Below the pieces are notes generated by a model, which did no database searches, was not told the origin of the DNA, and saw nothing but the letters and a program-made list of their open reading frames with translations. From assembly GCA_949317995.1 (NCBI GenBank), contig OX439044.1:52780166-52844165 (forward strand): 64,000 bases of DNA. Reading direction: 5' to 3'. Both the position numbers and the translations under genes were made by a program. This DNA is from Acholoe squamosa (taxonomy: Eukaryota; Annelida; Polychaeta; Phyllodocida; Polynoidae). This document shows positions 1 through 64,000 of the stretch, in pieces; positions within the stretch are counted from its first letter, which is position 1, and each line of letters begins with the position of its first letter.

Positions 1-83
1 AAGAAAATCATGCAGATTCTGAAGTGCGTGTTTTTTTGTGGTGTGGCCCTTCACGGCTTCCATAAGCACCCAATCTCAAATGC

Positions 84-328
84 AACATAAACAGTTAGCT
101 GAGCCCCTATACTATAGCCCAGGGCTCCCATCTCCTAATGCAGTATTCACGCCCCTACAACGTCCCTCCTTAGCAGCATCAGGTCCCTATACACATGCGC
201 AGTCACTTGTCATGCAGGATGCGTAGTAGCTGCCCTGCATGAAAGATGGCAGCTACTCGATGGGAGAGCAGCCCCTAAGTAGTCATTCCCTATGGGCATC
301 TTTTGGTTCAGTATTAATTTGGGGCTGG
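84..328. repeat. Dispersed repeat, copy 1
   Basis: This block aligns by eye with 16426-16680 in the same orientation. Shared words include CCTAATGCAGTATTCAC versus CCTGATGCAGTATTCAC, and AGTCATTCCCTATGG in both. Both copies have lost any clear coding sense, and the open frame at 38-226 falls inside the repeat and is probably chance. The family is unidentified; an old non-LTR or DNA-element fragment would fit. Confidence 0.6.
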
Positions 329-610
329 AGCATTGATGTCCAGTCTATCAGTCTATCACGGTGGACCTGCTCTTGTTCACCCGATACCAACAATATCTAA
401 ATCATTTAGGCAACGTATGTTATAGAATGGCTGGTAATGTTATTTTAGAAAATCGTTCAAACTTATTGCTTGGCTTTTGAATGGGTGGTGGGTCCGGGTG
501 GTGGGCTATGTTCAAATCAAATCTTTTTCCCCTGTAGAATTCCGAATATACAGATCACAGTCATGGGGGCATGTTCAGAACTAATTAAATCAGAAGTATT
601 ATAATATTTC

Positions 611-916
611 ATTGTCAATCCCACGGGCGTGTTCTGGTTACCAGGTTGAGTCTATGTAGATGTTATCTATATAGAAGGGTGAGACAGTAAAGGAGTGGTG
701 CTGCCCTCTGACAGCTCTATTTCCCTTAGAGTAGACCTTGATTACGGAGGTGAGGGGTGACTTTGCCAAAGTCACCCCTCACCTCTGTAATCAAGGTCTA
801 TACATAGCAAATAGAGCTGGCAGATGGCAGCACTGCTCTTTTACTGTCTCACCCTTTTATATGGCTAACACTTACATAGAGTCAACCTGGTAACCAGAAC
901 ACGCCCGTGGTCAATA
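611..916. mobile_element. Fold-back (palindromic) MITE
   Basis: A near-perfect inverted repeat with arms 611-765 and 767-916 meeting around position 766 with almost no loop. The outer ends read CACGGGCGTGTTCTGG on the left and its reverse complement on the right. The arms differ by scattered substitutions and small indels, so this is an aged insertion and not an assembly artefact. It has no coding capacity. A clear target duplication was not found. Confidence 0.8.
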
Positions 917-1455
917 CAGTCTTTTAAATTTGCCATTTCGTTCTCACTGAAATTCTTAAATATCAATAAAGGGTGGGGGATGGGCGCTTGCAAACCTTTT
1001 GTTGCTCCTCAATGGGACCCAGGGCAACAGATGTAGATGTTTGTAAGATGGGTGAGCATGCTAGGTGGTACAATTGTAGAGTAATCTGACAGGCTGTAGA
1101 TTGGATTCATCATCACCTTGTCTAATGAGCAATATCCATGCAGATAGAATTTCGTGCAGAACTCTCCCAAGGTTATTGAAGATCCTTTTGATAATTCCCT
1201 TTTGGTAATGTTCCAAGATATGATTTAAGATTTCGATGAATCTCCTTAATATCTGTTATGGATAAGCGTTTCTAAGCTACCGACAAAATATTATATTACA
1301 ATCTTTCTATAAGAACTGCTAGGTATGAAGTTGTAGTCATCTGCAAGTATAGGCCAGCAGATTAATGAAAATGGGGCCCTACACAACTGAGTAGGGAACT
1401 TGTTATGAACTGAAGTGTGTCAGTAAAATACGCGGATAATATGATTGTTAGACTA

Positions 1456-1972
1456 ATTGTGACAAAACTTTGGAAAACCTAACATTACGGGGATTTAGTG
1501 CTATTTATTGCCACCAGGGGCACAACCAGTGCTGAACATAGTAAACCTCACTTATTGTCATGGAAATTTCTTCCACTTTCCTTTGTCAGTTTTTGATGAT
1601 CCATATATCAAAATGATCCTTGAGACCATGTCATTTTAATGAAAACAAGTATGGTTTAATTGGTACATTTGGTATATCTTGGTTACTCAAACCAGATAGA
1701 TATACCTGAACTAAGAATATCACAATTTCTGTCAACCTGCACAGATAATACTCCATGTTGGGCATGATAACATGTTTATCTGTGTTGTAAAAGAGGAATT
1801 TGCCCATTATTCAGGGTCTGTGAATGTCCAAATATGTGGCAAGACCTATAGAAAATATTCTGAAAGGTTACAGTTGATATACCTTCTTGTTCTTTTTGGC
1901 TGCGCCACCTAGAGGCTGTGAATAGCACTAAATCCCCGCAATGTAAGGTTTTCCCATGTTTTGTCACAGTTT
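1456..1972. mobile_element. TIR element (MITE-like), about 0.5 kb
   Basis: Inverted arms 1456-1510 and about 1918-1972. Both read TGTGACAAAAC, then an AAAACCT core, then GGGGATTTAGTGCTATT when the right arm is reverse-complemented. The match decays inward at a shared CCACC-containing segment. The interior has no convincing coding sequence. The superfamily is not determined because the target duplication is unclear. Confidence 0.7.
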
Positions 1973-4900
1973 CAGAACAAAAGGATAATGAAGAGCAGTG
2001 ATATTCATAAAACCTACATGAGATTCATGCTGAACAATTCAAGAGTAATTCAACATTGAAAAAAAAGCTCAGTCCCCATACAATATCCAATCTACCTTCA
2101 GACAGCATGTGGATACAGCTTTGAATCTTTAATTAACCTAGCGCCTTTCCAGACTTCATGCCAAGTTGTAACTGCATTTCTATGTGACTGCATTTCTATG
2201 TGACCTACCTGGATATGCAATCAGCGATTCTGTATAGTCTGCTACACAAACACTATTATAAGGGAGGCAACACCTGCCACCCACACACCTATAGTGTTAT
2301 ACGGTATTAGAGATTCTCAGTCTCAATGGATGTATGCTTTTTGTTGGTGACAGCACCTCTGACTGAGTCTTTGTTAAAGATAAGCCTCATGGGTACTCTG
2401 ATGGAAACTGAACTAATGGGTAAAGAAAGTAACTTCACACATTCAATTTTAAAAATGAAATGAAATAAGATAAACAGATGATAATGCCAATCCTTGAGGT
2501 GCCAGCGTGAGTCATCACTAAATCAAGGTTTAGAACTACACCTTTATTGACCTTAGACTCAACTGTATGGCCATGGCCATCTCTAACTCTGCATATATAA
2601 GCAAATGTCCATGACCATGGAATATTTTTGCATCGTATTCAGCGAGGTGAGGCTGTCCATATTCAACGACGCCTTATAGGCAGAGGTTATTGGAACATGC
2701 TGGAAGGTAGTAAATGTTAGATGACTGCCCGAATATTCTCCTTTATGCTTATTAGCTGGTGATAATATAGGGTAAACAAGTAGAGAATCCGCAAAGTTCA
2801 ACTCAACAATATACCATACAACAATGCTAGTCTTCAACATTGCAGTTTATATTTTATAATATGCTTGAGCAGAGGCATAGAAAGCAAATTTATTTCTATT
2901 GGCGAGGCACCCAATTGCCCCCCCCCCACATTCCTACGCCCCTGGTTAGCTTAAAATAACATTAACAATGAGCATTCAGCAAAATATTCATGAGTGGTGT
3001 ATATTACCCAAGGCCCATTGTCTCCTCTATGCCGCTTGATTATAGCTAAGCCACTGGGTCCCCTCTATTATTGTTATTTATAAAGGTCTGCTGTGGGGAC
3101 GCTACTCATCCCAGTCAGTTATGTTCAGGATTGCCATGTCATGGTGGGATGAATCGGCATATTTATGGTATCCCATGGATGCTTATATTAATCCTATGAG
3201 ATTCATCAATTGTCATCGGCTGTAAAATGGAGCGCCTGGAGCAATTTTCAGTAAAGGAAATAAGGGAGTTAGGTCCAAAAAAAGCAAAGTGAATGATGTA
3301 TAGTTTGTTCTAATTGAACTCTTTGCATTCTTTTCCAAACAATGTCAAGAGAAATTCAAAAAGCAAACCTTTTGAACCTTGTGTAAATCAATTCTGGTAA
3401 TTCTTCAAGCCAACCAAAAGCAAGATTGAATGGCATTCATTGAATGCAGCCAAAACGACTGGAGAATCAGATTTGCATTTTAGATTGAGAGGACATCAAT
3501 GCCCTCATGGCTCTGGTTTAAGTTATCATCTGAAAGTGGAGATGATTGCAAGACAGAAGGGGTACTTAGGATAAGAATTATTACTTACATAAAAAATGTT
3601 ACTTTTTGTCTCTAATTCTAGGGAAGATGCATAGCTGCAAAATTTATGCCATTTCACATTTCCCACAACAGCCTGGTGTTGTATACATAGATGCTTATAC
3701 CAGTCATCTTTGGCTGAGTGAACTTGAATTATCTAGATTGGACTGGATGGAAGCCTATTTCTGTGTTGATGCCTCTGACTGTCAGATATAAAACATGACA
3801 CATTATCAGGAACCCAAGGTTACACATATCTGATGAGTGCCTTGTGTGCTACTTATTAGGTAGTACCGTAATACCTCACGTATAAGCTGTGAGCTGTACA
3901 TTATTTATGCGATAATGGACTTGTGATGTACCTTAAAGAAACAGCCAAAGTTGGGTTACACCCCAGAGACAAGGATATTACACATTAGATTAGTACCGAA
4001 CTGGTCAATTTCAAGGTGCACTCCTATAGGATTCCCTTAATTTGGGATGCACCTTATACGTTAGGTGCCCTTTATATGTAGGACAGTACAGTAAGCATCA
4101 TCTGAGTCTGTGTAAGAGTAAATAGAGCCATCCAGAAAATTAGCGATAAGTGAGTAAGTGCAGGAGGATTTTATTGGTAGGGATTGTTTGACACACGGGG
4201 TTGACCCAGGCAAAGTAGGACACCTAAGCCCTAGCCAGACTTTCAGGACCATTCAAATTCAAATTCATCAAAATTGTTCAGAATTACCTGCTCTACATTG
4301 ATAGAAATAATAAACCAAGAAATATCTCCACCGTTCAAAGAGGTTGAGCATGTTTTAGGATGTGCGTCTTCAAAATAAAGCCTTATGGGACTCATTCACT
4401 CTGCTGCAACAAATCAGGGTCCATATCATAATTGTTACTTTTCAAAGAGAAAAACTTTATTTTGAAGTAGTTGATTAAAAGAAACCCCAAAGAAATCCAT
4501 TACAGGATTCATGGTACCAGATAGAATGGATGCAGGAGGTATGATTTGGTGCACTTGGAAATGGCAAGCAGTGGGACTGAAATTTGTCTTAAAGGTCGTA
4601 TCCCAGCTAAAATCCTCTCATTTTTCAGTTTTGCCAAATTTATAAGGCAAATGACTCTCTAAACATGTTCCCAAAGTTCTAAAGCAATATTCAATATATC
4701 TCAGTATGAAATATGTACAATTAGAGTAATATTTTTTACTGCAGGTTGACAGTTAACTGACCGGATAACATATTAATCTTTAGGGACTGGGCCAATGTTT
4801 TGGTACGACATGGATGGTTAGTTCAAGGTAAATACAATCAACTGGGGCGGCTAGCAGTCTACGAGGTATTATGGTGGTGTAAGTAGTCATTGGGGGGGGG

Positions 4901-7240
4901 GGGGGTCACCAAGAGCTAGTAGCCAGGGACGTGTCTTAGGAGTGAGTTATAGGGAATTAAGAAGAGCGACAAGTTTTCTTTCCAAATGGGCTATGGGATT
5001 TAAACACAGCTCTACTACTTGAAGCTAGCTTGAGAACATTCCCCAAATATACAGTTTAAACTGCAAGTGGAGATGGGATTGAGGTGAAACATAACTGGTG
5101 GAAACCCGAGTTTGATTGTATTATAGCTTCCCTTTAGAGAACTCCCGAAAACAACGAAAACACAACACCCCAACATTAGAACACAACCCCCTCTCATCCC
5201 CTCCACCTGTGATAGCCCAGGAGTACACATATTTGTCCATTCAAGTTAAACAATTTCTAAAAATGAAACATATTCCTTGCAAGATAGCTTTCCACAGACA
5301 ATGTCACATATTCCTTAACAATATATGATAATATTCATCTTTATACTTGAGATAAGCAAATCAGTACCATGTATGTATTATGCACTGCATTCCAACAGAG
5401 CACTAAAACTTCAGGACCACATTTCAAAACAACCTCATAAGAGCCACTCCAAATTAAACTAGGTTAGAGAGGTGCAAGACCTGCTATTGCTCTATAATGT
5501 GCGTCAAATTGTAGTCAGTACAATTTACTGGTGATATTAATAATATAAGGAGTGCCATTGGTGTAGGACTGTTTATTATAATTGCTGCAATGACCATTTG
5601 AGATGGTCCAGTATTATACAGCCTTGTGAAATACCTTTCAGAACAAACAGGTGACTGCCGCTGGGGCGTTCTCTATAGCAGTGTCCAGCTGATGATTGCT
5701 TCTATTTATATTTTTGTATGGTCTAGGACCTAACACCTAAGCCACATTAGTACTAGGGTCCAAATATGGACTGCCAAGTGTGCATGCAGTGCAGACTCAC
5801 ATTTCCCGCCATAGAGACCAATCTTCTTACAATAAAGTGCCTTCTATTTACACATAAAGGGACGTCTGTTATCAAAATGCACACTCCATGTACTAGGGAA
5901 ATAGATAACATTCACGAAAATATACTTTGTTCATTACGTTCTATATGGTCAATTTAGTTGAAAATGCATCTTTAAAAAAAGAGGGCAGTGACCCCTCCAT
6001 ATTATTGAAAACAAGTAGCATGAGACTTTTCATTTGAATGTAGGCCCATATGGACTTCCTGAATCCATACCCAATTGCTACGGCTGTGCCCACACAGCAG
6101 CAATATCGCAGAAAGTGGACATCTAACTACATGCATTACGGGTATTGCTGTGGCATTGATGTTCTAAATGAGGCGGCTTTGGCTATAGTACTCCCATTAC
6201 TACCTAGGTATCTACAATACAATTAGTTCTACAATAAATAAGGATGATGAAGGACAGCAGCTCACCTATTTTCAGAGAGTCAGCATCCTATTGGTTATCT
6301 AAGCCAATCCCTACTTGATCGTCGTGATCTTGGCAAATTATTTGCCTTTTACTAAATGTACACATGAATGAGATGAACACTCCAATGTGTGATGATTATT
6401 TGTCATTCAATAGCGTACATGATACGAGAGAATGAAAAAAATACAACATTGATCATAATTATATCAAAGGTAGACCTAGCCAGTAAACACACATTCGTAG
6501 ATGAACGTTGCACAGAGGTAGATCTACGTATAATTTTGGTGCCAACTACATAGATTTGCTTAGTATGTGGACCATAAACCGTCTAGTTACATTCTAGATA
6601 CATGGATTTCAGAAATACGTTTTCTACATTTCTTCCCCACCAGAAATTCCCCCCCCCCTCAAAAATTCTGATGAAAACATGTCTGTAAAAGACCATCATG
6701 TCATTTCCATTACCGTGTATCAGAGACCTTAGATAAAGGTATATATGTATGTAAGGTCTCTGCTTATACCTACAGCCAAGAGAATATGTTATATTCTGAA
6801 TTGCCATATCTTGCCATAAAATGATGATACACTGACAAAAAGTGGGCATTTTGAATAATTGACATGGATTTGGCTTTCAATTCCATTCAAATTTGATAAA
6901 GACAAGGGTGTCTGTTACATGCTCCTGATGGATTCATCATTAAGGTTATTTTTTTTTCAAGAAGCAAGGTACACTATGGAGCTTAAAGACAGGACACTTT
7001 GAACTGCAATTTCTTGCTTGTCAAATCCCATCAGAAAGACACGTGTTGGGGCCTCTTTCATTCCAGCCCTATTGATATAACTCACTTAATGGCACTCTAC
7101 CCTTAAGGATATGTAGCGTACAATTTATTTGATATCATTAGCCTATTATCAGGTTTGCTTAATGGAATGAGGACTTCAAAAGGTTGTATAAAACAGCAAT
7201 ACATTTTTTCATCGATTACCATTTCTGAGACTTGATTTTA
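1973..7240. other. No recognised gene or element
   Basis: About 5.3 kb of AT-rich DNA with short homopolymers, for example a G run near 4891-4906 and C runs near 2920 and 6651. Short open frames here (2583-2840, 5116-5328, 6583-6849 and others) show no recognisable motif, no splice-site support and no amino-acid pattern typical of coding sequence. Confidence 0.5.
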
Positions 7241-7422
7241 ACCAATTCAGGGCCAGGGTTTTTGGACTTTTTTTCCAGGGCCAACTGCTAAGTGCCGTTT
7301 TTTTAATCATTAATTACGGTTTCTAATTAGAATCAGGGTTCCAGATATAGCTATTTCACACCTCCAGCGTAGGGGACACAGAATATATTGACCGCTTTCT
7401 AGGGGAGGCAAAAAAAAAAACC

Positions 7423-7457
7423 CTCACCAACCCCCTGTTGATAAATAATAAACACTT
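7423..7457. repeat. Solo end of the 52330-52655 TIR family
   Basis: The segment CCCCCTGTTGATAAATAAT followed by a CACTTCCTAA-like edge matches the right end of the TIR element at 52330-52655. No opposite arm was found upstream, so this looks like a truncated or decayed copy. Confidence 0.5.
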
Positions 7458-7523
7458 CCTAATGAGGTTCGAAGTATGTTAATTAATAAAGAGGGATGTT
7501 TGATTTGTTCTGACGTGAAAAAC

Positions 7524-9261
7524 TACCCAGCAAATTGTCGTGACTCCTCGTCAACCTGTGTGAAGTGGCTCACACATGTCGCTAGATGGAACACGACGTC
7601 GCTATAGCACAAGATCACCAGGAATAGCAATGGTGGTGATCACATGGCCTCACATCAGATGGCGAGGATGGTGATCACTCAGACTCACCAGGGATGGCGA
7701 CGCGGGTGATCACTCACCTCGCTAGACGAAACACGCACCTCATCATAGCACATGTTCACCAGGGATGGCGAGGATCGTGATCACTCATCCTCACCAGGGA
7801 TGGCGACATGAGTGATCACTCATCCTCACCAGGGATGGCGACATGAGTGATCACTCACTTCGCTAGATGAGACGCACACCATGCCATAGAGCATGTTCAC
7901 CACAGTTGGCGAGGATCGTGATGACTCACACTCACCAGGGATGGCAAAACGGTTGATCACTCACCTTGTTAGATGAAAAGCTCATGATCACGTCATAATG
8001 CACATTCACCACGGATGGCAAGGATTGTGATCAGTCACCTCGCTGGATAAAACGCGTACCTCGTGATAGCACAGGTTCACCACAGATGGTGAGGATCTTG
8101 ATCACCCACACTCACCAGGGATGGCGACACGAGTGATCACTCACCTCGCTAGATGAAACGCACACCATGCCATAGAGCATGTTCACCACAGTTGGCGAGG
8201 ATCGTGATGACTCACACTCACCAGGGATGGCAAAACGGTTGATCACTCACCTTGTTAGATGAAAAGCTCATGATCATTGACATTGGTAATCATGCAGCCT
8301 CACATCTGCCAGATCAAAGTATGTTTTGCCAGAGAAGGTATTGCCATATGTATCTTCCCTCTAACCACAGACAAGGTGTTCATGTTGATATTTCCCTATG
8401 TATTTTTCCTGTAACCAGAGAAAAGGTGTTTATGGATAGTTGCTTTCATTTTAGAGATACCTCTATCTAAATTCAATTGATATTCTCTCTATATAATCTT
8501 GTTTGATTCAACTCTGAAGTATTACATGGAAATCAGTGTGAAAGAAAGCACATTTGATACGTATGGGACTTATACTTCATGCCCACACTTCCTAGATAGG
8601 CTACATGTTGAACAGTGGTGCTGTCTCAACAACTTTGGCAATGGTGGTGATAAGTTGCCACTGTGAGTGAGAGTGAGTGACAGATGATGCAATCCTCAGA
8701 GAGCATTGACTTGGAGTGACACAAATTCACGCATTGAGTGAGACAAAGGCTGGCAATGGTGGTGATAAGTTGCCATTCTGAGTGAGAGTGAGTGACAGAT
8801 GATGCAATCCTTAGAGATCATTGACATGGAGTGACACAAGTTCACGCATTGAGTGAGACCAATGTTGGCAATGGTAGTGATAAGTCGCCATTTTGTGTGA
8901 GAGTTGATGCCAGTGGCACTGGAGTGGTACATAATCACACAGTGAGTCAGATTCATGTTGGCGATGCTTGTGATAAGCCGCCATTCTGAGTGAGAGTTGA
9001 CAGGCAGTGACACATACTCACGCAGTGAGTTACATCCATGTTGGCAATGGTGGTGATAAGTCACCTTGCTTTGTGAGGGATGACAAGGGGTGGCACATAC
9101 TCACGCAGTGAGTGAGATCATGTTGGTGACTGTTGTGATAAATTGTCATGCCATGTGAGACTGACACACAGTGGCGAAAGATGACGCAGTGAGTTATCAC
9201 TCAGAAAGGAGTCACCATTGATGACCAATCATGGCGACAGATAACGACAATTTGCTGGGTA
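7524..9261. mobile_element. Fold-back element with two opposed tandem arrays
   Basis: The ends are TACCCAGCAAATTGTCGT at 7524 and its reverse complement, ending at 9261. Inside lie two arrays. At 7600-8280 the array has units containing CTCACCAGGGATGGCGA and GTGATCACTCAC. At 8620-9250 it has units containing GGCAATGGTGGTGATAAG and GAGTGAGTGACA, which read as the same kind of unit on the other strand. A segment of about 130 bp near 7861-7999 recurs almost unchanged at 8148-8278, so a roughly 286 bp higher-order repeat exists in the left array. A spacer of about 340 bp separates the arrays. No transposase is visible, and the ORFs at 8252-8470 and 8696-9064 are repeat by-products. Confidence 0.75.
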
Positions 9262-9773
9262 CAATGTTAAATCATGTCAGATGACAACTCTAGGACGCCT
9301 GTAGGTGACAAGATATCTTTCCCACTCTGGATTAGCAACAAAAATTGATTGCCCTCTCATTCTAGTCCCTGGTTACCACATAAACTACCGTCCACGGCTG
9401 TCCAATTTGTACATGGGTAATTGCATATAATATTCCATGCCCATATTTCTCCTGATTTCACAGTTTCCTTGGGCAATAATTGAATGCATTATTCCTCGCA
9501 GATACCATTAGCATGACATCACGTAAGCAGTACATGGTCCAATGATGCGGCATGTCTCCAGACCTAGGTACCTTTGCGGTCCTATGTGCTTAGATACATT
9601 TACGTAGGATATAGAGGGCCTGATTCAATACTGATTCAATATTATATTGCTATTTAGGGCCCTTGCCTTAAAACGAAAACAAACTAATCAATTGATATTG
9701 AAGAAATGCCATTAGCATAGATTTGCCTCTGCTGATAAATATGTCACATCTTTATTATGTCAATCTCTCTATT

Positions 9774-9846
9774 TGTGGATCAACACAGTAAAAGGTAGGC
9801 CCGCGCATCCCCTCGTGGGCGTACCTTTTACCGTGTTGATCCACAT
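9774..9846. repeat. 32 bp-arm hairpin
   Basis: Left arm 9774-9805 and right arm 9815-9846 are reverse complements with three mismatches by eye, around TGGATCAACAC and AAAAGGTA. The loop of about 9 bp is C-rich. It could be a short fold-back element or the stem of a structured RNA. No U-tract or promoter was seen. Confidence 0.65.
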
Positions 9847-10300
9847 TTGTTTATAGCCATGAACTCTCATGTAGTTACAGAGGTCTTTACCTAGATTGAG
9901 GGTTCTTATGCAATAACATTCATCCAATGACAGGCGCAAAGTCATAATCAGATTCCTGCAAGGTAAAAATTTAATTTTGTGTGAGTTGTTACAGTGACTG
10001 TAATTTAGCACCATCAAGACCACTCAAAAAATGAAAGAAAAAAACTGTTTCCATTACGAGCCACGAAAACGACGATGAGAGATGATTTTATTATGCATAC
10101 TTATTAAGAATAAGCGGTGGGTGACTAAAGGGCTGTCTTCAGCTAAAAAACATTTTAGCAGAGATTCTGAACAAAAGATAAATGTAAAAAGAATAAAACA
10201 AAGAACCGCATATATAGGGATGTGCCTGCCTACATAGTCTTGACCCCCCTATGTATCACCCAACGACATAATGTAGTGGGCCAACAGGCAGAAATGCTCC

Positions 10301-10388
10301 TCCAGGGGGGATTTTTAGTACTGGTTTTGGCCACCAGGGGGCAGTGTCTAGGTAAAATCCTGAAAAACACACCAAAAAGCTTTAGACC
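10301..10388 (+). repeat. Inverted repeat arm, left (pairs with 13523-13610)
   Basis: Contains GGGATTTTTAGTACTGG then TTTGGCCACCAGGGGG. The reverse complement of 13523-13610 reads the same order of words (GGGATTTTTAGTACTG, TTTGGCCACAAGGG, AGACCAAAAAG). A third, more diverged copy lies near 50948-51041. The pair brackets the non-LTR relic, so a decayed DNA element may have been invaded by the retrotransposon. Confidence 0.55.
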
Positions 10389-11739
10389 AATTTTTGGTAG
10401 TGATTCCAGGTTTATGCCCAGAATCTCCACTGAAAACATTCCACTTTTGGAAGTCAATAGGAACATTTGTTGCCATGGAAACATAGAAAATAAGCATATG
10501 ATATTATACCAATTTCTGGTTGCAATGGAAACCACTCCATGATTCCAAATGTGAATTTTCAGTCACAATCTTTTTGGAAATATTATACGGAACTCAGAAC
10601 CAATAAACAAACCTGAAAAAAATCTATCTTGAACGACTTTTATGGTAAAAACATGACATTTCTTGAATTGTCAGTATTTATGATAGAATATAATATGTCT
10701 AGACCTTATTTGCCATTTTCAATTTTACACACCAACCTAGGTTGAACAAGCAATTACAGCAAAACTACCTGGGATATCTTAGCTCAAGATATCTCATTTT
10801 AAAGCCTGTGACTTAGACTTAAAAGAAGCCAATTACCCCCTAGATGCATGTTTTTCCTCATCTGGTCACATAATATTATGTAGTATGCTACATTGCAGAT
10901 AACGCATGACTTATACACAAAGGAACAGCTGATTAACGGGGATAGACCCTTGCTGTATATCAGAGAATCTATCTGAAGATCACCTCATGCCCTAAGTACA
11001 AATCATATTATTAGATTCCATATGGAGAACATGATTACAGTGCCATTGCCATGATGACGGTAGCAGCAGCATTATCAATGAAGATGTGCAAGGTGGCCCT
11101 CTCACAAAATGTATCCATTACTGGTCTGAAAGTGTTTGGCTTATAGTTCCATAGTGTCAGTTGGTCCATAATGAAAAATCCACGTTCCTTTAAGATAAAG
11201 GGCATGACCTCTGAAATGGAGTTGGAAATATGTGGACAGATGAGGGGAAAGGGCCCTCCGAGGTAAAATGTGACTGAAGTCATCAGCTTTAAAATGAAGT
11301 ATAAAACTTGCAGGTAGTTTTTCTGGTCTCAGAGATATTAGTTCCTGAACATGGGATGACATAACTGTATCAATATAGCCAATAAGCTCTATCATTCCTT
11401 GTTTTATTTAAATCAGGCATCTAATTAGCATCATGATTCAAATAATCAATCAAAAAATGACTAATACTTTCCATACAATTGGCCACAGAATTGGATCTGG
11501 AAATGGTATCTCTTTGCTATTTTCAGCATTTAACTCCCCATGAATCATTTTATCAATTGACATTAATTTTTTCCTATTTGGACCGTAATATTGTTTGCCA
11601 TGGCAACATATTTTCTGTGATAACCCTTATTTAGGCCTAGTTTTGGATTCAAAACGTTCCATTTACATTCCAAATGCATAGGAAGTGCCAGAAAACAGTT
11701 TTTTGACAAAACCATCTTTTTCTTTATAGAAAATTACAA
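10389..11739. other. No recognised feature
   Basis: AT-rich sequence between the left inverted arm and the retrotransposon relic. Overlapping short frames on both strands at 11035-11395 have no recognisable motif. A TTGCCATGGAAAC word (10471) and a TTGCCATGGCAAC word (11596) resemble X-box palindromes, but nothing else supports a promoter. Confidence 0.4.
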
Positions 11740-13515
11740 ATGAAGACTGGAAAGTCATGTATCACCGGAAATAAAGCTAATAAGATAATAGATAAAGCTA
11801 GAAAAATTGTCTTCAAGAAACAAGTTGAAAACTATAGAAATGACCATCGTAAATACTGGAGAGTCATCAACAATCTAATACCGGGTCACCCCAACCGTGC
11901 AAAAGAAAAATCCCTAGTTGACCATAATAATAACAATACACCAATTGATAAAGATAAGGTACCCGATTTTATAAAACAATACTTTACCAATATAGGCCCC
12001 ACTCTTGCCCAAGATCTATATATACCATGGATACCTTATGATGACTATGTTGCTAATAAAATGGAACCTTTTGTAACTAACCTTCAGGAGGTCAAAAATT
12101 AGTACATGATATTAATGTAACAAAATCTTCTGCTATTACTGATATATCTAGTTCTGTATCAAACCACTATAGCTAATGGTATAATGTCAGGTAGAGACAA
12201 AGTGATCTGTGGTGTGCCTCAAGGATCAATATTAGGTCCTTTGTTATTTCTGATTTATGTAAATGATGTAATCAAATGTGTAAAACTGTGTAAAATTAAA
12301 TTATATGCTGACGATACTGTCCTTTATTCTGCAAATAATTCCTTTGTATCAGCCAAAGATGAACTCCAGTGTGACTTAGAAATGTATGAATCCTTGTGTA
12401 TCCAAAATAAGCTATCTATTAATGTGGCTAAACTAAAATAATGATATTTTCTTCAAGCTCCAGGAAGCTTAACACACTAACAGCAGATATGCGCTTAAAT
12501 GATCAATTATTACAAGTTGTATCCAGTTACAAATTCCTTGGTGTTATTTTAGACCCGCTATTACATTACAACTTACATTTATCTAATCAATTTAAAACTA
12601 TTGCCTATAAAACTTATAAACTGGGCCTATTAAGACGATATCTTGATGTAAAACTTGCTTTAAGAATATATAAATCAACAATACTCCCGTATATGGAATA
12701 TGCAGATATATGTTTTACTACTACCTTTGATAAGTACTTGGACCCACTACAGTATGCACAAAATGGATGTATCAAGATCTGCCTTGGGGTTCCTCATCTT
12801 ACCAATACTATTATATACACAATGTAACTAAAATTAATAAGCTTGCTGATAGAAGAAACATTCATTTATTAAATTATATGTATACTAGATGTCAGTGTGA
12901 TTCGTATAAGGTCACTAGAGTCCTAGCAACCAGGTTACACGATGCTCCCATTATGAAGGTTATAACACCTAACTGTATGTTATATGCTAACAGTGTGGAG
13001 GACTTTGGAGCCATAAGCCGGAATGCTCTGCCTGTGGGAAGAAGAACAATTTGAGGATGATTCCAAGAAATTTCTTGCATCTCTTATCCCATATGTAAAT
13101 GCATAGCGTACAAACATTATCTATTAACTCAAATAGACGATCTATTTCTTTTCCTTCATTGATTCTGTAAGTATTCCAAAGTATTTCAATGTGGCTCCTT
13201 AAAGATGCATTTATTCTACTATATTAAAAATATGTGCCAACGGTTTCGTATTTACTTTTGTGAAGTTAGGTAGGACCAGAAGAATCAACCCAACACTAAT
13301 TTAGTGGGGATGAGGTCCTCTTCCTTCTGTTTGACAAATTCTATCTGTTCATACCATTCATGTTCATAATTTTTTAAGCTAGTTTTGTTTGTACTTCATG
13401 TAATATTATGTTCTATACCAGTATCTAAAAGATTGGTGAGAATACGATGATCAGATTGTGTGTACTATGACTATGATATGTTCGATATGAATATGTCAAT
13501 AAAGTAAAGTTAAAC
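11740..13515 (+). pseudogene. Non-LTR retrotransposon reverse transcriptase relic
   Basis: Three open segments, 11740-12102, 12184-12441 and 12441-12827, carry successive parts of a LINE-type pol protein. The first matches the linker region before the RT (YWRVINNLIPG). The second has the RT motif VPQGSILGPLLFLIYVNDV and the catalytic YADD box (KLYADDTVLY). The third has the post-palm KFLGVILD motif and a thumb-like tract ending near YAQNGC. Between 12102 and 12184 the RT fingers and the first catalytic aspartate motif are missing, so the copy has an internal deletion plus frameshifts and cannot be active. No endonuclease is visible upstream, so the 5' end is truncated. AATAAAG at about 13499 may be the old 3' end. 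Clade is not assigned. Confidence 0.88.
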
Positions 13516-13522
13516 CAAAAAA

Positions 13523-13610
13523 CAAACTTTTTGGTCTAGTTTTCAGATTTTTGGCCTTTATAGACACCCTTGTGGCCAAACTCAGTACTAAAAATCCCAC
13601 AGGGAGGACC
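13523..13610 (-). repeat. Inverted repeat arm, right (pairs with 10301-10388)
   Basis: Reverse complement of the 10301-10388 arm with substitutions. It lies directly after the 3' end of the non-LTR relic. Confidence 0.55.
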
Positions 13611-13639
13611 CTCTCCTGTCATCTGCTACCAGGGGATAA

Positions 13640-14245
13640 TATACCGGTTATAATGATTACATGTAAAAGGTATGGTATGGTATGATGAATATTATAGTGA
13701 AGAATAAATAATCTAATCACAGACACATGAGTTTGGTGGGTTACTAGCCTTGGGGCTATCAGCAACATACATGCCTTTATTAAGAAGACAACCATAATAT
13801 TTAGTTGACAATATGCATAAGTCAGTAAATAAACAATAGTAATAACAATAGTAAATTTAAATTTTAAAATCAGGGAAACACCTGGCGTGGTGTTACCTGT
13901 GCAGGTGAGATGACTACTATGTGATATGTGACTGTTCATGGAAACCACCTGTTTAACACCACTGAATGTATCGATGCAATTTTACATGTTTGATTGTATC
14001 CTCCTTTTTCGGCTGATAATTGTAATAGCTTCAGTATGCTAAGATATTGTTGACCAATAAACCTATTTCAAACTCAGATGGCCAATTGACGGTTACTTCA
14101 AGATGCCCCTTATATACTGGAGGACTGTTTACCATGACATCATAGATATTGCTACGTGCTGCAAGTAGTCCCCTAACCGTCCCCGGCTAATTATATATAC
14201 ATACACGAGTGTAGTTCCATATATAATTTATATATAGTCAAACTC
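13640..14245 (-). mobile_element. Diverged Ngaro-type terminal-repeat relic
   Basis: This block repeats the order of landmarks seen at 45991-46454. TACATGCCTTTATTAAGAAGAC parallels TACATGCCTTTATTAAATAAGAC, GGCGTGGTGT follows, then GGCCAATTGACGG, CTTATATACTGGAGGA, a TGACATCATAGA word (TGACGTCATAGA in the intact copy) and a terminal TA-rich tract. It therefore looks like the 3' B2-A2 end of an older element related to the retrotransposon at 45991-50660, without ORFs. Confidence 0.65.
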
Positions 14246-14278
14246 CCAAGATCCTATATATATATCAGTAAAATCTTT

Positions 14279-15075
14279 TTTAGGGGTCTCAACTTTTGGC
14301 ACTTATGTCACACTGCTGTGGAAAATTTGTAAGGTCATATTTGCTGAATCAGGCAATACCAACGTATAGCAGGCACCTAGATCTAAAAGTGCTTTTTTTA
14401 ATTAGTGGATTTTGACCATTCTTAGTGGGTTTAAGCCCTAAATATCATGAAAATCTTAGCTTTTTCAAATATCACAAAAGCCTTTTTCATATATTGTAGA
14501 GTATAATTTGATGCAGACTCCAATTAAGAGGTCAATATCTATTTCAATCAATCACATTAGGCTGAGAAATGAGAGAGACAAAATATATAAAATACATCTG
14601 AAGGAATTATTTTAGTATTTTAAGCATGATTTTGTATATAGGTGAATTTATGGCAATGTAAGATCCGGCAACATGGTCATAACTTCTATGATATTAATGC
14701 AAATTGGTTGAGAACTCACCAATAATTAGTTTCCTAATAGTATATTGTTCATACCAAATATCAAAGTCCTATCTCAATTAGTCTCCTGTGTGGGATCAAT
14801 CATATGCCTCAAAATCTGGTGTGGACAATGCACTTGCTGGATCTTACAACTAAAAGGCCTTCAGTTAATGTCTCAGAGAAAAATAATGGTGTAACCTAGG
14901 TATTAAATCATATAATTTACCTTTTATTGAGGCCATAATTAGTCATTATGCAAAAACTGATCAATCTAGCTCAGATACTTTAGACAGGGTGAGGGGACAA
15001 AAAGGGGTTGTTTTTTTACACTATTTTAATGTATCTAACTTGCTTGAAAGTTGAGACCCTTAAAATAAAAATTGC
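14279..15075. mobile_element. Possible TIR element inserted beside TA repeats
   Basis: GGGGTCTCAACTTTT near the left edge is inverted as GAAAGTTGAGACCC near 15049-15062. TA-rich DNA lies on both outer sides, suggesting insertion into the TA tract of the preceding relic. The interior is AT-rich and has no coding signal. The match is short, so this call is tentative. Confidence 0.4.
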
Positions 15076-15185
<110 letters not shown>

Positions 15186-15402
15186 TCATTGAGGTGGGTG
15201 TATAGAGGTCTGCTTCCCTTCCCATGGTGTCAGAGGTAGAAAAACCTGTCATCATTTTAGAACATCTGCATCAATAAGATGTTAGGAGGCATGCAGCAAG
15301 GGACATCTACACTCAGGTGCTCGGTATTGCAAATCGGCTATAAATACCCCTGTAAGTAGGCAGTAGAACCACTTGAAACTACAGCACTATGCACATCTAG
15401 TA

Positions 15403-16183
15403 CACTGCAAAAATGGTGTTTAGATCCTAAACATAATTCTAAACATAATCTTGTCACGTTTTTCTGAACACAATATCATCCTAAACACATGAAAAGTGTT
15501 TAGAGAAATGGTGTTTAGCTAATTAATGTGTTTATGCTATAAAGTGTTTAGGTTTATGCTGTTTTTTTTCTGATTTGAAGAATTTTGCTTAGATATTCAA
15601 TTTGCTTCTCTATATGCATACTATGATATTGTATTTGGGGATTGGCTTATGAATGAATTTAGGTTGAGGACCCTTTGCATCATTCATGCCTACTTTCTGA
15701 AGAGGATCAATGCACCTTTATCTACAGGGATAGATATTGTCCAAGTATTTCATCTATACTTATTTGAACCCATAGCAAATCAGTGCCAGGGCTCCATTGT
15801 CTAATACAACAGAGACACAGAAAGGATTTTGCCTTATATATTTTCTTAATTCACAAAATGGGTGTCCAAGCTCTAGTTGCTCCCCCCTGGTGCAATAGTA
15901 GCAATGCCATAGGGTGTAATTGCATAGCCTCTTTTTGTTAATGTAATATACATACTGTATTAGGTAAAACTGTGATTTAGGAGTATACTGCAATATATTG
16001 TAACCAAGCAATAACAGAAGGTCAACTATAGAATTGAGCTGCCACCTGGTGTATATTTTATGTCTAAATACTAAGAAATATTAGTGTTTAAATGCTAAAC
16101 ACCTAGTTTTCTGTCTGTTTACAGTCTACACATGTAAACATGTTTAATATAACTGTTTAAAGTCTAAACACCATTTTTGCAGT
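15403..16183. mobile_element. TIR element with ACTGCAAAAATGGTGTTTAGA ends
   Basis: The left end ACTGCAAAAATGG plus TGTTTAGA at 15404 is exactly inverted at 16163-16183. Subterminal copies of TGTTTA/TAAACA recur at 15420-15560 and 16083-16170, as transposase-binding repeats do in many DNA elements. The central 450 bp have no transposase. The left flank CTAGTAC and right flank CTATGTAC are similar but not an exact duplication. Confidence 0.75.
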
Positions 16184-16425
16184 CTATGTACATGCATGCC
16201 TACACAAGGTAATACTGTATAGCGGGATAGAAGGCGTTCTATTGTATATTAATTTTACGTGGGTGGGCTGACATTTTGGGTAAGGAGAATCCACAATGTC
16301 TGGAATCAAATATTCCCTTAGATGGCTTTGATTTCCTAGTTTACCTAGTATGAATTGCATCAAAGTTTCATCCTTCAATACCCCATCACAGACACCAGCA
16401 ACCTTTGGTAACCAATCCCACCTGT

Positions 16426-16680
16426 AACATAAATAGTCAGCAAAGACCATAGAACCCAGGACTTCCATTTCCTGATGCAGTATTCACATCGCTATAGCGT
16501 CCCTAGCCGCATGGGGGCCCCCTGCACATGCACCGTCATGTGACAGCACTACTTTTAGTGGGCAAAGGATGCTCAGTAGCTGTCCTGTATGAACGATGGC
16601 AGTTAAGAGATGCTAGAAAGGCACCTACGTATAGTCATTCCCTATGGACATCTTCAGGTTTAGTGCTAAGCTGTGGTGGA
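16426..16680. repeat. Dispersed repeat, copy 2
   Basis: Second member of the family at 84-328, same orientation, with many substitutions and small indels. See that entry for the shared words. Confidence 0.6.
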
Positions 16681-17505
16681 AGCTTTGATCTCTAACAGAT
16701 GAGCCTCAGGGTAGCCCTGCCGAAAAAAGTCTGTAATAGTTTTCTATTTGCAGTCTGTAACCATTTACGTTGTACTAACTTAAAAAGTAGAGCTCTGCTC
16801 CTTATTAGCCTACAGTCAGAACTAGTTTGTGATAATGACATCACAGACATGGAACATTGTGGCCTGCAACTACAGAGGTTAATGGCTTTTACAACTGAAG
16901 AATAGTGGCTTGCTTATGTGTGTCTGAGGAACAAGGGTGAAATCTTCTCAGCTGCTCAATCTGTAGGAATTTCACGACTGTGCTTCAGCCCTTTATGTCA
17001 GAGTAATTTATTTCAAGATTACATTTGTATGAATTGTGTATGCATTGTCCTCTTATCTCAGGTTATGAAAAATAAACCCCCCCCCAAAAAAAAAACAACC
17101 TCACAAAACACTGGAAGCAGGGCTTTAAGTAGTTTGGTGGTCAGACGATTTATAATTGTGCTATGTAGAATATTGGGGATTTAATTATTTTGATGCCTCA
17201 CTTCCAAGACCATTGGTAATACCCGAAAGTTTTCTAGCATGGGAGATGGAATAACATGGAAATATGATACTGTGCGATATCTCATTAATTTATATCATGG
17301 TCGGGACCAATTCCATCTGAGGTGCCTATTATGTTAAATGCTGTATTGAACACAAATTGCTTATTTACCTAATATAATACTTGTCCGAATGAGAGATATA
17401 TGTGCTATAGCCTAAATAATCATCTTTCTAGAATAACCTCCTGAAAGGTTCATACCTCGACTCAGTCCTTTCCCCAGGGCCAATCCAATTAGACCCTTTA
17501 AAATT
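16681..17505. other. No recognised feature
   Basis: Mixed sequence with short frames at 16699-16905 and 16918-17184 that have no recognisable motifs. A C run followed by an A run at 17079-17096 is the only simple repeat. Confidence 0.4.
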
Positions 17506-17780
17506 TTAATCCTCCCAAGGAGCAGGATTTAGCATTTGATTTGACATTCCCACGTTAGTTTTGACCATTGGGAGATGTTTAACAATTAAACCATCTTCAA
17601 CGACAGCTTTACCTTTTTTCCTCTTTGCCACCAGGCTTAGTGAGTTTTAGAATCCAAGCTTGCAGATCCATGGCTTGGATGTTCTCGGCAATTTCAGGTA
17701 TCAATGATACGGTATAAGAAGTGAGAAGAAACCGGATGGTAAAATTATAAAGGAATCTAGATAACAGTCATCAAAATTAG
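17506..17780 (-). pseudogene. Broken coding stretch, unidentified protein
   Basis: The minus strand is open from about 17780 down to a stop at 17609-17611 with protein-like composition, including PEIAENIQAMDLQAWILKL. A second frame, open from 17646 to a stop at 17506-17508, continues with protein-like text such as GLIVKHLPMVKTNVGMSN and ends APWED. The two overlap in a run of A residues near 17611-17620, as expected if one ancestral frame suffered a frameshift. The alternative is that GGTAAAG at the overlap is a splice donor and the second frame is chance. I do not recognise the family. No start codon or promoter was identified. It could be a processed pseudogene or the edge of an unlisted transposon gene. 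Confidence 0.35.
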
Positions 17781-18019
17781 AAATCAAATTGGTCTTATAT
17801 CACATTCACGGAGCAGTATCCTGGGGCTATTAAGGATCCATTGAGAATATTTGCTCTCTCATTTTTTGAACCTTCAAGAATATCAATGTTCATAGATTTT
17901 GATTTGATATCTTAAATTATATTGGAACTCACTATCTGTTCCGTTGAGGTACCTGTGCTCTCTTATAGATGAGATAAATAATATTCACGTTTCTTCTAAG
18001 AACTTTGCTCAATCCTGTT

Positions 18020-18365
18020 AAAGCGCTGTTATGGCTATTCCGACCGATTGTATGGCTGTGGAACCAACGCTTTAATCACACAATCCTGTTCAAATATTTC
18101 CGACAAAATCTTACTACTTATAAATACATATTTAATCGGATTAGCAAAAATTTGGCTGACCAATGAGAGTGGATAAATCATTGGATTAGCGAAGATTCGC
18201 CTGACAGACAGCAGTAGAACCAACGCTTTAAGCGGGTATACCACTGCCGTCGGTTGGCCGAAATTTTGCTAATCCGATTATATTTGATTATAAAAGTATA
18301 AAAAAATCGGTAGGATTAGTGAAAACTCAGCAGACCGATGGCAGTGGAATACCTGCTTTATATGG
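18020..18365. repeat. Fold-back array of about 50 bp units
   Basis: Units containing GGATTAGC and GAAAATTCGGCTGACC-like text followed by GGCAGTGGAACCAACGCTTTA occur about five times in both orientations. The clearest inverted pair is 18131-18160 against 18251-18280. A palindromic DNA element is the likeliest origin. Confidence 0.6.
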
Positions 18366-18627
18366 GGTATTAGGCTAGTCACATTTCTCACGCCACTGAG
18401 GCAAGACCATTGTGTTTAAGCAAAAGGCATGCACAGTCAACCCTTTCAGTAAAGACAGGAGAACTGAGTTAAATTCAAAACAGCATAGCAAATATCGTTT
18501 ACTTTGCCCTGATTGAACTCTGTGAATGTTTCCACAAAGAATTTCAAGGGGCTTGACTTGAATACTGCAAACCAATTCTCAAATGCAAAGCTTTTGAAAT
18601 TTTGTAAATCAATTCTGATGAGGCAAG

Positions 18628-18997
18628 TGGTGGTACCACCCTTAATACCCAGTGCGGACCAGAAAATACCAGTGTTGTCGACCTTGGATGTAACATTTGA
18701 AATAGTTAAAATTCCCTGACAGCTTAGCACAATACACCAAAATTTAGCTTTTGAAATGGAGAAAATTATGCAGTAGGTCCAGAATATAAAAGTCAGGCTC
18801 AATTTTTTGTAGGAATACACTATATGGTCATTTCAACCCCATAAACCTCCACTGTTTTCTTGATATCAATAAAAAAATTAACTCTGGACTGATTATTTTG
18901 ATACCAAATAACCATGGGTTTAAGCCTTTCTCTCCTCACAAATGGTCCGAATTCCTTGAAATAACAAAAAATTTCTGAGGAACTATTTGGCCATTCT
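18628..18997 (+). repeat. Long direct repeat, copy 1
   Basis: Starts GTGGTACCACCCTTAATACC and matches 19729-20165 nearly base for base apart from a missing internal segment near AATTTTTTGTAGGAATAC. Copy 2 has about 56 extra bases there, containing TTGCCATGACAACC. The two copies are 1.1 kb apart. Confidence 0.85.
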
Positions 18998-19728
18998 ACC
19001 CAGAACTGGCTGAATTTGGGGCGGTATCACCTTAACAGAAATGGTGATTGTTTTGGTTACCATGATAACCAGAATATTCCTCCATGAAAAACTTCTTCTG
19101 AGCAATGAATAAGCCCAAAATTCTGCCTATATACCATGTTTTCCTATAAATTGGGCTAAATTTGTGCATGCTGGGCTGTGCTGAGGTCAAAATCCCTAAA
19201 GAAACTCATTGATTTGGCCATAAATTCTCAAGCGGTCATAGCAAAAAATCTAGACTGACTTTTTTCTGTCCAACAAACAATAAAATGGGCTATTTTGGGG
19301 CAAAAATAGGCACTAGAGATGGATATTATGTTGTTATGTTGCCATACCAACCCATAACAACTTGTGGAATTCTCACATATTTGATGTCCAGGTTATTGCA
19401 AGATACATTGCCTTGATATATGTTATTATAGATGCTATGTAAATGTAAAAATTCACTGTTTTTCATCAAATTTTATATAGAAATTAAATATTCCATGGAA
19501 TGCCAGTAACAGCTGACACAGAGAACAAATAGGCTCAAGGGCAATATTTTCTAATAATCATGGGACTACAAAGCCAAATCCATGTAAATATATCATTTTT
19601 ATATCCATATACAATAGTTAGGCAGCACAAGAAATTAACAATTGTGGGCAGAAATTGGTGGTAATGTGCTCAAAAATGATGTCATCTCTGCTGTTTATGT
19701 CAAAATAAGGACACAAAATTTTTATGTT
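18998..19728. other. Spacer between long direct repeats
   Basis: AT-rich, no coding signal. With its flanking copies it makes one repeat-spacer-repeat unit of about 1.5 kb. Confidence 0.5.
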
Positions 19729-20165
19729 AAGGTGGTACCACCCTTAATACCAAGTGCGGACCAGAAAATACCAGTGTTGGTGACCTTGGATGTAACATTT
19801 GAAATACTTAAAATTCCCTAAAAGCTTAGCACAATACACCAAAATTTAGCTTTTCAAATGGAGAAAATTATGCAGTAGGTCCAGAATATAAAAGTCAGGC
19901 TCAATTTTTTTTTAAATTGCCATGACAACCACCACACTGATTTTGATCAGTGAAACCTGACTAGTGTAGGAATACACTATATGGTCATTTCAACCCGATA
20001 ACCCTCCATTGTTTTCTTGATATCAATAAAAAAACTCTGGACTAAAGAAAAACACTTCCTGATTATTTTGATACCAAATAACCATGGGTTTAAGCCTTTC
20101 TCTCCTCACAAATGGTCCAAATTCCTTGAAATAACACAATTTCTGAGGAACTATTTGGCCATTCA
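19729..20165 (+). repeat. Long direct repeat, copy 2
   Basis: Longer copy of 18628-18997. Near 20192 another GGTGGTACCACC palindrome follows, matching the start of each copy, so a third boundary of the same family may lie there. Frames at 20023-20350 on the minus strand are repeat by-products. Confidence 0.85.
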
Positions 20166-20357
20166 GCCCGTGAGTGGATAGGGTGGATAGGGTGGTACCA
20201 CCAAGAGGGAGAGGCATTTGTTGAATAAAGCCGGAAAGACAGAGAATCGAAATGGATTTGCATTTTAGATTGGTCCATGTCTCCATGGCTTTGGGTGAGA
20301 CTGCTTTTAACCAGAACTGAAGGTGAATACAAATCAAAAGAGGTGCTCACAATAGAC

Positions 20358-20448
20358 AGATATTGTTATTACCATCAAATGATTTCTTTTGTCCTAACTT
20401 CTAAGATATTGTTATTACCATCAAATGATTTCTTTTGTCCTAACTTCT
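20358..20448. repeat. 45-46 bp tandem duplication
   Basis: AGATATTGTTATTACCATC followed by AAATGATTTCTTTTGTCC and TAACTTCT occurs twice head to tail with no visible difference inside the unit, so the duplication is recent. Confidence 0.9.
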
Positions 20449-20575
20449 GGAATATTTGAAAGTCGAGATGGCAACAAATGGAGGATGTGTGGCTAGATTC
20501 ACGAAATGAAGTGCTGTTCTCTTCATAAAGGCAATTACTTTTATTTGCCAGTTCGCCATTGTCAACAGAGAGAGA

Positions 20576-20577
20576 AT

Positions 20578-20621
<44 letters not shown>
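20576..20621. repeat. (AG)n microsatellite
   Basis: Uninterrupted AG dinucleotides of about 46 bp, preceded by an imperfect GAGAGAGAATGAAAGAG lead-in. Confidence 0.95.
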
Positions 20622-20624
<3 letters not shown>

Positions 20625-22439
20625 ACATGATTAAATGAATATGGAACCATTTTTGTTATGATTGAGTTTGAGTTGAGTTGAGTTTTCAAAATTTTATTCA
20701 CACTTCACTGTTGTGGTCTACCAGTACATGTGAATTGGGTGGACCAAGTCCTCAAATATAGTAATGTATGACAAGCATAAAAAATTGCTCATATATTTCG
20801 CCAAATATTATCATCAGTCAAGAAACCAATCAAAATATACATGGAGTTATTGATTATGCAACAAAATCATGGCAATAAACTTCGGTAACCAAACCCTGTA
20901 ATATCTTCTTGTTTCCTTATATATCCATAACATCTATATCTCTACAAAATCACAAATATATGTTATTGACACTCATCTTCATATCACATCACATACAACA
21001 CGCATGGTCTTAAATCATATATCTACAAGTATAGGCCTATAAAGACCAACATAACATAGACAGAAAAAGAGAGAATTACACTTGATAACACCTAGCCTAC
21101 TTTAATCATTATATGAACAGTTCCCTATCCAATATACACCCACAGAAATCAAGAGCCCCAGATATGTGGTAGACTATAACCAAATAAGCCCCTATAAGTT
21201 CAATGTCTTGTGGAATCAATGCAATGAGTCAGGCTCACTGCCCGGCTAATATAAGGTAGATCGAGCAAAACAGGCACAAGTATTCAGACATGTGAAATTT
21301 CCAACTGTTATAAGCTCCAGTACAAATACAACTACACCAGCAGTGACACGGTCATATATTCTATTTCTTAAAAAGACTATTGTCTACTGTCTAGAAAAGG
21401 CGGAAGGAGAGTGGAGGGGAGGGGGGGGGGCATCTGTCATCAGACTGTCCCACACCCCAGGCTTCTGGTATCAGACAGCCCATGGGGAAAATGCGTATGC
21501 TCTCAATGAGAGGGGGGTATAGTGGGGGGGGGGGACTTATCCAATCCATACCAACCATGAAAGAAGACTATTTCCCTTATCAATCTTACACTCTGAAATA
21601 TCAGCTGCTCAGGTTGCTGATTGATTTGCAGCTTATGAAGAAGGGATTCGAGCTACCCAAGGGTCTATTTATTTATCAGTGTGTGCAGAATATTATAAAG
21701 CTTGGCGATTTCAAATGTGTGAGAAATTCTATGACCTTTCCCGGCTCAGTCACATTGGGGCATCTTGGCTGTGTGCGATTCATCTATGCCTAATCCTCAT
21801 ATTAATCAATCATGATACGGATTTTCTCTCTTTTTCTTAGTTTAGACTACATAGATTAGACTACATAGGCAGTTTTGTTGCTCACTGTTGCCATGGAAAG
21901 AGTGGGAAATCAAAGAACTGATTTGAATGATTTTTTTTACAAGTTAACTAGGGTGAAAGCAGAATGGTAATACCATTCCTAGAGCAAAGAATACAAAATT
22001 CATGCTAATTTAGGTAATTAGTATGATTATGCGAATTATAGATGTATTTCATGGGAAGGTAGCCATAATTATAGAGCTTACTAAGATCTGGGACATGGTG
22101 ATACCTACCCATATTAAAAAAACATTCCTCCAAAACTTGCAGGACTCTTATGCAATATATCAATGAAAAGCTCGTGATCTAAATATTAAAGTTGTTTTTA
22201 GCCTGGAGCACCCTTTCCCCTTGCCTCTACTCAAATATAATTATCATGTTTTATTCCACGACTTTTGGGATTTTGGGTGCTTTTTCTGGATATTCCCATG
22301 CACGTACCTGTCGATATTGCACACCCTGAAGGCTGTAACATCAATTTTGAGAGGCATGTGGTTATCCATGGATAACCTGCATGCTTCTCATGTCCTTCCA
22401 TGTCATATGTTACATGTTAAACCTACGGAATTTTTCATT
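20622..22439. other. No recognised gene
   Basis: AT-rich DNA with G runs near 21420-21430 and 21524-21533. Open frames at 21292-21522, 21482-21793 and 22221-22571 carry no recognisable domain, and the last runs into the tRNA-like segment that follows. Confidence 0.4.
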
Positions 22440-22505
22440 GCCAGGGTAGGGATCGAACCAGCAGTCTCAAATCCCAAGTCCAACTCCCTATGCAGTGTGC
22501 CACAG
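22440..22505 (-). mobile_element. tRNA-derived SINE head
   Basis: On the minus strand a box-A-like TGGCACACTGCATAGG is followed about 40 bases later by a box-B match GGTTCGATCCC. This is the internal RNA polymerase III promoter layout of a tRNA, but the intervening stems do not pair, so it is a SINE head and not a tRNA gene. Its 3' body was not delimited. Confidence 0.6.
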
Positions 22506-22643
22506 GGACTGACGAGAGGTGGTTGGCTAGAACCAGGTCTCGATATTATACAAAGCCCGGGAAGGCGATGACTGCGGGCTGTCCGCTACCATAATCGTGG
22601 GACGCACTAAAACATAGCCAAGCCGAGACGGGCGCGGAATGAG

Positions 22644-22722
22644 GAGACAACGTGGTCTAGTGGTTAGTGCATTGGGCTCAGCCGTTTGAGGTACGCGGGT
22701 CGAGTCCCGGTCTGGGCTCATC
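22644..22722 (+). mobile_element. tRNA-derived SINE head with T-run terminator
   Basis: Box A GTGGTCTAGTGGTTAG (22652-22667) and box B GGGTCGAGTCCC (22698-22709) are spaced as in a tRNA gene. TCTTTTTTC follows directly and would end polymerase III transcription. The acceptor ends do not pair as in a functional tRNA, so a tRNA-derived repeat is the better call. Confidence 0.65.
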
Positions 22723-22739
22723 TTTTTTCACCGTGTGCA

Positions 22740-22990
22740 CTGTCGCTGTCCGCTGCCGGGCGACGAGGTGTATTATACACAAACATAACCGCGAGACGCA
22801 TTCAAAGCTTTAGCTGTCCGCTGCCGGGCGACGAGGTGTGTGTACTGGTCGTGTACAAACACTATTTTTCGCCGCGTGCCGCTGCCAAGCCGAGCCGAGA
22901 CGGGCGCTGTCGCTGTCCGCTGCAGGGCGACGAGGTGTATGTACCTGTAGATCTACAGACACTATGGCTGGTTTCGATCCCGGGGAGGGG
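22740..22990. repeat. GC-rich triplicated segment
   Basis: GCTGTCCGCTGCCGGGCGAC with GAGGTGT following occurs near 22747, 22813 and 22913 (the last with GCAGGGCGAC). The related phrase GCCAAGCCGAGCCGAGACG near 22886 echoes AGCCAAGCCGAGACGGGCGC near 22616. A GGTTTCGATCCC box-B-like word lies at 22970. The GC richness contrasts sharply with the surroundings and matches the adjacent SINE heads. Confidence 0.6.
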
Positions 22991-23173
22991 GAATAATTTT
23001 TTGTTTTCAACTTGAATTTATTGATATTCTATTGATTATTTATTGGTTTTGTGGAATAAAATAAGTAGTCAATGGATAATTCATGACTTGTGTGTGTTAG
23101 CAAAGGCTAAGTACACTCGGGCTACGCCCTTGTGTAATTATCCTTCACTAACACACACGTCATAAATTATCCA

Positions 23174-23901
23174 CACTGAAAACCCACCGCCACTGGAAGG
23201 TCGTCATATATGACGAGTTTACGGTCGTCAAAGGGTCATCAGGCCTTCATGAATACCCTAGGTCGTCATACTGAGCACCTTGGTGGTACTGCTAGTTTGG
23301 ATATGTGCCATAAGAGGTCCCCACTATTCATTTCTGTGATACAAATGATGTATCCTGGGGTGTGTATAGGCTCATAGATATACATTGTTCTAATTGTATT
23401 GTCTCTATGAAAGGGGAGATATAACGAAATTTGATAAATATCTACCTGTAAAAAGATGGAAATGTTTAAATAGAAGTGTAGAAAGAGAAATAGATCCTTC
23501 TTCTAATCACACCTCTCTTATGTATAGGACTGGAGTATAAGTCCATATCTATTGAAGGTCTAAGACATAGTAGATGGATGTACTCACACAGCAATACATA
23601 CTGTTCAATTGAACCCATGATAGTGGGCTCAGAAGAATAAATACTGATTGATGGTTTAGGGAATAAGATATATATTACAAAAGAAAAGAAAAGAAACAAA
23701 CAACAACAACAACAATATTATCGATGTCGGCACAGGCTGTAAAGGGTACCAAAAGTGAAGACTTTAGGTCATCAGTGACGGCCCAAAGTCATCACCTATG
23801 ACCACCCCCTGACCACCTAAAGCTGTAGATTTAGGTATTGTCAACCTGAAGACCTTAAGTCGTCAGTATTGACGAGTTTTGGAGCTCCTAGGTTTTTAGT
23901 G
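23174..23901. mobile_element. CACTG-ended inverted-repeat element, copy 1
   Basis: Begins CACTGAAAACCC and ends with a GTTTTTAGTG-like edge. The interior is rich in ACCTAAAGTCGTC / GACGACTTTAGGT-type words on both strands, as in the compact copy at 54959-55262. A span near 23280-23740 looks unrelated and is probably an insertion. Confidence 0.6.
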
Positions 23902-24299
23902 AATTGATTACTTGTTCAATATATTAATGAGAGTATAGAGGGTCAAAGAATGAATCTTGCGTTTCCCCTCAGCTAACATCTGAATACTTTCTTTTTGAAA
24001 GTTGAGAAATATATAAAAGGTACACTGTTTCGTCCCTTGGCTCGATCTTTGTCAGAGTACAAAGAAAGCATGTAAGTAGTTTAGGACAATGTCTATGAGT
24101 TTAGCTGAATTAATGTCACCAAGGCTTTAGTATCAGAGGTGCTGTTATACTAATAACAGGTGTGCAACCATTTAGTCTCGCTTCACACTCAAGGCTTATT
24201 GGTACCGGCACTTCTTTTCTGCATAACATTTCTTATAACTGACATGTGAGATGGGGAGCTGACAAAGAGATATCATGACCCACTTCTCCACAATACAAA

Positions 24300-24399
24300 G
24301 TTGTCATACTCACGACTTAGGTCGTACGACCTAAAGTCGTCATTTTACCACCTAAAGTTGTCACCATTGACTAGTTTGGGATCTTCCAGGTTTTCAATG
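24300..24399. mobile_element. CACTG family fragment
   Basis: ACGACCTAAAGTCGTCATTT, then ACTAGTTTGGGATCTTCCAG and a GTTTTCAATG end. This matches the right end of the copy at 54959-55262. The left end is not visible. Confidence 0.6.
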
Positions 24400-24599
24400 A
24401 AGTTCAAAAATGGATTTTTTCTTTGGAGGTCCCTTTTCCGATGGCTGTCCACATAATATGTGGACATATATTATTTGTAATTTGGCAATAGTACGCCTTT
24501 AATGACAATCAGAATGCCATGCATTTGATACAAATCATGGATAAAATTAATGTAGGGGCTGTTAAATTCAATTTAGGCTGAGATGCGAGCAGAAGGGCA

Positions 24600-24850
24600 A
24601 TTGTTTCTGCCAACCAAGTCCTGCAGAGAACTAGCCCACACAAGTCCTGGGGACAAGTCCTGAGGTAATGTCTCATCTTTCATATCTGAGGATACAACAG
24701 ATGTGCGGGACTTGAGTTAAGTCCCCGGGACTTGATGGAAGGTCTCCAGGATTAGTCTTTTATATTGTCTGAAGGATCCCCACATTGATCCCATCCCCAG
24801 GACCTGGTGGGTGCCTCACGGAATACTACTCCTAGGCTAACCCTTAATAA
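24600..24850. repeat. Imperfect palindrome with AAGTCCTGGGGAC words
   Basis: CAAGTCCTGGGGACAAGTCC on the left and GTCCCCGGGACTTG on the right form imperfect inverted repeats around 24690. The low copy number and mismatches make its origin uncertain. Confidence 0.4.
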
Positions 24851-25500
24851 GGAGCAAGTCTTGTGATTCTGAATATATGCAATGGAGGATTGTCCACCTG
24901 CCAGCTACCTTCGGTCCTAATCCTTGGTGTAGCTACTAGGTGGCACAAGTCTCCTGATACAGGTTGCATTACCCGGTGGTACATTATTGCCCCAATCATT
25001 GTTGGGTTGAGCTAGATAATGTTACATTTCAGATGGGCCATTTCCCCTAGATGAGGATGTATTAATGGAAATAATAATCATCCCGCCTCACTGATATGAC
25101 TACATGTATTGTTATTTCAAAGTTTCTCATCTCCTGGCCGAGCCACAAATCCCAGCATTTGCATTTCAGGGAAACCCATTAGTCATAACGTCAGGCTTTA
25201 CATAATAAGACATTAGGGAAGATTCATAATCCGATATATGCGACAGCCAATAACCTAAATGTGAGAATGAAAGTTTTGCCTGTTGCTATGGCAACCATTA
25301 TTTCAGTCCTGAATACATCAAAATAGACTAAAAACGTTGGTACTATCTTTTTCTTCATGAAAAACTGCCTAAAGTATTATTTTACATTTTTCATGATTTT
25401 TGCCTTAAAACTGAGTGAAATTGGCCTAAATGTCTCTTAATTCTCTGCCATGTTTAGGAGCTCACCATATTTCCCTAGTTCATAGGAGAAACTAATGATT
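24851..25500. other. No recognised feature
   Basis: AT-rich sequence without repeats or coding signal. A TTGCTATGGCAACC word lies near 25282. Confidence 0.4.
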
Positions 25501-25700
25501 TGAGGTATGCAGGGACCCCTGCCATAGGGCAAGTTCTGAGAAAGTCGGGAGATTTCATGGATTATTGAGGGAGAGCTGGGGTGCTAAAAATCGGCCGAAA
25601 ATCGGCGATATTTTCGCAGAAATGCGCGATCGGTTAAAGGAAGAGGAGACGAAAGGCTCAGACTTCAAAACTTTCGAATGCATCATGATCATGAATACAC
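25501..25700 (+). other. Exon-like open segment, unidentified
   Basis: The frame is open from just after a TGA near 25498 to 25867. Its middle part (25575-25680) is unusually CpG-rich, with a helix-like residue pattern that includes NRPKIGDIFAEMRDRLKEEE. An arginine-proline pair five residues after a tryptophan, followed by a hydrophobic helix, faintly resembles the last subdomain of a tyrosine kinase, but the spacing is wrong. No splice site is convincing. It could equally be a chance ORF. Confidence 0.25.
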
Positions 25701-26358
25701 GGGGTGGGGGTGGACCCCTGGCCATAGTGCTGTCAGAGATGGGCGTACTGCAACTGCAGGTAGGGATCGAAATGCCACTTGAATTATTATTTTGTTTTAG
25801 GATATTGGTGGAACAATTCTCATTATCTTGTCGAGAGTACTGCCTTCCATTATCTCTTCACGTTTGAAACATTTTAGGACAGTGCTACATCTAGGCCTAG
25901 TGTAACATTCACATTAACCACTCTCACAACAGCTGAAGCAACACCTGAATTGACTAAACACATCCGAAGGACATGTCCCCAGACTGTTGATAAGAATGCA
26001 TAATCTGACCGTGGTATTTGATACACAGACAGACATTATTCTTGAACAGTGGTTGCTATAACATCTCTACAAAACACAATAACAGGCCTATTGAATATGA
26101 ATACGACCCTCTAAGTCTTCTGACAGATGGCTACATGGATTTTTGTTAAGAACACTAGTAGAGAATAGATACCCGGGGATAGATAGCTGGTGGGTGCTTT
26201 TACATCGATGGCTTTAGAGCAGTAACAAGCACTGACACTTAACCACCGGAGGGAGAAAGAATCAGACAGCTGCAGATAGAAGAGGAGAAAAATGGTGGGG
26301 AGCTGCTTTTGCCTTTCCAGACAGATAATGTCACGACCACACAGTCTCTCCCCTAGTT
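25701..26358. other. No recognised feature
   Basis: No repeat or coding pattern that I can support. Confidence 0.35.
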
Positions 26359-27211
26359 ATCACTGTTATGAGCTTGTGCAATATAACAGAAGTTTGTGTA
26401 ATATAGCAGAAAAGTTTTCTGTGAATCCACAGTAGAAAGTGCAGCATTCTCAAATACAGTGTTATTGTATAGTCACAAGTTTGTACCAGTATGATTATCC
26501 TACATGACTGGCCATCGTGCTGTCCTTACTACATATCTCAACTTGGTCGGGCGACCCAAATGCAATGACCATAACATTACAATCTGGTGTATATTTGCAG
26601 CAAATCTACTGGAACAATAGCTGCCAGCAACCTTTGCTATACAATGACAGTACTATGGTTTACAGTAGAAGTTACTCTAGATCAACAGGAAATGTTGCTG
26701 TGCCTTTACAGCAAATCAGTCAATCAACTGGAACCATAGCTACCAGCAACTTTTGCTTAAGATGTACAGTACTTACTACTTACAGTGTAGAGCATCTAGC
26801 AGTCTCTTTTGTACCTCTTGCTATAATTCTAGACCCATAGTTTCCGTAAATTTACAGTATTAGTTGCTTGAGCCTCAGTTGCAAGCAAAGGTTTCTGTAA
26901 ATTTACAGTATATATTCTATTGTTCATATAGAGCAAAGCATGCTGTTAATTCACATTAAATATTATTGTTTATTTTCAAGACACTTTCTCTGTAATTTTA
27001 CAACACATTTTGCTGTTAATTTAAAGAATATGCTTATGTAGATCTGACTGATCTTGCTGCATGATCACAGTGATTATTATTGTATGATTACTGTAGATCG
27101 TGCTGTGAAATTACAGTGACTCACCTCTGTAGATTTACAGCAAAAGGTACTGGAACTAGAGTTGCCATCAACATAGTGCTGTAGAATAACCCTGGCTATA
27201 ACTAACAGTGA
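26359..27211 (+). repeat. Dispersed repeat rich in CTGTAAATTTACAG palindromes, copy 1
   Basis: Continuous copy of the sequence found in two pieces at 52663-52812 and 55276-55670. Shared anchors are GAGAAAGTGCA / GTAGAAAGTGCA, GTTTGTACC, CTGTAAATTTACAGTAT, TGCTGTTAATTCACA, GCATGATCACAG and ACTAACAGTG at the end. The open frame at 26517-26840 lies inside it and is probably fortuitous. Confidence 0.75.
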
Positions 27212-27379
27212 TACTGCACAGAATTATGGAAATCGTGCCACTTCATTCTGATACATCTACTCACTCTTTGTCATCTCTAAATTGAAAGTTTCATTCCCAT
27301 CCTAATCCATAGACGCATTGGTTAATGGTCGATCTAGAATGCAAATTGATTCCATTCAGTTCTGCCTTTTTAAGAATGG

Positions 27380-27385
27380 AAGAAT
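27380..27385 (+). repeat. 6 bp target site duplication, left
   Basis: AAGAAT directly before the AGTAGTATATAAT start of the 10 kb element. Exactly repeated at 37446-37451, directly after the element. Confidence 0.85.
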
Positions 27386-27850
27386 AGTAGTATATAATGT
27401 ATCGGAATGTGACTATAGCTAACTACAGGATATTACTCACTGGGGATGCAGCCAATCAGCGTCCTCCATTTGGTCATGTGACCTGGACCCCCGTGGTGGG
27501 CACCTCATTTGCATAATAGACCACGCCCCTTAGCCAATCAGAGCCCTCCATTTGGTCATGTGACCCTCATTTACATAATAGGCCACACCCCTTTATGCTA
27601 ATGAGACCTCATTTGCATAATAGACCACGCTCCCTTTATCACGTAACCTAGACCCCCTGTGGAGTGATTTCCAAATGGAGGTCTCTGATTGGCTAATGGT
27701 CTAGGTCACATGACCCGATTATGTAAATGGGGTTGCCCAACCAAGTGACCTCCCTCATTTGTAAACAACACGTGATCTAGCCAAGTGACTTAACCATGTC
27801 GTCTCTTATTTGTAAACAATGGATCACGTGACCTCATTAGTATAAAGGTT
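27386..27850 (+). repeat. Left terminal inverted repeat and regulatory-site array
   Basis: The outer ~100 bp match the right end directly. Further in, both ends consist of shuffled copies of the same modules: CCATTTGGTCATGTGACC (E-box-like), CTCATTTGCATAATAGACC (perfect octamer ATTTGCAT at 27507-27514 and 27611-27618) and TAGCCAATCAG (CCAAT box), plus CACGTGA words. A TATAAAGG at 27841 sits at the inner border. Confidence 0.8.
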
Positions 27851-27943
27851 AGAGGTGAATGTGTGTGTAAAAAGGCAAGCACTTACCAAACAAATTTATT
27901 TTATTTTTTTTTATTTTGATAAATAATATTTACACATCATTAT

Positions 27944-28276
27944 TTACAAGTTGCTAAATACAAGTTCACACTCTCTACATAACATAGAATATCGGAGAGG
28001 ACCATGACAGAACCCACACATTGAGATGTACACATTCAACTTTTGTTTGTCATAATTCAGACTGTATATGGTGTAATCTTGGTGTACAACTTTGGAGCAA
28101 GTACCCTCTTGAAATGAAGGATAGGTGTAAGCCATATTTCCCATCCACATCTCATCGATATTACAAGTGAAATCCACTGAAGAACTATACCAAGTACCCC
28201 ATTCAGTTTGTCTGGACATGATACCTCTCAGTTGAGCGGCTGGTACACCGGGGTAAGGAACTTTACTACACAACAT
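27944..28276 (-). CDS. Unidentified 110-residue protein, first minus gene of the 10 kb element
   Basis: Open frame of 110 codons directly inside the left inverted repeat. It has evenly distributed residues, several tryptophans, and cysteines near its C-terminus (CGFCHGPLRY then MLCREC), which could bind zinc. The frame stays open about 19 codons upstream of the first ATG, to a TAG near 28335. A donor-like AAGGTAAATAC sits about 40 bases above that, so a short upstream exon is possible. TATA-like TTATAAAA lies on the minus strand near 28390. The downstream stretch 27895-27915 supplies AATAAA on the minus strand as a poly(A) signal. It resembles no family I know. A viral-type accessory protein is an inference from context only. 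Confidence 0.45.
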   Translation of the reverse strand: MLCSKVPYPGVPAAQLRGIMSRQTEWGTWYSSSVDFTCNIDEMWMGNMAYTYPSFQEGTCSKVVHQDYTIYSLNYDKQKLNVYISMCGFCHGPLRYSMLCRECELVFSNL

Positions 28277-28507
28277 TCGGTCAACACTACAATGTATTCT
28301 AGGATGTCTGTTTGCAAAGCTAATACTTTTCCAATGAATCTAGGTTCTTTTCAGTAAGTATTTACCTTGTTTGCCAGTATATCCATATTTTATAACCTTG
28401 AGCCCATAGAGGACACATGTGTGGTAAAGTATTCTATTAGTTAGAGTTATGAGTTATTATGTGGGTCCACTGGAAATAAAACTTAACGAAGGAATTCATT
28501 TTATTTT

Positions 28508-29053
28508 TTATTTGATTTTAACATATACCACCTTTTTGATGAGGTTCTCGACATGGAATTGATATATCACTATAGCTTTGTCTGTGGTGGTACCATCCAC
28601 TCTTTGAAATACATGTTCGAAACACACACTCAATGAATCAAATACAGCATTAGAAACAAAAACTTTATGAACACCTTGGTTTAACAACGGTACCTTAAAG
28701 AACAACACATCTGATGTATCTATTAATTTCCTTCGAAGGTTCGACCTCTAGGCTATTTCACAGTGTTGTGTTTTTTCTTTGCTGCAAATTATTTTACTGT
28801 ACATGGTGTTTCCTTTTAACTTGCAACAGTATGACAAGTAACTAATGCAATCGTCAGTGTCTGCGTTAGCTGTAGTTGCACCAGCACAGTCTTCTCCAGC
28901 GTGAGGGTGATCATCATCATCAGCAGCAGCAGTATTAGCAGCAGCAGCATCACCATCAGCAGCAGCAGCAGCAGTAGTAGCAGAACCATAGGATATCGGT
29001 AGGTAGTAAGGACATATATGAGACCCACCATCAACAGTAGCACCAACGTCAGC

Positions 29054-29085
<32 letters not shown>

Positions 29086-29412
29086 GCGTAGTAAACGCTA
29101 CACCACGTGGGTCGTAAAAACAAAAGCAGCTGCGGTAGCATCTTGAACAGTAGAAAAAGAAGCTGAAGCTGTAGTGTAGACGGTCTTTTACTCATGGTGA
29201 GGGTTAAAGAGAAAGTGTGAGTGAGCAGTAACAGCAGCAGTAGCAGCAGCAGCAGCAGCAGTAGCAGCAGCAGCAGGCATAATAAACGCTACATCACATG
29301 AGTCGTAAGCAAAAGCAGCTGCGGTAGCATCTTGAACAGTAGAAAAAGTAGCTGAAGCCTTGGTTCTTTTTATGTCCCTCAAGAGCTGTAGTGTAGTCGG
29401 TCTTTTACTCAT
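28508..29412 (-). pseudogene. Broken Ala/Asp-rich gene of the 10 kb element
   Basis: The minus strand shows a textbook start: GTATATAAGG near 29456-29466, then an ATG at 29412 opening MSKRPTTLQLLRDIKRTKA and an alanine-rich tract. The frame stops at 29188. A partial tandem duplication of the 5' UTR, start and early codons follows at about 29090-29225, with a missing segment and a small indel. Beyond it, a frame with alanine runs and DDDDHPHAGED-type acidic text stays open to a TAG near 28745. The same frame continues after the TAG to 28508 with ordinary-looking protein (RRKLIDTSDVLFFKVPLLNQ). Minus-strand AATAAA lies near 28490-28500. I read this as one gene damaged by duplication, frameshift and a stop; a spliced gene is the alternative. 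Function unknown. Confidence 0.45.
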
Positions 29413-29455
29413 GGTGAGGGTTAAAGAGAAAGTGTGAGTGAATTAAATTTTCTTT

Positions 29456-29470
29456 CTCCCTTATATACTC
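29456..29470 (-). promoter_or_regulatory. TATA box of the Ala-rich gene
   Basis: Minus-strand GAGTATATAAGGGAG lies about 45 bases upstream of the ATG at 29412, the normal distance for a short leader. Confidence 0.65.
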
Positions 29471-30469
29471 CTATGGAGATAAACCCTTTACTGTAGCTTG
29501 AATAGATGAAAGGTGGCTTTGACATTAAATCCCCTGTTAACAAGGGGGGGTTAAAAATAAGGAATTTCATAATACCTTACACCTGTAAACCATATTAAGA
29601 TAGTTATCACAGTTTTAACTCTCTGTAATCCCACCAAATACAGTTATCACAATACCTTTCCACCTCTTTGATGTTGCTACACAGAATGGAAGGGATCACC
29701 TGTAATCCCACAAAATACACATGTCACAGTGTCTTTCCTCCATTGTTTTACTTTGATCCTCATACTCCTAATGAGCGACATTGTTTTACACCTGTAAGCC
29801 ACATTAAGATATTTATCACAGTTTCTAACACCTGTAATCTCACCAAGATTCCTATTTTCAGTTGGATACTCCCCATAGATAAATCCCTTAGATAATTAAG
29901 TGTGGTTGATCCCAGAGGGAAAAGATAAAAGACTTAAAAGGATCTGATCCTCCTTTGGTAGGGTGTTTGTCCCCTGTTGTTAACCACCCCCTGTAGTTTT
30001 GTATACAGACTTTGAACGCTTTAATCACCTGATGACCCATAATTCCATTATACATGTAAGTCGTATTCAGGTAGTTAACACAGTTGTTACACCTGTTATC
30101 CCACCTGATACACTTAATCCAAAAACATTTTTCCCTTTTCATGTTGATTAATCCGGTCTGAAAGGATCCAGGTGAAAACAGGATTAAGTTTCCCTCTCAG
30201 TTATATAAATTGTAATGAGTAAGCCAATCAAAACACTTTGACTTATATTTTTCCCTGTTGTTATCCACCCCTGTAGTTTTTGTATACAGACTTTGAACAC
30301 CTTAATCTTCTAATGATTCATAATCCTCTTATACATGTAAGACATATTATGGTAACTATCACAGTTATCACCTGTTATCCCACCTGATACACTTATCTCA
30401 AAAAGCATTTTTCCCTTTTTCATGTTAATTAATCCAGGGGTGGAAGGAGCCAGGTGAAAACGCGATTAG
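29471..30469. repeat. Tandemly duplicated intergenic promoter block
   Basis: 29968-30213 and 30250-30468 (continued at 30689-30712) are diverged direct copies: CCTGTTGTTA-CC, TATACAGACTTTGAAC, ACACCTGTTATCCCACC-TGATACACTTA, CCAGGTGAAAAC and CTCTCAGTTATATAAA occur in the same order. Shorter fragments of the motif ACACCTGTAA-CC...CACCAA recur at 29575, 29690 and 29790. No gene was seen here; it separates divergent promoters at 29460 (minus) and 30705 (plus). Confidence 0.7.
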
Positions 30470-30684
30470 CCCGTTGAGGGCTAGCATCGACTATAGTCGA
30501 CACCATAGCAGGCCTAGCGTTGACTATAGTCAACACCATGGTAGGCCTAGCGCTGACTATAGTCAATGCCCATTATATCAGATTAATATAGGAATTGAAA
30601 ATAGGCTCGACCTCTAGGAACTATACTTTTTTCAGAGGCTGTCCCCATGGCGTAGGCAACAAATTTTGCTCTGCCCTTAAAGGG
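30470..30684. mobile_element. piggyBac-like MITE with 33 bp palindrome array
   Basis: Starts CCCGTTGAGGG and ends CCCTTAAAGGG, flanked by TTAG on both sides (30466-30469, 30685-30688). The duplicated promoter block supplies the empty site: the other copy reads straight through TTAA at 30184-30187. CCC...GGG ends at a 4 bp TTAN site are typical of piggyBac-class elements. Inside, CGACTATAGTCG, TTGACTATAGTCAA and TGACTATAGTCA palindromes recur every 33 bp, joined by CACCATRGYAGGCCTAGCG. Confidence 0.7.
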
Positions 30685-30699
30685 TTAGATCATTCTCTC

Positions 30700-30712
30700 A
30701 GCTATATAAAGA
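30700..30712 (+). promoter_or_regulatory. TATA box
   Basis: AGCTATATAAAGAGC, the same layout as CACTATATAAAGAGAC at 36368 and 36497. It was pushed 220 bp away from its upstream duplicate block by the MITE at 30470-30684. Confidence 0.6.
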
Positions 30713-30734
30713 GCCCTGATTTTTCTTGGAAGAG

Positions 30735-31220
30735 TAGATCACATCCACTCTCAACATCAGCGATAGCAGGGGCAGCAAAAGCAGGAGCATGTGTAGCGGA
30801 AGGAGCAAGTGCAGTGACAGCACCGGCAGGTGTATGTGTAGTAGGAGGATGTGTAGCAGCAGCAGCAACAACAGCAGCAGCAGCAGTAAGTACAGCAACA
30901 GCGACAGTAGTAGCTAGTAGTAAGAGTAGCAGCAGTGACAGCAGCAGTAGTAGCAGCAGGAGCAATAACAGCAACAGAAGTAGTAGTAGCAGCAGCAGCA
31001 GCAGCATCAGTAGCAGCAACAGGTGTAGTAACAACTGCAACACCAGTAGTAGAATAGTAGGTGGAGGTACAACAGCGTAGTAGGTGTAGGAAGTAGCAGC
31101 AGCAGCAGCAGTAGTAGTTTTAGTAGTAGTAGCCACAGCAGCAGTAGTAGAAGTAGTAGTAGCAGCAACAGCAGCAGTAGCGGTAGATGATAATCATAGT
31201 AGCAATAATAGTAGTAGTAT
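30735..31220 (+). other. CAG/GTA-rich possible coding region
   Basis: Downstream of the TATA box at 30705 the plus strand is a purine-rich run of CAG, AGT and GTA triplets. One frame is open across the TATA and on to 31080, reading alanine- then serine-rich with cysteines. Another frame starts with ATG at 30789 and stops at 30915. Because the sequence is nearly triplet-repetitive, neither can be called a gene with confidence. The alanine-rich tracts of the minus gene at 28508-29412 are built from the same triplets, so the two may share an origin. Confidence 0.35.
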
Positions 31221-31297
31221 TAGTAGGTGTAACAGAGAAAATATCAGTATTACCCCTGTAGGCTACTTGGAGAGTTACTAACACCCGGCGCCAGGGC

Positions 31298-31561
31298 CCT
31301 GTCTTTCCTTATCTTACGGACAGATACGGACGTCCGTACGTCAAATACGGACCTCCCTATGTTGGTAAATCAAATACGGCTAGGGGGGGTACCAGGTGGT
31401 ATCCTAAAAGTGACATATGGACATCCGTATGTGACATACGGACGTCCATATGTGATATACGGACGTCCATATGTGACATATGGACGTCCGTATGTGTGGT
31501 CCATATCTGATATTATTCTGTATCATTTTAATACATTCTAACATAAGGAAAGACAGGCCCC
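31298..31561. mobile_element. MITE with 21 bp-period palindromes
   Basis: GGGCCCTGTCTTTCCTTAT at the left is inverted at the right as ATAAGGAAAGACAGGCCC. CCAG precedes the left end and follows the right end, a possible 4 bp duplication. Inside, four direct 21 bp units start at 31412, 31433, 31454 and 31475. Each is a near-perfect palindrome around GGACGTCC (first unit GGACATCC). Related TACGGACGTCCGTA occurs near 31326-31340. Confidence 0.75.
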
Positions 31562-31569
31562 AGTACTGG

Positions 31570-32183
31570 CTATAAAAACCCTCATTTCCAGTAAGTCTTT
31601 CTTTTCATATGAAGTTATAACTTGTCTCTTGTGTTGCTCACAAGTGGTCTTTGAAGTACAGTGCTAAAAATTGGGAATTAAGTAGGTACCTAATTGGGAG
31701 AAGTCAGTCAGTGTACTATACTATAGAGTGTGGAACATGAGGAGGTACCTGCTGTATTATTAGTATACTAACCATATTCGGGTTAAAATTGTTGTTACCA
31801 CTTCATTCTACCAACATGCAAGCAGTAGTTGTTCTGGTAGCACAAATTTTTGGATCGATTTTTAAGTTATTTTCAACGACTAAGTGGTGTGGAGTGTTAA
31901 ACCTTATATAGAGCAAAGAAAAAGGTGATTTTAAAATTTCTTCTTATTCTTTTTGTTGGTGACTCCCCAATTACAACACACGGTTCGTCGTCCTAAATCA
32001 GGAAAGCAAATTGTATGTAGCTGTCAGCTACTACAAGGGTAAAAACGTCATCCACATGCGCAGGTACAAAGGATCCCAAAAGACTCTAACACAGGTCGGT
32101 GTGACACTTTTAAACAAGGGGGCTTAAAGAACTGGGTTACAAAAAAAGAAGAGATTATCCTTGAATTTCTTGATAGAATTTGA
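31570..32183 (+). pseudogene. PC4-like transcriptional coactivator gene, frameshifted
   Basis: GGCTATAAAAACC at 31572 is a TATA box. From 31963 the plus strand is open to a TAA at 32129-32131 with text such as KLYVAVSYYKGKNVIHMRRY. The overlapping next frame, ending at 32183, continues with LKNWVTKKEEIILEFLDRI. Together they follow the PC4 (p15) single-stranded-DNA-binding fold in order: a strand-rich R/KYVxV...FKGKxxIDIREY half, then a G-x-S/T-L strand and a C-terminal helix. The break is at the G run 32118-32122, so one base was lost or gained there. An in-frame ATG at 31816 opens about 30 codons but is separated from the domain by TAG and TGA, which would need an intron. PC4-type proteins occur in eukaryotes and in several large DNA viruses. 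The family call is my inference by eye. Confidence 0.55.
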
Positions 32184-32823
32184 TTGAGATGTGGTTTTAT
32201 ATGTCCTGTATGTAGGTGTATATACTTTGTGTAGATATGTTGTGTATATAGGTAGAGGTAGATAGATAGAAAGAAAGAAAGATAAATAGATGAATAGATA
32301 GATAAATAGATAGTTATTGAAAAAAAAAATCTCTTCACATATAAGTAACTCAGTGAAAATAGATCAACATATCTGGTTTTTCTTTTAAAACCAAAAAGTC
32401 AGGGCAATTCTACTTCTACTACCTATGGTTGACATGTGTTTCCCATCCTTTGATTTATAAATGATATAAAATACAATGCTCCTAGATTACAGAGAGAACG
32501 ACCTGCAGTTTTTAGGGAATTAAATAAAAAAGATAAGAATGGTATGTGGTTGCCATGTCTAGGCAAAGCATGGGACACTTAATTTTGGTCATGGTTATAA
32601 TAGAGCTTGAATTGTGTCACGTCTAAAAACGTGTCCAGTTTTTTTTCCACTTACGCCCTATCATTTTTCCAATTGATCAAAATAATTTGTTTAAATAACC
32701 CATCCTATTTGGCTTTTAAACAGTTGTTCCCCCCTTTTATGTTGCCGACAGACTATTGATAGGTGACCCTGCCCACTAGAGCGTGAATGCACCACCCCCT
32801 CATTACTACAATTTACTTATGAT
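32184..32823. other. Intergenic with AGAT/GAAA simple repeats and a short coding-like remnant
   Basis: AGATAGATAGAAAGAAAG-type repeats occupy 32258-32315. On the plus strand about 42 codons ending near 32580 read like protein (PRLQRERPAVFRELNKKDKN) but start after a stop and have no ATG. They may be an isolated exon fragment. Confidence 0.35.
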
Positions 32824-33332
32824 TTACAAATGGGGGTACTCTATAGAACCCCTGAAGGGTGTTCCTCCACAACAGACAGCGTAGATCTCCCTAACATACA
32901 CCCCATTCATTGCCCTAACCGGTACTTGTGAAACTGTCACCTCCTTTAAAAAGGTGTAATCAATGTAACACTCATTGATAACTACATCAGCTTATTCCAA
33001 ATGCGTAAAAAGCCGTATAAATGTAAAGTCTACAACGTTTAACAGTGTTTTGGAACAAAAATAAGATCATATATATGCAAAGTCCGATCCAATTTAGACC
33101 CAAAAATGATTAAATACCACCAAGTTTTTTCACTACAGGACTAGCGCCTCCATCTGGTGGCAAACAGTGGTACTACTACTCATAGTACTGTATGCATCAC
33201 TGATGCATTGAGTCGATATCTTTAATTCAAAAAGGGTGGTTCTGTAGAGCGTAAGAAAAGCTAGCTGTAAGGGGTGACGCTCCGTTTGGTTGGAACGTGC
33301 AGACTGAACTGAACCTTGGTGGCTAGATTCAT
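32824..33332 (-). CDS. Probable spliced gene, repeat unit A
   Basis: The minus strand from 32991 down to a TAA at 32824-32826 is open for 56 codons with strong protein character (NECYIDYTFLKEV, VYVREIYAVCCGGTPF). It has no ATG at its start. The boundary reads TTTGGAATAAG before CTGATG, which could be a splice acceptor. Upstream, TATA-like GCTATAAAGGCT (33384-33395, minus) precedes an ATG at 33332 opening NLATKVQFSLHVPTKRS and a stop after 23 codons. The acceptor-side exon is paralogous to 34028-34218. Function unknown; the exon join is not established. Confidence 0.4.
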
Positions 33333-33383
33333 AATGGGGAGGTTTACATGTAACTCCGAAATCAGTTTTGAAAAAATGGTGTA

Positions 33384-33395
33384 GCCTTTATAGCG
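33384..33395 (-). promoter_or_regulatory. TATA-like box
   Basis: Minus-strand GCTATAAAGGCT about 55 bases upstream of the ATG at 33332. Confidence 0.45.
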
Positions 33396-33623
33396 AGGCT
33401 AATGCGAAGATTATTTATGTATGATTGTGAATTTTAAATCACTGTAGTTCATATAACACTTATCCAGGTAGTATTAAGCTGTGTTGTGTTAAATAAAATC
33501 AGAAGCTATACATCTATAATGCATTTGGTTGTGCGTATACTACATTAGGAAGTATAGAAGACTTATGTTGCTGCCACCTGGTGGTGAATGATTTATTAAA
33601 CCATTGTCGTAAAGTAACTTAAG

Positions 33624-33725
33624 ATGGCGCCACTTTTTCTATTTGAGAAAACCATTTCATCAATGAAACATGTATTTCATCGCGATAAATTCAACTTTGT
33701 GTGTAGACGTTTGATCATAGTTTAA
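33624..33725 (+). CDS. Short ORF with overlapping poly(A) signal
   Basis: AAGATGG gives a good start context at 33624. The frame runs 33 codons (MAPLFLFEKTISSMKHVFHR onward) to TAA at 33723-33725, and AATAAA overlaps the stop at 33724-33729. Compact stop/poly(A) overlap is usual in small DNA viruses. It could also be a last exon or chance. Confidence 0.3.
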   Translation: MAPLFLFEKTISSMKHVFHRDKFNFVCRRLIIV

Positions 33726-34027
33726 TAAAGAAGCATGTTGTCAGACATGTCTTAATGTCCCAACAAAGTATGTGTTTATCATTAATAATGTGGAATATAC
33801 AGCTGTTTTGTTTACACTACCATTTTAATGGCACTATATTTATGACAAGTACCATGCATCTGTATGTCCAAATACACACCCCACCCCTCTCATTGCACTG
33901 AGAGAGAAGGTGGGGTAGCTTTTTGGTGGGCACTAGCAGCCTTGACTGATTCACGGTTGAGGCCCCCTCTTTATAAAGGGGGGGTGTAGTGACCCTCACT
34001 ACTATCTTGACTAATTTAGTCGAGAAG

Positions 34028-34440
34028 TTGTGACCCCACAATAGACAGCGTTGACCTCAGTACCATACCCGCTGAGGTCCAATGCCCCAATTGAACCAAA
34101 GGTAATAAATAGTTCCTCAACTTCTCACTAGGTGGTGTTACTAGGGGTTAGGTTGGACTATTTGCTCACCATACACGCATTCATCAATGTAAATTGGACC
34201 GACATCGCTGGTGTACTATATTAATTTCATTTAGGTATTATATAAAAAATACAGACCTAACGGCTGAAGTGGTTTCACTCGCAAAAAAAAGCTTCAGGTA
34301 GGCTATAAACAAGGTCAACATTGGCTGACACCTTTTTGGTAAATGTCAAAGTTTAACAAGTAGTATTAACTGTGGATGATGTGAGTGTGGGCGCTGCTTA
34401 GGCGGCTGGTCACCATCCATAGCGATGAGGCTACCATAAG
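34028..34440 (-). pseudogene. Repeat unit B of the minus-strand gene family
   Basis: TACACCAG before CGATGTCGG (near 34212) resembles a splice acceptor. The following frame opens like unit A (PIYIDECVYGEQ) and then meets TAG/TAA. A later frame carries SGYGTEVNAVYCGVTTSRLN, aligned with VYVREIYAVCCGG of unit A. Upstream, ACTTTGACATTTACCAAAAAG then GTGTCAGCC aligns with the donor region of unit C. An ATG near 34420 opens DGDQPPKQRPHSHHPQ. Stops show that this copy is damaged or that more introns exist. Confidence 0.35.
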
Positions 34441-34959
34441 CCAGGCATCAGTTACTAGTGCTATAACAGCCTGTTTTTACAGGTTAGACTATTACGGCAC
34501 ACTGGCCCAACTGTCTCAGTAATGTAATACTGAGGGAAACGCTGTCACTGGGTAAAACGCTGTCATAGGTTCTATACAGAACCACCCCTTTTAACCAAAG
34601 TTAATCATCTTCTTTATCATGGTGTGCATGATGCTTCATTTAGCACATCATGCTGTTTGTGTTGCATTTATATCATACCGTAACAGTGTGTTTAAGTGCC
34701 AGGGTATAGTGGGATTGAATTCAATCAGCACCCAGGGACTTATACACACACACTATATCCATGGTTTTTGTATTTTCCCACTAGTTGCCCCCACTATGTA
34801 CTGTGGAGGAGATTTCGGTCAGCATTCATGTAAACCGAGATGTAATGATAGCTTATCTCTGTGTAAACCTGTGCGAATTTGGTTTAGTCATTGCTAAAAA
34901 ATTCAGACTTTACATCTGTATTGGATTTAACCAATAAAAAAAAGGTGTAAATGTAATAT

Positions 34960-35230
34960 AAATACGGTCAGATTGACTTACACCATTTTGGTAGATGTCT
35001 TAGTTTTATAAGTACTATTCAGTGTGCAATCTTTAAACATGAGCACTGTAATTACAGCTGGTGATCTGTTCATTTTGGACAGGTCAACCATGTGGCAAGA
35101 CAGTCTGCACGTGTGACAAACATGTCAATGTAGTGATCAGGCACCACTCACTTACCTCACCCTCTTTTATCCAACGTCATCACCACACTCATCCTTTTAA
35201 TTTTTTATTTAAAAGAAAATAAGGGAAAAA
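34960..35230 (-). CDS. Repeat unit C, likely exon with splice donor
   Basis: Minus-strand ATG near 35083 opens NRSPAVITVLMFKDCTLNST and runs to a consensus-like donor ATGGTGTAAGTC near 34987. The corresponding position in unit B is ACCAAAAAGGTGTCAGCC. A second donor, GGTGAGGTAAGTG, lies near 35158. It follows a small ATG at about 35184 (MSVVMTLDKRG then stop) that has a homologue near 36655 (MIMEVMPHERG then stop). The units appear to be tandem copies of a gene with short 5' exons. No family recognised. Confidence 0.35.
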
Positions 35231-35529
35231 TAAAATAAGATGTAATCATTTATTCATGAAAAATTCTCATTTACATAATAAATAACCCCTAGGAGGTCAC
35301 ATGACCTTTGATACCTTTATCCAAGTCTCTTTTTCAACACATTTATTCAAGTGACTTTTCATAGGTAGACAAATAGTTCAATATTCACCACTTTTTCATC
35401 AGTTACCTAGTTATCTTTCAGGATGAATGTTATTATGAGTACAAATGTCATAAAACATTAAAAGTGTATAAATAAAATAACGAAAACATTACTTTAAATG
35501 TCAACATATTTACTTTGTTCACAGTTATA

Positions 35530-35841
35530 TTATAGAATTTCTACTGAATAGGTCTTGCTTTTGTCAGCCAATACACGTTTATGGTCTATATTGAAAAGAT
35601 ACGTTATCCGTTCTTTCACATTCAGGGAATTGACAATATCAAATATGACATACACCCTTGTAAATTCATCCCAAATATCACCGACAGACATCCTGGAAAA
35701 TACCCACTCTCCATATATAGAAATAAGTTCTTCCTTGTTGGAGTAGCATCCATGATATTTAATCTCCGACTTATGGTTTTTACATCCATAACATTCATCT
35801 TTTACTGTCCTATTAAACTCCCTGTGTAGTAAATAATGATA
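35530..35841 (-). CDS. Unidentified protein with clustered cysteines, no early ATG
   Basis: The frame is open for 104 codons, from just after a TAG at 35842-35844 to the TAA at 35530-35532, with convincing composition. It has a Cys-rich start (CYGCKNHKSEIKYHGC), then SNKEELISIYGEWVFSRM and a C-terminus rich in hydrophobic strands (RVYVIFDIVNSLNVKERIT). The first in-frame ATG leaves only 53 residues, so the true start is probably on a 5' exon. TTACTACACAG near 35832 would be a good splice acceptor, though using it shifts the frame. TATA-like ATATATG lies on the minus strand at 35923-35930. The CxxC...C pattern suggests a small metal-binding fold. I cannot name the family. Plus-strand frames here are its shadows. 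Confidence 0.5.
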   Translation of the reverse strand, partial: YHYLLHREFNRTVKDECYGCKNHKSEIKYHGCYSNKEELISIYGEWVFSRMSVGDIWDEFTRVYVIFDIVNSLNVKERITYLFNIDHKRVLADKSKTYSVEIL

Positions 35842-35922
35842 CTAACATTGTTGGTGATGATGTGTACAAGTCACAAAAAAAGAAGTTGTGTCTTTTAGTC
35901 TAGAGTCACAGTCATATATACC

Positions 35923-35930
35923 CTTCATAC
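35923..35930 (-). promoter_or_regulatory. TATA-like box
   Basis: Minus-strand GGGTATATATGAC, about 80 bases upstream of the open frame at 35841 and 45 bases upstream of an ATG near 35850 that opens a 12-codon frame. Confidence 0.4.
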
Positions 35931-36110
35931 TTTGCATTCTCACCTTACACTCAGAGTTTGACACGTTTTTCACAGTTAACACTTGAAAGAAAAGAAGCGT
36001 TTTATTTTATCTCCCCTTAGCATGTTGCACACACAATGTGTGAATGCTTGTTGCTATCACAATATTTGAATGAATAAGTACAAATAAAAGTAAAGAAAAA
36101 AACACGAAAG

Positions 36111-36510
36111 GTGGCGCCACCCACTCATTACGTTACTCTAACGTTTTGCTAGAAATAGGTAGTATTTTTAACTTCTACTTGACCTGAGTTAGAGTGTTGT
36201 AAGATTGATGGTGATTTATTGGTGATCAACATATATAAACTATGGATATATCAGTTTTATAATATTAAACATTTGGGCTAGGTGGCGCCACCCACCCCTT
36301 ACGTTGCACTGTTGTTTTACTCGTGTCACTCTTACACACCTTTTATGTGTCTACTCCCTCACACATCACTATATAAAGAGACTACTGTCTAGGTCATATG
36401 GCGCAACCCACTCATTACGTTACTCCATCGTTTTACTAGCGTCACTCCACGTTTTTGCCTTACACACCTTTTATGTAGCTTCTCCCTTGCATATCACTAT
36501 ATAAAGAGAC
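36111..36510 (+). promoter_or_regulatory. Triplicated promoter-like cassette
   Basis: GGTGGCGCCACCCACTCATT, GGTGGCGCCACCCACCCCTT and a variant with ATGGCGCAACCCACTCATT begin near 36111, 36281 and 36398, each followed by ACGTT and a TTTTRCT word. The last two are followed by ACACACCTTTTATGT and then CACTATATAAAGAGAC (TATA at 36370 and 36500). GGTGGCGCCACC is itself a palindrome. Downstream of the last TATA an ATG at 36568 opens 36 codons, but that region is also the start of a minus-strand small ORF. Confidence 0.55.
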
Positions 36511-36659
36511 TAGCATAGAGAAAGTAGTGGGGTGTTCGTGATAGTAGTGCCTCCCTCCTGTTGTCAAATGTTATGTCACAGTCTTCACAAAGATAAACTA
36601 CTGACACCTTCTCCTCCTTCATCCTCTTTCATGCGGCATCACCTCCATAATCATCCTTG

Positions 36660-36960
36660 TAAATTTTTTTTTTATTAAAAAATTTTATACCCAGTAAAAA
36701 CCCACCCCTGTCCCAAAGGGGCAGGGTAGGTTCACTAATTAAAATAATTGATTTTCTAAAAAAACAAAAAGGCTCCTAAATTTCTTTTTTTTGGGCTAGC
36801 TTTGGCTTGCCTTAAAAAAAAAAACTAAAGGCCCCAAAATCTTTTTTTATTTTGTCCTCTCATAAAAAAAAGGTACATACAATAGTAAAACCTACCAATG
36901 CTTAAATATTTCTTCTCGAGAAAAACTCAGACCTTTTATGCATAATTAACCCCACCCCTT
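36660..36960. other. Low-complexity T/A runs, no gene
   Basis: Runs of T and A (36665-36700, 36750-36870) with AGGGGCAGGG words. No coding signal. Confidence 0.5.
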
Positions 36961-37445
36961 GTTTACAAACAAGTGCTCACTTGACTACACCACGTGATCA
37001 AGGGGGTATGACCTATTATGTAAATGAGAACTAATCCTCTAATTAGGTCATAATGGCCGCAACAAGGGGTCACATGACTACACTGCATGATCAAGGGGGC
37101 TTGGTCTATTATGCAAATGAGCACTCATCCCCTAATTAGGTCATAATGGCCGCTACTTATTAGCATAAAGGGGTGGCCTATTATGCAAATGAGGGGTCAC
37201 ATGACCAAATGGAGGTCTCTAATTGGCTAAGGGGGTGTGGTCACCATTGGGTCCAGGTCACTAATCCCCTAATTAGGTCACATGGTGGTCACCACCAAAT
37301 TAGGTCATGTGGTGATATCACATGATCACCTAAGTAGGTCACATTGGGGTCACGTGACCAAATGGAGGCCTCTGATTAGCTGCATCCCGGGTGAGTAATA
37401 TCCTGTAGTTAGCTATAGTCCTGTTCCGATGTATTATATACTACT
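36961..37445 (-). repeat. Right terminal inverted repeat and regulatory-site array
   Basis: The outer ~100 bp match the left end. Octamer ATGCAAAT occurs at 37111-37118 and 37183-37190. CCTAATTAGGTCA words recur at 37039, 37130, 37265 and 37300. TCACGTGACC and TCACATGACC E-box-like words and an ATTGGCTAA CCAAT box are present. The module order differs from the left array, so the ends evolve by module duplication. Confidence 0.8.
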
Positions 37446-37451
37446 AAGAAT
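37446..37451 (+). repeat. 6 bp target site duplication, right
   Basis: AAGAAT, identical to 27380-27385. Confidence 0.85.
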
Positions 37452-39749
37452 CGTCACAATTGATTTAGAGTGATTAAGGACAGTGTAGGAGGTTCGCTTT
37501 GGATTTTCCTTTACAGCCTTGACATCACTTAACCTTGTTTGTGAAAGCACTTTGCACACTTCAGTCAAAACAAGCTGAAAAGGCATTTGCTAGATGGTTT
37601 TAATGCAACCGGCTGATTACGATTTCCACAGCAGCGGTTGTAGTTGTCAGCAGAGCAATAGAGCATTATCAATGTCTTTATAAAGGTTCTGTGTGCGATG
37701 GCTTGTGCAGTGGTTCAGCAAAAATGGCGAATATTTCCTCTGGGATATCAACCTGGGACTTGCAGACACGGCTAAGAGGAGGCTCTTGCAACTGGGCTAT
37801 AGCTGTTGGAGCCTATGCATGTCCAGATTAGCGTGGAGGTATGTGTGTGTGTGGGGGGGGGGGGGAGGTGTAGATAGAGAATGGGTTTTTTGCCAAGATC
37901 CCCAGATGATGAAACAAAATTCCACTCCTGCCTTATTTAGAGGGTTCTGCATATTGGGTCTTGGTAGGTTGGAATCAGGCTAAATGGTTTAGGACTGTTG
38001 CTGGAAGCAATACCCCACAGTCAATTACATTCTCAGGATCAGGTCCCAAATAGTGGCAGAGATAAGTGCCAACTCAACTGGTAGCGTTTTATAGTGACCT
38101 TTCCTACTAGTTGGAACTAAGGTCCAGATAATTATGTCCTTCGGGGTTTACACACTTTTGTTTGTTTTATCTGAAAAAAAGTCTCGAGAAGAACATGTCA
38201 CCATTTTGATCGTCCCCGTCATCCCAGTCATACAACACAATGACTTGACCATGTCTCATTCCCATTGAATGGACTATTGATTTAAATAAACCCTCGCATA
38301 TTCAATCAGAGATATATCAAACAGAGACAATGTTTGGAAAACTATGGCGACTTGATTTATTATTTTGTTGACTCTTAATCTTTTGCAACTATGTGTCACA
38401 TAAACCCACTATGTATATAATGTGGCAGGAGAACCTGGCTTGCGATGAGATGGTGCAGTGGCCAGGTAGGCTGTGATGATATGTTTTCCAAGTAAAGGGT
38501 GTTTCACTGTTCTGGGATAGTGGGATGGGTTATTTCCATGCCTTTACACATTGGGTAAAATTTTCATTCACTCCTTTCAAGGTCAGGGAGTCCAAGTTAT
38601 TTCACCCTTTTTTTACCTTAAAAAAGAAATGCCTACTAGTACCTGGGTATAGTGCTCATTCATTAACTTTAAATGAGTACTTGGTGTGTTTCTCCCTAGA
38701 TCCCATTGTTCTCAACTTTCAATAAACTGCATTTCTAAATCTTTCAACCGTGACTTAAGATGAGATCTTTGGCCTCTTTTTGTCGTGGCAACTACTTGAG
38801 CTGAAAGATTACAATTTCACGAGGACCTTTACACTACGAACACAGAGGTATTGCTTTCATTGCCGTTTGTAAGCATTCTGTAATTTGGCTTTCTTATTGC
38901 TATGGCAAAGGCTCAATGATTTTACCCCGAAGTCCACCTGGATTTCTTTAACAGGAAATTTTAGTATATAATTATTATGCACTCTCAGCCGTGATTGTAA
39001 ATGGTCAATACATACCGCTGTAGTACATACACTAGAACCCAAATCAGCTCATTGGGTTTGTACTAACTGCTAACATCAACTTCTCAGGTAGTCCCAAATA
39101 ATAAGCACTGTAAAACTGGAGCGCTGGGCTGACAGTGTGTGACATGATCTGCGAACGCAATCTGTGAAAGTACTTATCACATATGTTCAATGTATCGTCT
39201 ACCATGAGACTATTAACACTTGAATAGTAAGTAATAATAGGCCTAAAGCTTGGGGGAGTGTCGACGGAGGATCCTGGTTACTGGGGCTAACTCCGCTGGA
39301 GAGATAAGGAATCTGAGCTGGGATCTTATCAATTTGTGATAAAAGATGGTAAAGGGGGAAAGCAAAGAAAATGTCATTCGGCATCACTATAGTGGAGACT
39401 CCACTACACGATTTTGAGTGGACAGGCATCTGGGATATGAATAATGAAGAGCTATGTGATAAAGGAATATGACTACTGTCACAGAATATATATGTGGTAC
39501 ACAAAATGTACTGTGGTTCTGATGTTGGGTCCACTGTTATTCGATAGGACAATTGGAGAATGTTCCTGTAACACTGATATGACCTGTAGTTTCAGCTGCC
39601 GATTCAGGATTTTGAAAAGGAGGGGACAGGCCCCTTGTTTAAGATTAATGTTTTTCCCCACTAAATCTATGGTTAAAAAAGGCAAAATAAGCTCCTAGTG
39701 TACTGGCAAAAGGGAGGAGGCGTGCGCCCCTGCCCCATTTAAATCCGCC
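37452..39749. other. No recognised gene; contains a dispersed repeat at 38980-39150
   Basis: The segment 38980-39150 (CACTCTCAGCCGTGATTG, GTAGTACATACACTA, CACTGTAAAACTGG) matches 44215-44400 in the same orientation. The rest shows no coding pattern; a G run lies at 37853-37865. Confidence 0.5.
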
Positions 39750-40625
39750 ACCTATACTTTTATATATATAAAGAAAATAAAGGGAGTCAAAAGGAGAGTC
39801 AAGGCTTGCATTCAGATTGACTACGCTTTCTGATGAAAGGGAGTCAACTGACTCTCTTAAGGGAGTCCAGGATTTGCCTTCAAATTGACTCCCCTTTACA
39901 CTAAAGGAGAGTCCAGGTCACCTTTGACTCCCTTCCAAAAGGGAGTCTGGACAATCTTTGACTCCCTTTTGGGAAGATACAATTATTCTAAATAACAGTT
40001 ATAACTAGACCCATAGTGTCTAGATATCAAGTGTAATGCCAGTCATACTTCATCTTGTACACTTGTGCTTTGCATGACGAAGGACATAGCAGGGATTCTG
40101 AACTTCCCTCAGTGTACATTAGTTGAAGTGACAAAGCAGTTGACTCACTATAGATTTAGCTTTCTGATATCGGTACACAATGGGTGTCTAAGGCTTTTGA
40201 GCATGGTTAAATTGCCCATATATCAAGTAGTTTGTGTTATTCTACTGTATCCCATTTTGAGGGTATGGATTGATCCTGTGATAATTACTTTTTTTTCAAT
40301 ATAAATTTGTTTGTCTTATTTCTGATCAAAACAAAGATTAGTGCATCCAGATAGATCCTCTATGGAGATAGTGCCTCCACCTTCGGAAATCATTTTGCTT
40401 GACTCCCCCTGGCATACCCTGACTCCCTTCGGGAGTCCAGCTCACCCATGACTCCCTTATTCACCATTGGCTCTCTCAGACTTTGTCAAAAGGGAGTCAG
40501 GATCTTGTGCCTCTGAACATAAAGGGAGTCAGATAACCTGAGAAGGGAGTCAGGGAAACATTGACTCCCTTTTTATACACCAGACTCCCTTTGTGACTCT
40601 GTTTATTCTCTCTGTATACATTGGG
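39750..40625. mobile_element. Fold-back element with AAGGGAGTC arrays at both ends
   Basis: At least 13 exact AGGGAGTC or GACTCCCT words cluster at 39779-39966 and 40425-40602, in both orientations, around a 0.4 kb core without them. The edges are also inverted: TATATAAAGAAAATAAAGGG on the left resembles the reverse complement of GACTCTGTTTATTCTC on the right. No coding capacity. Confidence 0.65.
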
Positions 40626-40994
40626 GGTAATTAGGGACGTCACTGCCTTATTGACGCTACATGCACACTTAGATCTACCCAATTTGGAACAAAAGGTACC
40701 AATATAGTGGATCATTGTACTAGATTTCCGTTTGACACTCTGCAGGTATGCTATTTAGAGGAAGAGTTCCTGCTCCACTATGGTGGATTAACCTAAAGAC
40801 GACCGTTCCTGTGGAGGTTTTCAATAAGGGAAATGTAGTAGCTAATATCTTTGAGTCTAAAAGGTCCTTAGGGTTCCCCTAGGTAATAAGTGAAAAACAA
40901 TTATTTGGGCTTTTGGACCAATTACCTTTCTCAAATCCATGTGTAAGTTTATCTATTGTTGTTCATCATTTCTAAGACCATCTCAGTTAGTCTA

Positions 40995-41614
40995 TTTTCA
41001 CCTTGAGATGACCACCTTTCACCTTGAGCTGACCACTTGATAACTACTCTTTTAATGGGGTTATGTTCATTAAACTATCATTTGAAAAAAAAAGAAAAAG
41101 TGTCTTCTACAGATATGCAGTAAAATCAAGAAGCTTCAGGGAACCTATACTATTCTTGGTAAAATGGCCTAATTTAAACTATTGCATCATAAGGAAATTA
41201 TGTTTTTATAGTGACTCAATTAGAATGGAAATTGGAGGCAATTTTATGGCCATGGATATTGTATATCTCATCAAAATATAAGTGGTTTTCCAACCCTGCA
41301 TTATAGAGGCTTTGTTTTTAATGTACTTTTATAGACCTTCAATATGGACTAAAATAATCCATTACTTAACTTTATCATCACAATCTCAGTATCAAATAGT
41401 TCCTCTACTTAGTAATAACCATAGAATTACAGTAAAGATTGAAATGTATGCATCAGACCATAATCCAGTGAACATTTCTATCCCAAACTATTCTGGCCAT
41501 GAATCTTGTGATGTTATCCTACATAATCAATGGTTTCTATTCGATTAAATGCCCAAACAGGTGTATAAGGAGTGGTTGACTCAAGGTGAAATGGTGGTCA
41601 TCTCAAGGTGAAAT
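40995..41614. mobile_element. TIR element with TTTCACCTTGAGATGACCACC ends
   Basis: The left arm 40995-41036 and the reverse complement of 41572-41614 agree over about 42 bp, including TTTCACCTTGAG twice in each arm. A related single arm lies at 58225-58256. The interior frames (41063-41281, 41282-41548) have no recognisable domain and are AT-rich, so I do not call them genes. Confidence 0.75.
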
Positions 41615-42800
41615 TGGTATGTTCTAGGAAATAAGTCCTATACAGAAAGTATTTAACATTTCTGCACTTTTCCTTATGCTATCATTTAGCAAAGATATTT
41701 ACATAATGCCTAGAGTCAAAATGTTGTATATGTGAGCACTTGTCATCTTCAAATTATCTAACCTAACCTAAGTTGGAGAATTCTGATGAAATGACCTGCT
41801 GGTCATGGTAAAAACCATTCAAACATGGGAACTTTAGTGTATTATCATGCAATGACAATTACTTTATATATGCCAGGACATCATTCTATAGGGTACTATA
41901 ACACCTCTATCTCAATAATATTAGGGTTTAAGACCAATGCACTACATGTGAAAGTGAGAAAAACAAGCAGACAGGTGGTCGACTCTAGGTATGTGGTCGT
42001 CTTTTGGTTAATCTACCCTAATGGTATACCAAGGTCAAACACAAACACCAAGTTTAGTCATTATCACCACCCCTATGACTTAAAGTTCAGATATTATATT
42101 CCAAAACTGGCGTGACAGTACATAGGAGGCTTAGTAACTCTTCAATTAATCTCGTAATTATGACAATCAGGATTTGTACTTAACTTGGGAGCCATCACCC
42201 TTTGGAGGTTAATTAATCTTTCATCCATCAGGCCAAGGTACTGAAGGATAAAGAGGGGATTGTAGCCCTTTGGCAGTATAGAGGATTTTATAATTATATC
42301 AATATTGAAGATACTCGGGAGCTTTAATCTATAGCTGCGTATTCATAAATCAAAAGCTGCGTATTCAGAAAACTTATGTTTCTTTAAATAGGGTTAGTTA
42401 TGTGAACTTCATATTGAATGAGATACATTCTTGCTATAGGTTCTGATTTTCACTGATTCATTCAAAGTGCTAATCTATTTCTAATCTCTTTCTTTTCTTT
42501 TTGCAGGTATGCATCATCCTCAAATGTAACAGTCGGTAGTAGGAAGCGGTAACGTTTTCATTTCAAACATCTCACCAGTGTCTAGAGAAGCCAGATTATT
42601 TAGAACCTTCAATGACAACAGATATGTTTTTGGTATCTGAACTAGTGTCTCTTTTAAGATTTAGATTAATGGACAAAGGTCTTCTCTTGCGAAGCAAACA
42701 ACAATGTTATAATCTTAATATGAGGTTCTTATTTGCTTTGAGAGACTTAAGCCATTCTTCCATTATCAACCGTCAGGCTATCGGGCAGGGTTCTGGACAT
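41615..42800. other. No recognised feature
   Basis: AT-rich, no repeats or coding support. A TTTCTTTTCTTTTTGCAG pyrimidine tract with AG at 42489-42506 resembles a splice acceptor, but the following frame is soon closed. Confidence 0.35.
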
Positions 42801-43066
42801 CTGGAGGCCATTTCTTAACACACTACGACTGCTCACCCTCAAGTCGTATTGGATACCTTTAATTTAGTGACATTACAGCCCAATAGTATAGTCATATAGT
42901 GTCTGCAGCACTACGGCTACCCTGCCAAATGCTATATAATTACTACATAAGTCTTGATCATACAGAGCAGTCATAGAGCACTAGCTACGATTAGTGACAA
43001 TAAGATTTTTGGTTTCAACTCGTAGTGGTTGTGTGCAGTCGTAGTGCCTTAAGAAATGGCCTCCAG
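42801..43066. mobile_element. 266 bp TIR MITE
   Basis: CTGGAGGCCATTTCTTAA then CTACGACTGC at the left is repeated inverted at the right end (43034-43066) with a 4-base difference. A subterminal TCGTAG/CTACGA word is repeated inside. No clear target duplication. Confidence 0.75.
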
Positions 43067-45179
43067 ACTGCAAGTTCCCATTCATTCCCCAACTGCGACC
43101 TGTAAGGCATTTCTCAAGATGATACGACTATGCTCTGTCAAATCATAGTGGGATCCCTCACTCTAATGTCCTTACATCCTTACATTCAGTGGTCACTGAT
43201 GATCACACTGGTACGGCTGCCATACAAACCCCTATATTATAATAACTATGTTAAGTGCTACAGACCAGGTGTAGTGTATTGCCTACGATCTCCCACTCTA
43301 ATATTTAGGGTTTCAAATAATAGTTGATTTGTTCAGCCTTACCATGTTGAGAAATCCCTTCCTGGACATCAGTAGTTCATTTCCTACATGGACTTGAATC
43401 ATCAAGAGACAAATATCTTATAATTATAATATTCCAAGATTATATCTGCTATAGAACGTACAAAGAGATTATAGCTTATCTAGAATGTGTTTGCCCTTAG
43501 TATTCCTAAGTGAGGAAGGATCAGCCTACTTGCAGACATGTTATATGGAAAGGGTGAGTCATATCTATTCTCTCAAAAATCACCCAAGGGTATTGGATAG
43601 ATGGACCTAGAACTGTTAGTCTGTCAGACTGGAGGATTTGTTTAGGAGATTAGCAGTGAACATACGGTTAATTACATAATAGGCGGATAGACTAATCAGG
43701 CAAGCTGTAGATGTAATGACACAAATATGCAACAGGCAAGAGCAAGAGAAGGGATATCTCTTGCACTACCTGATGAGATACTGCTCACAAATCTTTGACA
43801 TTGAGTTTAACTGAACAGGGGCTCTTTTTCTGAGGGGAGGTAAGAAAGTCCAACTACATGTTTGGTAAATTTTGCTCACATTAAGAATATGTATTTAACT
43901 CCAGTAAACAAGACTATTGTCTTGAGAATAATAAGTACCTATTGAAAACATCATTCAGAATTGAAATAATCGCATATTCACGGGAACGATAAATGTGTTA
44001 CATAGAGTTCTGGGAAGGTACCATTTCCTTAAACAATCTTTCACTTCTCGCTATCACTTAGAACTGGCATCTAATATGTGTGTGGTTATCTTTTATGATC
44101 GGTCATCAATTTGCTTTTGGTCGCCCCCTGAGAACAATTAATATTATAGATGGACCAGGCTCATGCCAAATCATACCAATTGTACCAGAGTGGATGAATG
44201 CATCGTGTCATCTCCTACACTCTCAGCCCGAATTGTAAATAGGCAGCACATACCGGTGTAGTACATACACTACAACCCCAGAAATGTCAAAAGAATTGGA
44301 CTAACATGAACTACCAGTGTAGACCCGCATAATAAGCGACCCACTGTAAAACTGGTGGGCTAGGCTGACAAAATATGACGCTGGGATATTGTGTGTCAGG
44401 AAGCCTGTGCCACCCTGTGATAACTGATGTGCACTGAAGCCGCATGCATCTAATATGGGGTAACATACAGGAAATGTATGGCCTGTTACAAATTATGGGG
44501 TTATAGGGACAAGAATTTAGCTGAACTCGATGTGCAACCAGATTCCTATTCCTCCTGCCAGTCACCGCAGGATATGTATGTAATTATAAATGATATGGAT
44601 GTACAAAGAATGATTCTGTGGTCAGTTATAACTGTTTTGATGTTTTTATCGGGGATGCCACTCACTGATCAATGATCCTAATTTTCTGGGCTCCCAATAG
44701 AAAATGCCCACAGGAAATGACTTAAAAAATTCGGAATTCTAAAACAAATTAGGAAAAGTGGAATCTATCTAGAGCTGTGATGTGGGTAGGTGGAGGTGGG
44801 CGCTCGGCCCTTCACCCACTGTTCAGAATTTCCCCCCATTTCCATGGATTTCCATTTCTGAGAAACAAACCCTTTTCATGAAAGACAGGGTCGATGGTCT
44901 AGGTCTCAGAAATGTTCACCAATTTCAGAAAATGCGGGCCAGGCCACCCTTTCCTCCTATGTCATGGCCGAGATATTGCTTCATACATTGCAATGACTCG
45001 GTGCCAGATCATGCCATGCCGATTTGGCCAAGATGATTCATATTGTAAAATAATTTCAGGGTTGAACTCTTTTAGCAAAGTATATGAAGTAACCCTGAGC
45101 GAAATGGGAGCCGAAATAGAGTGGACGGACCTGAGGCAAATAATTGATACATGGTACAAGTACGACTGGTCTACGTATT
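43067..45179. other. No recognised gene; dispersed repeat at 44215-44400
   Basis: 44215-44400 is the second copy of the 38980-39150 repeat. Overlapping frames at 44311-45252 have no motifs. The stretch just downstream belongs to the non-LTR relic. Confidence 0.45.
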
Positions 45180-45640
45180 CAAAGACATATCCATAGGCAG
45201 CGATTCTCTGCAGATTGTATATCCTTGACAGAGACATCACTTGCACTGTCAATTACAATCAAAGCATAGTCGAGGTATGTAAGGATCATCTGCTTATAGA
45301 GCAGCATAGATACTTCTTTATCTATTATCCAAGCAACCTTTTCAGTTCATAAGCCTTATTCAGGATGGTGTTCTTGACCATGGTGCAACCGATGTTGATC
45401 GATGATTACACTGAGGTAATTGAACTTTACTACCCGCTCAAGGGTATTTCGGCCAATATTTAGTTTATATGGGTAGGAAGAGCCCTGTCTGAATGCACCC
45501 ACAACACTTGTTTCACTGACATGTATAGCTAAATCATCCGCATACATTGAGAATTGACTGTTTTTAAGGCATTGAGTGACGCCATTGATGTACATGACAA
45601 AGAGCAGAGGCCCCAGGAATGATCCGTGCATGGTCTGCAT
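45180..45640 (-). pseudogene. Non-LTR retrotransposon RT relic (minus strand)
   Basis: The minus frame at 45640-45356 begins within the RT palm: GSFLGPLLFVMYINGV, then FSMYADDLAIHV with the YADD catalytic box. After an internal loss it resumes at ERVVKFNYLSVIIDQ, the post-palm K-x-L-x-V-x-x-D motif. A second frame at about 45305-45180 carries the thumb, LLYKQMILTYLDYALIVI and ENRCLWICL. The order matches LINE-type pol, but the 5' part, endonuclease and first catalytic aspartate are missing. Dead copy, probably of a different subfamily from the relic at 11740. Confidence 0.85.
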
Positions 45641-45990
45641 GATTTTTTCTCTCTATCTTATTCAATTTTTTGAAATGAATATAAGGGAAAGGTTTCATCC
45701 AACAATATCAATTTATCTCCCTTTCCATTTTATATTCACGTACAATGCCATCCAACATTGTCAACGTTGGTGCCACACTGGACAATTGTGTATAGCCAAG
45801 CAAAAAGGGTCCCCCAGGGGAAAAGTCAATTTTTAAATTCAGGCCATGAACATTCCAATGATATATCACATGAGAAAATATATCTGCTAGTTTTAGAATT
45901 ACAGCTCTATTAACTTAGATGGTTACTGACCTACTCAAATCCAAAATAAGGTCTACCTTGTATATTTCACGAGATATATCAGATGATATG

Positions 45991-46132
45991 TATAAGTTCA
46001 TGTGTTGATCGAGTGTACCGGTAATAATTAATAACGAGACATTATAATAATTATAACAATAAATATGGAATAACTAAGAAGACATTGGGTTTGGTGAGAA
46101 TTGACTTTGTCAATATCAATCCTATACATGCC
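45991..46132 (-). repeat. Split direct repeat B2
   Basis: TTGATCGAGTGTACCGGTAA through CCTATACATGCC, matching 46452-46592 with only a few differences. Confidence 0.9.
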
Positions 46133-46249
46133 TTTATTAAATAAGACAATAATTTACAATACAATATAACCACAATATATAGACATATAAACAATATACA
46201 ATACAATATAATAATAATATATACAATAATCACAATATATCACAGTAAG

Positions 46250-46454
46250 GTTTAAAAATTCCAGCACCACCCAGCGTGGTGTATGCCGTCCGAGTATATG
46301 AAGCCAATTGACCGTAAGTTCAACTGCTGGAGCTTATATACTGGAGGAAATGTTATGTGTGACGTCATAGAAACCCATGCGCCCAGGGTAAAGTAGTACC
46401 AGCGTATCACTCATTAATTATATATATATATACCCGGGGGTATATAGTCCCATA
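46250..46454 (-). repeat. Split direct repeat A2
   Basis: TTTAAAAATTCCAG...GGGTATATAGTCCCATA, matching 50456-50660. Contains AATTGACCGT, TTATATACTGGAGGA, a TGACGTCA-type CRE palindrome and a (TA)n tract. Confidence 0.93.
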
Positions 46455-46592
46455 AGTTAATGCCTTGATCGAGTGTACCAGTAATAATTAATAACGAGAC
46501 ATTATAATAATTATAACAATAAATATGGAATAACTAAGAAGACATTGGGTTTGGTGAGAATTGACTTTGTCAGTATCAATCCTATACATGCC
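46452..46592 (-). repeat. Split direct repeat B1
   Basis: Second copy of B, directly abutting A2 as expected for the circular-junction template. Confidence 0.9.
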
Positions 46593-46638
46593 AACAACCG
46601 CCAAACACAATGTAATACATTCCATAATAGGTATAGCA

Positions 46639-47400
46639 TTAATTCATTACATCTAAAGCCAGCAAACTGTCCTTAGACTCATGTAAGTATTTAAAAATAA
46701 CATTAGATTTCCAATTGGCTCGCCTCATAATATCCTGAACACTTAAGCCTGCATTTTTCAATAAAGTTGCACCACCATGCCTAAGAGAGTGACTCGAAAC
46801 TCTACTAGATAGACCACACTGAAAAGCAATTGCTTTTACCCTCGTATTTACATAGTTATATTGCAACGGTCTAGACTGAATGGAAAATAGATACCTGCTT
46901 TTCTTATAGGTCTTTTAAGATACACAACATAGGGAGACTTGCCAAATTGGTCAGTTTTAGATGTTATAACTTTAATCTCTATACAATCAGAAGAAACTTT
47001 AACATTCCTCTTTAAGAAATTATGAGGCGACTGGACTACATGTCCAACCCTGAATACACCCCTGTAACATAACAATATGGCAGACCAAAATACCACATCT
47101 TTCATAAGATCCAAGTTAAGTTTAGATTTAATTTGAACCATATCACTAGGACTCAGAGGGTAGGTTGTACTACCAGACCCCTTACACATCCTCTCAATAC
47201 CATCAAGGTTTTGTTTTTACCACAAAATTACCACTATAATCTATGTAACCTTTTAATTTCTGGTAGTACCACACAGCAGACAAATAATTTCTGACTGAAA
47301 TAGGTTTAATAAAATCAGACAGGTATACACAATATAAGGAAGCTTGAGACGGAGAACAAGGAAGAGGGGTAAAGTTAAATTTTTTACAATTTTTTTTTGT
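46639..47400 (-). pseudogene. Tyrosine recombinase, frameshifted
   Basis: The enzyme would cut and join the circular DNA intermediate at the target. In minus order: a core-binding region with SVRNYLSAVWYYQKLKG at about 47310-47240, then the catalytic domain. The first catalytic arginine is in LLCYRGVFRVGHV, the H-x-x-R box is HSLRHGGATLLKNAG and the nucleophile tyrosine is in VIFKYLHES. The two halves lie in overlapping frames (47189-46848 and 46866-46639), so one frameshift lies near 46860-46930. The catalytic residues themselves are all present. A stop precedes the first half. The B1 repeat begins 46 bp past the stop. Confidence 0.88.
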
Positions 47401-47448
47401 ACCTACTAAACTGTTGTCTGCGAGTTTTACGAGTGGATTCAGCTACAC

Positions 47449-48002
47449 CTATACAAGAATTTTTTCCTTCTCCTCTCCAACTTCCTGAAGTCTGCAATCA
47501 TAACAACACATGTTATATTCACTCAAAACCTTTTTGCATTTCCTTGGAACACCTTTATAATTTAGTCTAGACAAATGGTCAGCTAAGATATTATCCTCCG
47601 ACCTAATATACATAGAATATATATCGATATTATGGATAAAACATATCCAAAAGATCTCTCTTAACCAAGCCATGCACAATTTATTCTTGGATCTACCTGT
47701 ATTTAACATAGCCAAGACCTGCATGTTATCGGTGATACAATGAACTCTCGTATTACTAAAAACTCTCAACCAACGCTTCAGGCCCACCATGACAGGATAA
47801 AGTTTATATACATTAATATTCCTGTGGTGGGTCCTGAGATTATCTAGCTTAGGCGCTGGGGTAAAATGACCACAATTATAACATAGGGTCAGTATCATTC
47901 CAAGTACCATAGAGGTAATCCTTACCGAACCAAGCTCCAAAGCCTTGTATAGAAGAATCAGAATACATAGGGGTACATTCATTATCATTCAAAATGATAC
48001 TC
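47449..48002 (-). pseudogene. RNase H domain of the Ngaro-type element
   Basis: The first catalytic aspartate strand is visible in one frame near 47945 (MYSDSSIQGFGAWFG) and the rest in the frame of 47988-47449. The latter includes VHCITDNMQVLAMLNTGRS with the D-N pair and MYIRSEDNILADHLSRL with the ADxLSR terminal motif typical of DIRS and gypsy-like RNases H. The split between frames shows a frameshift near 47870. It degrades the RNA of the replication hybrid. Confidence 0.85.
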
Positions 48003-48999
48003 CTACAATTGAAAACTCCACAAAAACTCATTCCACCACATCAAGTCTTTCTGGGTTTCCTTGTCTAGCCTAATAACACCTCTAGTCTTAGCCCTGGCAC
48101 AGAGATCAAATAACCTTCTGCTGAAAGTCCTACCACCACGTACTACTTGTGAACAGAAAGACATTAAACCCCCAATTTTCTGGAGAGTCTTCTTAGATAC
48201 AAACTTCTTTCCTAAGCATTCATTTAGTGCCAGACTCAATTTATCTAATTTCTTTTGGGGTAAAGACAACTCCATACTAGTGGAATCAATGGTTATACCC
48301 AGGAATACACATATCTGGTTAGGTTCAGTAACTTTTTCCTTCGAAACAATGAAACCCATGTACTCCATACATTCAATCAGGATATTCCTTTTACGTAAAC
48401 AATCCTCTGCAGTTTTAGCAATAATAATAAAATCGTCCGAGTAAATAACTATCCTATCAACACCATAAAATTTTGCCACTACAGTAAAAAAATCAGATAT
48501 TCTATCAAAAATATATGGAGCACATTTCAGACCAAAGGTCAAGCGATTGCTCTAAAAAAAATTCTTCTCCATCACCAAAGTCCCAACTGAAACCTTGATA
48601 GCCCACATGTGGACCATACACATTGATACTTCTATAGGCGGATTTTAAATCTACAACACACATATAGTCATTTTTATCCAGTTGACATGTAACCGTATTT
48701 ATGGAGTTATAAGAGAAGCTTTTTGACGTAGTGTCCATAAAGTTATTAATAGATATCCCTGCAGGCATGCTACAATCAGTGATAGGTCTCAATTTACCAT
48801 TAGACTTTTCTATACCACCTAACAAGTGAACACACTTGGGTTTATAACCTGTCTTTGTAACCAAGCCTTGGGACCACTCGTCCCTGATAATATCACACAT
48901 TTCGCTATAGAACCTATGTTCTACAATAGATTTATAATTTTTACAATCATAAGCTGTATCACAGCCTGGGTCAACTATTTTGAACCCAAGCCACACCAT
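48003..48999 (-). pseudogene. Reverse transcriptase of the Ngaro-type element, frameshifted
   Basis: The minus frame at 48999-48505 carries fingers and palm: GLVTKTGYKPKCVHLLGGIE, LRPITDCSMPAG and the catalytic motif A YMCVVDLKSAYRSI. The frame of 48542-48003 continues with LTFGLKCAPYIFDRISDFF and the YSDD catalytic box in RIVIYSDDFIIIAKT, then FLGITIDS and a thumb/connection region. The two overlap near 48545, at a run of A residues (49 bases of shared region), where one base change restored neither frame. Motifs A and C are intact. The protein copies the element RNA into DNA. Confidence 0.92.
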
Positions 49000-49380
49000 A
49001 GGAAATCTGAGTCTATCTGGTTAATATTAATAATATCCGACTGCCTCAGAAAACTAGCTAGTCTGCAAGGTAAAATTTGAGCTTTTCTACCATAGATGAA
49101 ATGCTCACACTTGCAAATACCATTGACACAACTATCATAAACCCTGATGCTGGGGTCTATTAACACACTCCACTGAAAACAATGGATCGACCTCGCCCTG
49201 TACTGGGCTGCTATAAGTCATAAAAAGATTCTTGATATCTACACCAGATTCATGAATATCATTTTTATTATTCTCACACGAAATGATAGGAACGGAGGGC
49301 TCAGGAGGATCTACCGTATGTACTATATTAAAACCAGGCACCAATATATCAGATTTTAACATAGGACCCTGCCTAAGACC
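49000..49380 (-). pseudogene. N-terminal part of the pol ORF
   Basis: Frames 49362-49135 and 49166-48975 overlap and lead into the RT frame. They contain acidic and Ser/Pro-rich text then a Cys-containing DSCVNGICKCEHFIYG segment. No enzyme motif was recognised; it is the linker between gag and RT, broken by at least one frameshift. Confidence 0.6.
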
Positions 49381-49386
49381 AAAATT

Positions 49387-50410
49387 CTAGTCCTTCTTAT
49401 TCTTCTGGCACCTATCCTTGCCATGGCTAGACAAACCACAAACATCACAGGCATGTCGATACCTACATGGGTCCTCCTTACACCCCTCCACCCTGTTAAA
49501 AGCATAGCAAGTGCGTCTAGACTGCTTGGATTTGAAGCTTTTTGGTTTGACTACACCCGCCTTCTGGGCCTGAATCGTTCCATCATAGGATAGATGCCTA
49601 AGAATATCTTCACTTCTAACATCACTGAAAGACTCTACACCATCAGAATTTGCCCTGTTTTTAACAGATGAATCGTATGCCACTAGGGCCTTGAGAGTGT
49701 ATATCTTGGTTGAGGATTTTTCCACCAATACCTCTATGTGTTAAACTACATCGAAGACATCCTCCCCCTCCCCTATCAATTGTTTCATCATTCTTACGTT
49801 AACCAACAGCAATTTCTCAATACTATCAAGCTTCTCACCCTTTTTAAGAAAATTCTTTTGGTCAAACATACCTCTAGCTCTGTGTGCATGACGACGATCA
49901 TTTCTAGAAGAGATTGACCCTGTAGATGTGGAAGAATTAGACGAAATGCTACGGTAAGACGACGATCGACTCGTGGATCCAAGATGGCGTTGCCTTTTTT
50001 CTGTCACTATGGAGCCCACGGTAGTCAGGTGACCATTGTCGGACACGCCCCCATTGCTTGGTTACTGCGTCGTCAGTCGAATGTTTACAAACATCTCCAC
50101 GTGCTCGAGCTGTCTTCGTCTCACCACCCGCTATAGTAGTTGCACGGCTTAGCGCCTGCCCCTCCAATAGGAACTTGATATCAGCCAGCTGCTGTTCCAT
50201 ATGAGCAGTACGATCCTCCAACTCCCCAATCGTCTGGTCAACGGCTGAATCCAATGTAACCCCTGTAGCAGTCAGGGAAGATAGCTCCTGGCCACCCCCA
50301 TTGGATCTCACACCGCTCGAATTCCTTGAATTGGCTATATTTTTAGTTTTCTTAGGTGATTTCTTGGTTTTAGACCTTGGTCCGCCACCAGCAGTTCCTT
50401 TCCTACCCAT
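49387..50410 (-). pseudogene. gag-like ORF with zinc-knuckle-like C-terminus
   Basis: The likely start is the ATG at 50410 (MGRKGTAGGGPRSKTKKSPK), inside the 50476 frame and next to repeat A1. The basic N-terminus is followed by a coiled-coil-like stretch (IGELEDRTAHMEQQLADIKF). Near 50050 the reading shifts to the frame of 50046-49741, with a Ser/Arg-rich tract and KLDSIEKLLLVNVRMMKQL. After an in-frame TAA at 49741 the same frame continues to 49387. It ends in cysteine/histidine clusters (CYAFNRVEGCKEDPCRYRH, then CDVCGLSSHGKDRC) that resemble the CCCH-type finger plus knuckle seen in gag proteins of DIRS-order elements. It would package the element RNA. Confidence 0.75.
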
Positions 50411-50455
50411 AGTGTTAAGGTAGATACCGTATTTACTCGACAAACTGGAAAACCA

Positions 50456-50660
50456 GTTTAAAAATTCCAGTACCACCCAGCGTGGTGTATGCCGTCCGAG
50501 TATATGAAGCCAATTGACCGTTAGTTCAACTGCTGGAGCTTATATACTGGAGGAAATGTTATGTGTGACGTCACAGAAACCCATGCGCCCAGGGTAAAGT
50601 AGTACCAGCTTATCACTCATTAATTATATATATATATACCCGGGGGTATATAGTCCCATA
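50456..50660 (-). repeat. Split direct repeat A1 (5' end)
   Basis: Upstream copy of A on the minus strand, 205 bp, nearly identical to 46250-46454. The gag ATG lies 46 bp inside it. Confidence 0.93.
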
Positions 50661-50947
50661 ATTAGGCATAATTCTGCAAATTAGGGAAATTGTCATATTC
50701 TTCACATTCTTTTTCTCATAAAATTTGATTTGATTATCAGATTTTTACCATCTTTTCAACACATCGATTTTAGGTGTGGCTACAAATAAGCTTTTTTGAT
50801 TCTCCAATTTTGAGTGAAATAATATCAACAAAGGCACTGATTTCTGCCCCCAAATGCCCAAAAACATTCTATTTTATTTCCAAATTTGGAAGGTTTTCCT
50901 TCAAAATGGAAATTTCCCTTTAAGACGATTGTAATCTACCAAAAAAG

Positions 50948-51041
50948 TAGTATATAACTATTTTTGGTATATTTTCCCCCTTTTAGGCCATAGTGGTATC
51001 CCCCTGGTGGCCAGAATTGGTACTAATCCCCCTCGGACGGT
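50948..51041 (-). repeat. Third copy of the 10301 arm
   Basis: The reverse complement reads GGGGGATTAGTACCAATTCTGG then CCACCAGGGGGATACC, matching the order of words at 10301-10345. No partner arm seen nearby. Confidence 0.5.
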
Positions 51042-52329
51042 CCTTTTAACTTGCCTCATCACAATTGTACAGGTTCTCATGCAGAATGTTTTTCTTGCCA
51101 GCACTCTTGCCAGGGGAAATACAGGCCTTCTGTAGATTTCATCTTGATTTGAAAGAAGATGTAGTTCATACAAAACCAGACACAGAGAAATCAGTTTCAA
51201 CATACATTTTCATTTTCATTGATTCATTATCGATGACTTATTTATTTTTACGATTTAGGTGTGATCTTGTTTGTTGCAACGTTTTGATTAAATTAATCAA
51301 TCATCAGGCAAGATGCTAGGGTATGTTTACACAGCCCTGAGGCACTCTAAATGCTCACATTATGGTCAGGTTGATTGGCTTCCATGGTAATATATTATAG
51401 TGTGAATGATCAAACATTGCATGCATCTGTCATGTAGTAGAGACTAGGTTCACCTAGTATATCGTATTGTCGCCAGCAATGAGTATGATTCAAACAACAG
51501 GTAGCAATAAGATATATGACAACAAATATGAAGTATCAATTACACAGAGATGTCAAGGGTGTTGCTCAGATAGCCATTTACACCCTTAATCTTTTTCTTT
51601 CCCATTTTAATGTATTGGAATGGAATAAGCCATGAGTTGTTATCACGATGATTGTCCTGCAATAGGCCATGGCTTTGTCCAAAATATACTTGGACATGGA
51701 AATTGGTTGCGACTTATAGGGTGAAGGGCCGAGCCCCCCCCCCCCCCGTGCTGAGGCATAAGGACATTAGACTGAAAACATTTAACAAATCAATCAATCA
51801 ATCAATCAACCCCTCCCCACCTCCCGACGACACCATCAACACATAACTGACCACAGGATCATTTTAGATATGAGCTTAATATAAAAGTAGAACTACATTG
51901 TAAAAGACTGTGAAAGAGTAGAACCTTCCAAGGTAGCAAGGATATAATATTATTGTCGGATTATATTGGGCCAATGTCGACTTATATTGGGCCAAGCATA
52001 GACAAGCATGGGCCAATGCTCCATTGCTGTTTGGGTTATGTTTAATCTGAATCAATCAGAACAACAGTTGGAATTTACTGCCCTTATCTTACAGATACAA
52101 CAAGTTGGTTAGTGGAAGGAGCTGTGGATGAGTATAAATGATACCAAAAAGGAATACATAGGGCCCTATATTTGATAGCATTACTGCTTAGTGTACAGTT
52201 GTGGCTAAGTATACATGGTACAGGAAAGTAATATCAGGGACTCTATATGTATTAGCATTGTTCTTAATGTATAGTTAGATTTTGATTTGATTGGCCCCAT
52301 ACACTCCTTGTAGTAATAACATTCTGATC
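51042..52329. other. No recognised gene
   Basis: Contains an ATCA repeat (51787-51808) and a C run at 51737-51748. TATTGGGCCAATGTCGACTT and TATATTGGGCCAAGC are a short direct repeat near 51963-51995. Frames here lack motifs. Confidence 0.4.
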
Positions 52330-52655
52330 TAAGGGAGTGGTCATTATTTATCAACAGGGGGCGGGTGGTGGGTTTGAGGGGGGGGCGTAAAATTTTCAGA
52401 CCCCTCCCGAGGGGGGGGCTAAAAAAATTTTGGACCCTCTTGAGGGGGGGCTAAAAAAATTCACCCTCTTTTTAGCAAAAAAGCCCGCGCGCTACTATAG
52501 ATCAAAGAGGGGCGTGAAAACTCTCCGCGACTCCAGTGTGGGGGGGGGCACAAAAAATTTTGACTACCGTCGAGGGGGGGGGCGTAAAAAATTTTTGCGT
52601 GTCCGCGCGAAAACCCACCACCCCCCCTTGTTGATAAATAAAGACCACTCCCTAA
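52330..52655. mobile_element. TIR MITE with AGGGAGTGGTC ends
   Basis: The left AAGGGAGTGGTCATTATTTA plus TCAACAGGGGG matches the reverse complement of the right end over about 45 bp. The interior is built of GAGGGGGGG and AAAAATTTT blocks. Open frames on both strands (52430-52744, 52461-52658) are products of these blocks. A solo end lies at 7423-7457. Confidence 0.8.
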
Positions 52656-52662
52656 CACCCAT

Positions 52663-52812
52663 CACTGTTGAGAGTTTGTGTTATATGACAGAAACGTTTT
52701 CTGTAAATTCGCAAGAGAAAGTGCATTATTTTCAAATACCATGAGTCTTGCTGTATATATTCACAGGTTTGTACCTGTAGCTTCATGTGTACAATAGATA
52801 GCCCTGTATGAT
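52663..52812 (+). repeat. CTGTAAATTTACAG-family repeat, copy 2 left part
   Basis: Matches 26359-26500 (GAGAAAGTGCA, TTTGTACC, GTATGATTA). The rest of the copy resumes at 55276 after about 2.4 kb of inserted elements. Confidence 0.6.
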
Positions 52813-52915
52813 TACTCTCACATACTGCTATACCCTAGGCCAGCCAGACACCCTGCTACCGAATAGCAATGTTGAGTACACATAATGGCCCCACAAAGTG
52901 CTTTAAGCTAATAGA

Positions 52916-53021
52916 TCATGGATATGGGGGCCCTAGGGCTGTATATGCTGTATATACCTGAGCCGCGAAGCGGCGAGGGTATATACAGCATATACAGCCC
53001 GTGGGGCCCCCATATCCATGA
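52916..53021. repeat. Large palindrome with GC-rich loop hairpin
   Basis: ATCATGGATATGGGGGCCC...TATATACC is mirrored by GGTATATACAGC...GGGGCCCCCATATCCATGA. The loop is itself a GCCGC-GAA-GCGGC hairpin. Arms of about 45 bp with only a few mismatches. It may be a single-stranded-DNA hairpin element or a young fold-back MITE. Confidence 0.75.
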
Positions 53022-53025
53022 CCTA

Positions 53026-54145
53026 ATAGGTTTATACCACCATTTCCTCCATTTTGTATCAATTTCTTACCTGAAATCCAAAGAATATAGCCAGGCGAAG
53101 ACATTTTGTAAAAGCAAGCGACACGGCCCGGGTCAGCGCTCTGCGCGAAGCCATTGTTTTTGTTCCTGCGGGACAGGTACCGCCGTGTTTACACTCACTT
53201 TTCGTATGGAATCCAACCATGACGAGTCTTCAAATTAAAACATACACATCCTTAGATAGTCTAGATGATCCCTCCATACGTATTATGTCCAATATATTCA
53301 AAATAAATGAGAATCCATTGATTTTCCAAACCGGTCCGAAATTTTCGGCGTCTTTCTTGTACAACGAGCAGTTGACCTATATCTACATCCGGGCCACTGA
53401 CACACTTTCGCCGGACAAGGAGGCGGGTGGGAATGGCCGGACAGCGACTCGCGTACGTTGGCAAAATCAATGGATTCTCCTTTATTTTGAATATATTGGA
53501 CATATCAAGCATGGAGTACTCATCTAGACTATCTAAGGATATGTATGTTTTAATTTGAAAACTTGTCATGGTTGGATTCCATACGAAAAGTGACTGTATA
53601 CACAGCGGTACAAGGAACAAAAACAATGGCTTCGCGCAGAGCGGACACGGGCCGCGACTCGCGTACGATGGAAAAATCAATGGATTCTTATTTATATCGA
53701 AGAAAATGGAGACAATTAGCACGCATTCCTCTTCTATGGATCAAAAACTTCTTGGGATTTCAATATTATAACATGCCATGGTTGGATTCCATACGAAAAC
53801 TGACTGGAAACGTAGCACTAGGACCTCAGGTTAGAATTTATTTACTTTCGCACTGGAATTCATCACCGTTCAGTGTGGCGCTATGGCTAAGGCCTTCGCC
53901 TACCACCACTGCGGCCGGGGTTCAATCCTTGTACGAGTCGGGATGATTTTTCAATTGTAACAATGGCGAGGCTAAATTTCTATGTCCGCCAGCGTCTCCA
54001 AAAATATTCTAAGTCCAACTTGACCCGGAAAAAGTATATACCAAAAATTTCAAAAATGCACAAGGGTGGTATATGCAGAATAATGCACGGCTAAACTGCA
54101 TATAAACCCACCGGAAGTCCCGAAATCGTGGTATAAACCAAAATA
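53026..54145. mobile_element. Composite fold-back element
   Basis: The outer ends TAGGTTTATACCACC (53027) and GTGGTATAAACC (54131) are inverted. Inside, 53135-53327 and 53465-53655 are a long inverted repeat of about 190 bp (ATGGAATCCAACCATGACGA against its complement), and a third partial copy runs 53669-53800. The three apparent proteins here (53219-53527, 53261-53722, 53563-53946) share text only because of this palindrome. Confidence 0.6.
53866..53945 (+). mobile_element. tRNA-like SINE head
   Basis: Box-A-like TGGCGCTATGGCTAAGG and box-B-like GGGGTTCAATCCTTG at tRNA spacing, followed by TTTTTC. The stems do not close properly. It sits inside the composite fold-back element. Confidence 0.5.
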
Positions 54146-54416
54146 ACCTAACCTGTAGTTTCTCCCACTGGAGGGCAGCAGTACATTATTTGTTCAGAAT
54201 CTATATTCTTATGGTGACCGCCTCAATCCAGTAATGCTTTTGAATTGCAATATATTAATAACCTCAGTAGGTTCAATCTAGCACTATGCACAAATGTCGA
54301 TATATAAGGTTATCTGAGAAGAAACTATAGGAACAACCAGTTATATACACAGAAGACACCATACCTGTGTCTGAATCATGTACACAACTGTCTGGACTCT
54401 GACACTGACGCTAGCC

Positions 54417-54750
54417 GGGAGGCGTGGCGCAGTCGGTAGCGCGTCCGCTCATGGGCCGTAAGGTCGTGAGTTCGGTTCCCGGCTCCAAGTGTCGCCGTAA
54501 GGTGTTGTTTAAGTTCCTCCCTGCTCTGGCTAGGCTATGCCTATGTAGTGACGGATGTTAAAGAACCATTGCCTCAGTAAATGTGTAGGGGCCTGCTTTC
54601 TATCTTCCCAAAGATTCGGTCACCATTAGACTAGGGTCCGGGCACAACGCCACAAGGGTCATCTCACTTTGGTGTGGATACAACCCACGGGACCTCTCAC
54701 CCTTGAGTGTCGGCTGTAAGGAAGGCACGAGGTGAGATAAAATTCGAGCA
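54417..54750 (+). mobile_element. tRNA-Met-like SINE
   Basis: The first 70 bp resemble an elongator tRNA-Met: GTGGCGCAGTCGGTAGCGCG as D-arm and box A, then a CTCATGG loop, then GGTCGTGAGTTCGGTTCCCG as box B. The acceptor ends pair at six of seven positions, but the T-stem does not close and the anticodon loop is shifted. It is followed by a body of about 260 bp (GTGACGGATGTTAAAGAACC, CACCATTAGACTAGGGTCC, GAGGTGAGATAAAATTCGAG). The 3' end was not fixed. Confidence 0.75.
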
Positions 54751-54958
54751 GCAGCACTGAAGCTAGCATAGGTCTGCCTGCCTTTAGGTTAGTCCAGTGT
54801 TAAAACTGGATGATCATGAAAGCCTTTGGATGAGATGGTTCCCTACTTCTCTCACCTTCAATAATGGCACTTCACTGGGATTGGAGAATATTTTGTCCTC
54901 ATTAGGCATGTATGATTTGTAGTATCAATGTATGCATGGAGTGCACACATAGATGCTA

Positions 54959-55262
54959 CACTGAAAACCTGAAAGATCCGAAACTAGTCAGCGGTGAAGA
55001 CTTTAGGTCCTCCAGTTGACGCTACCTAAAACTACAGCTTTAGGTAGTCAAAATGATGACATTAGGTCATCATCCTGATGACCTGAGTCATTAGTATGAC
55101 AATACTGACAGTACAGAGTTGTCATACTGATGACTTAGTTTGTCAGGATGATGACCTAAAGTCATCATTTTGACTACCTAAAGTTGTAGTTTTAGGTATC
55201 GTCAACTTGAGGACCTAAAGTGGTCACCGCTGACTAGTTTTGGATCTTCCAGGTTTTCAGTG
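54959..55262. mobile_element. CACTG-ended fold-back MITE, complete copy
   Basis: CACTGAAAACCTGAAAGATC at the left is mirrored by GATCTTCCAGGTTTTCAGTG at the right. The arms continue inverted through AAACTAGTCAGCGGTGA. The whole 304 bp folds on itself with ACCTAAAGTCATC-type words, and TA flanks both sides. Two related copies lie at 23174-24399. No coding capacity. Confidence 0.85.
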
Positions 55263-55275
55263 TATTATACATTAT

Positions 55276-55670
55276 TATCTCAATGATAGAGTATCTAGCA
55301 GTGTTTTTTTTACCTATATATACAATACATTTGTTGTAGATTAACAGAACATTTTGCTGTAATTCTGCACCCATAGTTTCTTTAAATTTACGGCAATAGT
55401 TGCTGGAACCAGAGTTGCCAGCATATTTCTGTAAATTTACAGTATGTTTTGTTGTTCATTTACAACAAAACCTGCTGTTAATTCACAGAAAATATTGCTG
55501 TTTATTTACAAGACAATTCCTGTAATTTTACAATATGTTTTGCGGGCAATTTACAGCAAATTGATTTTATCTGTTTCTGAATATTGATCTTACTGCATGA
55601 TCACAGAGGTTGTTACTGTATGGTAACTGGAATTAGAGTTGGAATTAGAAATAACCCTACCACTAACAGT
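55276..55670 (+). repeat. CTGTAAATTTACAG-family repeat, copy 2 right part
   Basis: Matches 26770-27211 through TTGCTGGAACCAGAGTTGCC, CTGTAAATTTACAGTATG, CTGCATGATCACAG and ACTAACAGTG. Confidence 0.65.
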
Positions 55671-57770
55671 GCAGCTGCAGCTGCCACCAAAGGCAGTGGC
55701 ACGTAGATATACTTTAATAATATGCTGATTGGTTGCCCAGCTATCCTTCCTGCCCACACGTTTGCCCCTGCCACTGTTTGATTGGCCCCAGGGGAAGGGA
55801 CGCATGCGCATGCATTTAGGATTCATCCGATTCGGGTTCCAGCAACAGATATGATTATGGTATAGTAATGACGAGCTAGGGCATTGACCCTTGTCAAAGG
55901 ATCCTGCTAGGCCTACACAATTATCCTCCCAAAGAGTGAGTGCCCATGCAGTGGCATATGAAACCATGCAATGTATACACTCCGATCCTCTACTGACGAT
56001 AATGCCACATTATGTATCCCTCTGGTTATTCACATAGTCCAGAAACCTAGTTTCATCGATTTAACCTGCCCTTACTTGCAGTAAGAATAATGATCTTGAA
56101 CAGAAAGAATTCAAAGTTAAACAAATGAATAGAGTTTTGAATGGTGGTGTTGACATAGTGTTGATGCCTTGTGGAAAATTCCCAATGAGCTGTGCTGTCA
56201 TGGTCAATGGTGCTTTCAAAGAATGAGAAACTCAATTTCTGTTATGATGCTATGATAATTATTAGGTTACAATAATGTTGGGTGTAGAGCTGCAGACATG
56301 TGTTTCATTTGAATAGTTTTACCTTCTAACAAAGATGCATTCGTGCATTATAGGACAACAGACAGTCTCGATGTGAAGGAGATCGTTGTCTATTCTCTAA
56401 ATAGAAAATGCCTGGTAAAGTTGATTCTTCTTTGCAATCCAATCTAAGCTGCTTAGCGGATCACTTATCCATGATGATTTAATGGAACTCTAGGTCTTAA
56501 TTAGGTTACCTGTAATTAGACTATCCACCACAGCAAATGTATGTATTTGCAGGCCCTTAACCGAATCGCCCATAGGCTGATATGATGACAGTATGACACA
56601 GTGATGACCATACAGGATCAGGCCCCTCTAGCAACACGATCGGGGAAAATGTCTTGATGTGGCTTCCCACCAACGAGAGGTTTCCTATATCTCTATAGAT
56701 GTGGCTTCTCATATACAAAATGGGAGCCCATCCTCTTCCTTTAGCCTTATACCCAATACCATTGTGAACGCTGCTTTTGAGATGACTTAACACTGCCAAA
56801 GATGTCCTCGACACATAACCCATGTTTGTGATGTACCATCCCTCTCCGATAGCGGACCTTGCCGTTACCGGATGTGGAGAGGGGGAGGTAAGGCCTTATA
56901 GGTAAATGTAAATGCTATTGACAAAGGAAAATAAGGTGCCGAGAAAAGTTAGCATGTTCAGTAAAATCACTCTGTATAAGGTAAATGACTGTCCATATGG
57001 GTTTATATTAGTTTCCATCCGATCTCATCAGCAGCCCCAACTAGGCCTAGTGACCTGGTTTATCAGCATTATCCCTTCAATGATACCCGTGAAAAAGCAT
57101 TATTTACAAAAGTGGAATTGATTACACTCCTTTTATATTCCTATAGCTTTTACAAACACTCCTTCTCATTCCATGCACTCCTAAGCATTCTTTTAACTGT
57201 CATTCCTTTGAAATGTAACACATGATAGTAATTATGCTCAATTGCAATATTGTTCCCAGTTGTGAGTGGCTAACTGTACTACCTTAAGCTTATCAAAGTT
57301 TGATAATGATCCAGAAATTATCTCTAAACAGAGTGTTAGATAAGAAATCAGATAGGCCACTACACATCCACCTGTCAGCCTATTAAGAAGTATGTGAGCT
57401 TAACAAGAGAAAGTACTGACAGTGTTGCTGCTCCCAATGCTACACTACCACACAGGCCAGATTTGACTTCCTAAAGTCTAGTTTGTGGGCATCGGCCAAT
57501 TAGATAGCAGAACCTTGTCCTCAGTGGCCAAGTAATTTTAGATATTTAAAGCTGGAAAGCTCCAATTTCTGTGAAATCCCACAAGAATCCAGATGAGCTT
57601 TCACATGTTGAGGTTGGGGGTCGTCAACAAATCTACATCATACCTTTTATGAATCAGTTATTAGCTAAAGGATAAGCTCTGAAGGTTTATATAAGAAGTG
57701 ACATCGTTGCACCATACAGAGTCTACCCAGCGAGTATTTCTCTGGTAGTTCATTGACACAAATTATGATG
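55671..57770. other. No recognised gene
   Basis: Frames at 55590-55967, 56053-56235 and 56557-56823 on the minus strand lack motifs and splice support. TGGTGATGTACC/GTTACCGGATGTGG text shows no element boundaries. Confidence 0.4.
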
Positions 57771-57773
57771 ATG

Positions 57774-57870
<97 letters not shown>

Positions 57871-57900
57871 CAACAACAATAACAATAATAATAATAATAG
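57771..57900. repeat. (TAA)n microsatellite
   Basis: About 130 bp of AAT triplets with CAA variants at the 3' end. It gives poly-Ile and poly-Tyr frames in several registers, none of which is a gene. Confidence 0.97.
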
Positions 57901-58224
57901 TAGAAAGCAGGGGTAAGGCTTGTGGTGTCCCTGTGTCTATTCTCTTCAAAATGAACATTAACGTCATCAGGTAAGATCATGTAAAAGTACCCCTGTTTGA
58001 CATTTTGTTTTGGGGGAGAAACGATAGGCATATCTGTTCATAAAATGATGGTTTCAGATTGTAGGGATTCATTTCACTCTAATATGGTATGTGAGGTCTC
58101 TAGGGATAGATTTAGAAGTCTAGTTATTGAATGATAAGGACTCTCATTGTAATTATTAGCAGGAATGGTATTTCTATTGATTCTTTGGAACCTATCTTTC
58201 TCATCCCAAGTCTTCCACATTTTC

Positions 58225-58256
58225 ACTCTAAATTGGCCACCTTTCACCTCAAGTCA
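58225..58256 (+). repeat. Solo arm of the 40995-41614 TIR family
   Basis: TTTTCACTCTAAATTGGCCACC then TTTCACCTCAAGTCAGCCAC parallels the left arm of the TIR element at 40995. No partner arm nearby. Confidence 0.5.
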
Positions 58257-58924
58257 GCCACTGCTCACAATTGGCTATTTTCTCTCCTAGGCTAGGTATT
58301 AATAGACATATCTCTTTCCATACAAAGGGCTTTTAAGTTGGTAGTTTTTTTTATCTGTTTTATCTGGGAAGCGACTCATAACACCTCAGTCTCTACAACC
58401 TATTGTGATAAAAAGGTGTCTAGTCAAAGCCACTAATGCATGGAACATACTTAAGCCTAGCTACACCCTCATTGAGAGTGAGGCTTAGTTTAAGAAGACT
58501 ATCACAAAGGAATACAAAACCTGCTATATGTAAGAGATTTTATTTAAGAAACGTTTTGAATTTTACACATTCAAAATGAACCATCTCATCTCATTATTTG
58601 TAGCAGTCAAACAGCACTGATTGTATGACACATCGATATACACATGGAGTTATTTGACGATATGTTGTAATCAAGTGACTGCCATACCATTTTTCTGAAT
58701 TTATCCATGTATTTTTTATGAAAGGTCAAGGTTATTAAATTACATATAGGTTGAGGGTAAATGTGTACTTTACTTCAGCACAAACTGGTCTTGTTATGTT
58801 ATTGGCTCCCCAATAACATATTTGATCATAGGGGAAGAACTGCAAAGGACTACACCAAATATTTGCCACAGGACATAGACTTGCTTACCTTAATTGCCTC
58901 AGTTAGTGGCACAGCTTGGACCTA

Positions 58925-59656
58925 TGCAGTCTATGACCCTAGCTACTCTTAGCAAATCCCATAACATGTGCAGGAAGGTGGAACCTCTCCGACCTCATAT
59001 GTGACCCATCCTAACAAAGTGGTACTGAATTCGCACATTTAGAAGCCTAGATATAGGCTTCTCAAGTGGTATAATGTCAAAAATATCAGATTTTTTTTAA
59101 ATTGATATTCTAGCATTTTTCTAACCTATGGGTAGATATCTTTCAGAATCCTTGCCTACTAAACTGAATTTAAGCCCCAAATGCCTAGAAGACATAGCTA
59201 TAGTTTTCTTGGTTATATAGAATTACATGGGAATTATATAGGATTCATAAATTATTATATGTTTAAAATGTCAAATATATCAGTTTAATCGATTTTTAAT
59301 TCATTCGACTAAATTTACAGATGGAGGATCCTTAGAGGACCACCTTGTTCAAATATGCAAGTGTTATATACCAAATGAAAGCTCTTGATCAGTTGTAAAT
59401 GAATATGCTAATAGTTAAACATATTGTATGTGCGACTTCCGTACCATTTTGTAAGGATGGGTCACATATAGAAACAATAGAACCACCCAGGGTACTTATC
59501 GATGCCTGTAGCTGCTCTCAGCACCCCCATAATGTGTGCAGTGAGGTGGAACCTATCCAACCTCATATAGAAACAATAGAACCACCCAGGGTACTTATGG
59601 ATGCCTCCAGCCGCTCCCAGCTTCCCTGTAATGTGTGCAGAGAGCTGGAACCTTAA
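58925..59656 (+). repeat. Tandem low-copy repeat, three copies, with an open frame
   Basis: ATAGAAACAATAGAACCACC plus CAGGGTACTTATSGATGCC starts near 59467 and again near 59569, about 102 bp apart. Each ends in AATGTGTGCAG-GAG-TGGAACC. A related end (ACATGTGCAGGAAGGTGGAACC) occurs near 58966. A frame of 85 codons is open through both full copies (59399-59656) and the unit length is divisible by three, so the repeat encodes a 34-residue period. Whether it is translated is unknown. Confidence 0.55.
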
Positions 59657-61252
59657 TTATACAATGTACAATGTGTAGTTTAAACTTGGATCATTCTAGG
59701 GCCACTGTGCTGCAACGGGATTCTTGTTATATAGGCACTTAGTATAGAAATTAGCCCTTGAACATAGAAGCCAATAATATCTTAGGGCTGTGAAATGCCC
59801 TACCCTTAAACAGTTTGTATCATAACAACGTCTACATAGACCATGAGGTTCCATCATGTAAATATCAGACTTATTTCACCATCTAGGGCTGAGATAAATT
59901 CTCCCCTGCCAACCTGGTGCAATGAACCTCTTGCTCCACCCCCATCCCTCAACCTCGGATTGTGGCCGTCATGGAGGTTAAGGGCCTGGTTTAGGGCTTC
60001 TCCACCTGCTTGACTGGTACCATGAACAATAAAGAGTTGGTGGACTTCTAAGAGAGGCCACCCACTAAACCCTCTTAAACAAAGTCACTTGCATACTATG
60101 AAATTCCTTTACAAATATTTTGCATGTACCAAGCACTCCAAATTTTCTGCAAATTTTAGAAATGGTATGTAACAACGTTTCTGAATAGCTTATGAGACAA
60201 TTATTATAAAGTTTATATTTCTTGACAATTTATTGTTCCATTGAAGGTATAATTGGAATCTAAGCCTCCTTATATACTTTCACTAAAACAGGCATCCCAT
60301 ACAGGTGTATACCTATAGAACAGGTGATGTGGTGACTGGTTTAAATGCCATGAGATACAGGTTAGCCTGTCCAAATTGCTAATATGGTTTGTTGTCAACA
60401 TACTTTGATATAGGTCTTATAGTCAGCCTAAAGATAATAAAAGGGTATAATTTATGTTCTAGAGCTCTAGGAATTTCTACTGTAAATAGTTGAGATTCAT
60501 CATTTTCTCAAAAGGCGCTTTGTAGCAATTTGTCTCAATGATAAAAGGATACCTGCAGGAAAATAAGAACTGCCTTTCATTTAAAAAAAAGAAGAAAACC
60601 AGCCATGCAGCCAGCATCTGTAAGTGTACATGGTGAACCAATTTATTGGTGTAGTGTCATACCAATAATGACATGGTTGGAGACCATAGATTCCTTATAA
60701 GAATCACTTTGCATCTGTGATCTATGTAAGCTTATACCTCACTTAAGGGGGAGATCAAAATAAAAGAATGTTTCTTATATATCCTATGACTGGGACTATA
60801 ATATATTCTTTCGAAATATATTCTGCATACTTCAATCATAAGCTTTTCACCATCCCCACTCCAACTCCCACAGCAAACCCTTGTAAATCCCACTAACCTT
60901 TACATTAGGCTGATGTGTACTATGCACATCCTATTATAAGTATGGTTAGTGTTAACTTTGAACCATTGGGGTAGACCATTAAATTTCAATATAATATTTC
61001 TTTACAGAGAGGCATTGATTTCTGCTGTAGGCTGTACCCCCTCCTTTTTGTATGTAGCTCTGAGTTTATTTTTCCCATTTAAGTCTCACTTGATTTAACC
61101 AAAATTACCGAATTAAGCAAGTTAAAACCCAAAGTTTTTAATGTTAAGCAATAACATATATCTATATCATAATACATTAGAAGTCATATTTTGAAAGATA
61201 TGTTTTGTTTTCTGAACAATCTCAATATACATTCATTATCACCCCCAAATAC
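59657..61252. other. No recognised feature
   Basis: AT-rich DNA without repeats or coding signal I can support. Confidence 0.4.
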
Positions 61253-61404
61253 CTTCTCTCAAGAAATCCTCATGCTTGTATCCTTTACATGTTGGGTAAC
61301 CATCCGTTGATAATGCAAAATAATTTTGATTGGATGATAAATTTCTGAACTCTTCATTGCTAACTAAGAGATCATAGTGATTATCATTATCACCCATTTC
61401 ATAT
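61253..61404 (-). CDS. Probable internal exon of an unidentified gene
   Basis: On the minus strand a pyrimidine-rich CACTTTTTATACGTTTTCAG acceptor is followed by 152 bases open in one frame and a donor AGAGAAG/GTATTT. The coded text has normal protein composition and no low complexity: MGDNDNHYDLLVSNEEF, NQNYFALSTDGYPTCKGY, KHEDFLRE. The frame stays open upstream and downstream (61508-61239), but the splice sites bound the most protein-like part. No second exon was found within the window on either side. I do not recognise the domain. It is the best candidate for a host gene here, which would run right to left. Confidence 0.4.
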
Positions 61405-63080
61405 CTGAAAACGTATAAAAAGTGAGTACCTGTAGAGGTGAGCCTGAGATGAATATACTTATAGTACACCCTTGCCCTGGATCTGTATGTGCTAGTAATT
61501 GAATCCACTCACTCATTATGTAATATAATAGGCCTACTCGCTCACCCACAAGCAGCAAAGTATTTAAAATACCTACTATCTAACCTGTTTAAGTTTATAT
61601 GTATGAATTCACTGTTGTCAATCTATTTTTAGGAGTTTTGAATGGCATCTTACTGTCATTAGAACAAGAAAATGTGTTCATAATGATTATCATATGAATT
61701 TATTATGGGTGCCTTTGATGGAATTTTTACCTTTATCAAATCAAGAAATGAATTATGTGTCAATAAATTATGTTGATATAGTACTAATCTCATCAAAAAT
61801 TCAAAATGGCTGCCAACTATGTTATCAGTGATGACAAATATCAATTCCTTGACCCCAAAAATATATGTTTAGAACTTGAAATCATGTTTCTATGTTGATT
61901 AGAAGCAGAGATATGTGGGTTTTAAAGAAATATCGACATTTTGGCAGCCATCTTGTATTAATTCAAATTGCTCAAGGGTGACACTTCCACACCCGCCTGG
62001 AAATGATTTTAGGGACCCTATATATAGATGAATAATCAAGAGAGAAAAAAACTATAACGGTCGAGTCCAGGTCCCACTACAATTCTGCTAGACTAGCACG
62101 CTTGTGACATATATTGTATAGCATTTGGAATGGTACAAATGAACAATTTGATTTGCTCCTCATGACTTTGGCCAAAGTTCAAAGTCAGGAAATTAGCTAC
62201 ATTGATTTAGCTATTGAAATTCGCAACCTCGGAACAGGGCTGGCTATTTATAATACTCGTAGTCTACTTTATTTCTTTTAGCTTAGAGTGATATCATAGT
62301 GTGATGTTATAATCTAGAAATATACATAAACTTAACTTTGGCCAAACTAAGTGAGAATTAACAATGTAGGGTCATGAGGAAATGGGCGTCATGCGCACGT
62401 CAGTTGCCTTGGTAACCAGACGTAGACCAGATGTAGGCCTATACATTACTTAATATTTCACGTTGTCACTTCACATCGATAGTAAGGGAGCATCCAATAA
62501 TTATGTACACACATTTTCTCACGAAATAGCCCTCCCCTATCCTACTTGTTGCATTGTGTACGCAATGGGACCCCCCCCCCCCCATTTGCATGCATACTGT
62601 TTTTTACCTTAGCCCCGGGGTAGGGGGAAGGTAAGTTCAGTCATATGTGGAAACGAGCTGAACATAAAAATAATGTTATTCAAATGTGTGCATATATGGG
62701 ATAATCATGCTTTTGGAATAAAAAGACACACTATATAACCTTATATTGCGAGTCTATCTTTATCGTTCACGTACAGGGTGAACTTCTATGACGGAGGGAA
62801 AAAGCCCTTTGCTGAACTTGCTAATGCAAAATTGTATTTGCTTGTCTGTGCAGTTCTGTTTTCATTCATATTATGCGAACACCATGAGTATGCCAAAGTG
62901 GCCCTGTAATCATGTGTGATGCATACATAATTGATGGATGCCCCCCAAATACAACCAACATGACGTTCTAATGTCAGCACTGGTACTGACCTTTTTTTAC
63001 ATTACAGCTACCAAGTCAAAAATCGTTAAAACATTTGATTTGAAAATATCTTTTCAATATCGCTCTAATAATGGCTTATC
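61405..63080. other. No recognised feature
   Basis: AT-rich with a C run at 62571-62583. AAATGGCTGCCAACTATG and GGCAGCCATCTTG are short inverted words near 61805 and 61945. No gene or element boundary could be supported. Confidence 0.35.
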
Positions 63081-63358
63081 TATCCAGCTAGCAAAGATAT
63101 GTTGGCCAATCTTCAGCTGACAGGGGGAATATTCTCAACTTGAGCCAACATTGGCAGTGGTCTGACATCATACCAACTGTGGCAAATTGATGTTGTGCCA
63201 ATGTCTGTAAAAGGCCCAATAGCTTGCCGAAGCTGGTGCAACATCAAATAATTGCCGTTGTACCAACGTTGGCAGTTTATAGTTGTGCCAAAATTTGCAA
63301 AACCCCCAGGACTTTACAAAATTTAATGTTGGGTTAACATCTCTTTGGTAGCTGGGTA
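63081..63358. mobile_element. TIR element with TACCCAGC-type ends and internal TTGTGCCAA repeats
   Basis: TATCCAGCTAGCAAAGATAT at the left mirrors ATCTCTTTGGTAGCTGGGTA at the right. Between them TTGGCAGT, GTTGTGCCAAT and GTTGTACCAAC words recur in a roughly 50 bp pattern. The terminal TACCCAGC matches the element at 7524-9261. Confidence 0.75.
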
Positions 63359-63479
63359 AGGGATATTCAGCAGCAATACCTATACTTCCGTGATCTATAT
63401 GGCTTCATTGTACGCTACCTGCAGATTTCGAAATTTGCATCCATAATGACCTCTAAGACAGCTCAATGGGCAGACTAAT

Positions 63480-63790
63480 ATTGATTCAACGTTGAATCCA
63501 CATTTACAATGTTTGCACATCAACAGTTGATTCAGGGTTGAAATATGTTTGAATTTGAAAGTTGACACAACATAATCAAATCAACTGTGATTCAACATTT
63601 ATCCATCAGTGCTGGTTCAATGGTTGCATTGATTCAACGTTGTTTCATTATTGTTTCTATGTTGATAGTTGTGAGGTGATTCTGCGTTGACACGTCAATT
63701 TTCGATCAACATTGAAATAGTTGCTAAATCGATGTTGAATCAATTAAATTGAGAACAATATTTCAACATTGATATGTTTAACGTTTCTGT
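63480..63790. repeat. Array of TTCAACGTTGAA-type palindromes
   Basis: GATTCAACGTTGAATC, TTGATTCAGGGTTGAA, TGATTCAACATTTA, TTGATTCAACGTTG, CATTGAAAT and CGATGTTGAATCAA recur about every 30-45 bp, in a form seen as internal arrays of non-autonomous DNA elements in many animals. The ends of the host element were not identified. Confidence 0.6.
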
Positions 63791-64000
63791 AACTATTTAA
63801 GACATTGGAAACGCTTTCTGGACAATAGTTTTAATGGTAACGTTAGAATTACGTTCCTTCAATCTTTGGGAAAGAGCCCAGTCTAAAGAGCTCAATGACC
63901 ATGGGAACAGGTCAACTGTTCGCTGTCTGGGAGCAAAGTGATACATTTAGCTACAATGACTTTGTCCACCTGTACCATTCCCAATGCTAAGATAATAATT

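Follow-up and report, generated by a model that had tools for sequence, protein, structure and literature searches.

A 10 kb element of the polychaete Acholoe squamosa with Maverick-type termini in which none of the expected core genes were found

We describe an element of 10,060 bp that carries the termini of the Maverick/Polinton class and in which we found none of the core genes of that class. It occupies positions 27386-37445 of a 64,000-nucleotide stretch of contig OX439044.1 of the polychaete Acholoe squamosa, hereafter the window (Table 1). We consider it, with a probability of roughly 0.58, to be a non-autonomous and now decayed Maverick/Polinton-class element that was moved in trans.

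The left terminus starts with AGTAGT (27386-27391) and the right one finishes with ACTACT (37440-37445), and the two match in inverted orientation at 87 of 98 positions, with 7 of the 11 differences between the arms being transitions. The initial annotation had given the same number of matching positions, which a recount reproduced, and had described the ends as AG...CT; this was correct and understated, the actual ends being (AGT)2...(ACT)2. In vertebrate Mavericks (AGT)2//(ACT)2 is the commonest end motif, and its role is thought to lie in protein-primed replication, where repeated ends allow a jump-back step (PMC8097293). Near-identity of the inverted repeats extends over a short stretch of 98 bp, which is nevertheless inside the range of 46-1,447 bp of vertebrate Maverick terminal inverted repeats (PMC8097293).

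The element is bounded on each side by the hexamer AAGAAT, a target-site duplication of the 6 bp length expected of Mavericks, and both these flanks and the size of the element agree with what the initial annotation had reported. With the base composition found here, two given places would agree over 6 bases by chance with a probability of about 3e-4. A further AAGAAT lies directly beyond the left end (27372-27377), and the + strand of the window holds 36 copies of the hexamer.

The combination of these features singles out the element within the window. Pairs of AGTAGT and ACTACT that lie 3-30 kb apart number 217, and identical 6 bp flanks are found in one of them, which is the element. Furthermore, a scan for inverted matches separated by over 3 kb, which started from exact 14-base seeds and ordered the results by the number of seeds sharing a diagonal, returned 29 matches; among the best 15 of the 29, the top 5 and 9 of the top 10 link the two ends of the element. 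A 30 bp terminal core, GACTATAGCTAACTACAGGATATTACTCAC, occurs in the window with up to 3 mismatches at the two element ends only (mean 0.00 in 100 shuffles), and a search for this core in IMG/VR found none. BLAST of the rest of the window against the element gave no match at E <= 0.01, and scans of the window with Rfam (gathering scores) and for tRNAs were empty.

Table 1. Features of the element and its flanks (positions in the window; empty strand cells denote features without an assigned strand).
Feature	Positions	Strand	Basis or remark
Left target-site duplication AAGAAT	27380..27385		Sequence
Left terminal inverted repeat, 98 bp, starts AGTAGT (Maverick (AGT)2 motif)	27386..27483	+	Sequence; motif from PMC8097293
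Left subterminal array, short repeats in scrambled order; motifs CATTTGCATAAT, CCAATCAG and TCACRTGA	27484..27845		Inner limit by eye
110 aa open frame with CxxC...CxxC	27944..28276	-	Length at chance level; searches gave no homologue
Possible alanine-rich gene, leftward, in remains	28511..29442	-	TATA, ATG and AATAAA positions; putative gene model
Diverged repeat in about four units, TTACACCTGTAA...TTATCACAG...CACCTGTAATCCCACC	29560..30480		Sequence
Arrays of GCA/GTA triplets, located downstream of the TATA box that points rightward	30855..31186		Sequence
54 aa piece, sub-threshold PC4 coactivator domain match	31963..32124	+	E 0.0016 for a single piece; about chance for 138
Piece of 103 aa containing a CYGC...H..C motif	35533..35841	-	79% identity over 81 residues to P0001
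Three repeat units with TGGCGCCACCCACTCATTACGTTAC; CACTATATAAAGAGACTA also in two of the three	36105..36520	+	Sequence
Right subterminal array	36966..37347		Several blocks match left array, inverted; inner limit by eye
Right terminal inverted repeat, 98 bp, final bases ACTACT	37348..37445	-	Sequence
Right target-site duplication AAGAAT	37446..37451		Sequence

Profiles from Pfam, NCBIfam and PHROGs were compared with 138 of the 199 translated pieces of at least 28 aa, and no polymerase B, integrase, ATPase, protease or capsid family matched any of the 138 at E <= 0.1. The scan has a low sensitivity for decayed genes, with 1 of 10 control pieces from elsewhere in the window passing the curated cut-off, and within that limited sensitivity the annotated absence of the expected Polinton genes, among them the protein-primed polymerase and the RVE integrase, is borne out. 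Because the core genes were not found, we do not class the element as an autonomous Maverick. It is also smaller than intact vertebrate Mavericks, which measure 12,723-24,620 bp (PMC8097293; general sizes and gene lists in PMC4028283 and PMC8969392), while the Polinton passages of PMC6431247 hold nothing decisive for it. Comparison of 7.6 kb of the element with phage records gave one match of 66.9% over about 250 bases in a triplet array, which we took as low-complexity.

The middle of the element is poor in coding signal: 3-base periodicity is at most 1.01 in all 12 sub-windows of 600 bp with starts between 31501 and 34801, and the median over 177 sub-windows outside the element is 0.95. In contrast, a decayed retroelement-like stretch of the window gives values of 1.56-5.58 in 13 of 13 sub-windows (starts 46501-50101), and the element middle, lacking such periodicity, is thus unlike recently lost coding sequence.

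Gene-like remains of better quality occupy two regions toward the element ends, one at 27.9-29.4 kb and the other at 35.5-35.8 kb. Outside the triplet arrays open-frame lengths are at the level of chance, 131 aa being reached in 26 of 200 shuffles; periodicity reaches no more than about 1.2-2.1 in the sub-windows that cover the 110 aa frame or the 103 aa piece, and the higher values within the element fall on the triplet arrays. Structure models of these two products have a mean pLDDT of 41 and 44, respectively. The 110 aa frame is directly followed by AATAAA signals at 27915, 27905 and 27900, and a protein search with the piece starting at 27947 found no match. The possible alanine-rich gene consists of three pieces (29191-29442, 28751-29191 and 28511-28747), has a TATA box at 29467, an ATG at 29412 and AATAAA at 28512/28505, is broken by a stop between the last two pieces and shows a partial tandem duplication in its 5' part (29118-29224 versus 29307-29441). 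Because TATA-like sites (20) and AATAAA (24) are frequent on the two strands of the element, we treat this gene model as putative.

The 103 aa piece matches P0001, an unnamed ENA protein from a 509 bp contig. The differences between the two are conservative in 11 of 17 cases (P 0.008-0.022 under single-base mutation models), and this excess suggests that the piece is under protein-level constraint. Protein searches with the piece, alone or aligned with P0001, found P0001 only; an RNA-ligase identity was dropped, the matches being weak (E 0.027 and 0.069). Short exact peptide patterns, which reach close relatives only, confirmed none in IMG/VR contigs or prokaryote genomes. The PC4-like piece is kept as a lead and not as a gene, since 13 families matched at E <= 0.1 among the 138 pieces against about 14 by chance; a PDB search with it gave nothing meaningful (best E 1.8), and the passages of PMC11071296 consulted mention neither PC4 nor Mavericks.

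The 98 bp ends are followed by subterminal repeat arrays, which are common among DNA transposons, and the right one holds a 93 bp tandem pair (36968-37153). The diverged units at 29560..30480 lie between two TATA boxes, one pointing leftward (29467) and one rightward (30703), and are possibly a two-way control region, and the three units near the right end look promoter-like, a role that we infer from their sequence. An octamer-like ATTTGCAT occurs twice at each element end and not in the interior, and CCAAT, three times at each end, is denser there. Despite this, the NFI palindrome searched for is absent from every zone counted, and we therefore claim no adenovirus-like origin.

How such an element could have moved can be sketched as follows. 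It would have kept the parts that act in cis, with the (AGT)2 motifs serving protein-primed replication, the inverted repeats serving the integrase and the subterminal repeats possibly binding host or helper factors, and toward both ends also what remains of a few genes of accessory type, while the core genes were lost or perhaps never present. Because the usual genes were not found, the element may have been copied and inserted by the enzymes of a complete element: a full Maverick resident in the same host would have supplied the protein-primed polymerase B that copied its linear DNA, and the retroviral-type integrase of this helper would have inserted it and duplicated AAGAAT. Against this explanation count the single copy known from the window, the vertebrate source of the end-motif comparison, the low sensitivity of the scan for decayed genes, the weakness of the gene-like remains and the shortness of the near-identical ends, as well as the PC4-like piece, which, if real, lies mid-element rather than toward an end.

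It is possible, if somewhat unlikely, that the element was once a complete Maverick from which an internal deletion, during or after its last transposition, removed the core, and that it then decayed to accessory region and termini. Degradation is the rule among vertebrate Maverick loci (96% of 3,511; PMC8097293), and Maverick accessory regions lie outside the core modules (PMC8097293), and the better remains here are likewise placed toward the element ends. The nested repeats and duplications also show that the interior has been rearranged. However, the interior still holds about 3.6 kb (31.5-35.1 kb) with neither core-family matches nor 3-base periodicity.

A dedicated Maverick satellite is a further reading, which we regard as quite doubtful. 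It would be a lineage of about 10 kb that has a conserved gene cassette of its own and a two-way control region, keeps only the ends for replication and integration and takes polymerase, integrase and perhaps capsid from a helper Maverick, much as virus satellites rely on helper viruses. A small virus-like or satellite lineage with Maverick-type ends and conserved genes of its own (alanine-rich, CYGC and possibly PC4-like) we judge improbable. The conservative differences from P0001 at 79% identity, the spacing of TATA, ATG and AATAAA in the leftward gene and the possible two-way control region would all suit it, but open frames outside the triplet arrays are no longer than in shuffled DNA, the TATA-like and AATAAA sites are frequent, the PC4 match is no better than chance and IMG/VR contigs contain no relatives detectable by short exact patterns. 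Adintoviruses, if Maverick-like, would share integrase-type ends, and the element differs from them in that no capsid, polymerase or integrase was found in it. The initial annotation had offered two readings, a derivative mobilised in trans and a new small virus-like lineage; with better gene-like remains toward both ends and a middle devoid of 3-base periodicity, we favour the derivative.

That the element is non-autonomous but belongs to a different superfamily of DNA transposons, with coincidentally Maverick-like ends, is very unlikely, although subterminal arrays are frequent in DNA transposons and several superfamilies make 6 bp duplications. IS3EU and GingerRoot do so with TA..TA ends, or TG..CA in GingerRoot (PMC10045372), unlike the AG..CT of the element, and Dada does so without terminal inverted repeats, which the element has, and targets small RNA genes (PMC3706591); membership in all three is thus rejected. 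This comparison covered the ends of these three; MuDR-type elements make duplications of 4-10 bp (PMC10045372). The end motif agrees with that of Mavericks in all six bases, and together with the exclusion of the three superfamilies it upholds the annotated Polinton-class termini, the reference for the motif being vertebrate Mavericks. A chance arrangement of repeats, for which the single copy and nothing further speaks, is scarcely credible, the long inverted match, end motif and duplication occurring together only once in the window.

Taken together, the element resembles vertebrate Mavericks in its end motif, its 6 bp duplication, the length of its inverted repeats and the placement of its gene-like remains where accessory regions lie, and it differs in its smaller size, in the core genes not found and in the scrambled repeats that follow its 98 bp ends. 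Mavericks are regarded as transposons and viruses at once. A search of openly available full texts for non-autonomous or mini-Polintons/Mavericks, under these wordings, found no report. If this is a single deleted copy, the element is ordinary. An exact Maverick end motif with none of the core genes would otherwise suggest that Maverick machinery is able to act in trans, and such an element would make the idea of a satellite of an animal Maverick testable.

The insertion with Maverick/Polinton-type ends is real: the inverted ends of this 10,060 bp element agree at 87 of 98 positions and are flanked by two copies of AAGAAT, with the boundaries and figures that the initial annotation had reported. 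We scanned the window for inverted matches using exact 14-base seeds with arms more than 3 kb apart, ranked by seeds per diagonal, and found 29 matches, of which ranks 1-5 and 9 of the 10 best connect the two ends of the element. Furthermore, only the element's own pair among 217 AGTAGT...ACTACT pairs spaced 3-30 kb in the window has identical 6 bp flanks.

According to the available text of PMC8097293, vertebrate Mavericks most often end in (AGT)2//(ACT)2, a repeated motif that enables the jumping-back step of protein-primed replication; duplications are of 6 bp, inverted repeats measure 46-1,447 bp and intact copies 12,723-24,620 bp. The termini of the element are AGTAGT...ACTACT. We set the element against three further superfamilies that generate 6 bp duplications; those of MuDR-type elements measure 4-10 bp (PMC10045372). 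As far as the cited texts describe them, IS3EU (TA..TA ends; PMC10045372) and GingerRoot (TA..TA or TG..CA; PMC10045372) differ in their ends, and Dada (PMC3706591) is without the terminal inverted repeats that the element has. Collectively, the motif and these misfits place the termini in the Maverick class more firmly than had been claimed.

Features of the element (window positions)
Feature	Position	Strand	Details
Element	27386-37445		
AAGAAT copies (6 bp duplication)	27380-27385, 37446-37451		
110 aa frame	27944-28276	minus	two CxxC pairs; AATAAA signals just downstream
Possible leftward gene	TATA box 29467, ATG 29412		alanine-rich; AATAAA right at gene end
PC4-like piece	31963-32124		match at chance level across 138 pieces
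103 aa piece	35533-35841	minus	79% identity over 81 residues to P0001

The element had also been described as holding none of the expected Polinton genes. It gives 199 translated pieces of at least 28 aa; we set aside 20 for low complexity and 41 that measured 28-31 aa, and scanned the other 138, which matched 13 Pfam, 3 NCBIfam and 14 PHROGs families at E<=0.1, no more than chance. Polymerase B, integrase, packaging ATPase, protease and capsid do not appear by name among these matches; most PHROG matches carry no function, and one is labelled just "virion structural protein" (E 0.071). As a control we scanned 10 pieces from the rest of the window, 8 picked by eye as retroelement-like and 2 merely long. 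Because two of these match RVT_1 and only one passes the curated cut-off, the scans support the absence of core genes but do not prove it. Open frames outside the triplet arrays are likewise not above chance, the longest (131 aa) being reached in 26 of 200 shuffles with arrays removed.

Across the middle of the element, 12 windows (600 bp each, starting 31501-34801) have a 3-base signal of 0.25-1.01, compared with 1.56-5.58 in a retroelement-like stretch (13 windows starting 46501-50101), indicating that the middle is without the trace that the window's decayed coding stretch still keeps. Outside the element the median is 0.95 and the mean 1.21 (177 windows). High values inside it fall on triplet arrays; the signal is only modestly raised at the 110 aa frame, with 1.2-1.7, and at the 103 aa piece, with 1.7-2.1.

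That stretch includes broken frames at 46851-50539 (minus) that resemble, by eye, a DIRS-type retroelement, putatively of the tyrosine-recombinase kind; one of the pieces has a reverse transcriptase match (RVT_1, E 1.2e-9) and the 3-base signal is retained. At 11707-12824 (plus), two frames of 131 aa resemble, by eye, non-LTR retroelement remains, with no Pfam match at E<=0.1. A tandem repeat cluster (periods 35-141 bases) lies at 7634-9126, and similar short tandem repeats (TGTTAATTTACAA...) at 26941-27023 and 55453-55511, far apart in the window, are probably a single host repeat family.

The better of the gene-like remains lie toward the ends of the element. The possible leftward gene is broken by a stop and partly duplicated, and the spacing of its signals is weak evidence given 20 TATA-like and 24 AATAAA sites in the element. 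About four diverged repeat units separate its TATA box from a rightward one at 30703, and may form a two-way control region. The 103 aa piece resembles P0001, an ENA protein of 111 aa that has no name and comes from a 509 bp contig; of the 17 differences, 11 are conservative, against an expected share of 33-38% if every difference is one base change (P 0.008-0.022). This surplus is a hint that some lineage of the family was under constraint at the protein level. Two further repeats were observed: a nested palindromic repeat at 31294-31561, whose inverted arms of 23 bp (GGGCCCTGTCTTTCCTTA...) are separated by 222 bp and enclose repeated TACGGACGTCC units, looks like a small inserted MITE, and a 153 bp direct repeat (34223-34374 and 34876-35026, 71% identity) lies in the non-coding right half.

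Scrambled subterminal repeat arrays lie internal to the 98 bp arms, with several blocks matching between both ends. The near-palindrome TCA(C/T)(A/G)TGA has 4 sites per end (515 bp each); the 9 kb interior holds 3 and the 27 kb left flank 1 (counting both strands doubles these figures). ATTTGCAT occurs twice per end, is absent from the interior and has 5 occurrences in the left flank. Of the 98 positions of the arms, 11 differ, 7 by transitions (Jukes-Cantor distance 0.12); assuming they were identical at insertion, the insertion is not recent, which fits the broken frames.

Taken together, we consider this most likely a non-autonomous element of the Maverick class, now decayed, which carries accessory-type genes near its two ends and would have been replicated and integrated in trans. 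The position of its gene-like remains recalls vertebrate Mavericks, whose accessory-type genes sit outside the core modules in the available text of PMC8097293. The main rival is a derivative that arose from a complete Maverick by simple deletion, and the boldest is a dedicated satellite lineage; the single copy at hand does not separate these three readings. The suggestion of a new lineage is unsupported at present. The interest of the element rests on what copies elsewhere would show.
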